Origin: Corallococcus praedator
GTDB taxonomy: Bacteria > Myxococcota > Myxococcia > Myxococcales > Myxococcaceae
Length of the DNA stretch: 54,062 bases
Direction of reading: 5' to 3'
NCBI RefSeq assembly: GCF_003612125.1
Contig: NZ_RAWI01000017.1
Location: 1-54,062 of the forward strand
The position numbers were made by a program, and so were the translations under genes. The notes beneath the pieces were generated by a model. That model did not search any database, had not been told where the DNA came from, and was given only the letters and a program-made list of their open reading frames with translations. Shown here piece by piece: positions 1-54,062 of this stretch (the stretch's first letter is position 1; each line of letters starts with the position of its first letter).

Positions 1-153
1 CCCATGCCCCTGGAACCGCCACGGCTCCGGGCCCCGCCCCAATCCAGACCGGGTGCGACCGGATGAACCTATGCATGCCGTCCACCGTGCAAACCCCCGG
101 GCGTCCCGCTCCCTTGCCCCCTCGCACTCCCCCACATTCCGGGCGCCGCATTT

Positions 154-183
154 TTGACACCTTGAAACGGCGTGTGCGATAAC
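154..183 (+). promoter_or_regulatory. Putative sigma-70-type promoter
   Basis: TTGACA at 154-159 is followed after 18 bases by GATAAC at 178-183, giving a perfect -35 and a 4/6 match to the -10 consensus. A start point near 190 would leave a leader of about 38 bases carrying AAGGAG (213-218) ahead of the ATG at 228. This is sequence similarity only; housekeeping promoters of GC-rich myxobacteria are often more divergent than this. Confidence 0.5.
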
Positions 184-227
184 TCCCGGTCAGCCTTTTC
201 TCACCACCGCACAAGGAGTGGCAGGCG

Positions 228-437
228 ATGTTCACGGGCGTGAAGGTCTTCTCCGCTACCAAGGCCAAGGAGCGGGAAGAGTTGGGTGAGAACGTCACCC
301 GCTGGATCAAGAGCAACTCCGATCTCGAGATCGTGGACCGGGTCGTCTGCCAGTCCTCCGACAACGAGTTCCACTGCTACACGCTGGTGCTGTTCTACAA
401 GCACGCGAAGCCGGCGGTACCGGCCACAGCGCCTTAA
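228..437 (+). CDS. Small conserved-looking hypothetical protein (69 aa)
   Basis: I do not recognise a family. The protein is 69 residues, soluble-looking and without a signal peptide or membrane segment. It starts MFTGVKVFSATKAKEREELG and has a central acidic/hydrophobic stretch (residues about 25-35) followed by a Cys/His/Tyr-rich part (VVCQSSDNEFHCYTLVLFY, with Cys at about 41 and 50). The ATG is chosen because AAGGAG lies 9 bases upstream. A promoter-like element at 154-183 and a terminator-like hairpin at 481-534 make it look like a short monocistronic unit, which supports it being real. The region fits a one-domain alpha/beta peptide, but no function can be assigned. A longer frame starting at 286 overlaps this gene in another phase and belongs to the next gene. 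Confidence 0.7.
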   Translation: MFTGVKVFSATKAKEREELGENVTRWIKSNSDLEIVDRVVCQSSDNEFHCYTLVLFYKHAKPAVPATAP

Positions 438-480
438 CGGACCTCTTCTCCAGCACCGCTTCTTTCGTCGAGGGCCTGAT

Positions 481-534
481 CCCCCCGCACGCGCGGCCTC
501 ACAACGCGCGCGGGGAGACCGGGCCTTTCTATTT
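481..534 (+). terminator. Putative intrinsic terminator after the small protein gene
   Basis: A GC-rich stem pairs CGCGCG (490-495) with CGCGCG (505-510) and continues, across a 2-base bulge, with CCCCG (483-487) against CGGGG (511-515). The loop is 9 bases. Downstream there is a T-rich stretch at about 526-534. It lies between the 69-aa gene and the next coding region. Confidence 0.45.
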
Positions 535-555
535 CCCCATGTTAAGGTGCGCGCC

Positions 556-1932
<1,377 letters not shown>

Positions 1933-2111
1933 CTTTCGCGAAGCAAGCGCCCTCCCCTGCCCCACTCCCGGGGTGCGGGCGTCGCGCCACGGTTTGCTCC
2001 CGGAGTCACGGCCGCAGTGCCCCCCAGGACACTGGGCCTGCCCTACCTCCCGGGGACGCTTGTCGGCGTGGGTTTCCAGCCCATCTTGGAGGGGACCGCG
2101 AGGAGGGTGCC

Positions 2112-2591
2112 ATGCGACAGGGACGGGGGATGCTGCTGTTGCTCGGGGGGCTGGGGCTGCTCGCCGCCGCGTGTCAGTCCCGGGGAGGGACGGCCGAGGA
2201 GGTACGGACGCCGGGTTCGGCGCTCGCGGTGTTCCCTCTGTCCCGCCTGGAGGCCCTGCCGGAGGGCAGTGGCGGCAGTGGCAGCGCGGGCGAGATGGTG
2301 GCCAGCGAGGTGCCCGACTTCTACGGGACCGTCACCGCGGCGGGCAGCCGGGGCTTCACGGTGCGGGATGACGACGGCGTGGAGCGGCCCTTCGAGGTGG
2401 CCCCGTCGACGCGCATCCTGCGGGATGGCCAGCGCGTGCCCCGGGCCCAGCTTCGCGAGGGCGTGATGGTGCACACCACCTACGGCGAGCGGCTGGGGAG
2501 CTGGGTGGCCACCGACGTGGAGATCTACGCCGGCACGCCGTCACGCGACCTGACCGCGACGGCGACGACAGCGGCACCGACGAAGCGCTAG
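2112..2591 (+). CDS. Lipoprotein with DUF5666-like beta domain
   Basis: A 159-aa exported lipoprotein. A hydrophobic signal peptide ends in the lipobox LAAAC with Cys21 as lipidation site. After a Gly/Ser-rich spacer (GGSGGSGSAG, about residues 54-62), residues 70-135 form a predicted beta-rich segment (GTVTAAGSRGFTVRDDDG ... LREGVMVHTTY) that resembles DUF5666/OB-like domains, in which a conserved Thr and an 'L-x-x-G-x-x-V' stretch recur. The ATG at 2112 has AGGAGGG at 2101-2107 as ribosome binding site. The gene ends exactly where the convergent gene ends: the two stop codons overlap by two bases. Function unknown. Confidence 0.85.
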   Translation: MRQGRGMLLLLGGLGLLAAACQSRGGTAEEVRTPGSALAVFPLSRLEALPEGSGGSGSAGEMVASEVPDFYGTVTAAGSRGFTVRDDDGVERPFEVAPSTRILRDGQRVPRAQLREGVMVHTTYGERLGSWVATDVEIYAGTPSRDLTATATTAAPTKR

Positions 2592-3553
2592 TAGACGGCG
2601 AGCGCCTGCGGCAGGTGGTAACCCACGATGGTGAGCACCGGGATCTTCGGACCCTCGTCCTCTTCGTCGTTCGTCATGCCGGACGTTTCGCGCAGGCCGT
2701 CGAAGCGCGCGAGGATGACGTAGTCGCGGCGCGTCTCCAGGAACGGATCCGCGGAGGCCAGCCGGCCCAGGGCCTCGCGGCCCGTCTCGTCGGAGATGTT
2801 GTCGTAGGTCCGCTCCGTCGTGGACCGGGCGGTGCGCTCGCGCGTGAAGATGGAACCCCCCACCCGCCCCTCACCGGTCATCGCCGTGCGTCCGCCCAGG
2901 TCGCCGGACGTCTCCGACACGCTGTCCGAGTGGTACGTCACCCCCACCTCGCGCTGCGAGCCCACGGACTGGAGGCCCTGCTCCACCAGCCACAGCGTGG
3001 GACGCTCACCGTCCAGGCGCTGATCCGCCACCTGGGCGCGCAAGAGCACGTAGCGGCCCCGGTAGGTGTCCGGCTGCGCGATGGCGGACGCGAGCGAGAA
3101 GATGGGCACCTTGCGCGAGTGCAGCAGGCGCAACTCGCCATCCACGCTGCCACCCCGGTGGGCCACCACCCGGGCGATGAGGTTGGCGGCGTCCGGACGC
3201 ACGCGCAGGTCTTCGGCCCACGCGCTGCCCAGCACCGCGCCCAGCTGCGTGAACGCGGGCGACTCCGAGCACACCTTCAGCGCCAGCCACGCGTCGTCGC
3301 GCGACGTCGCCTGGAGCCTGCGGGCCGCGCCCTCGCAGGTGGCGGGCGTGGGGTAGCGGGCCGTGAATGCGCGGGCATCCTGGGGCGACGGCGGCGGGTT
3401 CTCCGCGGGCGGCCGGGCCTGGGCCTGCACCCGGGCCGGCTGGGGCGCCGGCGCGTCCGTGAGGGCGCGGTCCTCCAGGTTCACATGCGAGTGCGCGGCA
3501 CCGCAGCCGGTGGCGAGCGCGCCCAGCAGGGTCAGCATCGGGAAACGGAGCAT
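2588..3553 (-). CDS. Lipoprotein of unknown function (321 aa)
   Basis: Exported lipoprotein with signal peptide and lipobox ATGC (Cys17). A Pro/Ala-rich linker (residues about 30-60) leads to a domain with paired cysteines (ATCEGAARRL, LKVCSESPAF). The C-terminal half contains predicted strands consistent with an OB-fold or nucleic-acid-binding-like module (YRGRYVLLRAQVADQRLDG), but I cannot name a family. It is the last gene of the minus-strand run starting at 12505, 31 bases below the preceding gene, so it may be co-transcribed with it. Its stop codon overlaps that of the convergent lipoprotein gene ending at 2591. Confidence 0.8.
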   Translation of the reverse strand: MLRFPMLTLLGALATGCGAAHSHVNLEDRALTDAPAPQPARVQAQARPPAENPPPSPQDARAFTARYPTPATCEGAARRLQATSRDDAWLALKVCSESPAFTQLGAVLGSAWAEDLRVRPDAANLIARVVAHRGGSVDGELRLLHSRKVPIFSLASAIAQPDTYRGRYVLLRAQVADQRLDGERPTLWLVEQGLQSVGSQREVGVTYHSDSVSETSGDLGGRTAMTGEGRVGGSIFTRERTARSTTERTYDNISDETGREALGRLASADPFLETRRDYVILARFDGLRETSGMTNDEEDEGPKIPVLTIVGYHLPQALAVY

Positions 3554-3584
3554 GGCGCGAGCCTCTTTCGAAAGGGACGGTGGG

Positions 3585-4271
3585 TTACAGCGCCGCGGAG
3601 CCGGTGTCCTGGCTCGCGCGCGACGGGGGCGGACGGGGAATGGACGCGGACGGGGGCAGCATCATCGAACAGGCGTCACGGCAGCGCTCGTCCAGACACG
3701 CGAGCGTGCCGGGCCCGGCCTGCTGGCGCGACACGTCCGCGTAGCAGGCCTCCCCGTTGCCCGGGCAGTGGCTGCGCGCGGCGCACTCGCAGCAGGAGGA
3801 GGCCACGGCGGCCATCAACTGCACGTCCTGGAGCACGGTGGACAGCGCCCGGTAGCAGGCGCGGGCCGCGGGCGCGAAGCGTCCCTTCGAATCCACCACC
3901 GGTGAGTTGCCATCCAGGCCGCAGCGGCCCACCACGGTGGCGTACTTGCGCTCGCAGACGGAGACGAGCTTGTCATCCGCCACGCCGTCCCGGGCGTTGC
4001 TGATGGCCTCCGAACACAGGGCGCGCGACGCCTCCTTGAGCAGCTGGAGGTTGGCGTGCTCCACGTCAGCGTTGGGGGCGCCGGGAGGCGGCAGCTCCGC
4101 CTCGAAGACGCACTCCTTGCCCGCGCGCAGCGTGTCGATGGTGCAGGCCCACGCCGTGGGCGACGCATCCACCAGCGGGGGCGCGCCCAGCGCTTCGGGA
4201 GGAAGGGACGACGGCGCGGCACCGGGCGGTGCGGCACCGAGGAGCAGCAGGGACAAGAGCATCGCCTTCAT
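3585..4271 (-). CDS. Secreted cysteine-rich protein
   Basis: A 228-aa protein with an N-terminal signal peptide (MKAMLLSLLLLGAAPPGAA) and about fourteen cysteines in the mature part, including the cluster SSCCECAARSHC and a second group ACLDERCRDAC near the C-terminus. These suggest disulfide bonds in the envelope. There is no lipobox, so it should be periplasmic or secreted. The start ATG at 4271 is preferred over an in-frame ATG at 4304 because it places the hydrophobic core directly at the N-terminus. It lies 33 bases below the metallophosphoesterase gene and 31 bases above the last lipoprotein gene. No family recognised. Confidence 0.8.
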   Translation of the reverse strand: MKAMLLSLLLLGAAPPGAAPSSLPPEALGAPPLVDASPTAWACTIDTLRAGKECVFEAELPPPGAPNADVEHANLQLLKEASRALCSEAISNARDGVADDKLVSVCERKYATVVGRCGLDGNSPVVDSKGRFAPAARACYRALSTVLQDVQLMAAVASSCCECAARSHCPGNGEACYADVSRQQAGPGTLACLDERCRDACSMMLPPSASIPRPPPSRASQDTGSAAL

Positions 4272-4304
4272 GACCGCCCAGCGTAGGACTTCGGCTCGCG
4301 CCAC

Positions 4305-6164
4305 TCAAACCGGGCCGGCCGGAGGCTGTTCGTCCTGCGTCACGAGGGCGGGTGCCAATTGACCGGTGCCCAACGTCAGCGGCGGTGCCTTCGAGCGCCC
4401 GATGACGACGGGCGGCTCGATGAGCGCGGGGGGCGTGGCCCGGTGGTCGCGCGGGTCCGGCACCCAGACCGGCTCCTCTGGAGAATGGCCGTGCTGCCAC
4501 CGGCGCGGCACCCGGCGCAGGCCCACCGGATACACCGTCAGCTCCCCGTCCTTGTCGAAGTGGAGCCGCAGGAAGTTCTTCCAGTCCGGAATGGCCAGCG
4601 AGGAGAACGCCTCATTGGGGTGACACGAGAACACGTTGAGCGACAACAGCAGGTACACGCCCACCACCAGGGGGCCCACCAGCGCGCCCCCGCCAAAGAG
4701 CAGCAGGCCGCTCAGGAAGTCGCGCCGCAGGCTCCATTGCAGCTCGCTCGCCAGGGGCGCGGCGACGGAGGACACGCCCCAGGTCAGCAGCAACGCGACG
4801 ACCAGGTGCGCCGCCCCGTGAACGCCTCCGGACACCTTCTGCCAGGCCTTGCCTCTGCGGTCGTCCGCGAAGGCGATGGCGCCCAGCAGCGTTCCCGCGG
4901 CGACCAGCAACGAACCCGTGCTCTGCAGCGCGGCGCTGAGGACTTCGCGCAGGGGTGGCGCGGACACGGCGCCTTCGTTGAGGTTCGCGGCCACGCCCCA
5001 CCCCAGCAGCGCGTACACGAAGCCCATGAACGCGGCGAACCAGGGGTTGATGGCGGGGAACAGCAGGTTGCGCCAGGTCAGCTCCCGGGACGTCTTCTGG
5101 GACGGGAAGCACTCCTTCAACACGAAGCCGTCCGGACGCGTGTCCACCCGGGGCAGGTGCGTGGGATGCAGGAAGGCCCCTCCCCCACCCGCGACGATCT
5201 TCTGCCGCCCTTCCGTGTTCTCGTGCCGACGGTAGTGGTGCAGGTCCCCCGCCAGGAACACGCTCACCCGCTTGCCCAGGATCCGCTGCTCCAGGAAGTC
5301 GATGTTGTTGTCCAGGAAGCCGCGCCCCGCGTGAGGCTTCACCTGCTGTTTGATCCACGCCGGCTCCGCGTTGCAGAGGATGACGCGGTCATCGGAGCCC
5401 ATCTGCGCGGCCACCTTGCGGAAGAACTCCACCTGCGACGCATCCAGGTCGGACTCCAGTTGCATGTCCGTACCCAACAGCCACCAACCGTGCGGCAGCT
5501 TCAGCGCGAAGTAGCTGCGCTGTTGCCGCGTCTGCCAGCCCCTGGAGCGCCGGCCCTGGCAGAACAGGCGCGTGAAGGACACCAGCCCGTCGTACCAGTC
5601 GTGATTGCCCGGCACCGCGAACAGGTGCGGCCGGTGGCGGCGGTCGTTCAGCGCGTCCTCGTACGGCACCACCGTGCGCGCCTGGTACTCCTCCACGCTC
5701 GCGGTCGGGTACACCTCATCCCCACCGAACACGAGCACGTCGCCGCCCTCGGTGTGGTGCACCTGTCCCGTCGCGTCCCGCACCTCCAGCGTCGGCGCCA
5801 TCACGGCGGACGCCACCGCGTAGGTGGAGTCCCAGCCGTCACCCAGGTCCGAGACGTAGTCCAGCCACAGCTCCTCGCGGGCCTTCCCGTCACCGTCCTC
5901 CGAGTAGTCGAACGCCAGCGGCTGCGGCCGCGCCACCGCGTCCAGCAGCCGCCGGTCCGCCTGCCGTCCAATGGTCTCCGACAGCAGCGACTTCAGGCCC
6001 GTCTTCGCGAGCACCCCGGGGTCGTACCAGGCCACCATCGGCTTGCCCGGAGGCGTGTCCCGGAGAGGGGCCCGCCGCGCGTGGCGCCGCGCCCGGAGCC
6101 GGGCGGGAAGCGGGCGCGAGAGCGGGCCGACATGCCGGCTCACATCCGTGGAGCGGACGGCCAT
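4305..6164 (-). CDS. Membrane-anchored metallophosphoesterase
   Basis: A calcineurin-like phosphoesterase of 619 aa. The N-terminal two thirds carry the metal-binding motifs LGDG, GGDEVYP, GNHDWYDG, an 'N-A-E-P' segment and AGDLHHY, which supply the Asp/Asn/His ligands of a di-metal centre. The usual first motif D-x-H is replaced by a SDLGDG-like stretch. After about residue 335 come four or five hydrophobic segments, then a C-terminal cytoplasmic-looking tail. Phosphoesterases of this build act on phospholipid-type or nucleotide substrates, but the substrate is not predictable. The ATG at 6164 overlaps the end of the oxidoreductase gene by 25 bases, which implies translational coupling; an ATG at 6188 is an alternative. 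Its position suggests dephosphorylation of a lipid intermediate in the same pathway (inference). Confidence 0.85.
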   Translation of the reverse strand: MAVRSTDVSRHVGPLSRPLPARLRARRHARRAPLRDTPPGKPMVAWYDPGVLAKTGLKSLLSETIGRQADRRLLDAVARPQPLAFDYSEDGDGKAREELWLDYVSDLGDGWDSTYAVASAVMAPTLEVRDATGQVHHTEGGDVLVFGGDEVYPTASVEEYQARTVVPYEDALNDRRHRPHLFAVPGNHDWYDGLVSFTRLFCQGRRSRGWQTRQQRSYFALKLPHGWWLLGTDMQLESDLDASQVEFFRKVAAQMGSDDRVILCNAEPAWIKQQVKPHAGRGFLDNNIDFLEQRILGKRVSVFLAGDLHHYRRHENTEGRQKIVAGGGGAFLHPTHLPRVDTRPDGFVLKECFPSQKTSRELTWRNLLFPAINPWFAAFMGFVYALLGWGVAANLNEGAVSAPPLREVLSAALQSTGSLLVAAGTLLGAIAFADDRRGKAWQKVSGGVHGAAHLVVALLLTWGVSSVAAPLASELQWSLRRDFLSGLLLFGGGALVGPLVVGVYLLLSLNVFSCHPNEAFSSLAIPDWKNFLRLHFDKDGELTVYPVGLRRVPRRWQHGHSPEEPVWVPDPRDHRATPPALIEPPVVIGRSKAPPLTLGTGQLAPALVTQDEQPPAGPV

Positions 6165-7915
6165 GCCTCCTCCTCCGTCCGGCGCCACCCGTGGACGGGC
6201 GCGTCGTGGTGATGGGCGTCGATGAGGTGATCCGCGAAGCGGTCCGCGAGCGCGGCGATGGTGAGGCTGGGGTTGGGTCCGGTGGGGCCCGGCATCATCG
6301 CGCCGTCCGCCACGTACAGGCCCGGGTGCCCGAACGCCTCACCCGTCGAGTCCACCACGCCCGACTCCGGCGCGGACCCCATGGGACAGCCCCCCAGCGG
6401 GTGCACGGTGATGACCCGGCTCAGGTAGCTGAGCGGGTTCTGCACCAGCTTCCCTTCGAGCGCGGTGGCGATGTCCGCCATCGACTGGCGCACGCGGTCG
6501 AAGTACGCCTTCGACCCGCTCAGCTTCCAGTCGATGTCCAGCATCCCGTCCTCCGTCAGGCGCATGTGCCCGGTGGGGATGTCGCGCCCCATGCCCAGCA
6601 GCGGCAGCGACGTCGCGGAGCCCAGGCAGTCGCCCAACAGCTCGGCGATCTCCTCGCTCACATCCGAGTCGCGCGTGAGGCCCGTCCAGCCGCGCACGAG
6701 GCGCCAGCCCAGCCGCAGGCCACGCTTCAGCAACGGCACCTGGTGCGCACCCTCGTAGAGCCAGTTGACGAACTCCGGGAAGCCCGCGTCCTCGATGTAG
6801 TAGCCCCGTCCGGTGCCGCCCTCCTCCGCGCCCCGGAAGTGGAGCGCGCTGGTGATGACCGGCCCGTGCCCGCCATCCAGGATGCGAGGCAGCGCCTTGC
6901 CTGTGCTGGTGTCGCGGCACTGCCGCATGAAGCCCAGCAGGTCCCCGTTGCCGCAGAAGCGCGCCCCCAACTGGTCGCTGAGCGCGGGGAAGTGCCGCCG
7001 GTTCTTCAAGAGCAGGTACGTGGTGCCGAACGTGCCCGCCGCCAGCACCAGCCGGTCCGCCGTCACGGTGGTGCGCGGCTGCATCGACTGGGGGCCCTCG
7101 CGCGGCGTCTCCTCCGTCACGTCGCGGTGATCCAGGTACTGCACGACGTAGCCCCCACCGTCGGCGGGCCACAGCTCCGTCACCTCGGCGCGCGTGCGCA
7201 GCTCCGCCCCGGCGCGCTTCGCCGCGGAGAGGTACGTGTAATCGAGCGTGTTCTTGCTGCCGGTGTTGCAGCCGATGTCGCACTCGCCGCAGAGGTGACA
7301 GGTGGTGCGCGTGCGGCCGTGGAGGTTGGGATGCTCCTCGCGGATGGGCTCGCCCGGCACGGGTGCCTCGCCGGGGTTCCCGAACGTCACCGCCAGCGGA
7401 GGAAGCTGCCAGTCCGCGGCGCGGCCCAGGCGCTGGGCGGCCAGCCGCATGGCCTGCGTCTTCGCGGTGGAGGCATAGGGCGCGTGCTCCAGCGGGTAGC
7501 GCTGCACGCGCATCATCCGCTCCACGGCGTCGTAGTGCGCTTCCAGATCCTCGCGGGTGACGGGCCAGTTCTCATAGCCCCCGTCGCGCGGGTCCTCGTG
7601 GATGAAGGTCTTCTCGTCCTTGCGCAAGAGCACGTTGGCGTAGATGAGCGACCCACCGCCCAGGCCCGAGGACACCACGCCCCCCAGCCCCTTGAAGGAC
7701 CACAGGTTGAAGAGGCCGTGCAGGCCCTGGCGCGGGTCCCAGAAGTTGCGGCGCATGTCGTGCGGACTCCGGGGGAACGAACCGGGCGGGTACGCCTTGC
7801 CGCGCTCCAGCACGCACACCCGCAGGCCCGCTTCCGCCAGGCGCCACGCCATCACCGAACCGCCGAAACCCGAACCCACGATGACGACGTCGAAGTGTTC
7901 AGACCTCGTTTTCAT
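6140..7915 (-). CDS. GMC-family FAD oxidoreductase (cholesterol-oxidase-like)
   Basis: A 591-aa flavoprotein that should oxidise an alcohol, probably of a sterol or other hydrophobic molecule. The Rossmann dinucleotide fold is at residues 8-38 (VVIVGSGFGGSVMAWRLAEA then VLERG). The substrate/FAD segment GLGGVVSSGLGGGSLIYANV follows. The C-terminal GMC signature holds the catalytic His in VHPLGGCPMG (His about 505) and the final FAD motif GLYVADGAMMPGPTGPNPS. A cluster CHLCGECDIGC (Cys206, 209, 212, 216) is conserved in long-chain alcohol oxidase and cholesterol-oxidase-like members and resembles an iron-sulfur motif. There is no Tat signal, so it is probably cytoplasmic or membrane-associated. 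It overlaps the patatin gene by 17 bases and the phosphoesterase by 25. Confidence 0.92.
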   Translation of the reverse strand: MKTRSEHFDVVIVGSGFGGSVMAWRLAEAGLRVCVLERGKAYPPGSFPRSPHDMRRNFWDPRQGLHGLFNLWSFKGLGGVVSSGLGGGSLIYANVLLRKDEKTFIHEDPRDGGYENWPVTREDLEAHYDAVERMMRVQRYPLEHAPYASTAKTQAMRLAAQRLGRAADWQLPPLAVTFGNPGEAPVPGEPIREEHPNLHGRTRTTCHLCGECDIGCNTGSKNTLDYTYLSAAKRAGAELRTRAEVTELWPADGGGYVVQYLDHRDVTEETPREGPQSMQPRTTVTADRLVLAAGTFGTTYLLLKNRRHFPALSDQLGARFCGNGDLLGFMRQCRDTSTGKALPRILDGGHGPVITSALHFRGAEEGGTGRGYYIEDAGFPEFVNWLYEGAHQVPLLKRGLRLGWRLVRGWTGLTRDSDVSEEIAELLGDCLGSATSLPLLGMGRDIPTGHMRLTEDGMLDIDWKLSGSKAYFDRVRQSMADIATALEGKLVQNPLSYLSRVITVHPLGGCPMGSAPESGVVDSTGEAFGHPGLYVADGAMMPGPTGPNPSLTIAALADRFADHLIDAHHHDAPVHGWRRTEEEAWPSAPRM

Positions 7916-9983
7916 GCAGCTCCTTCGCGTCCGAGCCGCCCCGCGCCCGGAGCGAGTAGAGGTCCCAGAGCGCGCCCATGAACAGCTTGCCGAACCGGGT
8001 GATGATCTGCAGTCCCTCCACGCCTTCGCGCGAGGAGCGCATGCTGGTGACCAGTTGCAGCAGCTCCCGCAGGCTCAGCACCAGGATGCCGGAGCCCACC
8101 ACGGGGCCTCGCGCGTCGGTGCCTTCGTGCAGGTGGCAGTACAAGCGCGTGGTGTCCCGCCAGAGGTCCGGCCCCGCGTCGTCGTGGAGGGTCTTCGTCC
8201 CCTCCAGGTAGTACTCGCGGTCGTGGGCCTGGAAGTTCAGGCCGTAGCTCATGATCTGCGTGGTGGGGTCGTCGGTGGGACGGAAGAGGTTGAAGCTCCC
8301 CTGCTGCACGGGCAGGTCGTCCCCCAGCGGCCGATATTGGATGTGGGCCACCAGCCGGGCGGCGTGGGACGGGTCGCGGACGAACGCGTCCATGTCGTCG
8401 ATGCTGATGGTGCAGTGCATGGTGAAGAGCGTGGAGCGACCATCGTGGGCTCCCGCCTCGGGGTCGGTGGTGCCCAGGGCCAGTGGACCGGACATGGTCT
8501 CGCGGAAGGTCAGTTCAGGGGCGGATTCAGTCATCTGCGTGATCTCCGGGTTGAGGGGCAGGCCCTGGGGGTCCGCCGAGCGCAGGTAGCGGCAGGCGTC
8601 CGAGTAGCCCTGGTCGATGAGGGACGCGGCGGTGACATGTCCCGCGTAGAAGTCCGGATCCAACGGCAGGGGCCGCTCCGGCTTGATGAGGTGGACGACG
8701 ATGGGCCGGGGGTGTCCCGGAACGTGTTCGCCCGCGAGGATGCGCGCGTTGAGCTCGCGCACCTGCTCCAGCTGGGCGAAGAGCGCACCGTTCGCGCTGA
8801 GTTCAATCATGTTGACGTACTGGTGGAAGAAGCCCTTGCCGTAGCCGGATGTGTTGCCGATGCACCAGACGACCCACACCTCGTCCGCCCCGCGCCGCAC
8901 GGCCTCCATCACGTTCGCATCCTGGATCCACACCGAGTCCAGGTAGAGCCGACCGTCCTTCGACACGGGCGGCATGAAGAGCGGCAGGGAGATGCCGGCC
9001 ACCAGCAGGTCGCGGTCCACGTCGGTGTGGGGGATGGCCTCGTTGGTCTTCCGGCCGAAGTCACAGACGTTGAAGGTGCCCGCGCGTTCGCGGCTCGCGC
9101 GCACGGCGTCCACGTCGATGCCCAGGTGCGGGAAGACGCGCTCCACGATGCCGTCCGCGTCGCCCAGCGCCTCGAGCCTCCAGGGACGCGCGTACGCATC
9201 CAGCGGCATCAGGGACACGAAGTCCTTCACGCGCAGGGTCCGCCACCGCTCGCACATCTCGGCGGGAGACAAGCCGGACAGCCACATCGCCAGGGTGATG
9301 ATGCCGCCCGACGTGCCGTCCGCATGCGCGAAGGTCAGCCCCTTGTCCGTCAGCGCGCGCAACACCCCCGACTGCCAGGCGACGCGCATGCCGCCACCCG
9401 CCAGGACCAGGGAGCGGCGGGGTTCAGCGGCCTCTCCCTGGAAGGCCGCCTGCGAACCCGCGAAGGGCTCCACACCGGGCTCGATGGGCGCGACCGAGAC
9501 GGGGCCGGTGTCATCGCCCGGCTCCACCTCCGAAGGCGGCTTGAGCACGGAGATGACCTGCTCGCGCTGGCGCAGCGTCACGTAGAACCCGAGCACCAGC
9601 GCGGCCGACAGGGCATCGAACGCCGCCACGAGCAGCGACACCGGCGACAGCAGTCCCCGCGCGACGGCCACCGCCACCATCAGGCACGCCCCGACCTTCT
9701 GGAGCCCCGACCACAGGAAGGCCGCGGGGTTCGCGCGGGGCTCGTGCAGGCCGTGCAGCAGCAGGCCGCCGAACAGCACCATGAACATCCCCACGATGCG
9801 GAAGAAGTGCGCGGGCGCGGCGGACGCATCCGCCTGCATGAGGCGCAGCTCCGTGCCGGGCAGGAACATCTGCACCACGCCGGACACGACGGTGATCCAC
9901 CCGATCGCCGCGAGCGCCCAGCGCCATCCGCGCCCGTGGGTGCGGGACAGGCGCTCCAGCCGCCGCGGCAGGCCCGGGCTCAT
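7899..9983 (-). CDS. Membrane-anchored patatin-like phospholipase
   Basis: A 694-aa three-part protein. Residues about 20-140 form four hydrophobic segments. Residues about 190-450 form a patatin acyl hydrolase, with the glycine-rich oxyanion loop AGGGMR, nucleophile Ser225 in GTSGG and the presumed dyad Asp349 in YLDSVW; the usual D-G-G is altered to D-S-V. Residues about 505-690 are a third beta-rich domain, including SGPLALG, GSFNLFRP and YYLEGTKTLHDDAGPDLW. I recall the same domain as the linker between GMC oxidoreductase and hydrolase in large fused actinobacterial cholesterol-oxidase-like proteins. The ATG at 9983 gives a 4-base ATGA overlap with the membrane-protein gene above it. Expected role: release of fatty acids from a lipid at the membrane. 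Confidence 0.9.
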   Translation of the reverse strand: MSPGLPRRLERLSRTHGRGWRWALAAIGWITVVSGVVQMFLPGTELRLMQADASAAPAHFFRIVGMFMVLFGGLLLHGLHEPRANPAAFLWSGLQKVGACLMVAVAVARGLLSPVSLLVAAFDALSAALVLGFYVTLRQREQVISVLKPPSEVEPGDDTGPVSVAPIEPGVEPFAGSQAAFQGEAAEPRRSLVLAGGGMRVAWQSGVLRALTDKGLTFAHADGTSGGIITLAMWLSGLSPAEMCERWRTLRVKDFVSLMPLDAYARPWRLEALGDADGIVERVFPHLGIDVDAVRASRERAGTFNVCDFGRKTNEAIPHTDVDRDLLVAGISLPLFMPPVSKDGRLYLDSVWIQDANVMEAVRRGADEVWVVWCIGNTSGYGKGFFHQYVNMIELSANGALFAQLEQVRELNARILAGEHVPGHPRPIVVHLIKPERPLPLDPDFYAGHVTAASLIDQGYSDACRYLRSADPQGLPLNPEITQMTESAPELTFRETMSGPLALGTTDPEAGAHDGRSTLFTMHCTISIDDMDAFVRDPSHAARLVAHIQYRPLGDDLPVQQGSFNLFRPTDDPTTQIMSYGLNFQAHDREYYLEGTKTLHDDAGPDLWRDTTRLYCHLHEGTDARGPVVGSGILVLSLRELLQLVTSMRSSREGVEGLQIITRFGKLFMGALWDLYSLRARGGSDAKELHENEV

Positions 9984-10525
9984 GCGTGGACCTCCCGGCG
10001 CGGCGGGATGGACAGCCCGAAGCGTGGCGAGCGGGCACCCACCGGATGCTCGGCGCGCAGCACGCGGTGCACGAAGTAGCCCAGCATGGACAGCCACTGC
10101 ACCGTCCACAGCCCCACCCGGATGCGGTTCATCCGCATCCACGCGCCCAGCACCTCCGCCAGCCGCTCGGGCGACGTGATGCCGGCCGCCATCTCGTCGT
10201 TGTACGGGAAGATGAAGATGCGCGTGAGCAGCGTGGCCACCACCACGGCCAGCAGCACCATCAACGGATACCACCGCAGCGCGGACCTCCGCTCCCGCCA
10301 CGCCAGCACCACCGCCGACAGCAGCATCACCATCGTCATGCCGGTGAAGAAGCGCGTCGCGGCCTGCACCTGCGGCACGAACTGGAGGTAGTAATTGTCC
10401 ACCGTGAGCTGGGGCGCGATGGGGAACGTGAACAGGATGAGCGACCACCCCGTGCCCAGGTACATGGACACGCACAGGAACAGCAGGCACGCGTTCGCCA
10501 GGTGGAGAAGCTCGCCGCGCTTCAT
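9980..10525 (-). CDS. Small integral membrane protein, DUF1772-like
   Basis: A 181-aa protein with four predicted transmembrane helices (about residues 10-33, 55-75, 82-104, 135-155). The segment TRIFIFPYNDEM followed by a conserved-looking WMRMNRIR resembles DUF1772/anthrone-oxygenase-like membrane proteins, where an Asn/Arg pair lies between the last helices. That assignment is tentative. The start ATG at 10525 overlaps the stop of the acetoacetate-decarboxylase-like gene by 4 bases (ATGA), and its own stop overlaps the patatin start in the same way. Expression is therefore translationally coupled to both neighbours. Confidence 0.8.
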   Translation of the reverse strand: MKRGELLHLANACLLFLCVSMYLGTGWSLILFTFPIAPQLTVDNYYLQFVPQVQAATRFFTGMTMVMLLSAVVLAWRERRSALRWYPLMVLLAVVVATLLTRIFIFPYNDEMAAGITSPERLAEVLGAWMRMNRIRVGLWTVQWLSMLGYFVHRVLRAEHPVGARSPRFGLSIPPRREVHA

Positions 10526-11439
10526 GGCCAGACGCCCTGCGTGCTTTCGGAGATGCTCCGCGTCGACACCCGGGCCCCGTCCGGAGGCGGCATCGGCGTC
10601 TGGTCCTGTCCCAGGTCCACGACGCTCTCCAGCCCTTCCGGATACGTGTCCATGGGCAGCGTGGGCTGGGTGAGGAACCACGCCTCGAAGTGGTCATCCA
10701 GCACGCCGCTCGACGACGGGAAGAACCCGGTGAAGAACGCGCGCGGGGAGATGCTCAGGTCCCGCAGCGCCTGCACGCGCGGGTGGTCCCCCAACTCCAG
10801 CGTGGCCCAGGCCTTGCTCCCGAGCCGGAAGCCGAACCGGCCCCGGAAGTAGATGGTGGACTTCATCAGCATCCCGCGGAACGCGCAGTAGTTCACCGCC
10901 GACGTCCGGATGGGCAGCCACGCGTGCGCCGGCCGTTCAATGCGCACGCGCACCGCCTCCTGGCCTCCTTCCGCGTAGCGGCTGCTGACCGACCCGTCCT
11001 CCATCCGGAAGTCCAGGCGGGCCAGGTGCTTGGGCATGCCCCAGATGCCCTTGCCGCCCTTCACGGACACCTCCGTGTTGACCGGCAGGTCCACCACGTA
11101 CTGCCCCACACCGTAACGCTTGGGGAACAGCAGCGGCAGCAGCGGCGGCGCGGGCCTGCGCCCATGCGTGCACGCCAGCGCGATGCTGAACTCGATGTAC
11201 GCGCCGATGTCCGTCTTCTTGTAGTCGATGACGGAGATGAGCAGCACGCCCTTGTCCCTGGACACGCGCAGCGGGTGCAGTTCATTGCCGGGCAGCAGCG
11301 CGGCCACGCGCCGCGCATCCACCTTGAAGGCGGCCACCAGGGCCGGGGACCCCTGCGAGTTCACCGGCAGCGCGTACGGGATGTCATCCACGCGCGAATA
11401 CCGACCCGACTGCCGCTGGATGCGTCTGGGGAGGAACAT
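10522..11439 (-). CDS. Acetoacetate decarboxylase family protein
   Basis: A 305-aa protein of the acetoacetate decarboxylase (ADC) fold. The segment GIWGMPKHLARLDF (Lys137) matches the ADC active-site stretch G-[FY]-P-K-K-[LV]-A; the first lysine (Schiff base) is kept, the second is His. Other family traits are the early LPVNSQGSPALVAAF strand and the central YIEFSIALAC strand. The C-terminal Pro/Ser-rich 40 residues look disordered. Many family members are not decarboxylases, so the reaction is uncertain. The start ATG at 11439 follows the upstream hydrolase by 13 bases; AGG-rich sequence upstream serves as ribosome site. Confidence 0.8.
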   Translation of the reverse strand: MFLPRRIQRQSGRYSRVDDIPYALPVNSQGSPALVAAFKVDARRVAALLPGNELHPLRVSRDKGVLLISVIDYKKTDIGAYIEFSIALACTHGRRPAPPLLPLLFPKRYGVGQYVVDLPVNTEVSVKGGKGIWGMPKHLARLDFRMEDGSVSSRYAEGGQEAVRVRIERPAHAWLPIRTSAVNYCAFRGMLMKSTIYFRGRFGFRLGSKAWATLELGDHPRVQALRDLSISPRAFFTGFFPSSSGVLDDHFEAWFLTQPTLPMDTYPEGLESVVDLGQDQTPMPPPDGARVSTRSISESTQGVWP

Positions 11440-11452
11440 GGCAGGCCTTTCG

Positions 11453-12505
11453 TCACACCGGGCGATCCAGCTCGGCGAGGAGGAGGGGGAAGACGTCCTG
11501 GGCCGCGTACTTGCCCATGAAGACGTCCAGGTGGCCGTAGCCGGGCAACACGTGCAGCGCGTGCCGGCCTGGTTGGAAGCGGTCCATGTATTCGAAGCTG
11601 CGGCGCTGGCTCTCCGCGAGGAAGCAGCGGTTCTCCTCGCCCGCCAGGAAGACGAAGCGCGCGTCCGTCTGGGGCTCGCGCTCGCCCAGGTCCTCCGGCA
11701 GCGCGGTGAAGTGCTCCACCGGCACCAGGTGGCCCGCGCGCACGCACGCCTCCATCTGCTTGAAGAAGCTGAAGGGCACCGGCCCGAACTCGTGCTGGAG
11801 CCAGTCATGCGTGCGGGCGTTCAGGTTCTCGTGCCGCCACAGCACCGGGAAGCCCGTGCCGTAGGTGAAGCTCGTCCAGCGGCAGACCAGGTTGTCGCAC
11901 TCGTGATGCGTCGCCTTCACCACGCGCGTCAGCGCCCGGGCCGTGCGCGTGGGGCCGCCGAAGGCCCACTGCGGATCCAGGTACGGCGTCAACTGGGAGA
12001 CCAGCGGGACGGCGTAGCGCAGCTTCAGCTTCGCGGACGCGGGCACCACCGGGTGCAGCGACACCGCGTTGCTGACGATGACGTCCACCTCCGGCAGCAG
12101 GCCCGCCACCGCGGCCATCGCGAAGCTGGTGGACCCCTGGCAGTGGATGACCGCCTTGACGGTGTCATGCCCGGTCTCTTCCAGGATGGTGCGGATGGCG
12201 GGCGGGTGGTCCAGCACGGCGGCCTGGTCCAACGTCCATTCGCCGGGCTCCACGTCCATGCTCGCGCGCCAGTTCTCCAGCCACACGTCGTAGCCATCGT
12301 CGATGAGCGCATCCACCACCGTCTGGCGCACGGGTGCGCGGAAGATGTTGCCGCGTACGCCCGCGCCATGCACCAGCACCACCGGCCCCTTGGCCGGCTC
12401 CTCCTGTCCGCGCAGGTGCACCAGGTGCAGCGCGCGACCGTCGCCCGCGAGGAAGGGCACAACCTCCTCGGAGTAACGTGGTGAATGAAACGGTTCGACG
12501 GACAT
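11453..12505 (-). CDS. Alpha/beta hydrolase with cysteine nucleophile
   Basis: A 350-aa alpha/beta-hydrolase-fold protein. The oxyanion region is VLVHGAGV (residues 43-50). The nucleophile elbow reads VIHCQGSTS, so the position normally filled by Ser in G-x-S-x-G is Cys122. The catalytic His is His325 in PGYGHLD. The acid position appears to be Glu in AGEENRCF rather than Asp. Cys nucleophiles occur in dienelactone hydrolases and PHA synthases; the same H-C-x-G elbow is also found, as far as I recall, in hydrolase domains fused to GMC oxidoreductases. First gene of the eight-gene minus-strand run, so its upstream region (12506-12683) should hold the operon promoter, shared with the divergent 116-aa gene. 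Confidence 0.85.
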   Translation of the reverse strand: MSVEPFHSPRYSEEVVPFLAGDGRALHLVHLRGQEEPAKGPVVLVHGAGVRGNIFRAPVRQTVVDALIDDGYDVWLENWRASMDVEPGEWTLDQAAVLDHPPAIRTILEETGHDTVKAVIHCQGSTSFAMAAVAGLLPEVDVIVSNAVSLHPVVPASAKLKLRYAVPLVSQLTPYLDPQWAFGGPTRTARALTRVVKATHHECDNLVCRWTSFTYGTGFPVLWRHENLNARTHDWLQHEFGPVPFSFFKQMEACVRAGHLVPVEHFTALPEDLGEREPQTDARFVFLAGEENRCFLAESQRRSFEYMDRFQPGRHALHVLPGYGHLDVFMGKYAAQDVFPLLLAELDRPV

Positions 12506-12571
12506 GAAGGCGGCCCCCCGTTGAAGCCCACCTCAAAACTGGGGCGGTGCAAGGGGGGTGACAACAGGGGC

Positions 12572-12585
12572 GCACCCCGGGGTGC
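12572..12585. promoter_or_regulatory. Perfect 14-bp palindrome in divergent promoter region
   Basis: GCACCCCGGGGTGC at 12572-12585 is a perfect palindrome lying 67 bases from the start of the alpha/beta hydrolase gene and 99 from the 116-aa gene. It is the only strong dyad in this 178-base divergent region. It could be an operator, or chance in GC-rich DNA. Confidence 0.3.
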
Positions 12586-12683
12586 ACGACCCCTCGCCCT
12601 TCCTGTCCGGAGCCTCGCGGAACGGCGTGGCGCTTCCCCGACACTCCGCCCATGAGCGAGCGCGCGGTGCTAAGGGTGGAGGC

Positions 12684-13034
12684 ATGGACCAGGACACGGG
12701 CTGGAGCGAATACGCGTCGGGCTCGACGCTGGGGGGCGAAGGCAGCCAGGGCGGCATCGTGGTGCGCGACGAGGGCCATCGCGGTGGCAACCTGCGCCTC
12801 ACCTACGAAGCGGATGACGCGCGCTCCTTCCACTCCATCACCAGCGGCATCGCGGGGTGGCTGCGGCATCCGCGCTTCTTCGACAACGCCGACGCGGCGG
12901 CACGCGCCTTCGAGGAGATGAAGCCCGCCCTGGAGGAGCTGGGCGCGAAGCTCTCCGAAGGAGGCCCGCGCTCGACGGCGGACGGCCAGGCGGCGGGTCC
13001 CCTGCTCGCGGCCTTCGTGGTGCGCTTTTCCTGA
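12684..13034 (+). CDS. Hypothetical protein (116 aa)
   Basis: A small soluble protein without signal peptide or membrane segment. Residues 25-55 give a beta-rich part (GGIVVRDEGHRGGNLRLTYE), and residues 60-95 an alpha-helical part with many Ala, Glu and Phe. I recognise no family. The ATG at 12684 is preceded by AAGGGTGGAGG, which decides the start over upstream in-frame codons. The gene is divergent from the lipid-metabolism-like operon and separated from the next gene by 135 bases. Confidence 0.7.
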   Translation: MDQDTGWSEYASGSTLGGEGSQGGIVVRDEGHRGGNLRLTYEADDARSFHSITSGIAGWLRHPRFFDNADAAARAFEEMKPALEELGAKLSEGGPRSTADGQAAGPLLAAFVVRFS

Positions 13035-13090
13035 GCGCCGGTCCCCGCGCGTAAGGGTTGCTTAAGATTCTCTGGCGATAACCCGGTTCG

Positions 13091-13112
13091 CCCTCCGGTC
13101 AGCCCCGGAGGG
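13091..13112 (+). promoter_or_regulatory. 8-bp stem hairpin in the dioxygenase leader
   Basis: CCCTCCGG (13091-13098) pairs perfectly with CCGGAGGG (13105-13112) around a 6-base loop, 57 bases ahead of the dioxygenase start codon. No T-tract follows, so it is more likely an operator, leader structure or terminator for the preceding 116-aa gene than a strong intrinsic terminator. Confidence 0.3.
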
Positions 13113-13169
13113 TCCCGTGAGTGGCACCCCCGCCGCTCCCGGCTCCCCAGCTCCCGGAGGAACCACCGG

Positions 13170-14165
13170 ATGAAGAGCGAAACCCCTCAGGACCTTCTCC
13201 CCAAGGCCCTCACCCGTCGAGGCATGCTGCGCGGCATCGGCCTGACCCTGGCCGCGGTTCCCCTGGGCAAGCTGCTCGTCGCCTGCGGTGGCAGCGAGAC
13301 GGACGACCCGACCGGCGGCGGCACCGACACCGACGCGGGCGTCACGGACCCCGGCGTGTGGGCCACCGGCGGCACCGCGGCGATGACGGCCGCGGCCAGC
13401 TACCCGGATCCGTTCGCCGCCGGCATCGGCACCGTGTGCGCGCTCACCTGCGAGTCCACGCTGGGCCCCTGCTACGCGACGACGGTGGAGCGCAAGGACA
13501 TCAGCGAAGGGCACGACGGTCTGCCCGTGCGGCTGGCGTTCCTCATCGTGGATGAGACGTGCAAGCCCATCCCGAACGCCACGGTGGACATCTGGCACGC
13601 CGCGCCCGAAGGGCTCTACTCCGGCGAGGACGCCAGCGACTTCTGCACCTCCGGCGACCCGGTGGCCCGCGCGGCGCGGTGGTTCCGCGGCGTGCAGACC
13701 ACGGACGCCAACGGCCGGGCGGACTTCGACACGTGCTTCCCCGGTTGGTACAGCAGCCGCACCATCCACATCCACTTCACCGTGCGCGTGGGCGGCCAGG
13801 AGTTCGTCACCTCGCAGCTGTTCTTCGACGACACGCTCAACGACGACATCGTCAACCACCAGCCGCTCTACAACACGCGCGGCGCCCGGGACACGACCAA
13901 CGCGAACGACAACGTCGTCTCCGCGGAGAGCGTGGGCAACTACCTGTTCGCGACCCAGCGCATGGCGGACGGCGCGATGCTGGCCTCCAAGACGCTGATC
14001 ATCCGCTCCTCGCTCGCCAACGAGCAGTGCGCCATCCCGGGCGGCGGTGGCGGAGGCGGCGGGGGTGGCGGTCCCCCGCCGTTCGGTGACGGCGGCATGG
14101 GCCCGCCCCCGGGCGACGGCGGCTTCGGAGGTCCTCCGCCGGGCTTCGACGCCGGGACGCCGTGA
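13170..14165 (+). CDS. Exported intradiol ring-cleavage dioxygenase-like lipoprotein
   Basis: A 331-aa protein of the protocatechuate/catechol intradiol dioxygenase family, which opens catechols with a non-heme Fe(III). The four iron ligands are present as Tyr150 (APEGLY), Tyr194 (PGWYSSR), His200 and His202 (IHIHF). The N-terminus carries a Tat-like twin arginine (TRRGMLRGIGLTLAA) followed by lipobox LVAC (Cys39), so it is probably an exported lipoprotein. The last 60 residues are a Gly/Pro-rich low-complexity tail with a run of about eleven glycines. The ATG at 13170 has GGAGG at 13156-13160. Exported members of this family occur in fungi and many bacteria with unknown physiological substrates. 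The gene is followed by a two-component system. Confidence 0.88.
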   Translation: MKSETPQDLLPKALTRRGMLRGIGLTLAAVPLGKLLVACGGSETDDPTGGGTDTDAGVTDPGVWATGGTAAMTAAASYPDPFAAGIGTVCALTCESTLGPCYATTVERKDISEGHDGLPVRLAFLIVDETCKPIPNATVDIWHAAPEGLYSGEDASDFCTSGDPVARAARWFRGVQTTDANGRADFDTCFPGWYSSRTIHIHFTVRVGGQEFVTSQLFFDDTLNDDIVNHQPLYNTRGARDTTNANDNVVSAESVGNYLFATQRMADGAMLASKTLIIRSSLANEQCAIPGGGGGGGGGGGPPPFGDGGMGPPPGDGGFGGPPPGFDAGTP

Positions 14166-14177
14166 ACCAGGGTGGGT

Positions 14178-14205
14178 GGGAGCCCCGGAAGCCTCCGGGG
14201 CTCCC
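14178..14205 (+). terminator. Strong hairpin between dioxygenase and response-regulator genes
   Basis: A perfect 12-bp stem, GGGAGCCCCGGA (14178-14189) with TCCGGGGCTCCC (14194-14205), closes a 4-base AGCC loop. It starts 13 bases after the dioxygenase stop and ends 23 bases before the response-regulator ATG. There is no T-tract, so it may attenuate or process the transcript instead of fully terminating it. Confidence 0.5.
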
Positions 14206-14227
14206 GGGCCGAAGGGAGCGCTGGCGC

Positions 14228-14917
14228 ATGGGTGACCGCATCCTGCTGGTGGAGGATGACGATCCGCTGGGTTCGCAGATCGTCGGGCACCTGAGGGGCG
14301 CGGGCTTCGAACCGCTCTGGTGGCGCGAGGGCCGCATGCTGGTGGCCGGCGAGCTTCCGGACGTGAGCCTCGTGGTGTTGGACCTGATGCTGCCCGGCAC
14401 CTACGGTCTGGACATGCTCAAGGCACTGCGGACCTTCTCGGAGGTTCCGGTGCTCATCCTGAGCGCGCGCAACGACACGCTGGACAAGGTCCGCTCGCTG
14501 AAGCTGGGCGCGGACGACTACATGACCAAGCCCTTCTGGCCGGAGGAGCTGGTGGAGCGCGTGCGAGCACGCCTGCGCCGCCCCACCCTCCAGAAGGACA
14601 CCCTCCAGAAGGAGCAGGCGGTGGTGGAGGTGGGCCCGCTGAGAATCGACCTCCAGGCGCACGCCGTCCAGGTGCAGGGGCGTCCGGTGGAGCTCACGCG
14701 GGTGGAGTTCGAGCTGCTCGCGGCGCTGGCGCGCAGGCCCCAGGAGGCCGTGACGCGGCAGTGGCTGGTGGAGCACGTGTTGGATCCGGAGCGTGAAGGC
14801 ACGGAGCGCACGCTGGACGTCCACGTCTCGCGGCTGCGGCGCAAGCTGGGCCCGGTGAAGTGCGTGGAGACGGTGTGGGGTGTGGGCTACCGACTGGTCC
14901 CCGGGGAGGATGCGTGA
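14228..14917 (+). CDS. OmpR-family response regulator
   Basis: A 229-aa two-component DNA-binding regulator. The receiver domain (residues 1-120) has the acidic pair at VEDDD, phospho-acceptor Asp52 in VLDLMLPG, Thr/Ser in ILSAR and the Lys of MTKPF. A winged-helix domain (about 135-229) has the typical LTRVEFELLAALARRP and the C-terminal TVWGVGYRLV. The start ATG at 14228 is preferred because it directly precedes the receiver core. Its stop overlaps the sensor-kinase start by 4 bases (GTGA), so the two are a coupled pair. Two tandem QKDTLQKE-like repeats form the linker. Confidence 0.93.
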   Translation: MGDRILLVEDDDPLGSQIVGHLRGAGFEPLWWREGRMLVAGELPDVSLVVLDLMLPGTYGLDMLKALRTFSEVPVLILSARNDTLDKVRSLKLGADDYMTKPFWPEELVERVRARLRRPTLQKDTLQKEQAVVEVGPLRIDLQAHAVQVQGRPVELTRVEFELLAALARRPQEAVTRQWLVEHVLDPEREGTERTLDVHVSRLRRKLGPVKCVETVWGVGYRLVPGEDA

Positions 14918-16467
14918 AGCTGCGACTGCGCCTGGCGCTCACGGCGGTGGCGGTGACGGTGCCCGCGGTGTTCGCGCTGGTGCAGGTGGAGCACTCGGTG
15001 CGCCGGCGCACGACGGATGAGGTCATCGCCGCGTCCGTCCTGACGCAGATGCAATCCGGTGGACGCGAGCGCTGCGAGTCCGCGCCCGACACCTGGATGG
15101 TGCGCACCCGCTCCCAGCGTCCACCGTGGGAGCGCGAGGGTGTCCCCAATCTGGGAGACGGTCCACCGTCGGGCGCACCCAACGGCCCGTCCCCGGGTGA
15201 AGCACCGGGCTCCGGGCCCCGCGAACCGGGCAGCGATGGACCGCCCCGGGGACGCACCGGCGACCGGGGTCCGTTCGGAAGACGGTTGCCGCCGGTGAGC
15301 CTCTTCCCGTTCGACGGCAGGTTCGTGTCGGCCAATGCGCAGGCCCCCGTGCTGGACGACGACCTGCGCGAAGGGGCGCTGGCGGACGGCGTCGGCGTGC
15401 GCCGCTACACGAAGGAGCAGGACGGCGCGCTGGTGCAGGACCTGCTCCTGCGCATGCCCTGGGACGGCGGGCCGTGCGCGTACGTGCTGGCCCGGCGCGT
15501 GGAGCCTGCCGACTCGCCGGAGGTGGGCCTGCCCCCGCTGTACATCTGGGGCGTGCCCACGTTCATCCTGTTGTCCGCGATGGTGTTGGCGCTGGGGCCG
15601 GTGATGCAGCGGCTGCGCCGGCTCACGGAGGAGGTGCGCGCCTCCTCCGGCAGCCACTACCAGCAGCCGGTGACGGTGCGGGGCCACGACGAGATCGCGG
15701 AGCTGGCAAGGGCCTTCCAGGAAGCACGGGCGGAGATCCAGGCCCAGATGGCGCACCAGGAGGCGCGCGAGCAGACGCTGCGCGACTTCCTGGCCAACAC
15801 CACGCACGACGTGATGACGCCGCTGACGGTGCTGCAGGGCCACCTGGCCGCGATGCAGCAGCGGATCCTGGCAGGAGAGCCGCTGGAGCCCACGCTGATG
15901 CACTCCGCGATGAGCGAGGCGCACTACATGGCCTCGCTGGTGCACAACCTGGGAGCGGCCGCGAGGCTGGAGGCCGGAGCCCCCCAGGTGCAGCACGCGC
16001 CGGTGGACCTGAACGCGCTGGTGTCGCGGGTGCTGGGCCGGCACCAGCCCATCGCGAGGCCCCAGCGGATGACCCTGGAGAGCGGCGTGCCGGCGAAGCC
16101 TACGTGGGTGATGGGAGACGAGACGCTGCTGGAGCAGGCGGTGAGCAACGTGGTGCTCAACGGCATCCGCTACGGACGCCTGGACGGCCACGTGGCGGTG
16201 GTGCTGGAGACGACGCGCCAGCAGACCTTCCACCTGCGCGTCATCGACGATGGACCGGGCATTTCGGACGAGGAGCGCTCACGACTCCTGGAGCGCCGCT
16301 TCCGGGGCAACGCGGCCCGCACCCGGGATCCTCAAGGCCAGGGCCTGGGCCTGCACATCGTGCACAACGTCGTGGAGCTGCACGGCTGGACGTTGACCCT
16401 GGCCCCGTCCGAATACGGAGGGCTGGAGGTCGGCTTCACCGGCCCGCTGATGCCGCCCCCAGGCTGA
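14914..16467 (+). CDS. Two-component sensor histidine kinase
   Basis: A 517-aa membrane kinase. TM1 is at residues 5-25 and TM2 at about 210-230 (YIWGVPTFILLSAMVLALG). The periplasmic region between them contains an unusual Pro/Gly-rich low-complexity stretch at about residues 70-125. A HAMP-like segment follows, then the dimerisation/phospho-acceptor helix with His298 (NTTHDVMTPLTVLQGHL), N-box (EQAVSNVVLNGIRYG), G1 (IDDGPGIS) and G2 (GQGLGLHIVHNVVELHG). GTG start at 14914 overlaps the regulator stop. The ligand is unknown; the adjacent exported dioxygenase gene could be the target or the source of the signal (inference). Confidence 0.92.
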   Translation: MKLRLRLALTAVAVTVPAVFALVQVEHSVRRRTTDEVIAASVLTQMQSGGRERCESAPDTWMVRTRSQRPPWEREGVPNLGDGPPSGAPNGPSPGEAPGSGPREPGSDGPPRGRTGDRGPFGRRLPPVSLFPFDGRFVSANAQAPVLDDDLREGALADGVGVRRYTKEQDGALVQDLLLRMPWDGGPCAYVLARRVEPADSPEVGLPPLYIWGVPTFILLSAMVLALGPVMQRLRRLTEEVRASSGSHYQQPVTVRGHDEIAELARAFQEARAEIQAQMAHQEAREQTLRDFLANTTHDVMTPLTVLQGHLAAMQQRILAGEPLEPTLMHSAMSEAHYMASLVHNLGAAARLEAGAPQVQHAPVDLNALVSRVLGRHQPIARPQRMTLESGVPAKPTWVMGDETLLEQAVSNVVLNGIRYGRLDGHVAVVLETTRQQTFHLRVIDDGPGISDEERSRLLERRFRGNAARTRDPQGQGLGLHIVHNVVELHGWTLTLAPSEYGGLEVGFTGPLMPPPG

Positions 16468-16593
16468 GTGGGGGCTGGAGGGGACGAACGAGCGCGCCGC
16501 TTCATAGGCGCCGGGCTCGAAGTGGGCGAGCACGCGGGGCACGACGGCGAGCGCCACCCCCAACACCCCGCCGATGATCCATTGGGTCCGCAT
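16279..16593 (-). CDS. Possible small membrane protein overlapping the kinase 3' end antisense
   Basis: A possible 104-aa product starting at an ATG at 16593. Its first 42 residues lie outside the kinase gene and contain a convincing transmembrane segment (WIIGGVLGVALAVVPRVLAH) preceded by MRTQ. The remainder runs antisense through the last 189 bases of the kinase gene and looks low in quality, as shadows of coding sequence do. Either it is a real small membrane protein with an antisense tail, or the gene is shorter through a sequence error, or it is spurious. No clear ribosome binding site is visible, only AGAAG. Confidence 0.3.
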   Translation of the reverse strand: MRTQWIIGGVLGVALAVVPRVLAHFEPGAYEAARSFVPSSPHSAWGRHQRAGEADLQPSVFGRGQGQRPAVQLHDVVHDVQAQALALRIPGAGRVAPEAALQES

Positions 16594-16670
16594 GGGCCGG
16601 CTTCTACCATCGCCGGGCCCTCTTCCGCGTCCGCCCCACTCCCCCGTGAGGCGGACGCGGTGACGAAGCG

Positions 16671-17243
16671 CTAGCGCGTCGCATCCCGGCGCGCCTGCGT
16701 CCGGCGGCCCTGCGAGGCCCGGTGCGCCTGCGTCTTCATGGACGAGAAGCCCTGCGCCTTGCGCGCCCCGCCCTTCACCTGCCCCCGGCGCGCGTAGCCC
16801 GCGGGCCGCGCCGTCCGCTTCGCCATCGCGGTCTTCTTGCGCAGGGGCGTGGCACGCGTCGCCTTCCTCGCCACGGGCCGCTTGCGCATCGCGGGGCGGG
16901 CCTTGCGCATCGCGGGCCGGGCCTTGCGCATCGCCGCGCGCTCCATCCGGCCCAGCTGCATCTCGAAGCGCGACAGCGCCGTGCGGAACAGCGCCGCCTT
17001 GCGCCGGGTGTTCATGTCCCCTTCCGCCTTGCGGCTGCGCGTGGGGACGCGCTTGCCGGACGCCTCGCGCCGCAGCATGTGCGAGCGCTGCGTGTACTTG
17101 TCCATCATCCCGCGCGCCCGCTTCACCATCCCCTTGAGCTCGCGCTCCGACAGCTCCATGAGGTTTCGCGGCGCACTGGCCAGCACCAGCTTCATCTCGC
17201 GATCGTTCATCAACGCCACACCCGGATCCTTCACCTTGCGCAT
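16671..17243 (-). CDS. Histone-H1-like highly basic protein
   Basis: A 190-aa strongly basic protein. Residues 1-75 form an alpha-helical part (MNDREMKLVLASAPRNLMEL then ELKGMVKRARGMMDKYTQRS) resembling a conserved N-terminal helix bundle. Residues from about 80 onward are Lys/Arg/Ala/Pro-rich with tandem MRKARPA repeats followed by RKATRATPLRKK-like sequence, as in histone H1-like and AlgP-like DNA-binding tails. It should bind nucleic acid non-specifically. The ATG at 17243 is preferred because GGGAGG lies 8 bases upstream; an in-frame ATG at 17279 is less likely. The gene is downstream of an ECF sigma gene on the same strand, 130 bases away. Confidence 0.8.
   Translation of the reverse strand: MRKVKDPGVALMNDREMKLVLASAPRNLMELSERELKGMVKRARGMMDKYTQRSHMLRREASGKRVPTRSRKAEGDMNTRRKAALFRTALSRFEMQLGRMERAAMRKARPAMRKARPAMRKRPVARKATRATPLRKKTAMAKRTARPAGYARRGQVKGGARKAQGFSSMKTQAHRASQGRRTQARRDATR
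16881..16934 (-). repeat. 21-bp tandem repeat inside the basic-protein gene
   Basis: The sequence CTTGCGCATCGC (plus strand) begins at 16881, 16902 and 16923, an exact 21-base period over about 2.6 copies. On the minus strand it encodes the MRKARPA heptads. Copy number may vary between strains. Confidence 0.75.
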
Positions 17244-17373
17244 GTCCGCCCCTCCCTGGGGTTCTCGAAACAGTCGCAACGTTTGGGGTGACCCGCGGCG
17301 GCGGCAAGGCAGACACGGCCCGGGCCTGCTCCACCGCCCATCCCCGCGGACCGGGACGGATGTCCTGCTCAGC

Positions 17374-17979
17374 TCAACCGGACGCCGCGGTGGGGTGCTC
17401 TTCCAACAACACCGCCAGCTTCTCCAGCGCCAGCCGCGCCCGCGTCTTCACCGTGCCCAGCGGGTGTCCCGTGCGCTCGGAGATCTCGCTCTGCGACAGG
17501 CCCTCGAAGTACGCGAGCATCACCACCTCGCGCTGCTCCGGCGGCAGCTGCGTCAGCGCCTCGCGCACCCGCGCCTGCTCCTGCTTCGTGGACGCGGAGG
17601 CATCCGGCGCCGGCGGCATCGCACTCACCGGGGGCGGCTGCTGGCCTACGCCCTCCACCATCCGCGACACCGTCCCCAACGAACGCAGCCGGTCGATGGA
17701 GCGCGTGCGCGCGATGGTCGTGACCCACGTCTCCAGTCCGCCGCGCGAGGGATCGAACTCCCGCGCACGCCGCCACACGTCCAGGAAGGCCTCCTGCAGC
17801 ACCTCTTCCGCGTCCGCGCGCGTGGGCAGCAACCGGACCGCGATGGCGAACGCCCGCGCTGAACACCGCGCGTACACCGCGCGCATGGCCTCCGCGCTGC
17901 CGAGCGCCACCTGCCGCAGCAGGTCGCGATCGGCCGACAGGTCACTCGCTTGCTGAGCGGAGGAGTCGGTAGGCGCCAT
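17374..17979 (-). CDS. ECF RNA polymerase sigma factor
   Basis: A 201-aa sigma-70-family factor of the extracytoplasmic-function type. Region 2 spans residues about 15-85 (VRLLPTRADAEEVLQEAFLD, then ARTRSIDRLR). A Pro/Ala-rich linker is at about 95-120. Region 4 is at about 130-185 (LPPEQREVVMLAYFEGLSQS, then GTVKTRARLALEKL). ATG at 17979 is chosen because GGGAAG lies upstream; an in-frame ATG at 18024 would add 15 residues. No anti-sigma factor is adjacent: the next minus-strand gene is the basic protein and the divergent neighbour is glgE. Control may therefore be transcriptional or by a distant partner. Confidence 0.92.
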   Translation of the reverse strand: MAPTDSSAQQASDLSADRDLLRQVALGSAEAMRAVYARCSARAFAIAVRLLPTRADAEEVLQEAFLDVWRRAREFDPSRGGLETWVTTIARTRSIDRLRSLGTVSRMVEGVGQQPPPVSAMPPAPDASASTKQEQARVREALTQLPPEQREVVMLAYFEGLSQSEISERTGHPLGTVKTRARLALEKLAVLLEEHPTAASG

Positions 17980-18190
17980 GTTCTTCCCGGATACCGCAAC
18001 CGGTGGGGCGGATCCCAGCTTCAACTATCGAAGCCCGTTCACCCAGCCCCTGAGGGTAGTCGCCTGTCCCCTCCATCCCTAACGTTGACCGGCCAACGCG
18101 ACCAGGCGGTCGCCTTCTTCAATCAACAACACCCGCACATTGCCGCCTGGAGCCACCCACTCACAGTCCTATAAGGCACCGCCAGCCGAT

Positions 18191-20185
18191 ATGACCGACC
18201 GACTCGGAAGCGTGTTCATCGAGAGCGTCCAGCCGGAGCTGGACGCAGGGCGCTACGCCATCAAGCGCATCGCCGGAGAGAGCCTGACCGTCCGCGCGGA
18301 CATCTTCAAGGAAGGCCACGACGTCCTCGTGGCCGTCGCGCGCTGGCGCCAGGTCACCCCCGCCGCCCAGAAGACCGAATGGGCGGAGGTACCCCTCACC
18401 CCCAAAAGCAACGACGCGTGGGAGGGTGTCATCCCCCTCGCCCGCAATGGCCGCTACGAATACACGATTGAAGCGTGGCCGGATCTCTTCCGCACCTGGG
18501 CGCACGAGCTGAAGCGCAAGGTGGACGCGGGCCGCGACGTGAAGAGCGAGCTGCTCGAAGGCGCGGCCCTGCTGGAAGGCGCCGCCGTGCGCGCGAAGGC
18601 CGTCTCCGCCGAGGACGCCCGCTCGCTCGCCGAGGCAGGGGCGCGCCTGCGCACCCCACCCTCGCCGGAACACCTGCTCGTCGCCCTGTCGCCCGAGCTG
18701 GCGGACACCGCGTCGCGGCACCCCGACCGGTCGCTCGCGCGCCGCTATGACGAGGTGCTGGAGGTCTTCGCGGACCGGGAGAAGGCGCGCAACGCGGCCT
18801 GGTACGAGTTCTTCCCGCGCTCGGCGAAGCGCGACGGCAAGACGCACGGCACCTTCAAGGACGCGCAGGACTGGCTGCCCTACATCCAGAAGCTCGGCTT
18901 CGACACCGTCTACCTCCCGCCCATCCACCCCATCGGCCGCACCGCGCGCAAGGGGAAGAACAACACCCTCAACGCGCAGCCCGGTGACGTGGGCAGCCCC
19001 TGGGCCATTGGCGCGAAGGAGGGCGGCCACAAGGCCATCCATCCGGAGCTGGGCACGTTCGCGGACTTCGCCGCGTTCGTGGACGCGGCGAAGGCGCATG
19101 GCATCGAGGTGGCGTTGGACCTCGCGTTCCAGTGCGCGCCGGACCACCCCTACGTGAAGGAACATCCGGAGTGGTTCCAGCACCGCCCGGACGGCACCAT
19201 CAAGACGGCGGAGAACCCGCCCAAGCGCTACGAGGACATCGTCAACTTCGACTGGATGGGCCCCGCGCGCGACGCCCTCTGGCAGGAGCTGAAGTCCGTC
19301 GTCCTGTTCTGGGTGGACCACGGCGTGCGCACCTTCCGCGTGGACAATCCGCACACCAAGCCCATGCAGTTCTGGCACTGGCTCATCCGCGAGGTGCAGG
19401 ACCTGCATCCGGACGTGCTCTTCCTGTCGGAGGCCTTCACGCGTCCCAAGGTGATGAAGGCGCTGGGCAAGGTGGGCTTCACCCAGTCGTACACGTACTT
19501 CACCTGGCGCCTCTTCAAGGACGAGCTGCGCACGTACCTGGAGGAGATCACCCAGCCTCCGGTGGCGGACTACTTCCGCGGCAACCTCTGGCCCAACACG
19601 CCGGACATCCTCCCGGAGAACCTCCAGAACGCGGGCCCCGGCGCCTTCCGCCTGCGCGTGGCGCTGGCCTCCACGCTGTCGTCGGTGTGGGGCATGTACT
19701 CCGGCTATGAGCTGTGCGAGGGCCGTCCGGTGCCGGGCAAGGAGGAGTACCTGGACTCGGAGAAGTACCAGCTCGTCGCGTGGGACTGGGACAAGCCGGG
19801 CAACATCTCCGACTGGATTGCGAAGCTCAACGCCGCGCGCAAGCAGCACCCCGCGCTCCAGCAGTACTCGGGCCTGCGCTTCTTCGAATCCGACAACGAG
19901 CGCGTCCTCTTCTACGGCAAGCGCACGCCGGACGGCACCAGCACGGTGCTGGTGGCGGTGAGCCTGGATCCGTACGCGCCGCAGGAGGCGCTCTTGCACG
20001 TCCCCATGGAATGGCTGGGCGTGAAGCCGGAGGAGACGTACCAGGTGCACGAACTGATGGCCGACCAACGCTCCCTGTGGCAGGGACCGGACGTGCAGGT
20101 GCGCCTGACGCCGGAACAGCCCGCGGCCGTGTATGCCGTGTATCGCTTCCGCCGCACCGAGCACGCGTTCGACTACTTCGAGTGA
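18191..20185 (+). CDS. glgE: Alpha-1,4-glucan:maltose-1-phosphate maltosyltransferase
   Basis: GlgE (664 aa, the usual family length) extends alpha-1,4-glucans using maltose 1-phosphate. The N-terminal beta-sandwich domain (residues 1-190) leads to a GH13_3 barrel, with [11 protein letters not shown], the catalytic nucleophile Asp385 in [10 protein letters not shown] and acid/base Glu414 in FLSEAF. The ATG at 18191 is chosen to match the family N-terminus. It is the first of four adjacent genes that together make the whole GlgE pathway: TreS makes maltose, Mak phosphorylates it, GlgE polymerises it and GlgB branches it. The 211-base region upstream is shared with the divergent ECF sigma gene. 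Confidence 0.97.
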
Positions 20186-20202
20186 CACCCTCCGAGAGGC
20201 GT

Positions 20203-21852
<1,650 letters not shown>

Positions 21853-21858
21853 ACGCGC

Positions 21859-23193
21859 GTGACACCCTTGGACCTGACAAAGCTGCCCGACTTCCTCAAG
21901 GCCCAGCGCTGGTTCGCCGGCAAGGCGTGGCCCATCAAGAGCGTCAGCGTGGCGGACCACGTGAACATGGAGCTGGGCACGTGTTCGTTCACGCTCGCCA
22001 TCGTGGAGGTGGTGTACGAGCTGGGCCAGCCGGAGCGCTACCAGCTCCTGGCGCGGCAGACCCCGGAGGGCCTGACGAGCGCGCTGGAGGACGACACCTG
22101 CGTGCGCGCCCTCTTCGCCCTGGCGCGGGAGGGTCGCGAGCTGCCCTCCGGCTCCGGCCGCGTGCTGGGCGAATGGATTGCCTCCACCGACAGCGGCGTG
22201 GCCCTGCCGGATCCGCTGCCGGTGCGCCGGCTGAGCGTGGAGCAGAGCAACACGTCGCTCGTGCTGGGGGAGCGGGTCATCATCAAGGTCATCCGCAAGC
22301 TCGAAGCGGGCGTGAACCCCGAGTACGAGGTTGGCCGCTTCCTCGCGACGAAGACGTCCTTCCGCGCGACGCCGCAGTTGTTGGGCGCGCTCAACCTGGA
22401 AGGCCCCGCGGGCGCGACGTTGGCCCTGGCGCACCGCTTCGTGCCGGACGCGGTGGACGGCTGGAAGTACACGCTGGACCGGCTGCGCCAGACGAAGGCC
22501 CTGGGCGACGGCTTCCTGACGGACATGCGGGAGCTGGGCGCGCGCCTGGGGGACCTGCACAAGGCCTTCGCCTCCGCGGCGCCGGACGATCTGGCCTTCT
22601 CCCCGGAGCCCCTGTTGCTGGAGGACCTGCAGCGCTGGAGCGCGTCCATCGTGGGCGAGCTGGGCGTGACGCTGGCGGACGCGGGCCGGCTGCACGCGGA
22701 CCTGGAGGGCCGGCGCGACGGACTCATCGCGTACGCGAAGAAGCTGGCGCACGTGACGCCGTCCGGACAGAAGATCCGCATCCACGGCGACCTGCACCTG
22801 GGTCAGGTGCTGCGCTCGGAGAACCAGTGGCTGTTCTTCGACTTCGAGGGAGAGCCCTCGCGTTCGTTCACCGCGCGCCGGGAGAAGTACAGCGCGCTGC
22901 GCGACGTGGCGGGGATGATCCGCTCCTTCGACTACGCGGAGGCCACCGTGGCGCTGGAGGGCGGCCAGCCGCGCGGGCGCGTGGGCCCCACCCGAGACGC
23001 GTTTTTGGAGGGCTACCGCGCGGCGACCCGAGGCGCGCCCTTCCTGCCGGACACCGACGAAGCGTTTGAGGTGATGTTGCGCGCCTTCGAGCTGGAGAAG
23101 CTGTTGTACGAAGTGCGCTACGAGCTCGCGAACCGGCCCGACTGGGTGCGCATCCCCGTCGAGGCCCTGTTGCGGATGGAGGATGCCCAGTGA
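21859..23193 (+). CDS. mak: Maltokinase
   Basis: A 444-aa kinase (Mak/Pep2 family) that phosphorylates maltose to maltose 1-phosphate with ATP. It has the aminoglycoside-phosphotransferase-like fold: the family N-terminal cap starts DFLKAQRWFAGKAW, the catalytic loop is HGDLHLGQVLR (His309, Asp311) and the metal-binding motif is FFDFEGEP. The GTG start at 21859 follows AAGGAG of the treS end. Its 3' end overlaps the glgB start by 4 bases, so both are translated in a coupled manner. Confidence 0.96.
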   Translation: MTPLDLTKLPDFLKAQRWFAGKAWPIKSVSVADHVNMELGTCSFTLAIVEVVYELGQPERYQLLARQTPEGLTSALEDDTCVRALFALAREGRELPSGSGRVLGEWIASTDSGVALPDPLPVRRLSVEQSNTSLVLGERVIIKVIRKLEAGVNPEYEVGRFLATKTSFRATPQLLGALNLEGPAGATLALAHRFVPDAVDGWKYTLDRLRQTKALGDGFLTDMRELGARLGDLHKAFASAAPDDLAFSPEPLLLEDLQRWSASIVGELGVTLADAGRLHADLEGRRDGLIAYAKKLAHVTPSGQKIRIHGDLHLGQVLRSENQWLFFDFEGEPSRSFTARREKYSALRDVAGMIRSFDYAEATVALEGGQPRGRVGPTRDAFLEGYRAATRGAPFLPDTDEAFEVMLRAFELEKLLYEVRYELANRPDWVRIPVEALLRMEDAQ

Positions 23194-25394
23194 GGAAGCC
23201 GGCGGACAGAGCACAGGTGGAGGCGGAGCTGCAACGCGTGGTGGAGCTGCGCCATCCGGAGCCGCACTCCGTGCTGGGCGTCCACCCGGACGGGGACGGC
23301 ATGGTGGTCCGGGCCTACCGGCCGGAAGCCGTGTCCATCCACGTGCTGCCGGAGTTCGGCGGCAAGGTGCCCATGGTGCACCGCACCGGCGGCGTCTTCG
23401 AGGCGCGCATCAACGGCCGCACGGAGCCCTTCAGCTACCTCTTGGAGGTGGAGTACCCGGGCAAGAAGGTCTTCACGCTGCGCGACCCGTACAGCTTCCT
23501 GCCCACGCTGGGGGAGCTGGACCTGTACTTCGCCGGCGAGGGCCGCCACGAGCGGCTCTGGGAGCGCATGGGCGCGCACCTCATCCACCACAACGGGGTG
23601 AAGGGCACGTCCTTCGCCGTCTGGGCGCCCACGGCGGCCAGCGTGTCGGTGGTGGGTGACTTCAACGGCTGGGACGGGCGCCTGCACAGCATGCGGCGCA
23701 TGGGGTCCTCCGGCATCTGGGAGCTGTTCGTCCCGGAGGTCGGCGAAGGCACCCGCTACAAGTTCGAGATCCGCCCGGGCCACGGCGGCGGCCGGCTGCT
23801 CAAGTCGGATCCGTTCGCCTTCCGCACGGAGACGCCGCCGGCCACCGCGTCGGTGGTGCACGACCTGGCCCGCTATTCCTGGGGCGACACCGCGTGGCTG
23901 GAGGCCCGGGAGAAGCACACGGACGCCGCGCGCCAGCCCTGGAGCGTCTACGAGGTGCACCTGGGAAGCTGGCGCCGCGTGGTGGAGGACGGCGACCGGC
24001 CCATGACGTACCGCGAGCTGGCGCCGGAGCTGTCGCGCTACGTGAAGGAGCTGGGCTTCACGCACGTGGAGCTCCTGCCCGTGGCGGAGCATCCCTACGG
24101 CGGCTCCTGGGGCTATCAGGTGGGCGGCTATTACGCGCCCACGTCGCGCTTCGGCCACCCGGACGACTTCCGCTACCTGGTGGACTACCTGCACCAGGAG
24201 GGCGTCGGCATCATCGTGGACTGGGTGCCGGGCCACTTCCCGCGCGACAGTCACGCGCTGGGCGACTTCGACGGCACGTCCCTCTACGAGCACGCCGACC
24301 CGCGCAAGGGAGCGCAGCCGGACTGGGGCACGCTCGTCTTCAACTTCGGCCGCAACGAGGTGCGCAACTTCCTCATCGCCAACGCGCTGTTCTGGCTGGA
24401 GGAGTACCACATCGACGGGCTGCGCGTAGACGCGGTGGCCTCCATGCTCTACCTGGACTACAGCCGGAAGCACGGCGAGTGGATCCCCAACCGCTGGGGC
24501 GGCCGCGAGAACGAGGAGGCCATCCAGTTCCTGCGCGAGCTCAACGACACCATCCGCCGCAAGCACCCGGGCGTGGTGGTCATCGCGGAGGAGTCCACCG
24601 CGTGGCCCAAGGTGAGCCAGCCCACGAGCGAGGGCGGCCTGGGCTTCCACTTCAAGTGGAACATGGGGTGGATGCACGACACGCTGTCGTACTTCGGCAA
24701 GGATCCCATCCACCGGCAGTACCACCACAACCAGCTCACCTTCGGCCTGCTGTACGCGTTCAGCGAGCACTTCATGCTGCCGCTGAGCCACGACGAGGTG
24801 GTGCACGGCAAGGGCAGCCTCTACGGCCGCATGCCGGGAGACCCGTGGCAGAAGCGCGCCAACCTGCGCGCGCTCTTCGCGTGGATGTGGGCCCACCCGG
24901 GCAAGAAGCTGCTCTTCATGGGCGGTGAGTTCGGCCAGCCCGGCGAGTGGAACCACGACAAGAGCCTGGACTGGCACCTGCTGGATGACGCCGGCCACAA
25001 GGGCATCCAGAAGCTGGTGGGGGACCTGAACCGCGTCTACCGCGAGCTGCCCGCGCTGCACGACGCCGACAGCGAGCCGGTGGGCTTCCAGTGGCTCCAG
25101 CCGGACGCCTCCGCGGCGAACGTGCTGGCCTTCGTGCGCCGCTCGCGCACCCCCGGGCGTCACGTGGTGTGCGTGGCCAACCTGTCCCCGGTGCCGCGTG
25201 AGAATTATCGCGTGGGCTTCCCGCTCCACGGCCGTTACGTGGAGTTGGTCAACAGCGACGCAGGGGAGTACGGCGGCAGCGGCCTGGGCAACAACGGTCA
25301 GGTGCACACCGAACCCACGGGCTGGGATGGTCAGCCGGCGTCGGTGGCCCTCACCCTGCCCCCGCTGTCGGTGGTGTGGTTCACGCCGGGCTGA
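23190..25394 (+). CDS. glgB: 1,4-alpha-glucan branching enzyme
   Basis: GlgB (734 aa) creates alpha-1,6 branches in the glucan. An N-terminal CBM48-like beta domain pair occupies residues 1-240. The GH13_9 barrel contains VELLPVAEHPYGGSWGYQ, nucleophile Asp414 (GLRVDAVASMLYLDY), acid/base Glu467 (VIAEEST) and the third Asp in LPLSHDEVVHGKGS. The C-terminal all-beta domain is intact (LSVVWFTPG). GTG start at 23190 inside the mak stop. Last gene of the GlgE operon; a large hairpin follows. Confidence 0.97.
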   Translation: MRKPADRAQVEAELQRVVELRHPEPHSVLGVHPDGDGMVVRAYRPEAVSIHVLPEFGGKVPMVHRTGGVFEARINGRTEPFSYLLEVEYPGKKVFTLRDPYSFLPTLGELDLYFAGEGRHERLWERMGAHLIHHNGVKGTSFAVWAPTAASVSVVGDFNGWDGRLHSMRRMGSSGIWELFVPEVGEGTRYKFEIRPGHGGGRLLKSDPFAFRTETPPATASVVHDLARYSWGDTAWLEAREKHTDAARQPWSVYEVHLGSWRRVVEDGDRPMTYRELAPELSRYVKELGFTHVELLPVAEHPYGGSWGYQVGGYYAPTSRFGHPDDFRYLVDYLHQEGVGIIVDWVPGHFPRDSHALGDFDGTSLYEHADPRKGAQPDWGTLVFNFGRNEVRNFLIANALFWLEEYHIDGLRVDAVASMLYLDYSRKHGEWIPNRWGGRENEEAIQFLRELNDTIRRKHPGVVVIAEESTAWPKVSQPTSEGGLGFHFKWNMGWMHDTLSYFGKDPIHRQYHHNQLTFGLLYAFSEHFMLPLSHDEVVHGKGSLYGRMPGDPWQKRANLRALFAWMWAHPGKKLLFMGGEFGQPGEWNHDKSLDWHLLDDAGHKGIQKLVGDLNRVYRELPALHDADSEPVGFQWLQPDASAANVLAFVRRSRTPGRHVVCVANLSPVPRENYRVGFPLHGRYVELVNSDAGEYGGSGLGNNGQVHTEPTGWDGQPASVALTLPPLSVVWFTPG

Positions 25395-25409
25395 CAAGGG
25401 CGCCTGGAG

Positions 25410-25456
25410 CGCGTCCTTTCGTCCGGTGACTTCACGGCGGCAACGAAAGGACGCGC
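25410..25456 (+). promoter_or_regulatory. 14-bp perfect inverted repeat covering the next gene's ribosome binding site
   Basis: GCGCGTCCTTTCGT (25410-25423) is the exact reverse complement of ACGAAAGGACGCGC (25443-25456), with a 19-base loop. The right arm contains AAAGGA, the only Shine-Dalgarno-like sequence of the aldo/keto reductase gene starting at 25459. In RNA the stem would hide that site. It could instead act as the glg operon terminator, but no T-tract follows. Confidence 0.65.
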
Positions 25457-25458
25457 GA

Positions 25459-26424
<966 letters not shown>

Positions 26425-26440
26425 CGTGTTTCACGGGGCG

Positions 26441-26465
26441 GGCCCGGGCGTCATGACACCGGGCC
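26441..26465. terminator. Hairpin between convergent genes
   Basis: GGCCCGG (26441-26447) pairs with CCGGGCC (26459-26465) around an 11-base loop, in the 64-base gap between the convergent aldo/keto reductase and PilZ genes. No T-tract on either side, so this is a weak bidirectional terminator candidate. Confidence 0.35.
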
Positions 26466-26488
26466 GCGGCTCCGCGGTGTCGCAGCCG

Positions 26489-26839
26489 TCAGGTTTCATC
26501 CGCGACGAGCACGGTCTTCAACCGCTCCAGCGTCTCATCCGGCACGTCGATGAAGGACAGGCCGATCTCGAAGCGGGCCACGGCGTCCTTGGGTAGCTTG
26601 ACGGCCCAGACGATGCGGGCCGTACATTCCAGGGAGCTGCCGTCCGGCAGGAACAACTCCAGGTCCAACCGCGAACCCACGTCCTGCGGCTCGTCGGAGT
26701 AGATGCGGGCGCCGCCGAGGCTGACGTCGAGCACCTGCTTCTTCTCCCCGATCTTCATCCGCGCGGGGCGCGAATAGAGGGGAGCCTGGAGCCTGGGGAA
26801 GGAGCGGCGATCGATGTTCGAGGTCATCTGGGTCGTCAC
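26489..26839 (-). CDS. PilZ-domain protein
   Basis: A 116-aa single-domain PilZ protein. The c-di-GMP-binding motifs are present near the N-terminus: RRSFPR (R-x3-R type) and DVSLGGARI (D-x-S-x-x-G), followed by the beta barrel ending in FEIGLSFIDV. Such proteins bind c-di-GMP or act as c-di-GMP-independent adaptors; in myxobacteria they are linked to motility and polysaccharide control. GTG at 26839 is preferred because AGGA lies 9 bases upstream. The in-frame ATG at 26827 has no ribosome site but would also retain the full domain. Confidence 0.85.
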   Translation of the reverse strand: MTTQMTSNIDRRSFPRLQAPLYSRPARMKIGEKKQVLDVSLGGARIYSDEPQDVGSRLDLELFLPDGSSLECTARIVWAVKLPKDAVARFEIGLSFIDVPDETLERLKTVLVADET

Positions 26840-26972
26840 GATCAGCCATCCTAGCGTGCCTGTCACGAAAGGGCATATCGCCCTCCCAGACGAGGATATG
26901 ACCCGTGGGGTGGGATGAACCGCCGTGGGTTTACAGTCACCCCATCCCCAAGGGCCGTGTTGCCTGGATGCG

Positions 26973-27758
26973 TCAGGGATTGAACGGGCCGCGTGGGTTC
27001 TCGATACCGGGAGCGTCTCGCGCCAGCTCGTCGCAGATGAGCCCCTGGATGCGGAACGCCAGCCGCGCTTCCTGGACCACCTCCTGGGACTCGAGTTCTC
27101 CCAGCGCCACCTCGTCCAGTCGCGCCACCAGCCGACGCTGGAAGGCCTGCATCTCCCCCTCGGACACCGCGTTGTAGAAGGCGGTGCCTCGACCGCCCTC
27201 CAGCTCGAACGCCTGCGCGACCTGCTCCGCGCGCTGGGGCGCCGTGAACAGATCCTGCACGCACCGGGCGTAGGCGTGCGCGAGCAGCAGGTGGGGCGCC
27301 TCCGTGGCCACCTCGTGGATGCGCTGCGCGTGCAGCCGCGTCTCCGCGCACGCGAAGGGCTGCGTGCGCGTGTCGCCGCAGAACCAGTCCAGATCCGCCG
27401 CCAGCGCCGAGGCACGCCGCAGCTCCGGCAGCCGCAGCACCCGCGCGAGCGCGACGTCCTTCACCGCCGGCAGCGCGGACTCGAAGGCCTCGTAGAGGAC
27501 GTGCAGTTGGCGCAGGTGGTTCACGTAGTGCCGGGCCCGCACGAACTGTCCATACACGCCGCCGTTCCATGAACCGTGGAAGAGCGCCTCCAGGAAGGTG
27601 GACTGCTCCACCTGTCGCCGCGCACTGCCCGTCCCCTCCTCCAGGCGCACCGACAGCGGCTGGGAAGACGTCTCGGCCGGCGCGGCCGCCGCGGTCCCCA
27701 GCCGCCGATCCCTGGCGGAGCGGATGCCACCCCACCGCAACGTGCCCTGGGGGCTCAC
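26973..27758 (-). CDS. Heme-oxygenase-fold protein lacking the heme-ligand histidine
   Basis: A 261-aa protein whose residues about 38-245 follow the heme oxygenase (HemO/HO-1) pattern. The helix 1 segment EGTGSARRQVEQSTFLEALF aligns with the family's T-x-x-x-H-x-x-x-E, but the proximal heme ligand His is Arg47. The distal helix YARCVQDLFTAPQ aligns with Y-x-R-Y-L-G-D-L-S-G-G-Q: Asp169 is kept, all three glycines are lost. GRGTAFYNA matches the later G-x-G-x-A-F-Y-x-F stretch. It is thus probably not a classical heme oxygenase; it may bind another ligand. Some HO-fold families act as diiron oxidases, but I see no diiron ligand set with confidence. GTG start at 27758 overlaps the stop of the Cys-rich gene by 4 bases. 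Confidence 0.7.
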   Translation of the reverse strand: MSPQGTLRWGGIRSARDRRLGTAAAAPAETSSQPLSVRLEEGTGSARRQVEQSTFLEALFHGSWNGGVYGQFVRARHYVNHLRQLHVLYEAFESALPAVKDVALARVLRLPELRRASALAADLDWFCGDTRTQPFACAETRLHAQRIHEVATEAPHLLLAHAYARCVQDLFTAPQRAEQVAQAFELEGGRGTAFYNAVSEGEMQAFQRRLVARLDEVALGELESQEVVQEARLAFRIQGLICDELARDAPGIENPRGPFNP

Positions 27759-28018
27759 TGCTTCCACCCGCCGTTGGGCGCCCCATGCGCGGGGGCCGGG
27801 GGCTCCGACGCCTCGGGCTCGTGGCGGGGCTGCTGCGACGCCGCCTCCAGGTGGTGGATGGCCTCCAGCAGCGTGTGGCCCAGCGCGCGCAGGACGTCCT
27901 CCTCCAGGCGCAGCGTCACCGGCCCCACCGCCAGGTGGATGTGCCCACAGCTGCACCGCGTGACTTCGGCGCACGGGCCTCGCGCCAGCACCGCCCTGCA
28001 GCATTCCTGACCGAGCAT
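27755..28018 (-). CDS. Small Cys/His-rich protein coupled to the heme-oxygenase-like gene
   Basis: An 87-aa protein. It begins MLGQECCRAVLARGPCAEVT and has CSCGHIHL shortly after, giving Cys6, 7, 16, 22, 24 and two His. This is a plausible metal- or cluster-binding knot. Residues 30-60 then form a helix (TLRLEEDVLRALGHTLLEAI). A Pro/Glu/Ala-rich tail ends the protein. I recognise no family. The ATG at 28018 is decided by a strong GGAGG 5 bases upstream; the frame stays open further up but without a ribosome site. It overlaps the heme-oxygenase-like gene by 4 bases, and a Fur-box-like site lies just upstream, which suggests iron-linked expression. Confidence 0.75.
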   Translation of the reverse strand: MLGQECCRAVLARGPCAEVTRCSCGHIHLAVGPVTLRLEEDVLRALGHTLLEAIHHLEAASQQPRHEPEASEPPAPAHGAPNGGWKQ

Positions 28019-28032
28019 CGCGACCTCCAATT

Positions 28033-28051
28033 GATTTTGATTATCGAAATC
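28033..28051 (-). promoter_or_regulatory. Fur-box-like operator
   Basis: On the minus strand the 19 bases read GATTTCGATAATCAAAATC and match the classical Fur box GATAATGATAATCATTATC at 14 of 19 positions. They overlap a 7-5-7 inverted repeat TTTGATT/AATCAAA (28036-28054). The site is 15 bases above the ATG of the Cys-rich gene, in an AT-rich island within very GC-rich DNA. Consistent with iron-dependent repression of the Cys-rich/heme-oxygenase-like pair. Confidence 0.45.
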
Positions 28052-28291
28052 AAATTCATGAAGCCACAACGTCTCGCCGGGGTCAAGCCGATCCGCGCCG
28101 TTTCCGGATCCCCTGCCCGCCATCGACGCCCCAAAGACAGACATGAAACATCAATAAAACACACACAAAACGACTGTCTTTACCCGCCAATGACAGACAT
28201 TCATCGATTCAAGTGCGACGGCGCGGAGGGACCCTCACCCCGGGGAAATGGCTGCTTTTCTGTTCATGTAGGTATGAGGGTTCTGGGACAC

Positions 28292-28382
28292 CTGAAAACT
28301 GGCTGAAGGTTTGTTCAGGTCCGTTCAGGCCCCTTCGCGGCCACTGAAAAACTGGCTGCAGTTTTGTTCAGTATCCGTTCAG
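28292..28382 (+). repeat. Duplicated 37-39 bp operator-like repeat
   Basis: Two imperfect direct copies start 52 bases apart, at 28292-28328 and 28344-28382. Each has the order CTGAAA..ACTGGCTG, then TTTGTTCAG, then TCCGTTCAG; the second copy differs by two inserted bases and a few substitutions. CTGAA and TTCAG are inverted to each other inside each copy, so several dyads are possible. The second copy ends 50 bases before the ATG of the PQQ-type dehydrogenase gene. Confidence 0.7.
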
Positions 28383-28432
28383 TCCAAGTGAGGGCACCTC
28401 GCGTCGAAGTGTCCGGTTAGAAAAAGGGGACC

Positions 28433-29839
28433 ATGCGGCTCACCCTCGTGCTGACGACCTTCCTGGGGCTGGCGTCCTTGCAGCCCGGCTGCCGTTCCAA
28501 CGACGCCCTCCCCTCCCCGGCTCCGCCCGAGAACCCGGACTCGGCGCTGGGGGACGCGGGCCTGGCGGACGCTGGCGACACCACGGATGCGGGACTCCCC
28601 GCCGAGCTGACCCTCCAGCAGGTGGAGGTGCGGGTTCCGGCCGGAATGAATGCGCAGCCGTTCAACGTGACGCGCTCCCTGAACATCCCTTCAGGCATGC
28701 AGGTGTCCGTCTGGGCGCGGGTGCCGGGTGCCCGGTTCATCGCCTTCTCTCCGGAGGGCACCCTGCTGGTGTCGGTGCCCGGGCAGAACCGGGTGATGCA
28801 GGTGCGCCCCCGGGACGGGCAGGCCCCGGAGGTGACGCAGTGGGCGTCCGGCCTGGGCCGGCCGCACGACATCGTCTTCCACGAGCGCGACGGCCAGGTG
28901 TGGGTGTTCCTGTCGGAGAAGAACCGCGTCACCCGCTCCCGGTGGACCGCGGGCGAGGCGACGCGCGGCCCGGTGGACACCGTGGTCTCCGGCCTGCCGG
29001 ATGCGTCCCTGCCGGAACTGCAGGGCGCGTACGGGCACGAGCTGAAGAACCTCGCGGTGGACTCGCGGCACCGGCTGTACGTGGCCATCGCGTCCACCTG
29101 CAACGTGTGCCTGAGCGACACGACGAGCGACCCGCTGCGCGGCGCCATCTACCGCTGGAACTGGGACGGCGGCTCGCGGGAGCTGTTCGCGCGGGGCCTG
29201 CGCAACGCGGAGGGGCTGGCGTGGGTGCCGGGCACCGACACGCTGTGGGTGGCGGTCAACAACCGCGACAACACGCCCTACCCGCTGGATGACGGCACGG
29301 GGAAGTACGGCAAGGTCATCCCCGAGTACGTGGACAACCACCCGCCGGAGGCCCTCACGTCCGTGCGCGCCGGGGGGCACTACGGCTGGCCCTTCTGCAA
29401 CTCCAACCCGGACTCACCTGGCGGCCTGAAGCACATGCCCCTGGACCGCGACTACGACATGAACCGGGACGGCTCGAGGGCGGACTGCGCGACGTTGGAC
29501 AGGACGGACCAGGGCATCCAGGCGCACTCGGCGCCGCTGGGCCTGACGTTCTTCGACAACGGGGAGGTCCACCCGGGATGGAAGCGCGGCGCGCTGGTGG
29601 CCTACCACGGCTCGTGGAACCGCACGGAGCGGACCGGCTACAAGGTCACCGCGTTCCCGTGGGATCTCGCGACGGACCAGCCCACGGGCGAGGTGGACGT
29701 CGTCACCGGGTTCAAGAACCCGGACCTGAGCGTGTGGGGCCGGCCGGTGGACGTGGCCCTGGCGCCGGGCGGCGGCTTCATCATCAGCGACGATCAGGCC
29801 GGCGCGCTCTACCGCGTGGAGCCCGCCGCGCGGCCGTGA
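28433..29839 (+). CDS. PQQ-dependent sugar dehydrogenase-like lipoprotein
   Basis: A 468-aa exported protein with signal peptide and lipobox LQPGC (Cys20), followed by an Asp/Ala-rich spacer. The mature part is a glucose/sorbosone dehydrogenase beta propeller of the soluble PQQ-enzyme type. Recognisable segments are LGRPHDIVFHERDGQVWV, HELKNLAVDS, LRNAEGLAWVPGTDTLWV, GGHYGWPFCN, and PLGLTFFDNG with AYHGSWNRTERTGYKV. It should oxidise aldose-type sugars at the outer membrane or in the periplasm with PQQ; whether PQQ is bound cannot be seen. ATG at 28433 has AAGGGG upstream. Duplicated repeats at 28292-28382 suggest a dedicated regulator. Confidence 0.88.
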   Translation: MRLTLVLTTFLGLASLQPGCRSNDALPSPAPPENPDSALGDAGLADAGDTTDAGLPAELTLQQVEVRVPAGMNAQPFNVTRSLNIPSGMQVSVWARVPGARFIAFSPEGTLLVSVPGQNRVMQVRPRDGQAPEVTQWASGLGRPHDIVFHERDGQVWVFLSEKNRVTRSRWTAGEATRGPVDTVVSGLPDASLPELQGAYGHELKNLAVDSRHRLYVAIASTCNVCLSDTTSDPLRGAIYRWNWDGGSRELFARGLRNAEGLAWVPGTDTLWVAVNNRDNTPYPLDDGTGKYGKVIPEYVDNHPPEALTSVRAGGHYGWPFCNSNPDSPGGLKHMPLDRDYDMNRDGSRADCATLDRTDQGIQAHSAPLGLTFFDNGEVHPGWKRGALVAYHGSWNRTERTGYKVTAFPWDLATDQPTGEVDVVTGFKNPDLSVWGRPVDVALAPGGGFIISDDQAGALYRVEPAARP

Positions 29840-29872
29840 CCTCCGGGCCTCGCGGCGGATTGCGCGGGAGCT

Positions 29873-30400
29873 TCAGCGCGTCTCGCCGCGGCCCAGCTTC
29901 GCCACGTAGTCCGCGGGCAGCCCGGCGCTCGTCGCACCGCGCACCAGCGCCTCCACGAAGCGCGGGCTCACCGGCCCGTCCTGCGACGCCCGGCGCGGGT
30001 TGGTCACGAACGCGGTGGCCTCCAGCTCCTGGCCATCCACGCGCACGCGCACCGTGCGCTCCACGCACATGCCGGTGACGAAGCCCTCCTTGTGCTGGAC
30101 GATGGACCAGTCCTTGCCGGCGATCTGGAAGAGCCGGCCATACACGCGCGCGCCCGGCGCGTCGGTGAGGCCCGCCACCCGTCCACCCCACCAGCGCGAG
30201 GGGAAGTCGTAGACCAGATCCACGTCCAGCGCCTCGGCGAGCTGGCCTTCGGGCAGATCGAAGAAGCCGTAGCTGTGCTGGTCCCTCCATTCCTCGAAGG
30301 CGGCCCGGTCCAGGATGGTCGAGTACGCGAAGTACAGCCGGGGCGCGTCCGCATCCGCCTGCGCGCGCGCCTTCATCACCTGATCGTAGTGCGAGTCCAT
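29873..30400 (-). CDS. Gamma-glutamylcyclotransferase-like protein
   Basis: A 175-aa protein resembling the GGCT/AIG2 barrel family. LYFAYSTILDRAAFEEW corresponds to the family's Y-G-S-N-L loop, here Y-S-T-I-L, and HKEGFVTGMCVERTV carries the expected catalytic Glu and the following strand. The AFVTNP segment fits the late strand of the fold. The altered Y-G-S-N loop leaves activity open. It lies 16 bases below the GbsR-type regulator gene and is probably in the same operon as the prenyl synthase. ATG at 30400 has AGGAGGG upstream. Confidence 0.6.
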   Translation of the reverse strand: MDSHYDQVMKARAQADADAPRLYFAYSTILDRAAFEEWRDQHSYGFFDLPEGQLAEALDVDLVYDFPSRWWGGRVAGLTDAPGARVYGRLFQIAGKDWSIVQHKEGFVTGMCVERTVRVRVDGQELEATAFVTNPRRASQDGPVSPRFVEALVRGATSAGLPADYVAKLGRGETR

Positions 30401-30416
30401 GCGTGCCCTCCTACCA

Positions 30417-31007
30417 CTAGCCCTTGCGCGAAAGGGCGCCGTCGCGGAACGCCCCCAGCACGCCCGCCACGTCCAGGCGCGAGGTCTTGATGAACAGCCG
30501 CAGCGCCCGCTCCACGTGCTCGGCCAGCGTGGCCATGCGCTCCAGCCGGCGCAGCCGTTCGGTGGGCAGGCTGCCCACGCCTTCCGCCAGCCGGCGCGCC
30601 TCCGACAGGTCCGCCCGGATGCGGGTGACGAAGGCCGCCTCGCGCTCCTCCACCACGTGCGTCACCATCCGCACCAGGTCCGTCTCCGCGGAATAGCGCC
30701 ACACCGTGTCCTGCGGCACGCGCACCCGCTGCACGGCGCCCCAGCGCTCCAGGTCGCGCAGCAGCATGGACACGCCGCCCTTGGACAAGTCCAGCTCGCG
30801 CTCGATCTCCCCCGCGGTCAGCGGCTCACCGCGCAGGTACAGCAGCGCCCACACGCGGCCCTGGTTGCGCTTGAAGCCCCAGAACTCGATGACGTTGCCC
30901 ACCGCCTCCACGGCGATGGACTCCCACGGCGCCAGCCGGGCGTTGTCCAGCGGAGCAGCGGTCTTCTGGCTCCCGGGATCCCCCCCCGTCCACAGGTAGC
31001 CTTTCAC
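30417..31007 (-). CDS. GbsR/MarR-family transcriptional regulator
   Basis: A 196-aa winged-helix regulator. The DNA-binding domain spans residues about 20-105. It has the GbsR-type entry VEAVGNVIEFWGFKRNQGRV, the helix-turn-helix LTAGEIERELDLSKGGVSML and the wing around WRYSAETD. A C-terminal alpha-helical part (about 110-180) should dimerise. GTG at 31007 overlaps the stop of the prenyl synthase gene by 4 bases and is preceded by AGGGA. A perfect 7-4-7 palindrome ahead of the prenyl synthase start is a natural candidate for its own operator (inference). Confidence 0.85.
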   Translation of the reverse strand: MKGYLWTGGDPGSQKTAAPLDNARLAPWESIAVEAVGNVIEFWGFKRNQGRVWALLYLRGEPLTAGEIERELDLSKGGVSMLLRDLERWGAVQRVRVPQDTVWRYSAETDLVRMVTHVVEEREAAFVTRIRADLSEARRLAEGVGSLPTERLRRLERMATLAEHVERALRLFIKTSRLDVAGVLGAFRDGALSRKG

Positions 31008-32002
31008 GCAGCGCGTCCCTTGACCTGATGGGCGATGCCCTCGGCCAGCTTGTGCGCCCAGCTGGCCAGCTCCGCGCCCGCCGCGTCCTTGGAGTAGGCC
31101 CCCAGCTTGTCCAGCGCCGCCTCGACCTCGGCGTTCATCATCGCCATGGACGCCTCCACCGCGCCGGTGGCCTCGATGGCGTTGCCAATCTCCCGCGTGC
31201 GCTCCGGGGTGATGACGGAGAACGCCCACGCGTCCTTGAGCTTGCGGCGCAGCGACTCATCGCGCGCCACCGCCAGCAGGATGGGCAGCGACGGCGTGCG
31301 CGAGTGCACGTCCGCGTACCGGGGCTTGCCCACGTCCGTGCCCAGGATGTCGCGGATGTCGTCGGCGATCTGGAACGCCACACCCAGGTGCCGGCCGAAC
31401 GCGTCGAAGCGGGCCATGGCCTCCGGCTGATCCGCCAGCGTCGCGGCCGCCTTGCCACACCAGCCGAACAGGGAACCCGTCTTGCCCTCGGCGATGTAGC
31501 GCAGCCGCGTGAGCGGCAGGTTCATGTCGCCCCGCGCCTCCACCTCCGCGATGGCCGCGCGGGTCATCTCCGTGACGATGGCCAGCCCGCTCTGCACCAC
31601 GCGCGCGTCCAGCAGGGACAGCTGCGTGAGCGCCGTGGACAGGATGAGGTCGCCGCTCATCACCGCGACGATGTTGCCCCAGCGCGCGTTCACCGTCGGG
31701 CGGCCCCGGCGGTACATGCCCGCGTCCACCACGTCGTCGTGCAGCAGGCTGGCCGAGTGGATCATCTCCGCCGCCACACCCACATCCACCAGCCGCGCCG
31801 CCGGAACCCCCACCACGCCACCGAACAGGCGCACGAGCATGGGCCGCGCACGCTTGCCCCCCGTGCCCAGGCACAGATGACGCGCCGCGTTCATCAGCGT
31901 GTCACCTTCCACGTCCGGTCCGACGTCGCCATCCGCGAGCAGTGCGTTCAGCCGCTGCTCCACCTGCCCCAGAAACTCCGTCAGCTCGTGAGCGACATCC
32001 AT
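31004..32002 (-). CDS. Trans-isoprenyl diphosphate synthase
   Basis: A 332-aa polyprenyl synthetase that condenses IPP with allylic diphosphates. Both aspartate-rich motifs are present: LLHDDVVD (FARM) followed by RRGRPTVNARWG, and QIADDIRDILG (SARM). The GGKRARPMLVRL segment supplies the IPP-binding basic residues. Product chain length (C20-C40) cannot be told; the residues before the first motif are small and polar or aliphatic (EMIHSAS), which often goes with long-chain products. ATG at 32002 has AAGGAG upstream. First gene of a three-gene minus-strand operon with the regulator and the GGCT-like gene. Confidence 0.93.
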   Translation of the reverse strand: MDVAHELTEFLGQVEQRLNALLADGDVGPDVEGDTLMNAARHLCLGTGGKRARPMLVRLFGGVVGVPAARLVDVGVAAEMIHSASLLHDDVVDAGMYRRGRPTVNARWGNIVAVMSGDLILSTALTQLSLLDARVVQSGLAIVTEMTRAAIAEVEARGDMNLPLTRLRYIAEGKTGSLFGWCGKAAATLADQPEAMARFDAFGRHLGVAFQIADDIRDILGTDVGKPRYADVHSRTPSLPILLAVARDESLRRKLKDAWAFSVITPERTREIGNAIEATGAVEASMAMMNAEVEAALDKLGAYSKDAAGAELASWAHKLAEGIAHQVKGRAA

Positions 32003-32031
32003 GTACGCGGTCTCCTTCAGGCGTTCATATA

Positions 32032-32049
32032 GTTCAAGACCGCTTGAAC
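32032..32049. promoter_or_regulatory. Perfect 7-4-7 palindrome upstream of the prenyl synthase operon
   Basis: GTTCAAG (32032-32038) and CTTGAAC (32043-32049) are exact reverse complements around ACCG. A further half site GTTCA starts at 32023. The element sits 30 bases above the prenyl synthase ATG, where a repressor would block transcription. The rest of the 376-base gap up to 32378 shows no clear gene, though an in-frame extension of the MFS gene could start at GTG 32196. Confidence 0.55.
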
Positions 32050-32378
32050 CGCACCTGAATCCAACCTGCCCAGCGGGCAGCCGGACAGCGCGAGGAACGT
32101 CAGGGATAAGGCCGGTTGGTGGGCGGCCATGCGCCCGGGCCACACCGGGGGTGCTGTTGAGGGGGAATGGAGGGGCGTGGGACATCTGGGGCCGCGTGTC
32201 CCCCGCCGCCTTCCGCCGCCACCTCGTCCAGGGTTTCGCTTCCCTCGCCACCGGAGTCCCACTCTTCCGTCCCGGGGCTTCCCTGCCCGGTTCGTCGGCG
32301 CCGCTCCTGGGGGCCCCACCGCCCCCGGACAGCCACCGGGGCCCGCCCGTCCACCGGAGGCTGCGCGGGTCGCTGCGC

Positions 32379-33689
32379 ATGTCCGTCGTGGAGGGGATGT
32401 TCGCGGAGGTGTTCACCGCGTGCGCGGGTGCCACGGTGCTCACCGCGTGGGCCATCGCGCTGAAGCTGGGCCCCTTCCTCGTGGGCGTGATGACGGCGCT
32501 GCCGTTCTTCGCCCAGTTCGTGCAGTTCCCCGCCGCGTGGCTGACGCTCTGCTTCGGTCACCGGCGGGTGGCGCTCACCGCCGTGTGCCTGTCGCGGCTC
32601 GTGATGCTGCCCCTGGCGGTGCTGCCCTGGCTGAAGCTGTCGCTCGCGGGCCAGCAGCACCTGCTCCTGGGCGTGGCCGGCCTGTCCGCGCTTCTGGCGG
32701 TGGTGGGCAACAACGCCTGGGTGGCCTGGATGGGGGAACTGGTGCCGCGCGCCGTGCGGGGCCGCTTCTTCGGCAAGCGCACCGCGCTCACCACGCTGAT
32801 GGGCACCGGCGCGTCGCTCACCGCGGGCCTGCTGATGGACCGGCTGCGGATTGTGGATGGCGTGGGCATGGCCCTGCCGCTGCTGGCGCTGGCCGCCTGC
32901 GGGATGGGGCTCGTCACCACACTGATGATGGCCGCGCAGCATGACCCCGCGCCCCCGGGCAGCTCGCCCCGCCTGGAGCTGAAGGCGGCGCTGCTGCCCT
33001 GGAAGGATGACGGCGCCCGGCGCGTGCTGCTGTATCAGGTGGCGTGGAACGCGGCGGTGGGCGTGTCCGCGCCCTTCTTCGCGCTGCACTCCCTGCAGAA
33101 CCTCAAGATGACCTTCGTCATCATGGCCCTGCACGCGGCGGCGGTGGCGGGCGTGCGCGTGCTCACCGCCTCCATGTGGGGCCGCGCCATCGATCGGCTG
33201 GGCGCGCAGCCGGTGCTGATGGCGTGCTCGCTGGGGATCAGCGTCATCCCGCTCTTGTGGCTCCTGCCGTCCGCGGGGACGCTGTGGCCGCTGCTGTTCG
33301 ACGTGCTGCTGGCGGGCTCGCTGTGGAGCGGCCACGGCCTGGCCATCTTCGCGCTGCCCCTCACGGTGGCGCCGCGCCGGGGGCGGCCCTTCTACCTGGC
33401 GGCGTTCGCCACCGCGGGAGGTCTGGCCTACGCGGCGGCGGCGGCCCTGGGAGGCGCCCTGGCCGCCCGCATCCCTCAGCAGTTCATGCTGGGCGGACAC
33501 CTGTGGGCGAACCTGCACGTCCTCTTCGTCGTGTCGGCGGTGGCCCGCCTGGGCGCGGCGTTCCTCGCGGCCCGGGTCAACGAGCCCGGAGCGGCCACCG
33601 CGCGCACCGTGGGCCAGGTGGTGGAGCGGCTCCTGCCCCGCCCCCGCCCCGCGCTGCGCGAGGCCCGCGCCCCGGACCTCCGCTCCTGA
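32379..33689 (+). CDS. MFS transporter
   Basis: A 436-aa major-facilitator-type protein with about twelve hydrophobic segments, beginning SVVEGMFAEVFTACAGATVL. The loop between helices 4-5 holds GELVPRAVRGRFFGKRTAL, a variant of the MFS signature seen in uncharacterised myxobacterial and actinobacterial exporters. The second half starts after a charged linker at about residue 200 (PWKDDGARRVLLYQVAWNAA). Substrate unknown. The start is uncertain: ATG 32379 begins just before the first helix, and an in-frame GTG at 32196 would add 61 residues with typical codon bias. The stop codon is the loop of a hairpin. Confidence 0.85.
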   Translation: MSVVEGMFAEVFTACAGATVLTAWAIALKLGPFLVGVMTALPFFAQFVQFPAAWLTLCFGHRRVALTAVCLSRLVMLPLAVLPWLKLSLAGQQHLLLGVAGLSALLAVVGNNAWVAWMGELVPRAVRGRFFGKRTALTTLMGTGASLTAGLLMDRLRIVDGVGMALPLLALAACGMGLVTTLMMAAQHDPAPPGSSPRLELKAALLPWKDDGARRVLLYQVAWNAAVGVSAPFFALHSLQNLKMTFVIMALHAAAVAGVRVLTASMWGRAIDRLGAQPVLMACSLGISVIPLLWLLPSAGTLWPLLFDVLLAGSLWSGHGLAIFALPLTVAPRRGRPFYLAAFATAGGLAYAAAAALGGALAARIPQQFMLGGHLWANLHVLFVVSAVARLGAAFLAARVNEPGAATARTVGQVVERLLPRPRPALREARAPDLRS

Positions 33690-33696
33690 GGAGCGG
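33680..33696. terminator. Hairpin whose loop is the MFS stop codon
   Basis: CCGCTCC (33680-33686) and GGAGCGG (33690-33696) form a perfect 7-bp stem; the 3-base loop is the TGA stop of the MFS gene. It separates two convergent genes only 12 bases apart, so it may terminate both. No T-tract. Confidence 0.4.
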
Positions 33697-33701
33697 CCGG
33701 C

Positions 33702-35234
33702 CTACAGCCGGTAGTCCTTCACCATCGCGGCCACGCGCTCGGACAGCATCTTGAGCGCCACGGCGGACTCGCTGGTGGTGGAGATGCGCTTCACCGTGTC
33801 GCCCATCACCGCGTTGAGCTCGTTCACGGCGGTGAAGATCTGCTCGATGCCGGTGGCCTGCTGGTTCACGGTCTGGGAAATCTGACGGGCGGACACCACG
33901 CTGTCGCGCACGATGGAGGACAGCTGGCGCAGCGTGTCCCCGGACGTGCGCACCTGCGCGAGCCCGGACTCCATGCGCTGCGTGCCCGCCGCGGTGATCT
34001 CCACCGTGGCGAAGATGGCCGTGCTGATGTCCGCCAGGATGCCGCGCACCTGGTTGGTGGCGCGGATGGACTGGTCCGCCAGCCCGCGGATCTCCCGGGC
34101 CACCACCGCGAAGCCCTTGCCGTGCTCCCCGGAGCGCGCCGCCTCGATGGCCGCGTTCACCGCCAGCAGGTGCGACTGGTCCGCCAGGTCCTTCACCGTC
34201 TCCGTGATGCCGGAGATCTGCTCGGTGCGCTCGCCCAGCGCCATGATGCGCTCGGCGATCTGCTCCACCTGCGAGCGCAGGTCCACCAGGCCCTCGATGC
34301 TGTCCGTGATGGCGCTCTCGCCCGTCTTGCCCAGGGCCTCCGCGCGCTCCGCCACGTCGATGACCGCTTCGGCCGCGCGCGACGCCACCACCGACGTCTG
34401 GCGGATCTCCTGCGCCGTCACCTGCGTCTCCTGCAGCGCGGCGGCATGGCGCGACACCATCTCGTTCTGCCGGCCCGCGGAATCATTCAGGTGGTCCACC
34501 GACCCCTTGAGCATGTCCGACGACTGCTGCAGCTGCACGAGCAGGTCCTTCACCTTCGTCACCATCAGCGTGAAGGCGCCCGCCAGCTGCCCCACCTCGT
34601 CCGTGGAGTCGATGCGGACCATCTCCCGCAGGTCGCCGTGCTCCGCGATGCGCTGCGCCGCCTCCGTCAGCTGCACCAGCGGCCCCGCGATGCGCCGCGC
34701 CAGCACGATGCCCACCACCACGAACAGCACCAGCGCCAGCACCAGCACCACGCTCACGCCGGTGGTGATGCTCTTCACCTGGGCGCGCGCCGCCGTGCGG
34801 TTGAAGCCCACGTGCACGCTGCCCGCCCCGTTCGCCATCCGCGAGCTCAGGTCCATCAGCTCCGCGTCGCGCACGTAGAACGTCGCCTCGCCCGTGGCCT
34901 TGCCCAGCCGATCCCTCAGCTCCCGCATGGCCGGGCCAAACTCCCCCGCCACCGCGCGAAGCTGCCCCGTCCCGTCGAAGACGGCCACGTAGGCCACCTT
35001 CCCGTTGCGGGCCACCGGCTCCAGCACCGCCTGGAGCGACTCCGCCTGGCCGTTGGCCATGGCCCCCGACAGCGTGGCGGCGAGCGCCGCGGGCATGGCC
35101 ACCCCCACGTCCCGGCCCTGCGCCTCGAAGGCGGTGGACACGCGCGGGATGAGGTACCCGAAGAAGAGGACCGTGAAGAACAGCGCCACCAGGAGCGGCG
35201 CCAGCGAGAGCTTCTGGGACAGGGAAAGTCGCAT
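33702..35234 (-). CDS. Methyl-accepting chemotaxis protein
   Basis: A 510-aa chemoreceptor. TM1 is at residues about 11-30 (LAPLLVALFFTVLFFGYLI) and TM2 at about 160-182. Between them lies a roughly 130-residue periplasmic sensor domain with PAS/dCACHE-like features (VAYVAVFDGTGQLRAVAGEF). A HAMP domain follows, then a coiled-coil signalling domain with the conserved hairpin tip ADQSHLLAVNAAIEAARSGE and GKGFAVVAREIRGLADQS. No C-terminal CheR-docking pentapeptide is seen; the protein ends MVKDYRL. ATG at 35234 is chosen because it directly precedes TM1; GGAGG is 15-20 bases upstream, a little far, so a non-ATG start nearby is possible. Confidence 0.93.
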   Translation of the reverse strand: MRLSLSQKLSLAPLLVALFFTVLFFGYLIPRVSTAFEAQGRDVGVAMPAALAATLSGAMANGQAESLQAVLEPVARNGKVAYVAVFDGTGQLRAVAGEFGPAMRELRDRLGKATGEATFYVRDAELMDLSSRMANGAGSVHVGFNRTAARAQVKSITTGVSVVLVLALVLFVVVGIVLARRIAGPLVQLTEAAQRIAEHGDLREMVRIDSTDEVGQLAGAFTLMVTKVKDLLVQLQQSSDMLKGSVDHLNDSAGRQNEMVSRHAAALQETQVTAQEIRQTSVVASRAAEAVIDVAERAEALGKTGESAITDSIEGLVDLRSQVEQIAERIMALGERTEQISGITETVKDLADQSHLLAVNAAIEAARSGEHGKGFAVVAREIRGLADQSIRATNQVRGILADISTAIFATVEITAAGTQRMESGLAQVRTSGDTLRQLSSIVRDSVVSARQISQTVNQQATGIEQIFTAVNELNAVMGDTVKRISTTSESAVALKMLSERVAAMVKDYRL

Positions 35235-35407
35235 CCGGGCGTCGGTGGCGGCCTCCTTCCACGCTGTCGCCAGCGCGCGGAGACCACTCCAGAGGGAAAT
35301 CTGGGAAACGAAGCCCCCCTGGACTATCCAGTGAGGTGCCTTATTGTGAACACCCCCAGCGAGCCCGCGCAATGGCCCCGCGCGTTTCCCGCGTGAAAGT
35401 CAGACAC

Positions 35408-35439
35408 CGCGCCCTGGGTAGCCGTCACCCCGGGGCGCG
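35408..35439 (-). terminator. Terminator-like hairpin below the hydrolase-SnoaL gene
   Basis: CGCGCCC (35408-35414) pairs with GGGCGCG (35433-35439), with further partial pairing inside. Read on the minus strand it follows the stop of the gene ending at 35455 by about 16 bases, and a T-containing stretch (GTGTCTGACTTT) follows. Confidence 0.4.
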
Positions 35440-35454
35440 GGCGTCATCCCTTTT

Positions 35455-36642
35455 TCAGCCCGCCTGACGCTTGGCGGGGGCGCTGTCGTCCCACTTCTCC
35501 ATCAGGGTGTTGGACGGCAGCTGCTCATCCAGCAGCTTGCGCGCGGACTCCGCGCCGGACACCGGCAGCCCCTGGGGGTTGAGCAGCCCCAGCTGCACCA
35601 GCACCGTCGCCTGATCCCAGTAGATGTGCTCGTGGTAGAGCTTGTCGCCGCGGAAGTTCACCACCGCGACGAACGGCACCTCCACGTACTTGCCCGTGGG
35701 CGGGATGCCCGGGAGCATCCAGTCCATCTCGATGTCGTGGGTGAAGCAGAAGATGAACTCGTCCACCACGCGGTCGGCACCCACGGTGCGCGACAGCGGG
35801 ATCATCTTCGTGTCCTTCGGGTTCGCGTGGATGAAGTGGTTCTCGTAGAAGCGGTGCAGGTAGTTGGCCCCCACGCCGCCCGTCATCACCGGCACGCTGT
35901 TGACGTACGGATGCGACACCATGGTGGCCATCGTCGCGTCGGCGTCCCGGACGGCGAACTCCAGCTCCGTGTGCCGGTCCCACAGCGCGGACAGGTCGTA
36001 GTGGGGACCCATCGTCCGGCGCAGGATGGCCATGGTGCGGGTGTGGGCCATCATCTGCGAGGGCCGGTGGTACGCCGGAGACCCCTGGCGGAAGAAGCCA
36101 TGCCGCACGCCCGGGTACACGTACAGCTCCACGTCGGGCGTGACCTGCTTGCGCACGCGCGCCACCGCGGACGGGGGCACGAAGCCGTCCCACTCCGCGA
36201 AGTTGAGCACCATCGGGGACGCATCAGGCCCGGCTTCCGCGAGCACGTCCTCCATCCCCGGGGCGCAGTAGGCCACCGCGCAGTCCACCTGGCCGTGCAC
36301 CGCGAGCTGCGCGGCCAGCGTGCCGCCCAGTCCGAAGCCCAGCGCGCCCACCTGCTTCTTGCCCTTCAGGCCCGTCACCTCCGGCAGGGCACGGGCGTAG
36401 GCGACCACCGCCTTCAGGTCCGCTTCCTCCGGCTCTCCCCGCGACGCGAGGTCCGGCGCGACCACCACGTAACCCTCTTCCGCGAAGTGTTCGGCCATGT
36501 GCTTGAGGTGTTCGTTGCCCTCGAACGCCTCCACCATCAGCACCACCAACGCCGGGCCACTCCCGGATGCTGGACGACGGATCCACGCCCTCATCGGGTC
36601 GTTTCCATCCACGGGAATCCACATCGAGTTGTCGGTCGTCAT
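35455..36642 (-). CDS. Dienelactone-hydrolase-like/SnoaL-like fusion protein lacking the nucleophile
   Basis: A 395-aa two-domain protein. Residues 1-195 follow the dienelactone hydrolase fold: VVLMVEAFEGNEHLKHMAEH, EEGYVVVAPDLASRGE, Asp152 in AEWDGFVPP and His181 in YPGVRHGFF. The nucleophile elbow reads LGFGLGG where the family has G-[FY]-C-x-G-G, so catalytic Cys is Gly104. Residues about 215-375 form a SnoaL-like/NTF2-fold domain (ELEFAVRDADATMATMVSHP ... KYVEVPFVAVVNFRGDKLYH). Hydrolysis by the usual mechanism seems impossible, so the DLH domain may bind a ligand while the NTF2-like part does chemistry (inference). ATG at 36642 has GGGAGGG upstream. Confidence 0.85.
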   Translation of the reverse strand: MTTDNSMWIPVDGNDPMRAWIRRPASGSGPALVVLMVEAFEGNEHLKHMAEHFAEEGYVVVAPDLASRGEPEEADLKAVVAYARALPEVTGLKGKKQVGALGFGLGGTLAAQLAVHGQVDCAVAYCAPGMEDVLAEAGPDASPMVLNFAEWDGFVPPSAVARVRKQVTPDVELYVYPGVRHGFFRQGSPAYHRPSQMMAHTRTMAILRRTMGPHYDLSALWDRHTELEFAVRDADATMATMVSHPYVNSVPVMTGGVGANYLHRFYENHFIHANPKDTKMIPLSRTVGADRVVDEFIFCFTHDIEMDWMLPGIPPTGKYVEVPFVAVVNFRGDKLYHEHIYWDQATVLVQLGLLNPQGLPVSGAESARKLLDEQLPSNTLMEKWDDSAPAKRQAG

Positions 36643-36837
36643 TGTCTCGCACCCTCCCCAAAGCGGACATGTAAGTCCGGTGGCACCTCACCTCCCGGAC
36701 GTCTGGCATTGTAGCAAACTGCCCAGAGCTTCGCTGAGAGATTGAGAGGTTTTGATCGGGGCGGATAGTTGTATGCCTTTGACTGAAGTAATCAGCCGGC
36801 ACTGCAATATCCTCCTGACGCGACGGGACTTGTGTTT

Positions 36838-38112
36838 TCAGCCTGTCAGCGTTTCCGCGAGCGTGGCATCCGCGCAGGCGGAGAGGTGGCGCCCGTCCTG
36901 CTGGGATTGACGCGGCAGACACAGGAAGAAGGTCGTGCCCGCCTCCAGGGTGGATTCGACCCGGAGGGTTCCCCCATGGGCCTCCACGATGCTGTGCGCG
37001 ATGTAGAGCCCCAGGCCCAGGCTCTCGCGGCCCTCGGTGTCGACGCCCCGGCGGAAGGGCTGGAACAGCGTGGAGCGCAGGTGCGTGGGGATGGGGGCCC
37101 CGCCGTTGTGCACCTCCACGTGGACGGTGTCCTCGCCCTGTTCGGACGTGCGGATGCGCACCGGGCTGTCGCTGGGGCTGTACTTGAGCGCGTTGTCCAC
37201 CAGGTTGGCCAGCACCTGCGCCAGCCGGTCCAGGTCCCACGCGCCCGGCAGGCTGTCGTGGGTGAACTCGCAGAGCACGGTGCGGTCGGGGCGCGCCGCG
37301 CGCAGCTCATCCGCCACCTTGCAGCACAGCTCGTTCAGGTCTCCCGGGCGCGGCACCACGGGGATGCCTCCGCCCAGGCGGGCGCGGGTGAAGTCCAGGA
37401 GCTGCTCCACGATGCGCTGGATGCGCTCCCCGCCCCGGATCACGCGCTCGAAGGCCTTGCGCTGGCCCTCCGGCAGCGTCTCACGCGCCAGTTGAAGGCT
37501 CGCGGTGGTGAGGATGGCGGCCAGGGGGGAGCGGATGTCGTGTCCCACGATGCCGACAATCTGTTGCTCCAGCTCCGCCGCGCGCTGGAGCTGCTCCTCC
37601 ACGCGCCGCCGCTCGGCCAGCTCCAGCGCCTGCTGCCGCAGCTGCTCACCGCGCAGGTACAGCTCCACGAACACCGACACCTTCGCGCGCAGGATGTCCG
37701 GATCCACGGGCTTGAGCAGGTAGTCCACCGCGCCGTATTCGTAGCCCCGGGTGACGTAGGCCGTCTCACGGCTGAGCGCGGTGATGAAGAGGATGGGCAG
37801 GTGCTTCGTGCGCTCCCTCGCGCGCACCAGCTTCGCCGTCTCCAGCCCATCCAACCCTGGCATCTGCACGTCCATCAGCACGCAGGCGTACTCGTCCAGG
37901 AGCAGCGCCTTGAGCGCCTCGTCGCCGGAGCGCACCGACACCAGCTCCTGGCCCAGCGGCTCCAGGATGCCCTCCAGGGCGAGCAGGTTCGCCGGCACGT
38001 CGTCCACCAGCAGCACCCGCGCGCGGCGCAGCTCGTTCGAGGGAGGCTGTGGAACTCCAGCAAGCACGTCGGACACGGCACTGAGCACGGAATTCCTGGG
38101 ACCAGGAGGCAT
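36838..38112 (-). CDS. Response regulator-histidine kinase hybrid
   Basis: A 424-aa cytoplasmic signalling protein: receiver domain at residues 30-150 (LLVDD, phospho-acceptor Asp81 in LMDVQMPG, Lys in LLKPVDPD), a short coiled coil (about 155-185), then a kinase core with His191 (GIVGHDIRSPLAAIL), N-box NLVDNALKYSP, G1-like VEVHNGGAPIP and G2 SLGLGLYIAHSIVEAHGG. The G1 box lacks the usual D-x-G-x-G. There is no membrane segment, so the receiver is the input. ATG at 38112 lacks a clear ribosome site; a GTG 3 bases upstream is an alternative. Divergent from the ornithine-cyclodeaminase-family gene. Confidence 0.9.
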   Translation of the reverse strand: MPPGPRNSVLSAVSDVLAGVPQPPSNELRRARVLLVDDVPANLLALEGILEPLGQELVSVRSGDEALKALLLDEYACVLMDVQMPGLDGLETAKLVRARERTKHLPILFITALSRETAYVTRGYEYGAVDYLLKPVDPDILRAKVSVFVELYLRGEQLRQQALELAERRRVEEQLQRAAELEQQIVGIVGHDIRSPLAAILTTASLQLARETLPEGQRKAFERVIRGGERIQRIVEQLLDFTRARLGGGIPVVPRPGDLNELCCKVADELRAARPDRTVLCEFTHDSLPGAWDLDRLAQVLANLVDNALKYSPSDSPVRIRTSEQGEDTVHVEVHNGGAPIPTHLRSTLFQPFRRGVDTEGRESLGLGLYIAHSIVEAHGGTLRVESTLEAGTTFFLCLPRQSQQDGRHLSACADATLAETLTG

Positions 38113-38161
38113 CACGGGGCTTGTCACTCGGGCGTTGGGGTGGAGGGGCTCGGGTGGCAGA

Positions 38162-38326
38162 CAGGGGCGTGAATTTTGTGACTCCGCTGGATGACGAGCG
38201 CTCACGTCCAACAGGGACTGGGAGCTGCCTTGTTCCCTGCACCTGTATTCAAAAGACACAGCGCAGGAGGAATTCCTGCTCAAAACTGTCAGGTTGCAAT
38301 TCCTGGCAGGGGCGTAAATTCTGAAC
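38162..38326 (+). promoter_or_regulatory. Repeated motifs in the kinase/cyclodeaminase divergent promoter region
   Basis: Two related 20-base elements start CAGGGGCGT and continue AAATT-like: 38162-38181 and 38307-38326, matching at about 15 of 20 positions. The octamer AATTCCTG occurs at 38271 and 38298 here, and at 38091 inside the kinase coding start. GCAGGA/TCCTGC (38263-38279) is a short inverted repeat around one copy. The second 20-base element ends 2 bases before the cyclodeaminase ATG. Confidence 0.35.
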
Positions 38327-38328
38327 AC

Positions 38329-39432
38329 ATGACGCCCCCGGTCCCTCGCACGCTCCTCATCAGTCCCACCGACCTGCGCGCCATCGTGGCAGGGGTGGGC
38401 CTGCACGCCTTGATGGATGAACTCATCCAGTCACTCACCGTGGCGCTGCGGGACCTGGATGCGTCCGTCACGCAGGTGCACAAGCGGGAGGGCTTCTCGC
38501 TTTCGGATGAAGCGCGTCCGCTGGGAGCGCTCGGTTGGATGCCCGTCCTGCGGCGGGGCGAGAGCATGACGATGAAGGTGGCGGGCTCCTGCCCCTCCAA
38601 CATGCTGGACACCGGGCTGCCGACGCTCATCGCGACGCACAGCGTGTACGACGCGCGCACGGGCCACCTGATGGCGGTGATGGACGGCGTGTTCGCCACC
38701 GCGCTGCGCACGGGGGCCGCGTCCGCCGTGGCCAGCCGGTGTCTTGCGTCGCCGGACAGCAAGGTGCTGGGACTGGTGGGCTGTGGCGCGCAGGCCGTCA
38801 CGCAGCTGCATGCGCTCAGCCGCGTGTTCCGGCTGGAGCAGGTGCTGGTGCACGACGTGGATCCGGACGCGGCGCGCTCCTTCGTGCGGCGCGTGGCGTT
38901 CCTGGGGCTGGACGTGCGGCCCACGCTGCTGGCGGACCTGGAGGCCCGCTCGGACATCCTCTGCACCGCGACCACCGTGGCCGCGGGCTCCGGGCCGGTG
39001 ATCTCCGGCCACGCGCTCAAGCCGCATGCGCACATCAACGCGGTGGGCGCGGACCGGGCGGGCAAGACGGAGCTGCCGCTGGCGCTGCTGCGCCGCAGCC
39101 TCGTGTGCCCGGACCTTCCCAGCCAGGCGCGCCTGGACGGCGAATGTCAGCAGCTCCATCCGGATCAGATAGGTCCAGACCTGGCCACCGTGGTGCAGCA
39201 GCCGGAGGAGTTCCAGGGCTGGCGTCAGCGCAACACGGTGTTCGACTCCACCGGCCACGCGCTGGAGGATCAGGTCGTCACGCGCATGCTGCTGGAGTAC
39301 GCGCGGCGCATGGGGCTGGGCACGTGGGTGACGCTGGAGGGGCTGGGCGGGGATCCGCTGGACCCGTACGCGCTGGTGCACGGTGACGCGGCGAGCCTGG
39401 GCGAGGCGCCGCGCCGCGCCACCGGCAGCTGA
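38329..39432 (+). CDS. Ornithine cyclodeaminase/mu-crystallin family protein
   Basis: A 367-aa NAD(P)-dependent enzyme of the OCD/mu-crystallin family. The N-terminal substrate domain includes VAGSCPSNMLDTGLPTL and the family stretch YDARTGHLMAVMDG..ATALRTGAAS. The Rossmann fold is at about 140-270 with VLGLVGCGAQAVTQLHALS and INAVGADRAGKTELP. Members act as ornithine cyclodeaminase, alanine or lysine dehydrogenase or ketimine reductase, so the exact substrate is open. There is no clear Shine-Dalgarno ahead of the ATG at 38329, which lies 2 bases from a repeat element. No biosynthetic cluster is adjacent. Confidence 0.88.
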   Translation: MTPPVPRTLLISPTDLRAIVAGVGLHALMDELIQSLTVALRDLDASVTQVHKREGFSLSDEARPLGALGWMPVLRRGESMTMKVAGSCPSNMLDTGLPTLIATHSVYDARTGHLMAVMDGVFATALRTGAASAVASRCLASPDSKVLGLVGCGAQAVTQLHALSRVFRLEQVLVHDVDPDAARSFVRRVAFLGLDVRPTLLADLEARSDILCTATTVAAGSGPVISGHALKPHAHINAVGADRAGKTELPLALLRRSLVCPDLPSQARLDGECQQLHPDQIGPDLATVVQQPEEFQGWRQRNTVFDSTGHALEDQVVTRMLLEYARRMGLGTWVTLEGLGGDPLDPYALVHGDAASLGEAPRRATGS

Positions 39433-39505
39433 CGTCCGCCGCGCGACACACTCCTTCCCCCCACAGGCATCCGGCCGGGCTCGGGCTCCGTAGAGTCCTG
39501 CACCC

Positions 39506-40732
39506 ATGCGTCCGCACTTCCTGTCGTCGAAAGGTGTTTCGCGCACCGCGCTCGGGCTGACCCTGGCGGTGTCGCTGGGCCTCGCCGGCTGTGGCCAGAC
39601 GCCCTCGGCGGAGCGCGTGCCCTTCACCCCCGCCACCGACGGCGAGGTGCTGGAGCAGGTGCCGGCGACCGCGACGGATGCGAAGGCCCGGGAGCGCGCC
39701 GCGCTGCGCCGGGCCCTGGCCGCCCGCTCGGATCAACTGGATCTGGCGCTGCGGCTGGCGCGGCTGGACATCGAGGAGGGGCGCGCGTCCGGGGACCCGC
39801 GCTACCTGGGCCGGGCGCAGGCCGCGCTCGCGCCCTGGTGGGACGCGGCCACCCCTCCTCCCGGCGTGCGCCTCTTGCGCGCCACCATCCTCCAGGGCCG
39901 CCATGAGTTTCCCGCCGCGCTGGCGGACCTGGATACCCTGGTGCGCGAATCCCCCGACGACGCTCAGGCCTGGCTCACACGCGCCGTCGTACTGGGCGTG
40001 CGCGGTGAACACGCGGAGGCATCGAAGAGCTGCGCGAGGCTCGCGCCCCTGGCGGGTCCGCTGGCGGGCGCGGTGTGTCAGGCGCAGGTGAAGAGTCTGG
40101 CGGGCCGCTCGAAGGAGGCCCAGACGCTGCTGTCCGCCGCCCTGGCCCGGGGTGCCCACGGACTGGAGGAGCAGGCGTGGGCGCTGTCCACGCTGGCGGA
40201 GGCCACCGCGCGCGCGGGTGACACCGACCGCGCCACGAAGCTCTTCGCCCGCGTGCTGTCCCTGGATCCGGCTGATGCCTACACGCGCGCCGCCTACGCG
40301 GATCTGTTGCTGGATCTGGACCGGCCGCGCGACGTCATCGCCCTGGTGAAGGACCACGGCCAGGACGACAACCAGCTTTTGCGCCGGGTGCTCGCGGAAG
40401 CGGCCCTGGGCACGCCGGAGGCGGCCGCGCTCGCCGCCGAGCTGGGCTCGCGCCACGCCGCCAGCCACCTGCGGGGAGACGCGCTGCACGCGCGCGAGGA
40501 AGCCCGCTTCGCCCTCCACGTCCTGAAGGATGCCGCGAAGGCGCTGAAGCTCGCCCAGGTGAACTGGGAGGTGCAGCACGAACCGTGGGACGTGCGCCTC
40601 CTCATGGAGACCGCGCTCGCGAACCATACCCCCGAGGCCGCCGCCCCCGCCCTGCGCTTCCTGGAAGCGAGCGGCGCGGACGACCCCGGCCTGATGGCGC
40701 TCGCCGAACGCGTGCGAAAGGCGTCCCCATGA
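39506..40732 (+). CDS. TPR-repeat lipoprotein
   Basis: A 408-aa lipoprotein with lipobox LAGC (Cys29). From residue about 65 to the end it is alpha-helical with tetratricopeptide-like repeats; typical pairs are PPGVRLLRATILQGRHEFPA, DAQAWLTRAVVLGVRGEHAE and DPADAYTRAAYADLLLD. It probably scaffolds a protein assembly in the envelope. Its stop overlaps the start of the HupE/UreJ-type gene by 4 bases (ATGA), so the two are co-translated and likely act together. Confidence 0.88.
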   Translation: MRPHFLSSKGVSRTALGLTLAVSLGLAGCGQTPSAERVPFTPATDGEVLEQVPATATDAKARERAALRRALAARSDQLDLALRLARLDIEEGRASGDPRYLGRAQAALAPWWDAATPPPGVRLLRATILQGRHEFPAALADLDTLVRESPDDAQAWLTRAVVLGVRGEHAEASKSCARLAPLAGPLAGAVCQAQVKSLAGRSKEAQTLLSAALARGAHGLEEQAWALSTLAEATARAGDTDRATKLFARVLSLDPADAYTRAAYADLLLDLDRPRDVIALVKDHGQDDNQLLRRVLAEAALGTPEAAALAAELGSRHAASHLRGDALHAREEARFALHVLKDAAKALKLAQVNWEVQHEPWDVRLLMETALANHTPEAAAPALRFLEASGADDPGLMALAERVRKASP

Positions 40733-41856
40733 AGGCCCTGGCCCTGGCCGTGCTCCTCCTGCCGCTGGCGGCGCTGGCCCACAAGCCGAGCGACAGCTAC
40801 CTGCACCTGGACCGCGCCGGTGACGGCTTCACCGGACGCTGGGACGTGGCCCTGCGCGACCTGGAGGAGGTGCTCGTCCTGGACGCGGACGGCGACGGCG
40901 CCATCACCTGGAGCGAGCTGCGCGCGCGGCAGGCGGACGTCGCGGGCTACGCGCTCGCCCGGCTGAAGCTGTCCGCGCAAGGCGCTGGCTGTCCCCTGTC
41001 CCCCGACTCCGCGCTCCGGGTGGTGCGCCACTCCGACGGGGCCTATGCCGTCGTCGGCTTCACCGCCGCGTGCCCGGCTGTGCCCGTGGCGCTGGACGTG
41101 GACTATTCGCTGCTCTTCGACCGCGACCCGCAGCACCGGGGCATCGTGCGGGTGGGCAGCGATGGCGCGGGCGAACCGCTGATCCTCTCCGCCACGCGTC
41201 ACACCGCCCGGGTGTCCCTGGAGGGCCTGTCCCCCTGGCGACGCTTCGGGCAGATGGTGCACTCCGGCGTCGAACACATCTGGGCCGGCGTGGATCACCT
41301 GCTCTTCCTCCTGGCGCTGCTGCTGCCGTCCGTGCTGCGGCGCGACAGCGCGACGGGCCGGTGGGTGCCGGTGACGGACTTCGCTTCGGCGGTGAAGGAC
41401 GTGGTGAAGGTGGTGTCCGCCTTCACGCTGGCCCATTCACTCACCCTGAGCGCCGCGTCCCTGGGCTGGGTGTCGCTGCCGTCGCGCCTGGTGGAGTCCG
41501 CCATCGCGGCCAGCGTCATCGTCGCCGCGCTCAACAATGTCTTCCCGTTGATGGATCGCACCCGCTGGATGGCGGCGTTCGCGCTGGGGCTCCTGCACGG
41601 CTTCGGCTTCGCGTCGGTGCTGGCGGATCTGGAGCTGCCCGCGGGCAGCCTCGCGGTGACGCTGTTCGGCTTCAACGTGGGCGTGGAGCTGGGGCAGCTC
41701 GCGTGCGTCGCCGTCTTCCTGCCCCTGGCGTACCTGCTGCGCGGCACGCCCGTGTATCGCCGGGCGCTGCTCGTGGGCGGCTCCGCGGTCATCGCGCTGG
41801 TGGCGTGCGCGTGGTTCGCGGAGCGCGCGTTCGGCGTGGGCGTGTCCTTCACCTGA
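40729..41856 (+). CDS. HupE/UreJ-family membrane protein with EF-hand-like loop
   Basis: A 375-aa protein with a signal peptide (MKALALAVLLLPLAALA). Residues 18-170 form an exported domain that includes DADGDGAITWSEL (about residues 46-58), a good EF-hand calcium loop. The C-terminal half has about six or seven transmembrane helices with the HupE-type metal-binding signature HSGVEHIWAGVDHLLFLLAL and the second family motif LHGFGFASVL. HupE/UreJ proteins are nickel or cobalt permeases or related transporters; this exported-domain variant has no known substrate. It is followed by a terminator-like hairpin. Confidence 0.85.
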   Translation: MKALALAVLLLPLAALAHKPSDSYLHLDRAGDGFTGRWDVALRDLEEVLVLDADGDGAITWSELRARQADVAGYALARLKLSAQGAGCPLSPDSALRVVRHSDGAYAVVGFTAACPAVPVALDVDYSLLFDRDPQHRGIVRVGSDGAGEPLILSATRHTARVSLEGLSPWRRFGQMVHSGVEHIWAGVDHLLFLLALLLPSVLRRDSATGRWVPVTDFASAVKDVVKVVSAFTLAHSLTLSAASLGWVSLPSRLVESAIAASVIVAALNNVFPLMDRTRWMAAFALGLLHGFGFASVLADLELPAGSLAVTLFGFNVGVELGQLACVAVFLPLAYLLRGTPVYRRALLVGGSAVIALVACAWFAERAFGVGVSFT

Positions 41857-41860
41857 CGCC

Positions 41861-41878
41861 CCTGCCCTCCGGGGCAGG
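41861..41878 (+). terminator. Hairpin after the HupE/UreJ-type gene
   Basis: CCTGCCC (41861-41867) pairs with GGGCAGG (41872-41878) around a 4-base loop, 5 bases after the stop codon. The following sequence is only mildly T-containing. It probably separates this transcript from the DUF4331 gene. Confidence 0.45.
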
Positions 41879-42004
41879 CCTTCCGTCCGCTCCGGAAATC
41901 CACGCGAATCCCAGCAGCGTATTGCCATGACCCGGAGGTATGTCCTGCTCCTGCAAGACACCCGGGGACTCCAGCAAACACATCCCACGCAGCAGGAGGT
42001 TCAG

Positions 42005-43525
42005 ATGAGAGCGAAGAAGCTCGCGGCGGTGCTTACCGTCGCGACCACGCTGGGCGCGTCTGGCGCCATGGCGTCGAGTCACCGGGAAGCACCCTTCATC
42101 ACGAAGTCACCCAAGGTCGACGCGACCGACTTCTACATGTTCCGCAGCTATGAGGCGGACCGCGCGGACTTCGTCACGTTGATCGCCAACTACATCCCCT
42201 TCCAGGAGCCGTACGGCGGTCCCAACTTCTTCACCCTGGATTCGGAAGCGCTGTACGAGATCCACATCGACAACAACGGGAACGGGGAGGAGGACCTCAC
42301 CTTCCAGTTCCGCTTCACCAACACGCTGGCCAACGCCAACAACGGCGCGACGCTGACCATCGGCACCGGCGCCCAGGCGAAGACGGTCGCCGTGCCGCTC
42401 TTCAACGTGGGTCCCATCACCACGGCGGACCAGTCCAGCCTGAACGTGCAGGAGTCCTTCACGCTCAAGGTGGTCCGCGGCGACCGCCGCACCGGCACCG
42501 CCAAGGACGTGACCAACGCGGCGGGCGGTTCCCCCACGTTCCGCAAGCCCACGGACTACATCGGCACCAAGTCGCTGGGCCTGCCCGCCGCGTACGAGGC
42601 CTACGCGAAGGAGCACATCTATTCGGTGAACATCCCGGACTGTGCCACCCCGGGCAAGGTGTTCGTCGGTCAGCGCAAGGAGTCCTTCGCGGTCAACCTG
42701 GGTCCGGTGTTCGACCTGGTGAACGCGCCCGGGGCCACCATCACCAACGCGGCCAACCGCAACGCGGTGACCAACCCGCTGGCGGGGAACAACATCACCA
42801 CGCTGGCCCTGGAAGTCCCCATCGCCTGCCTCAAGGCCGGCACCCAGGACGTCATCGGTGGCTGGACGACCGCGAGCGTGCGCCAGGCGCGCGCCATCAA
42901 CCCGTCGCCCACGTTCGCCAAGCCCTCGCGTGAAGGCGGCGCGTGGCAGCAGGTCAGCCGCCTGGGCATGCCGCTGGTGAACGAGATCGTCATCGGCCTG
43001 CCGGACAAGGACAAGTTCAACGCGAGCGAGCCCAAGGACGACGCCCAGTTCGCCACCTACGTGACGAATCCCACCCTGCCTGCCCTGCTGGAGACGCTCT
43101 TCGGCACGAAGGCGCCCACCGTCTTCCCGCGCACGGACCTGGTGACGGCGTTCCTCACCGGCGTCACCGGCGTCAACGCCAACGGCTCCACGGCGGAGAT
43201 GCAGCGGCTGAACATGGCGCTGCCGGCCACCGCGAAGGCCACCCAGAACAACCTGGGTGCCGCGGGCTGCTTCAAGGACGGCAAGCTGGACACGTCCCTC
43301 ACCGGGTGTGATCCGGCGGGCTTCCCCAACGGCCGTCGCCCCGGCGACGACGTCGTGGACATCGAGCTGCGCGTGGCCATGGGCTACCTGCTGGCCGACG
43401 ACACCCAGGCCCCGTCGCGCAACACCGCGTTCCACGACGCCGTGCTCCAGGATGCGTCACAGTTCGACGCCACCTTCCCCTACCTGCGGACGCCCAACGC
43501 GGGCGCCAACGGCGACGGGACGTGA
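42005..43525 (+). CDS. DUF4331-domain exported protein
   Basis: A 506-aa protein with signal peptide (MRAKKLAAVLTVATTLGASG, cleavage after AMA). The mature start SSHREAPFITKSPKVDATDF is the hallmark of DUF4331, followed by ADFVTLIANYIPFQEPYGGP and FTLDSEALYEIHIDNNGNGE; the rest keeps the family pattern (PLVNEIVIGLPDKDKFN, RRPGDDVVDIELRVAMGYL). The family is widespread and of unknown function; the D-x-N-x-N-G-x-x-E-x-D stretch could bind calcium. ATG at 42005 has GCAGGAGG upstream, 5 bases away. It is followed after 4 bases by a small lipoprotein gene, and preceded by TPR and HupE-type genes in an order I have seen in other genomes. Confidence 0.93.
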   Translation: MRAKKLAAVLTVATTLGASGAMASSHREAPFITKSPKVDATDFYMFRSYEADRADFVTLIANYIPFQEPYGGPNFFTLDSEALYEIHIDNNGNGEEDLTFQFRFTNTLANANNGATLTIGTGAQAKTVAVPLFNVGPITTADQSSLNVQESFTLKVVRGDRRTGTAKDVTNAAGGSPTFRKPTDYIGTKSLGLPAAYEAYAKEHIYSVNIPDCATPGKVFVGQRKESFAVNLGPVFDLVNAPGATITNAANRNAVTNPLAGNNITTLALEVPIACLKAGTQDVIGGWTTASVRQARAINPSPTFAKPSREGGAWQQVSRLGMPLVNEIVIGLPDKDKFNASEPKDDAQFATYVTNPTLPALLETLFGTKAPTVFPRTDLVTAFLTGVTGVNANGSTAEMQRLNMALPATAKATQNNLGAAGCFKDGKLDTSLTGCDPAGFPNGRRPGDDVVDIELRVAMGYLLADDTQAPSRNTAFHDAVLQDASQFDATFPYLRTPNAGANGDGT

Positions 43526-43529
43526 TGCC

Positions 43530-43826
43530 ATGCGCAGCCTGAGAGCCATGGCCTGCATCCTCGCGCTGGGCGCAACCCTGGCCTACACCGGATGCAGCGA
43601 CGACGACGACGACAACAAGCCGGACGGCGGAAGCACGCCCGATTCCGGCACGCCCGACTCCGGCACCCCGGACGCCGGCCCCACGGCCATCGAGTTCACG
43701 ACCTTCGTACGGGACACCATCGTGAACCAGACCAACGAGACGGGCACGCCCGTGACGCTCGACGACAAGACCTTTGTCGACACCGAGCCGGCGGACGCGT
43801 TCCCGCCCAGCTTCTTCCAGCCCTAG
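43530..43826 (+). CDS. Small acidic lipoprotein
   Basis: A 98-aa lipoprotein with lipobox YTGC (Cys22), directly followed by SDDDDDNKPDGG and tandem PDSGT repeats. The C-terminal half (residues 52-98) contains VDTEPADAFPPSFFQP and a short strand region. It starts 4 bases after the DUF4331 stop and is followed by a strong terminator, so it is the last gene of that transcript. No function known; it probably partners the DUF4331 protein at a membrane. Confidence 0.85.
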   Translation: MRSLRAMACILALGATLAYTGCSDDDDDNKPDGGSTPDSGTPDSGTPDAGPTAIEFTTFVRDTIVNQTNETGTPVTLDDKTFVDTEPADAFPPSFFQP

Positions 43827-43846
43827 GCGGAAGCCGCTCACCCGCC

Positions 43847-43889
43847 GCCCCGATGCCCGGCAAGAACGCCGGGCGTCGGGGCTGTTTTC
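43847..43889 (+). terminator. Intrinsic terminator
   Basis: A 15-bp stem, GCCCCGATGCCCGGC (43847-43861) with GCCGGGCGTCGGGGC (43868-43882), contains one G-T wobble pair and a 6-base loop. TGTTTTC follows. This is the best intrinsic terminator in the window, 20 bases after the small lipoprotein stop. Confidence 0.85.
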
Positions 43890-43978
43890 ATTGTGGGATC
43901 CGAAACACACAACTTCCGGAAGCCCGGGGCGATAATCGCGAAAGCAACCTCTCTTCACTTTTACCGGGATTTTACATC

Positions 43979-44821
43979 ATGAGCATCCGCTCCATCGCTT
44001 CCCGCGTCACCGCCACCGTGACTTCGCGGGCGGCGGCCACGGCCCCCGCGATCACCGCGCCGCCCGCCGGCCTGAAGAAGGGTGACAGCGGCCCGAAGGT
44101 GAAGCAGCTCCAGGACGGCCTGGTGAAGCTGGGCTACCTGACGAAGACGCAGGCGGCCACGGGCCCGGGCACCTTCGGTTCCCTGACCGAAGGCGCGGTG
44201 AAGAAGTTCCAGGCGGATCAGAAGCTGCCCACCACCGGCTTCTACGGCGAGCAGACGGCCGCGGCGCTGAAGAAGGCGCTCGCGAAGCCGACGACGCCCA
44301 CGACCCCGACGACGCCCACCCAGCCGGGGAAGTTCACCAAGCCGGCGGTCATCAGCGCGCCGTCTCCCAACTCGGACTCGCGCAACGGCGCGGACATCGA
44401 CGCCATCGTCCTGCACCACACCGGGACGAACAACGGCAAGGGTGACATGGCGTGGATGCGCGACCCGGCGAGCAAGGTGTCGGCGCACTACATGCTGGAC
44501 CGGGACGGGAAGATCTACCAGCTCGTCGGGGACGACAAGCGCGCCTGGCACGCCGGCAAGGGCGAGCTGAACGGCGTGCCCACGGATGTGAACGGGCGCT
44601 CCATCGGCATCGAGATCGTCAACGACGGCAGCGGCAAGACGGCCTTCACGGATGCCCAGTACAAGGCCCTGACGCAGCTCGTGGGCTACCTGAAGCAGGA
44701 GCACAAGGTGCCGGCGGGCAACATCGTCGGGCACAAGGACGTCGCGGTGCCCAAGGGCCGCAAGGATGACCCGGCGGCCAACTTCGACTGGGCCCGCCTG
44801 CGCAAGGGCATCGGGACCTGA
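43979..44821 (+). CDS. N-acetylmuramoyl-L-alanine amidase with peptidoglycan-binding domain
   Basis: A 280-aa peptidoglycan hydrolase. A PG_binding_1 domain lies at residues about 32-100 (LKKGDSGPKVKQLQDGLVKL ... TTGFYGEQTAAALKKAL), then a Thr/Pro linker (PTTPTTPTTPTQPG). An Amidase_2 domain lies at about 125-280, with zinc ligands expected in VLHHTG, VGHKDV and the KDDPAANFDW segment. It should cleave the amide between MurNAc and the stem peptide. There is no classical signal peptide: the N-terminus is Ala/Thr/Ser-rich, so export may be unconventional or occur by lysis. The ATG at 43979 lies in an AT-richer leader without strong Shine-Dalgarno. Confidence 0.92.
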   Translation: MSIRSIASRVTATVTSRAAATAPAITAPPAGLKKGDSGPKVKQLQDGLVKLGYLTKTQAATGPGTFGSLTEGAVKKFQADQKLPTTGFYGEQTAAALKKALAKPTTPTTPTTPTQPGKFTKPAVISAPSPNSDSRNGADIDAIVLHHTGTNNGKGDMAWMRDPASKVSAHYMLDRDGKIYQLVGDDKRAWHAGKGELNGVPTDVNGRSIGIEIVNDGSGKTAFTDAQYKALTQLVGYLKQEHKVPAGNIVGHKDVAVPKGRKDDPAANFDWARLRKGIGT

Positions 44822-44834
44822 GACGCGGCCGTGG

Positions 44835-44871
44835 CCGGAGCGCTCCTGGAAGCCGTCCTCCGGAGCGCTCC
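44835..44871. promoter_or_regulatory. Two identical palindromic dodecamers upstream of the metal-efflux genes
   Basis: CCGGAGCGCTCC occurs at 44835-44846 and again at 44860-44871, 25 bases apart. Each contains the 10-bp palindrome GGAGCGCTCC. They lie between the amidase stop and the Cys-rich gene start, and could be tandem operators or fold into a large hairpin acting as amidase terminator. Confidence 0.45.
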
Positions 44872-44922
44872 AGTGCCTGACCGCGTGTGAAGTCGCGCCG
44901 GAGCGTGCTAGAAGACCGCCCG

Positions 44923-45237
44923 GTGCTCCGACTCTGGCTCTTCATCTGCCTGATGATCCTCGCTCCGGTGGGAGGCGGCCTCGCGCACGCCTTCGGACCG
45001 GCGCCGTCGGAGATCTGCGCCACGGGGTGCTCGGATGACGACGCCCATGGGCAGTGCGCACCCACCTGCGTGGACTGCGCCTGTTGCAGCCACGTGAAGC
45101 CCCTGGCCGTCGCGGTTCCGCTGCCGGGCTTCGTGAGTTCAGCGCCCCGTCCCCTCCGCTTCACGCTCGACGCCGTCGAGCCGTCGTCCGCGGACGCGGA
45201 TGACATCCTGCACGTCCCGATAGCCCCCCTGGCCTAG
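44923..45237 (+). CDS. Small exported Cys/His-rich protein at the head of the efflux operon
   Basis: A 104-aa protein with a signal peptide (LRLWLFICLMILAPVGGGLA). The mature part contains CATGCSDDDAHGQCAPTC and VDCACCSH, a total of eight cysteines with acidic and His residues, so probably metal-binding in the periplasm. Its place directly ahead of an RND metal-efflux operon is typical for small metal-chaperone or sensor peptides. GTG at 44923 is preferred since it puts the hydrophobic core at the N-terminus; GTG at 44887 would add 12 residues. A gap of 102 bases without visible features separates it from the outer-membrane factor gene. Confidence 0.75.
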   Translation: MLRLWLFICLMILAPVGGGLAHAFGPAPSEICATGCSDDDAHGQCAPTCVDCACCSHVKPLAVAVPLPGFVSSAPRPLRFTLDAVEPSSADADDILHVPIAPLA

Positions 45238-45339
45238 GCCCGCGTCCGTCTTCCGTTCGCACGCGCTCCGCCACCGGTGTGCCCGGCCCCTGTCCGGGAC
45301 CGCTGGCGCGCGGCGCCCGCCATTCCAGGGGTTCCTCTC

Positions 45340-46608
45340 GTGTCCATCCGTTCCGCGACGGCCGCCTTCGGGCTCGCCGCCGCACTGCTCGCGACGCGCC
45401 CCGCCGGCGCGTCTTCGCCCGGCGCGCGCGCCGCTCCACAGCGGCTGTCCGGTCCACTCCTCACGCTCGAGGCCGCCCTGGCGCTGGCCCGGGAGCGGGC
45501 CCCCGCCCTGCTGGAAGCCCGCGCTCACGTCCAGGCCGCCCGGGGTCAGGTGGCCGGCGCCGCGCCGCTGCTCCGGAACAACCCGCAGCTCGACCTGCAG
45601 GCGGGCCCGCGCCGGCTCGTCACCGGAGAGCGCGGGATGGATCTCGCGGTGGGGCTATCACAGCCGCTCGAAATCGGAGGCCAGCAGGGCCTGCGCCGGG
45701 ACGCCGCGCGGGCCGGACTCTCCCGCGAAGAAGCCCAGGTGCGCGATGCGGAACGGCTCGCCCTGGGTGAGGTGGCCGCCCGCTTCCTGCGCGTCCTGCA
45801 CGCCCAGGAGCGCGTGAAGCTTGCGGACACCGTCGTGGTGGCGTTGACCGAAACGGTTCACGCCACCGAGCGCCGCTTCGAGGCCGGAGACGTGCCGGTC
45901 GTGGACGTCAACGTGGCGCGGGTGGCCCGGGCGCGGGCGCGGGCGGAGCAGGCCATCGCCAGGGGCGAGGTGACGGCCTGGATGGGAGAACTGCGCGCCC
46001 TGCTGGGGGCCACCGTCCCGGAGGTCCCTGGCGTCCAGGGGGACCTGCGGACCCTCGCGCTGGCGCCGCTCTCCAGGCCCGGGGGCAAGACGCTGGAGCG
46101 CGCGGACCTCACGGCCCTGGAGGAGGAACAGGCCCAGGCCCGGGCCACCGCCACCCTGGGCCGGCGCGAGGTGCTCCCGGACGTGACGGTGGGCGTGCGC
46201 TACCAGCGCGAGGCGGACGAAACGGCGCTGCTGGGAACGCTCAGCGTGCCGCTGCCCGTCTTCGCCAGGGGACAGGAGGCGCGCGCCACGGCAGAGGCCG
46301 ATGTAGGCCGCATCGAGAGCATGCTGAAGGTCGCGCGGCTGGCCGTGTCGAACCAGGGCTCCGCCGCGGGCGAGCGGTACTTCGCGCGCGTGGAGGCACT
46401 GGAGCTGCTGGAAGCGGAAGCACTGCCGCTGCTCACCGACAACGAATCGCTCGCCCGGCGCTCCTATGACGCCGGAGAGCTGGACCTCGCGGGCTTCATG
46501 CTGATCCGGCGCGATGCGCTGGAGGCGCGGACGGAGTGGCTCGACAGCCTGCTCCAGACCGCCCTCGCCCGCGTCCAATACGCCGTGGAACTGGGAGTCA
46601 CGCCATGA
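45340..46608 (+). CDS. TolC-family outer-membrane factor of metal RND efflux (CzcC-like)
   Basis: A 423-aa outer-membrane efflux protein with signal peptide (ATAAFGLAAALLATRPAGAS) and the two long helical repeats of the TolC/CzcC fold (residues about 45-230 and 240-420), rich in Ala, Arg and Glu. Family stretches are LTLEAALALARERAPALLEA and the second repeat with LPDVTVGVRYQREADETALL, SVPLPVFARGQ and SYDAGELDLAGFMLIRRDAL. It forms the exit duct of the tripartite pump with the next two genes. GTG at 45340 is chosen to put the signal peptide first. Its stop overlaps the adaptor start by 4 bases. Confidence 0.92.
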   Translation: MSIRSATAAFGLAAALLATRPAGASSPGARAAPQRLSGPLLTLEAALALARERAPALLEARAHVQAARGQVAGAAPLLRNNPQLDLQAGPRRLVTGERGMDLAVGLSQPLEIGGQQGLRRDAARAGLSREEAQVRDAERLALGEVAARFLRVLHAQERVKLADTVVVALTETVHATERRFEAGDVPVVDVNVARVARARARAEQAIARGEVTAWMGELRALLGATVPEVPGVQGDLRTLALAPLSRPGGKTLERADLTALEEEQAQARATATLGRREVLPDVTVGVRYQREADETALLGTLSVPLPVFARGQEARATAEADVGRIESMLKVARLAVSNQGSAAGERYFARVEALELLEAEALPLLTDNESLARRSYDAGELDLAGFMLIRRDALEARTEWLDSLLQTALARVQYAVELGVTP

Positions 46609-47798
46609 AGTCCACCCTCCTGCTGCTGACCGCCCTCGTCGTGGGCCTCACCGCCTGCAAGTCCTCCAAGGCCGGACACGACGATGACCACGAGGACGGA
46701 CACGACGAAGCAACCCCGTCGAAGACCCACGACGAGCCCGAGGACGGCCACCATGTGCACGTCCCCCAGGAGATGCTCCGGGACCTGCGCGTCACCACCG
46801 CCAGGGTGGAGGCGCGCCCCGGTGGGGAGAGCGTCACCGCGCTGGGGGAGCTGACCTTCAGCGAGGACGCCTACGCGGAGGTGTCCACGCCAGTGCCCGC
46901 GCGGGTGGCCGCCGTCGTCGTCACCACGGGCCAGGCGGTGAAGCAGGGCCAGCGGCTGGCGGATCTCCAGAGTCCGGAGCTGGGCCGCGCCCGCGCGGAG
47001 CTCCAGGCCGCGCAGGCCCGGGCCACCGCCGCGAGGCAGGCCGCCGAGCGCAAGCGCACGCTGGCCGACGAGCGCATCGTCGCGCGCAAGGACGTACAGG
47101 CCGCCGAAGCGGAGGCCGCCGCGTCTGAGGCGGAGGTCGCCGCCGCGAAGGCGTCGCTGCTGTCCCTGGGCGCGAGCGGTGCGTCCAGCGACGGCACCCC
47201 GAACTTCGTGCTCAAGGCGCCCATCGACGGCACGGTCATCGAGCGCTCGGCGCGGCTGGGGCAGATGGCGGATCCCTCCCAGCCCCTCTTCCGCATCGGG
47301 GACCTGTCATCGCTGTGGCTCATCGTGCACGCGTTCGAACGGGACGCGGTGCGCCTGAAGCACGGCACGGAGGCTCGCGTCACCTTCGCCGCGTTCCCGG
47401 GCCAGGAGTTCCCCGCGAAGGTGGGCCACGTGGGCCAGCGGGTGGACCCGTCCAGCCGGACCATTCCCGTCCGCCTGGAGCTGGACAACGGCAAGGGGCT
47501 GTTGCGCCCGGGCATGTCCGCGACGGCGTCCGTGCCGTTGGGGGACTCGAACGCCACGCTCACGGCGGTGCCGGCGGCGGCGCTCCAGCGGGTGGAGAAC
47601 GGCTGGGTGGCCTTCATTCCGACCGAGGAGCCCGGGGTCTTCGAGCAGCGCGAGGTGGGCCGGGGGCGCAGCGTGGGCTCGCTGGTGGAGGTGCTGTCGG
47701 GGCTCGCCGTCGGAGAGCAGGTGGTGGTGGAGGGCGCCTTCCTGCTCAAGGCCGAGGTGGAGAAGTCCAAGGGCGGGGGCGACGAACATGGCCACTGA
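46605..47798 (+). CDS. Membrane-fusion adaptor of metal RND efflux (CzcB-like lipoprotein)
   Basis: A 397-aa periplasmic adaptor lipidated at Cys18 (LTAC). Directly after the lipobox is an Asp/His-rich stretch of about 40 residues (GHDDDHEDGHDE, then GHHVHVP) likely to bind metal. The adaptor then shows a barrel-sandwich half motif (VSTPVPARVAAVVVTTGQAV), an alpha hairpin (about 115-170), the second lipoyl half (LKAPIDGTVIERSARLGQMA) and beta-barrel segments (LWLIVHAFERDAVRL). The C-terminus again ends in His (DEHGH). It overlaps the pump gene by 11 bases, so translation is coupled. Confidence 0.93.
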   Translation: MKSTLLLLTALVVGLTACKSSKAGHDDDHEDGHDEATPSKTHDEPEDGHHVHVPQEMLRDLRVTTARVEARPGGESVTALGELTFSEDAYAEVSTPVPARVAAVVVTTGQAVKQGQRLADLQSPELGRARAELQAAQARATAARQAAERKRTLADERIVARKDVQAAEAEAAASEAEVAAAKASLLSLGASGASSDGTPNFVLKAPIDGTVIERSARLGQMADPSQPLFRIGDLSSLWLIVHAFERDAVRLKHGTEARVTFAAFPGQEFPAKVGHVGQRVDPSSRTIPVRLELDNGKGLLRPGMSATASVPLGDSNATLTAVPAAALQRVENGWVAFIPTEEPGVFEQREVGRGRSVGSLVEVLSGLAVGEQVVVEGAFLLKAEVEKSKGGGDEHGH

Positions 47799-50700
47799 TC
47801 CGCGCGCGTCGCTGCCGGGGCGCATCCTCACGGCGTCCTTCGCGAGGCCCGGCCTGACGGTGGTGCTCATCCTGGCGCTGGCGGCGTTTGGCGCGGTGGC
47901 GCTCAAGAACCTGCGGCAGGACGTCTTCCCGGACCTGTCCGCGCCCATCTTCAACATCATCGTGCAGAACCCGGCCATGGGCGCGGAGGAGCTGGAGACG
48001 GCGGTGGCCATCCCCATGGAGGTGGCACTGGCGGGCCTGCCGGAGGTGCGCCGCATCCGGTCCACGTCGCAGTTGGGCGTCACGCAGGTGACGGTGGAGT
48101 TCGAACCGGACGCGGACTACTTCCGCAGCCGCCAGTACGTTGTGGAGCGCGTGGCCCAGGCGGAAGGAGAGCTGCCCCCCGGCACCGACGCGCCGCTCGT
48201 GTCCAGCCTCACGGGCCGCCTCAATGAAGTCTTCGAGTTCACGCTGGAGGCGGAGCCCGGCAGCGCGGACCTGATGGCGCTCCGGGACCTGGCGGAGTTC
48301 GACATCAAGAACCGGCTGCTCGCGGTGCCCGGGGTCGCGGGCGTGGAGCGGCTGGGCGGCTACCTGCGCCAGTTCCAGGTGTTGTTGGATCCGGATCAGC
48401 TCGTGGCGCGAGGCATCACGCTCAACGAGGTGCAGCACGGCCTGGAGGGCGCCAGCGTCAACGCGTCCGGGGGCTTCGTGGTGCAGGGCCCCATGGAGTG
48501 GACCGTGCGCGCGCTGGGCCGCGCGGAGTCGGTGGAGGACCTGAACAACACCGTGGTCGCGCTGCGCGACGGCACGCCGGTGCTGCTGGGGGACGTGGCG
48601 GACGTGCGCGAGGCCCCGGCCCTGCGGCGGGGCATGGCCCACCGGCTCAAGGGCGAGGTGGTGAGCTGCCGCGTGAGCAAGCAGTTCGGCGCGGACACGG
48701 TGCGGGTGACGGAGGGGGTGCGCGCGGCCATCGACGAGCTGCGCCGCTCGCTGCCGCCGGGCGTCGCGCTGCGCGTCGTCTACGATCAGTCGGAGCTGGT
48801 GGGCTCCGCGCTGGGAGGCGTGGGCCGGGCCATCCTGCTGGGCGCGTTCCTGGTGGTGCTGGTGCTCTTCCTCATGCTGGGGGACTGGAGGGCGGCGCTC
48901 ATCGTCACGCTCACCCTGCCCCTGTCGCTGGCGCTGGCGGGGCTGCTCCTGAAGGCGGCGGGCATCGGGTTGAACACGATGACGCTGGGAGGGCTGGCCA
49001 TCGCGGTGGGCCTGCTGGTGGACGCGGCGATCATCGTCGTGGAGAACGTCATCCACGACCTGCGCGAGGGCAAGGGGCGCCGTTCGGTGCGCGACGAGGC
49101 CCTGCACGCGGCGCTGGAGGTGGGCCGGCCCATCGCCTTCGCCACGCTCATCGTCGTGTCGGTGTTCATTCCGTTGTTCGCGATGACGGGCATCGAGGGC
49201 CGCATGTACCAGCCGCTCGCGGCGGCGGTGGTGGCGTGCCTGGCCGCGTCGCTCGCGCTGGCGCTCACGCTGGTGCCGGTGGTGTCGGGGCTCCTCTTGC
49301 GAGCGCCGCGCGAGGACGCACCGGAGGACGTGTGGCTCATCCGCAAGGCGAAGGCCGTGTACGCGCCGCTGTTGGAGGCGTGCATGCGCCGCGCGGGGCT
49401 GGTGCGCGTGGTGGCGCTGGCGATCACCGTGCCCGCGTTGGGGCTGGCGTTCATGGTGGGCAGTGACTTCATGCCGAGACTGGATGAAGGCGCGTTCCTG
49501 CTCCAGACGGTGTTGCCACCGGAGGCGTCGCTGGAGGAGGTGGACCGGCTCAACCACCGGGTGGAGGACGTGCTGCGCGAGTTCCCGGAGGTGGAGGACG
49601 TGGTGCGCCGCACCGGCCGCGCCGAGCGCACGGAGGACCCGATGCCGCACACGCTCTCCGACGTGCTGGTGGTGCTGAAGAAGGACGTCGTGGGGGGGCG
49701 GGAGGCGTTGGAGGCGCGGATGCGCGAGGCGGTGGAGAAGGTGCCGGGCGTGTCCGCGCTCTTCACCACGCCGCTGGGAATGCGCATCGACGAGGGGTTG
49801 GGCGGCAGTCCGGCGGACCTGTCGGTGCGCATCTTCGGGCCGGACCTGGACACGCTGGCGGCGCTCGCGGAGCGCACGCGGGTGTTGATGGCGAAGGTGG
49901 AGGGGCTGGAGGACCTGCGGGTGGAGAAGCTGAGTGGGCTGCCCCAGCTGCGCATCCAGGTGAACCGCGCCGCGGTGGCGCGGGTGGGCCTGACGCCGGG
50001 GGACGTCATCAAGGCGATCCGCGTGGGGCTGGTGGGCGAGGACGCCGCGCAGATCTGGAAGGGCCAGCGCCGGTACGACCTGGTGTTGAAGCTGGCGGAC
50101 CACCGCCGGGGCGACGTGAACGCGCTGCGCAACCTGCTGGTGGACGGGCACGACGGCACGCGCATCCCGCTGGGACAGCTGGCGACGATTGAAGAGACGT
50201 TCGGCGCGGGCAGCGTGCGGCGGGAGGCGGGCAGCCGGCGCATCGCGGTGGAGGCGGGGGTGTCCGGCCGCGACCTGGGCGGCACGGCGAAGGAGCTGCG
50301 CGAGGTGCTGGCCACGCAGTTGAAGCTGCCCACGGGCTACTTCGTGGACGTGGGCGGCAAGGTGGAGAGCCAGGAGCGCGCGGCGCAGTCGTTGACGATG
50401 GCGATCGCGGTGGCGCTGCTGGCGGTGTTCATCCTGTTGTACCTCGCGTTGGATTCGGTGGCGGAGGCGCTGGTCATCCTGGCGACGCTGCCGGACGCGT
50501 TCGTGGGCGGCATCCTCGCGTTGCTCATCGCGGGGGAGACCTGGAACGTGTCCAGTCTGGTGGGGCTCATCGGCCTGTTCGGCATCGCGGTGCAGAACGG
50601 GTTGGTGCTCGTGTCACAGACGAAGGACCTGCTCGCCCGGGGCAAGCCCTTCCCGGAGGCCGTGCGCGAAGCGAGCCTCGGCCGGGTGAGGCCCAAGCTG

Positions 50701-50916
50701 ATGACGGCGGGCACGGCGATCCTCGGCCTATTGCCCCTGCTGGTGCTGCCGCTGCATGGCACGGAGATCGAAAGGCCGCTGGCGGTGGTGATGGTGGGAG
50801 GGCTTGTGACGTCCACCCTCTTCACGCTGCTGGCGCTGCCCACGTTCTACGCGTTGGTGCATGGGCTCCAGGAACGTCTCGCGGCCCGCCGGGCGGCGCG
50901 CAAGGCCACCGCGTAA
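47788..50916 (+). CDS. Heavy-metal RND efflux pump (CzcA/CusA family)
   Basis: A 1042-aa inner-membrane proton-driven pump with twelve transmembrane segments and two periplasmic loops, ending the tripartite set. N-terminal ILTASFARPGLTVVLILALA and the porter-domain sequence follow the HME-RND pattern. In TM4 the proton-relay motif reads AIAVGLLVDAAIIVVEN: Asp412 and Glu419 match the conserved Asp and Glu, but the first Asp of the CzcA-type D-F-G-x3-D-G-A motif is Ala406. This resembles the CusA/monovalent-type pattern more than the Zn/Co/Cd type. The metal is therefore not certain. The ATG at 47788 overlaps the adaptor gene. It precedes a convergent toxin/immunity pair by 15 bases. Confidence 0.95.
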   Translation: MATDPRASLPGRILTASFARPGLTVVLILALAAFGAVALKNLRQDVFPDLSAPIFNIIVQNPAMGAEELETAVAIPMEVALAGLPEVRRIRSTSQLGVTQVTVEFEPDADYFRSRQYVVERVAQAEGELPPGTDAPLVSSLTGRLNEVFEFTLEAEPGSADLMALRDLAEFDIKNRLLAVPGVAGVERLGGYLRQFQVLLDPDQLVARGITLNEVQHGLEGASVNASGGFVVQGPMEWTVRALGRAESVEDLNNTVVALRDGTPVLLGDVADVREAPALRRGMAHRLKGEVVSCRVSKQFGADTVRVTEGVRAAIDELRRSLPPGVALRVVYDQSELVGSALGGVGRAILLGAFLVVLVLFLMLGDWRAALIVTLTLPLSLALAGLLLKAAGIGLNTMTLGGLAIAVGLLVDAAIIVVENVIHDLREGKGRRSVRDEALHAALEVGRPIAFATLIVVSVFIPLFAMTGIEGRMYQPLAAAVVACLAASLALALTLVPVVSGLLLRAPREDAPEDVWLIRKAKAVYAPLLEACMRRAGLVRVVALAITVPALGLAFMVGSDFMPRLDEGAFLLQTVLPPEASLEEVDRLNHRVEDVLREFPEVEDVVRRTGRAERTEDPMPHTLSDVLVVLKKDVVGGREALEARMREAVEKVPGVSALFTTPLGMRIDEGLGGSPADLSVRIFGPDLDTLAALAERTRVLMAKVEGLEDLRVEKLSGLPQLRIQVNRAAVARVGLTPGDVIKAIRVGLVGEDAAQIWKGQRRYDLVLKLADHRRGDVNALRNLLVDGHDGTRIPLGQLATIEETFGAGSVRREAGSRRIAVEAGVSGRDLGGTAKELREVLATQLKLPTGYFVDVGGKVESQERAAQSLTMAIAVALLAVFILLYLALDSVAEALVILATLPDAFVGGILALLIAGETWNVSSLVGLIGLFGIAVQNGLVLVSQTKDLLARGKPFPEAVREASLGRVRPKLMTAGTAILGLLPLLVLPLHGTEIERPLAVVMVGGLVTSTLFTLLALPTFYALVHGLQERLAARRAARKATA

Positions 50917-50931
50917 GAGCGTGGGCAGCGC

Positions 50932-51648
50932 TCAGGGAGCGAGGGGCTTCATCAGTCCTGCGTTGGCCAGGAGCCCCCGCACGCGCTCGGCCAGCGCGAC
51001 GTGCTCCGGGTTGCTCACGGTGAAGCGCTCGGGGGTGAGGATGATCAACGTGCCCTGGTCCTCGACGGGTTCGATGCGCACGGGGGCGGGCAGCGGCGGT
51101 ACGGTTCCCCGGGCTCGGGCGAGGTACATGACCCAACCGACGAAGGTTCCAGGCTTGGGGCTATCGGTCACCAGGTTTCGGTGAGCCGGGGAGGTCGCGA
51201 TCGCCCACTCCGGTTCCCAGGCAATCGCCATGCTCCGAACGAGCCCGCCCAGGACGGGCGCGGTCAAAACTTGCTCCGCGTGACTGCCAAGGCTGGGGAG
51301 GTTGAAGACACAGAAGTTGTTCACGGCGTGGGAGTAGCCACCGCAGGTGACCTCGAAGCCGCTGGCGCCATGGTCATCGCCCACGCCATTCCAGCCGCTG
51401 ATCCTGAATCCAAGGTCCTCGAACACACGGTCCCTGCCTCGACGAATCAGCGGCTCGAGGGCAGACGCCTTGGGCTCGATGGGTCGTTGGAGCGCAGCCT
51501 TCCGCGACCTGCCCTGCTGGAACCATTGGGCGAAACAGGGGCCGACGTTGGCGAGCTCCGCGAAGAGGCGTTCCATCCGGAGAGCACATTCCTCCGCAGA
51601 CTCCTTTCGCGCTCCCCAGTAGGAGCCCGCGTAGATGGTTTCGATCAT
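50932..51648 (-). CDS. Imm52-type immunity protein
   Basis: A 238-aa cytoplasmic-type protein that starts MIETIYAGSYWGARKESAEE, the hallmark of immunity protein 52. It continues with conserved-looking FAQWFQQGRSRKAAL, ISGWNG, VTCGGYSHAVNNFCVFNLPS and the C-terminal IILTPERFTVSNPEHV. Imm52 proteins are encoded beside toxins of the Tox-REase-5 type, as here. It lies 13 bases downstream of the toxin gene on the same strand, so both are made together and the protein should neutralise the nuclease. ATG at 51648 has GAGGCGAGG upstream. Base composition is somewhat less GC-rich than the neighbours, a possible sign of transfer. Confidence 0.85.
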   Translation of the reverse strand: MIETIYAGSYWGARKESAEECALRMERLFAELANVGPCFAQWFQQGRSRKAALQRPIEPKASALEPLIRRGRDRVFEDLGFRISGWNGVGDDHGASGFEVTCGGYSHAVNNFCVFNLPSLGSHAEQVLTAPVLGGLVRSMAIAWEPEWAIATSPAHRNLVTDSPKPGTFVGWVMYLARARGTVPPLPAPVRIEPVEDQGTLIILTPERFTVSNPEHVALAERVRGLLANAGLMKPLAP

Positions 51649-51661
51649 GTGCGACCTCGCC

Positions 51662-53248
51662 TCAAGGTAGTGGAGGAGTGAAGACAACTTCAATTTCCGT
51701 GATGCCCCTCCCCCGCAGAAGATCCCGGATCGCTTCGGCCGTCTTCTGCTCCGCGACATGCCACCGCACCGGGGTTGCTGTTCCGTGGGAGGCACGGCTC
51801 TGTCGCTGCGCCTGCTCGACGAGCCCCTTCGCTCCCGACCTCTCGAACCAGACCTTGGGCGTGAGGTTGTCGAGGAACTTGTTCGCATAGCCCGGCCCCT
51901 TGGCCTCCAGAAGCACACCGTCCTTGTAGCCGTCGAACTTCACCTCTCCGACCCAGTAGGCCTCATCGGCCGAGCGCCCTGAAATCTGTTCCTGGTAGCG
52001 CCGGGCGCGTTCGGACATCGACTCCCTGGCGGGTCCCCACTTGCCGGGCCCCGCCGAAGGAGCGTCACCAGGAGAGGCCGTGTGGGCGCGCTGAAGGACG
52101 ATGACCGCCCCGGGCCCACTGCTCAGCACCGTCGCCGTGCGTCCCACCGGCACCACGATGCGCTCCAGCACCAGTGCACCCTCCGCCGACAGCGAGAGCA
52201 CCGGCACCGTGGCCTCCGCGCCCGCCATCATTCCCGTCACGGTGCGAGTCGTGGCGGATGCCGCACCCCAGGTGACGAGGACATTCGTCGCCAACCGCGC
52301 CACCTCCCGTATCTGCTCCCCTGCCGTCATGAGCTGAAACCGCTCCCAGTACTCGGGCGACGACGCGATGAGCGCCACCACGCCCGCAGGAAGGTGTCTC
52401 AATCCCGCGATGCTGTCCGTCGGACGGGAGAGCACCTGTCCCACGGCGTGGTACAGGCCCAAGAACGCATCCTCCGCGCCATCCAACGAGCGGTTGATGA
52501 CGTCCGCGTCGTCGTACACCTCGGCCAGGGGCCTCCAGTCCGAGGCTCGCAGTTGTGCATCCACGTGGCGGAAGACACCTCCCCGTCCGCTGTAGAAATG
52601 CCCCAACTCGAAGGAGCCCGCTCGGAACGCCCCGTCCGTCCACGCGACGGGCGCCACCTTCTGCTGCGTGCTCCCGTCGAGCGCCCACGCCAGGTAGCCG
52701 TCTGGCCGCAGCACCGCCACCTGCTCGCGGGCGAAGCGCGCCACCCGGCGCACCATCTCCTCACGGGAGACCTCACCTCGCTCCAGCACCTCGCGCAGCA
52801 GGAAGCCCGCCGCCATGCGCGGCGGGAGGGAGCGCAGCGACACCGGCTTCTCCATCAACCGCCCCAGCACCTCGACCGCGTCCTCGGGCGTGAAGGGATT
52901 GCGGCGGACAGGCAGGTCGTCCACATCCTCCAGCCCCGCTCGCACCAGCAACTTCTCGAACGCGTCCACGTCCAGCAGACCCAACTCCAGGGCCTGCCGC
53001 GACAGCGCACCGGGACGGTTGCCAAGAATGACCGTCCCGCTCGGCAGGCGCACCGGCTGACCCCGACGCGGTTGCTCGGGGTCCTCGTCTTCCGCCTCGG
53101 CGCTCCGTCGTCCTTCGCTGGAGCCGTCCGAGGCGTAGGCCGCGCGCTGCCGGAGCACCCGCGAGCCTCCTCTCCCAGACGGCGTCTCCACCCCAGCGCA
53201 TCCAGCGACCACGAGCGCCAGGCACAACACCACGACGTCCGCGCGCAT
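51662..53248 (-). CDS. Lipoprotein toxin with Tox-REase-5-like nuclease domain (SitA-like)
   Basis: A 528-aa protein with lipobox VAGC (Cys17), a charged linker (about 40-60), and a long middle domain (residues about 60-400) of mostly helical character that I cannot assign. The last 110 residues begin MSERARRYQEQISGRSADEA and contain VKFDGYKDGVLLEAKG, a PD-(D/E)xK-type nuclease signature with Glu448 and Lys450, typical of restriction-endonuclease-fold toxin 5. With the adjacent Imm52 gene it is a polymorphic toxin/immunity pair. Myxobacterial SitA toxins are lipoproteins passed between cells by TraAB outer-membrane exchange, and this build fits them; the link is inference. ATG at 53248 has AGGGAG upstream. 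Confidence 0.85.
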   Translation of the reverse strand: MRADVVVLCLALVVAGCAGVETPSGRGGSRVLRQRAAYASDGSSEGRRSAEAEDEDPEQPRRGQPVRLPSGTVILGNRPGALSRQALELGLLDVDAFEKLLVRAGLEDVDDLPVRRNPFTPEDAVEVLGRLMEKPVSLRSLPPRMAAGFLLREVLERGEVSREEMVRRVARFAREQVAVLRPDGYLAWALDGSTQQKVAPVAWTDGAFRAGSFELGHFYSGRGGVFRHVDAQLRASDWRPLAEVYDDADVINRSLDGAEDAFLGLYHAVGQVLSRPTDSIAGLRHLPAGVVALIASSPEYWERFQLMTAGEQIREVARLATNVLVTWGAASATTRTVTGMMAGAEATVPVLSLSAEGALVLERIVVPVGRTATVLSSGPGAVIVLQRAHTASPGDAPSAGPGKWGPARESMSERARRYQEQISGRSADEAYWVGEVKFDGYKDGVLLEAKGPGYANKFLDNLTPKVWFERSGAKGLVEQAQRQSRASHGTATPVRWHVAEQKTAEAIRDLLRGRGITEIEVVFTPPLP

Positions 53249-53407
53249 TGTCCGCTCCCTGTGCCTCATCGTTCGGAAGCATGCGGCATGGAAGCCCCCC
53301 TGCTCCGACAAGGCGACGCCTCGCTGTGCGGCGTTGCACCTTCCGCGACCCACGGGCTATCTCGTGGCCATGCACGGGCACGGAACCCAAGGGCACGAGA
53401 CCACCGC

Positions 53408-53953
53408 ATGAGCCTGTCGCCCGAAGCGCTCGAAACCCTGCTGCGCCATCACCACGCATTCCTCGCGTTCCTCACGCCGCGCGTGGGCAGCCAGGAAGCG
53501 GCCCGCGAGGTGTTGCAGGCCGCCTTCGTCAAGGGCATGGAACAGGGCGGATCCCTGCGCGAAGAGCAGAGCGCGGTGGCCTGGTTCTACCGCTTGCTGC
53601 GCAACGCGCTGGTGGACGCGCACCGGCGCACGCGGCGCGAATCCTCGGCGTTGGAATCACTGGGCCGCGAGCAGCCCCTGTCCACGGAGGACGACCCGGG
53701 CCTGGAGGCCACCGTGTGCGGCTGCGTCGCGGGACTCGCCGGCACCCTCAAGCCCGAGTACGCCCAGGCCGTACGCCGCGTCGACCTGGAGGGTGTGTCC
53801 GTCGCCGCGTTCGCCCAGGAGGCCGGCATCTCCGCCAACAACGCCGCCGTGCGGCTGCACCGTGCCCGTCAGGCCCTGGGTCGACAACTGGTGGACCTGT
53901 GCGGTCACTGCTGCGCGGAGGGGTGCGTGGACTGCGCCTGCTCGCCCTCCTGA
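53408..53953 (+). CDS. CorE-like metal-sensing ECF sigma factor
   Basis: A 181-aa ECF sigma factor. Region 2 is at residues 5-75 (SQEAAREVLQAAFVKGMEQG, FYRLLRNALVDAHRRTRRES) and region 4 at about 110-160 (LKPEYAQAVRRVDLEGVSVA then AGISANNAAVRLHRARQAL). A CGC motif sits in the linker (EATVCGCVAGLAG), and the C-terminus is the Cys-rich tail CGHCCAEGCVDCACSPS. This combination defines CorE-like factors, in which Cys-rich tails sense copper, cadmium or zinc directly so that no anti-sigma factor is needed. An RND metal efflux operon lies 2.5 kb upstream. The start ATG at 53408 follows a divergent 159-base region containing the inverted repeat TCTCGTG/CACGAGA (from about 53358 and ending at about 53399). 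Confidence 0.9.
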   Translation: MSLSPEALETLLRHHHAFLAFLTPRVGSQEAAREVLQAAFVKGMEQGGSLREEQSAVAWFYRLLRNALVDAHRRTRRESSALESLGREQPLSTEDDPGLEATVCGCVAGLAGTLKPEYAQAVRRVDLEGVSVAAFAQEAGISANNAAVRLHRARQALGRQLVDLCGHCCAEGCVDCACSPS

Positions 53954-54039
53954 AAATGCAGGTGTAAGGCCGCGAAGGTCCGGGCGTCAGCCTGGAGGAA
54001 CAGGGACGGCGACGCCCCTCCCCATCCTTCCGAGGCCCC

Positions 54040-54062
54040 ATGGACATCACCTCCTTCACCCG
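54040..54062 (+). CDS. Start of a further gene, cut by the window end
   Basis: An ATG at 54040 opens a frame MDITSFT running off the window. Upstream CTTCCGAGG could serve as a weak ribosome site, and the gene would follow the CorE-like sigma gene by 86 bases on the same strand. Too little sequence to judge the product; it may be a target of the sigma factor. Confidence 0.3.

Follow-up and report, generated by a model that had tools for sequence, protein, structure and literature searches.

Metal-binding ectodomains of HupE/UreJ-2 proteins were characterised in 2025 (PMC12537917), and the anglerase RbAng-1a (Ang-1; 9GCE) was reported to bind Cu2+ (Kd 73.6 nM) and Ni2+ (220 nM). The second metal ligand is Asn41 in RbAng-1a, a residue described as not highly conserved, and Asp33 in Ang-2; Ang-1/HupE was proposed to serve uptake, and the neighbours of Ang-1 were given as Ni-binding DUF4198, indigoidine-A-like and PfkB proteins, with TPR proteins never named (PMC12537917). 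Other described systems to which our locus can be compared are the nickel permeases HupE and UreJ (PF04955), the NicO/RcnA nickel transporters (PF03824), the zinc-binding periplasmic proteins ZrgA from Vibrio cholerae and PA4063, and the SigK/RskA regulons (PMC7509140).

We analyzed a stretch of 54,062 nucleotides from Corallococcus praedator (hereafter the window), in which four genes at 39506-43826 encode an exported TPR protein, a HupE_UreJ_2 permease, a DUF4331 protein and a small lipoprotein (Table 1). A sequence-only reading had described four exported proteins in two adjacent units, and all four genes are indeed present. A simple hairpin scan of 9 kb placed no plus-strand terminator in the interval that separates the units, the three sites that it reported being at the level of shuffled sequence (2.7). 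The flanking genes encode an ornithine-cyclodeaminase-like protein and an amidase, which, among the genomes found, adjoin the block only in members of the same genus; a CzcA/AcrB-type RND pump is encoded downstream in the window. On balance we judge it probable, if only somewhat, that the two units make up a single envelope system, organised as a regulon, for capturing and moving a transition metal, with Ni2+ or Cu2+ the likeliest candidates.

Table 1. Positions of genes, sites and candidate regulatory elements in the window.
Feature	Position	Strand	Remarks
Candidate cognate ECF sigma factor	17374..17982	-	Genome's best match to DUF4331-linked sigma, E 5.3e-31
Promoter-like motif ATCC-N16-CGTA 5' of TPR gene	39469..39492	+	Ends ~13 nt before ATG; conserved in relatives
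Exported TPR protein	39506..40732	+	408 aa; lipobox LAGC in this genome; TPR_19 E 1.3e-8
HupE_UreJ_2 permease, N-terminal Ang-1-like ectodomain	40729..41856	+	375 aa; E 4.7e-48
HupE His18 codon, predicted His1 of mature protein	40780..40782	+	ALA HKPSDSYL, cleavage after ALA; -3/-1 rule
EF-hand-like loop DADGDGAITWSE, HupE ectodomain residues 52-63	40882..40917	+	
HX5DH motif of HupE membrane domain, residues 183-190 (H183, D189, H190)	41275..41298	+	51/52 each
Promoter-like motif ATCC-N16-CGTA 5' of DUF4331 gene	41898..41921	+	
DUF4331 protein (PF14224)	42005..43525	+	506 aa with signal peptide; E 1.7e-149
S24-P30 codons, predicted mature N-terminus Ser-Ser-His-Arg-Glu-Ala-Pro	42074..42094	+	
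D/N-rich loop of DUF4331, residues 89-97, possible Ca2+ site	42269..42295	+	
Small lipoprotein	43530..43826	+	98 aa
Terminator-like hairpin 3' of second unit's last gene	43847..43882	+	15-pair stem

In the best 80 DUF4331 loci of a genome collection, homologues of the TPR protein, HupE and the small lipoprotein adjoin the DUF4331 gene in 59, 57 and 71 loci, respectively, as opposed to 0, 0 and 2 matches farther off, where the distant background comprises 518 kb of the same 80 loci and the profiles were built partly from those same loci. When the window proteins were used as single tblastn queries, TPR and HupE showed this pattern again, and a match to the small lipoprotein was obtained in L063 only. 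The recurrence of DUF4331 next to TPR and HupE-type genes, recollected in the sequence-only reading, is thereby borne out: the linkage spans Myxococcota, Betaproteobacteria and Gammaproteobacteria (outside Myxococcota it was drawn from plasmid records), with one or few linked loci in Alphaproteobacteria (Lichenicola), Actinomycetota (TPR and NicO) and Bacteroidota (TPR only). The gene set stays grouped despite inversion or splitting (L050, L052; L112), and the stop codon of the TPR gene lies within ATGA (43/58) or GTGA (11/58) across loci; the ATGA coupling suggested earlier for the window is real, the HupE start overlapping the TPR stop. A neighbourhood of genes that travel together without any joint function would agree with the presence of only part of the set in some loci; we regard it as highly improbable, given the inverted and divergent orders in which the set is kept, an upstream motif (see below) common across phyla, and the conserved stop-start overlap. 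The four families form a real system, their linkage and co-conservation being established by computation, as are the shared motif, the Ang-1 fold match and the conserved histidines described below.

Members of the system are also found apart. Among 69 loci with enough flanking sequence, 15 have neither TPR nor HupE near DUF4331, so either DUF4331 can do without them or copies elsewhere serve it. In three plasmid loci of roseobacters DUF4331 adjoins a type II secretion cluster and no permease is present, and divergent myxobacterial paralogues of DUF4331 often keep TPR and have no HupE. PF13795 occurs in 88/146 genomes of the phylum and is linked to DUF4331 in only 22, thus the permease family also works elsewhere. 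The linkage to DUF4331 and TPR, both unnamed in PMC12537917, and to the small lipoprotein distinguishes the window HupE from the anglerases described there, one of whose reported neighbours, DUF4198, is found near DUF4331 in L065 and L142. In two plasmid loci of Streptomycetaceae (L147 and L148) the HupE slot is occupied by a NicO-type transporter, which, like HupE, has an EF-hand-like loop and, by prediction, a His at its exported N-terminus, although the two belong to different Pfam families. Profile comparison made no firm case for homology between their ectodomains, yielding a weak N-terminal alignment only (probability 1.5, E 0.035).

The window HupE resembles the anglerases of PMC12537917 in its PF13795 membrane domain (163.2 bits against the Pfam cut-off of 24.5), its exported beta-sandwich ectodomain and its predicted His1. 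This residue, His18 of the precursor, is present in 98% of 52 sequences from a set not chosen by it, and Ala precedes it at -1 in 51/52 parsed rows (parsing required the His motif and left 11/63 rows unparsed). Rows of another alignment, A3, were picked by the His motif, hence its 41/41 for His18 is circular and the 52-sequence alignment was used instead. The top structural match of the ectodomain model is copper-bound Ang-1 (9GCE; Z 12.4, rmsd 3.0, 132 residues), with model residue 18 falling on chain residue 1, the ligand His1; a sequence profile search with HupE did not reach 9GCE. As regards the second ligand, D44, D133 and H136 are likewise conserved in 98% of the 52 sequences. The next matches, ZrgA and PA4063 (Z 9.1 to 10.5), share the fold of the ectodomain but only 12-14% sequence identity with it, and they are not known to be fused to a permease. 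Structure comparison of the membrane domain returned only general helical transporters (Z 7.5 or less). Here the metal motif proposed earlier for HupE was found: HX5DH, a hallmark of HupE, is present in 51/52 window-type proteins and links them to the PF04955 nickel permeases, from which the window protein differs in having a large ectodomain and no PF04955 match at E 1 or better. A homologue from Pseudoalteromonas does match PF04955 weakly, below the cut-off. Beside the window HupE we noticed neither hydrogenase nor urease genes.

The loop of an EF-hand is 12 residues long and has acidic or Asn ligands at positions 1, 3 and 5 and Glu at position 12, and in the 52-sequence alignment the HupE ectodomain displays this pattern, with D52 in 50, D or N54 in 51, D or N56 in 50, W61 in 50 and E63 in 50 sequences. 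The EF-hand models of Pfam score below their cut-off on HupE (best 17.9 against 25.9 bits), and we therefore term the loop EF-hand-like. The possible Ca site of DUF4331 is conserved as well: in its D/N-rich loop D97 is invariant in a 10-sequence alignment (A1), and D89, N90, G92, D93 and D97 are each kept in at least 90% of a 54-sequence alignment (A2). These two loops are the only support for calcium. They could belong to a calcium-dependent surface or adhesion module, in which they and the acidic lipoprotein would bind Ca2+ and HupE would be secondary, and the retention of the EF-hand-like loop in about 50/52 HupE proteins and the conservation of the D/N loop speak in its favour. We find this quite improbable, since the EF-hand-like loop sits within an Ang-1-type domain and scores below the Pfam cut-offs, and permease families of the Ni/Co kind occupy the slot twice. 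Placed in a domain of the transition-metal type, the loop, which sets the window HupE apart from the anglerases of PMC12537917, more probably has a structural role as a Ca2+ site. Of the metal or calcium handling envisaged by the sequence-only reading, the metal is supported, as the HupE ectodomain resembles the crystallised Cu/Ni-binding Ang-1, and calcium as a cargo is not.

The DUF4331 protein matches its Pfam profile over the full length (499.1 bits against a cut-off of 27, positions 1-421 of 421), and one scan listed at least 581 relatives among 592 candidate stretches. The predicted mature N-terminus Ser-Ser-His-Arg-Glu-Ala-Pro is near-invariant (76/79), in a scan that relied on predicted cleavage and had SSHREAP itself among its two patterns; Ala at -1 and A/V/S/G at -3 precede Ser-Ser-His or Ala-Ser-His in 79/79 proteins, and His at position 3 is kept even in divergent members (ASH, ADH). 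ATCUN sites, which bind Cu or Ni, consist of a free mature N-terminus whose third residue is His (X-X-His). The predicted DUF4331 N-terminus is a possible Ni/Cu hook; residues 16-32 are poorly modelled (pLDDT under 50). The conserved predicted N-terminal histidines of both HupE and DUF4331 had been missed before. More tentatively, and with rather less than an even chance of being right, we suggest that DUF4331 may be an exported metal-hook family, with an ATCUN-like Ni2+/Cu2+ site bared by cleavage, that would pass its metal to a permease, either anglerase or NicO, held by a TPR scaffold, would be displayed or secreted by the export route of each phylum, and would belong to a dedicated regulon across several phyla.

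Ten divergent DUF4331 members share 49 invariant positions, many of them polar, which could equally mean an enzyme. TPR and HupE would then be accessory, loading metal into or maturing DUF4331, a secreted metalloenzyme that would itself be the purpose of the system. The type IX secretion tail of DUF4331 in Adhaeribacter, the sortase adjoining it in Streptomycetaceae and the type II secretion genes in roseobacters are in line with this, as is the occurrence of DUF4331 without the other genes; the same 15 of 69 loci also count against it, since metal loading there would need another route. Nor was any enzyme family or clear fold match obtained: PDB sequence searches with the protein and its alignment gave no match, and Foldseek and VIA-align with the model led to no convincing structural relative (lowest E 0.036; highest Z 5.6, to antibody-like sandwiches), which says nothing firm on whether the fold is new. 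We rate the metalloenzyme as rather unlikely. No paper in the literature searched names DUF4331, and the earlier statement that no function is published holds for this family; for HupE/UreJ-2 it is superseded by the 2025 ectodomain work (PMC12537917).

For the small lipoprotein, no Pfam family scored above its cut-off; near the C-terminus it bears two acidic [DE]TxEP-like motifs. Of 60 TPR homologues only 3 have a recognisable lipobox (two from Corallococcus, one of the three doubtful) and the remainder look simply exported, so the description of the TPR protein as a lipoprotein applies to this genome and is not general.

Both units are preceded by the same promoter-like motif, ATCC-N16-CGTA, a -35/-10-like pair of the kind expected of an ECF sigma regulon, which the sequence-only reading had passed over; this contradicts distinct regulation of the two units, which is unlikely. 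Finding two exact copies in the window is not in itself unusual (0.35 expected; 9/100 shuffles reach two), and one-mismatch matches are commoner there than in shuffles (35 against 16.6), hence the shuffles understate the background. Across loci, in 300-base upstream windows, the motif precedes DUF4331 in 51/77 (0.06 expected; L063, counted among the 51, was in effect part of the set that yielded the motif), with 26/77 lacking an exact copy, and it is found before 7/650 other genes, 6/16 members of TonB-receptor clusters and 2/28 sigma genes. Over the whole genome the pattern matches 94 times and its reverse 6 times, an excess that we attribute largely to codon usage, and we draw no regulon from it. 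The motif is a putative promoter.

Sigma and anti-sigma genes near DUF4331 in other bacteria, like the TonB-receptor clusters (15 loci), had been overlooked in the first reading. An ECF sigma factor with an RskA_C anti-sigma is found near DUF4331 in L069 and L145, reminiscent of the SigK/RskA regulons; the regulated genes differ, being MPT70 and MPT83 in PMC7509140, and no RskA_C was found in the genome of the window, which has five ChrR-type cupin matches. The sigma factor encoded at 17374..17982 is a lead only as a possible controller of the gene set: the next-best match in the genome has E 5.2e-15, and homologues of the candidate also occur in many genomes where no DUF4331 was found.

Such regulators, with RskA_C or ChrR-type anti-sigma factors, suggest a stress response, and the system might serve metal defence: sigma/anti-sigma would sense when the envelope holds excess metal, DUF4331 and the small lipoprotein would sequester this metal, and HupE or NicO would export it or signal. 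Among NicO relatives are efflux pumps that have His-rich loops, and a His-rich loop is seen in the NicO proteins of DUF4331 loci; the RND pump downstream in the window may point the same way. TonB receptors, in turn, are an import family, and their clusters near DUF4331, in part preceded by the motif, argue against defence. So does the uptake proposed for Ang-1/HupE (PMC12537917), and we consider defence unlikely.

Under the transition-metal capture that we prefer, the metal, the direction of transport, the role of DUF4331, its hook, the scaffold and a physical complex are what we infer from the evidence above. The same ECF-type promoter would switch on both units. HupE_UreJ_2 would act as an anglerase-like permease whose periplasmic Ang-1-like domain, probably stabilised by Ca2+ in the EF-hand-like loop, would hold the metal via the mature N-terminal histidine until the HX5DH membrane domain takes it over. 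The TPR protein, its stop overlapping the HupE start, would be the fixed periplasmic partner of HupE and probably a scaffold on which the remaining components dock. Exported DUF4331 would use its N-terminus as a metal hook, which would make it a periplasmic or surface metal carrier, and the small lipoprotein with its acidic motifs would tether or cap it.

DUF4331 is a widespread family, and its link to an anglerase-type permease, a TPR protein, a small lipoprotein and a shared motif gives it a testable role in transition-metal capture. One branch of the HupE/UreJ-2 anglerases, for which DUF4198, indigoidine-A-like and PfkB proteins were the neighbours reported so far (PMC12537917), gains a conserved set of partners and a candidate regulon. 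Such a composition suggests a protein-based gathering of Ni or Cu at the cell surface.

The four genes that the sequence-only reading had placed at 39506-43826, encoding a TPR lipoprotein, a HupE-UreJ protein, a DUF4331 protein and a small lipoprotein in two adjacent units, are all present as described. Among the best 80 of 581 relatives, the closest named locus is that of Corallococcus carmarthensis (DUF4331 identity 90%). The flanking cyclodeaminase and amidase genes were also found in the five same-genus regions compared, while in six regions from another genus of Myxococcaceae (g6) the tblastn matches were limited to the four genes; thus, the block has its own borders. Downstream of the amidase, the window encodes an outer membrane efflux protein, an adaptor-like ORF and a CzcA/AcrB-type RND pump (45361-50916), the periplasmic-adaptor-like ORF (46536-47798) being judged by eye.

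Features of the DUF4331 block and the candidate sigma factor gene in the window
Feature	Position	Strand	Remark
ECF sigma factor, candidate cognate regulator	17374-17982	-	match to L067 sigma spans 17401-17934
ATCC-N16-CGTA, before TPR-HupE unit	39469-39492	+	exact copy
Exported TPR protein	39506-40732	+	
HupE_UreJ_2 membrane protein	40729-41856	+	start overlaps TPR stop
ATCC-N16-CGTA, before DUF4331 unit	41898-41921	+	exact copy
DUF4331 protein	42005-43525	+	PF14224 at 1.7e-149
Small lipoprotein	43530-43826	+	98 residues
Terminator-like hairpin	43847-43882	+	after second unit

A DUF4331 alignment served to search the genome collection; we used the best 80 of 581 confirmed relatives and located their neighbours first by tblastn searches with the proteins of the window, then with profiles. 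According to their titles, these loci come mostly from Beta- and Gammaproteobacteria, with a few Myxococcota, one Melainabacteria and one Acidobacteria MAG. DUF4331 is adjoined by TPR in 59/80, by HupE in 57/80 and by the small lipoprotein in 71/80; beyond ~4 kb (518 kb in total) the same loci yielded no TPR or HupE match and two small lipoprotein matches. Where at least 4.2 kb of downstream sequence was available (69 loci), TPR was found in 54, HupE in 53, and neither in 15. The usual proteobacterial gene order is DUF4331, small lipoprotein, TPR, HupE; the TPR-HupE pair is inverted in locus L112 and precedes DUF4331 in most Myxococcaceae examined, and HupE is divergent from DUF4331 in L050 and L052. 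That the linkage survives such changes of order and orientation argues for selection. In a phylum draw of 146 genomes DUF4331 occurs in 33, of which 22 have PF13795 within ~3 kb (read from match positions); PF13795 is present anywhere in 88/146, hence this permease family mostly occurs unlinked to DUF4331.

Thirty-two myxobacterial regions were fetched and 26 scored (six were dropped for want of a DUF4331 profile match for centring), giving TPR in 21, HupE in 13 and the small lipoprotein in 12, where HupE is undercounted (L046 does have it) and several regions share one genus. The partner found most constantly here is TPR, often beside divergent DUF4331 paralogues without HupE. Eight such Myxococcota paralogues (L039, L040, L054-L057, L059, L061) have a TPR match nearby in 6/8 cases and HupE in 0/8. 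In the plasmid sample (12 loci examined out of 32 records with a match) TPR is next door in nine (by profile or annotation), HupE in five and NicO in two. DUF4331 is split at profile position ~295-299 in three same-genus drafts (L062 in G092, G094:C520 and G123:C860), once by a frame break and twice by contig ends, which we attribute to decay or assembly trouble.

The motif ATCC-N16-CGTA emerged from an alignment of the sequences upstream of both units in relatives from Corallococcus and g6. The window contains exactly two exact copies, one per unit (0.35 expected; 9/100 shuffles reach two). Among the 77 genome-collection loci with enough upstream sequence, 51, including L063, effectively a training sequence, carry it within 300 bp upstream of DUF4331, versus 0.06 expected from shuffles. 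At the same loci and in the same 300-base window it precedes 2/51 TPR genes, 0/51 HupE genes, 6/16 members of the TonB-receptor cluster, 2/28 sigma genes and 7/650 other genes. Bases outside the searched motif are also conserved (TG before [AC]ATCC, 40/44 each), and a copy lies upstream of a Bacteroidota DUF4331 gene (L150). In 12 myxobacterial loci both units run in the same direction. Counting exact copies and near copies, with a spacer of 15-17 and A, C or G as the last base, the motif stands before TPR in 10 of them and before DUF4331 in 10; the forms in L062 are degenerate, no copy precedes TPR in L043, and L046 is unjudgeable for DUF4331. With motif-source loci excluded, the counts are 6/6 for TPR and 3/4 for DUF4331. 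We read the motif as a putative ECF promoter. The TonB-receptor cluster, one member of which was tested against Pfam (L069 5876-7882 and similar), occurs near DUF4331 in 15 loci, up- or downstream.

Sigma and anti-sigma gene clusters are frequent neighbours of DUF4331 (26 and 23 loci, respectively); three anti-sigmas run against Pfam are of the RskA_C type (L069, L145) and the ChrR-cupin type (L068). The sigma factor from the proteobacterial locus L067, searched against the whole genome, finds its best match in the window (E 5.3e-31; next 5.2e-15). Since orthologues of this ECF sigma are widespread in the family, also where DUF4331 was not found, its role as the regulator is only a lead. In seven g6 genomes a paralogous DUF4331 gene lies ~16-29 kb from the orthologue.

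In the HupE model (pLDDT 91.4), the best structural match of the exported N-terminal ectodomain is 9GCE (Foldseek E 1.6e-5; Z 12.4, rmsd 3.0, 132 residues), with model residue 18 aligned to chain residue 1, followed by the zinc proteins ZrgA and PA4063. According to PMC12537917, 9GCE is the Cu-bound 'anglerase' domain Ang-1 of a HupE/UreJ-2 protein, which binds Cu2+ (Kd 73.6 nM) and Ni2+ (220 nM), uses His1 as a copper ligand, and is proposed to feed the permease. His1 is common to Ang-1 and, as predicted, the window HupE (ALA|HKPSDSYL), and is conserved in 98% of 52 homologues, as are the HX5DH residues (51/52) and the EF-hand-like loop (~50/52). In the model this loop lies in a helical part between strands two and three, and it is therefore taken for a putative structural Ca2+ site.

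For the DUF4331 model (pLDDT 85.6, pTM 0.87), neither fold comparison nor a PDB search with the alignment found a clear solved structural relative. We surveyed the N-termini of 79 proteins from the 80 loci: Ala occupies -1 before [Ser or Ala]-Ser-His-Arg-Glu in 79/79, and -3 is A in 61, V in 11, S in 6 and G in 1, positions free of scan-pattern selection. The exact Ser-Ser-His-Arg-Glu-Ala-Pro is the predicted mature N-terminus in 76/79, a figure enriched by selection because SSHREAP was one of the two scan patterns. The motif persists in Pfam-found myxobacterial and Actinomycetota/Bacteroidota plasmid members (in Bacteroidota the -3/-1 residues are not of the classic kind), and divergent members retain His at position three (ALA|ASH, ALA|ADH, TVA|ADH). 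The few surveyed ORFs without it appear to be disrupted genes, fragments, chance ORFs or ORFs with a wrong start; the match in L033 has no obvious signal peptide. The ATCUN motif for Cu/Ni consists of X-X-His at a free N-terminus. Model confidence is low over the N-terminal stretch, as would be expected either of a mobile hook or of a signal region with poor coverage. Ten divergent members share 49 invariant positions, which would also fit an enzyme and counts against the hook.

The small lipoproteins share two acidic [DE]TxEP-like motifs and a lipobox, the latter a selection criterion. The TPR stop codon lies within ATGA in 43 of 58 loci and within GTGA in 11, which would allow coupling to HupE. 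DUF4198, described in PMC12537917 as a secreted Ni-binding protein, is encoded near DUF4331 in L065 and L142, and a protein clustering with it upstream in the Leucothrix locus L105. There, three tandem paralogues of an exported protein of ~206-225 aa (9904-12228) follow the DUF4331-small lipoprotein pair.

In three roseobacter plasmids (L143, L144, L152), DUF4331 immediately adjoins a type II secretion cluster, possibly a dedicated exporter, without TPR or permease; a small gene after DUF4331 and an A24 prepilin peptidase are each found in two of the three. The Bacteroidota locus encodes a TonB receptor, TPR and a DUF4331 protein that bears a type IX secretion tail; it has no permease. In both Streptomycetaceae plasmid loci (L147, L148) the 'nickel transporter' beside DUF4331 is NicO (PF03824), which takes the place of HupE and likewise has an N-terminal His after the predicted cleavage and a D-x-D-x-D-G loop; profile comparison did not establish homology to the HupE ectodomain. 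Both loci also have a sortase gene, and their NicO a long His-rich loop; L148 adds a fasciclin-domain gene.

In the literature searched, DUF4331 is named in no paper and 'anglerase' appears only in PMC12537917. We conclude that the block is a real envelope system, found across phyla and apparently co-regulated. Its best reading is transition-metal capture, in which an anglerase-type permease would work with DUF4331 as a previously undescribed exported partner.
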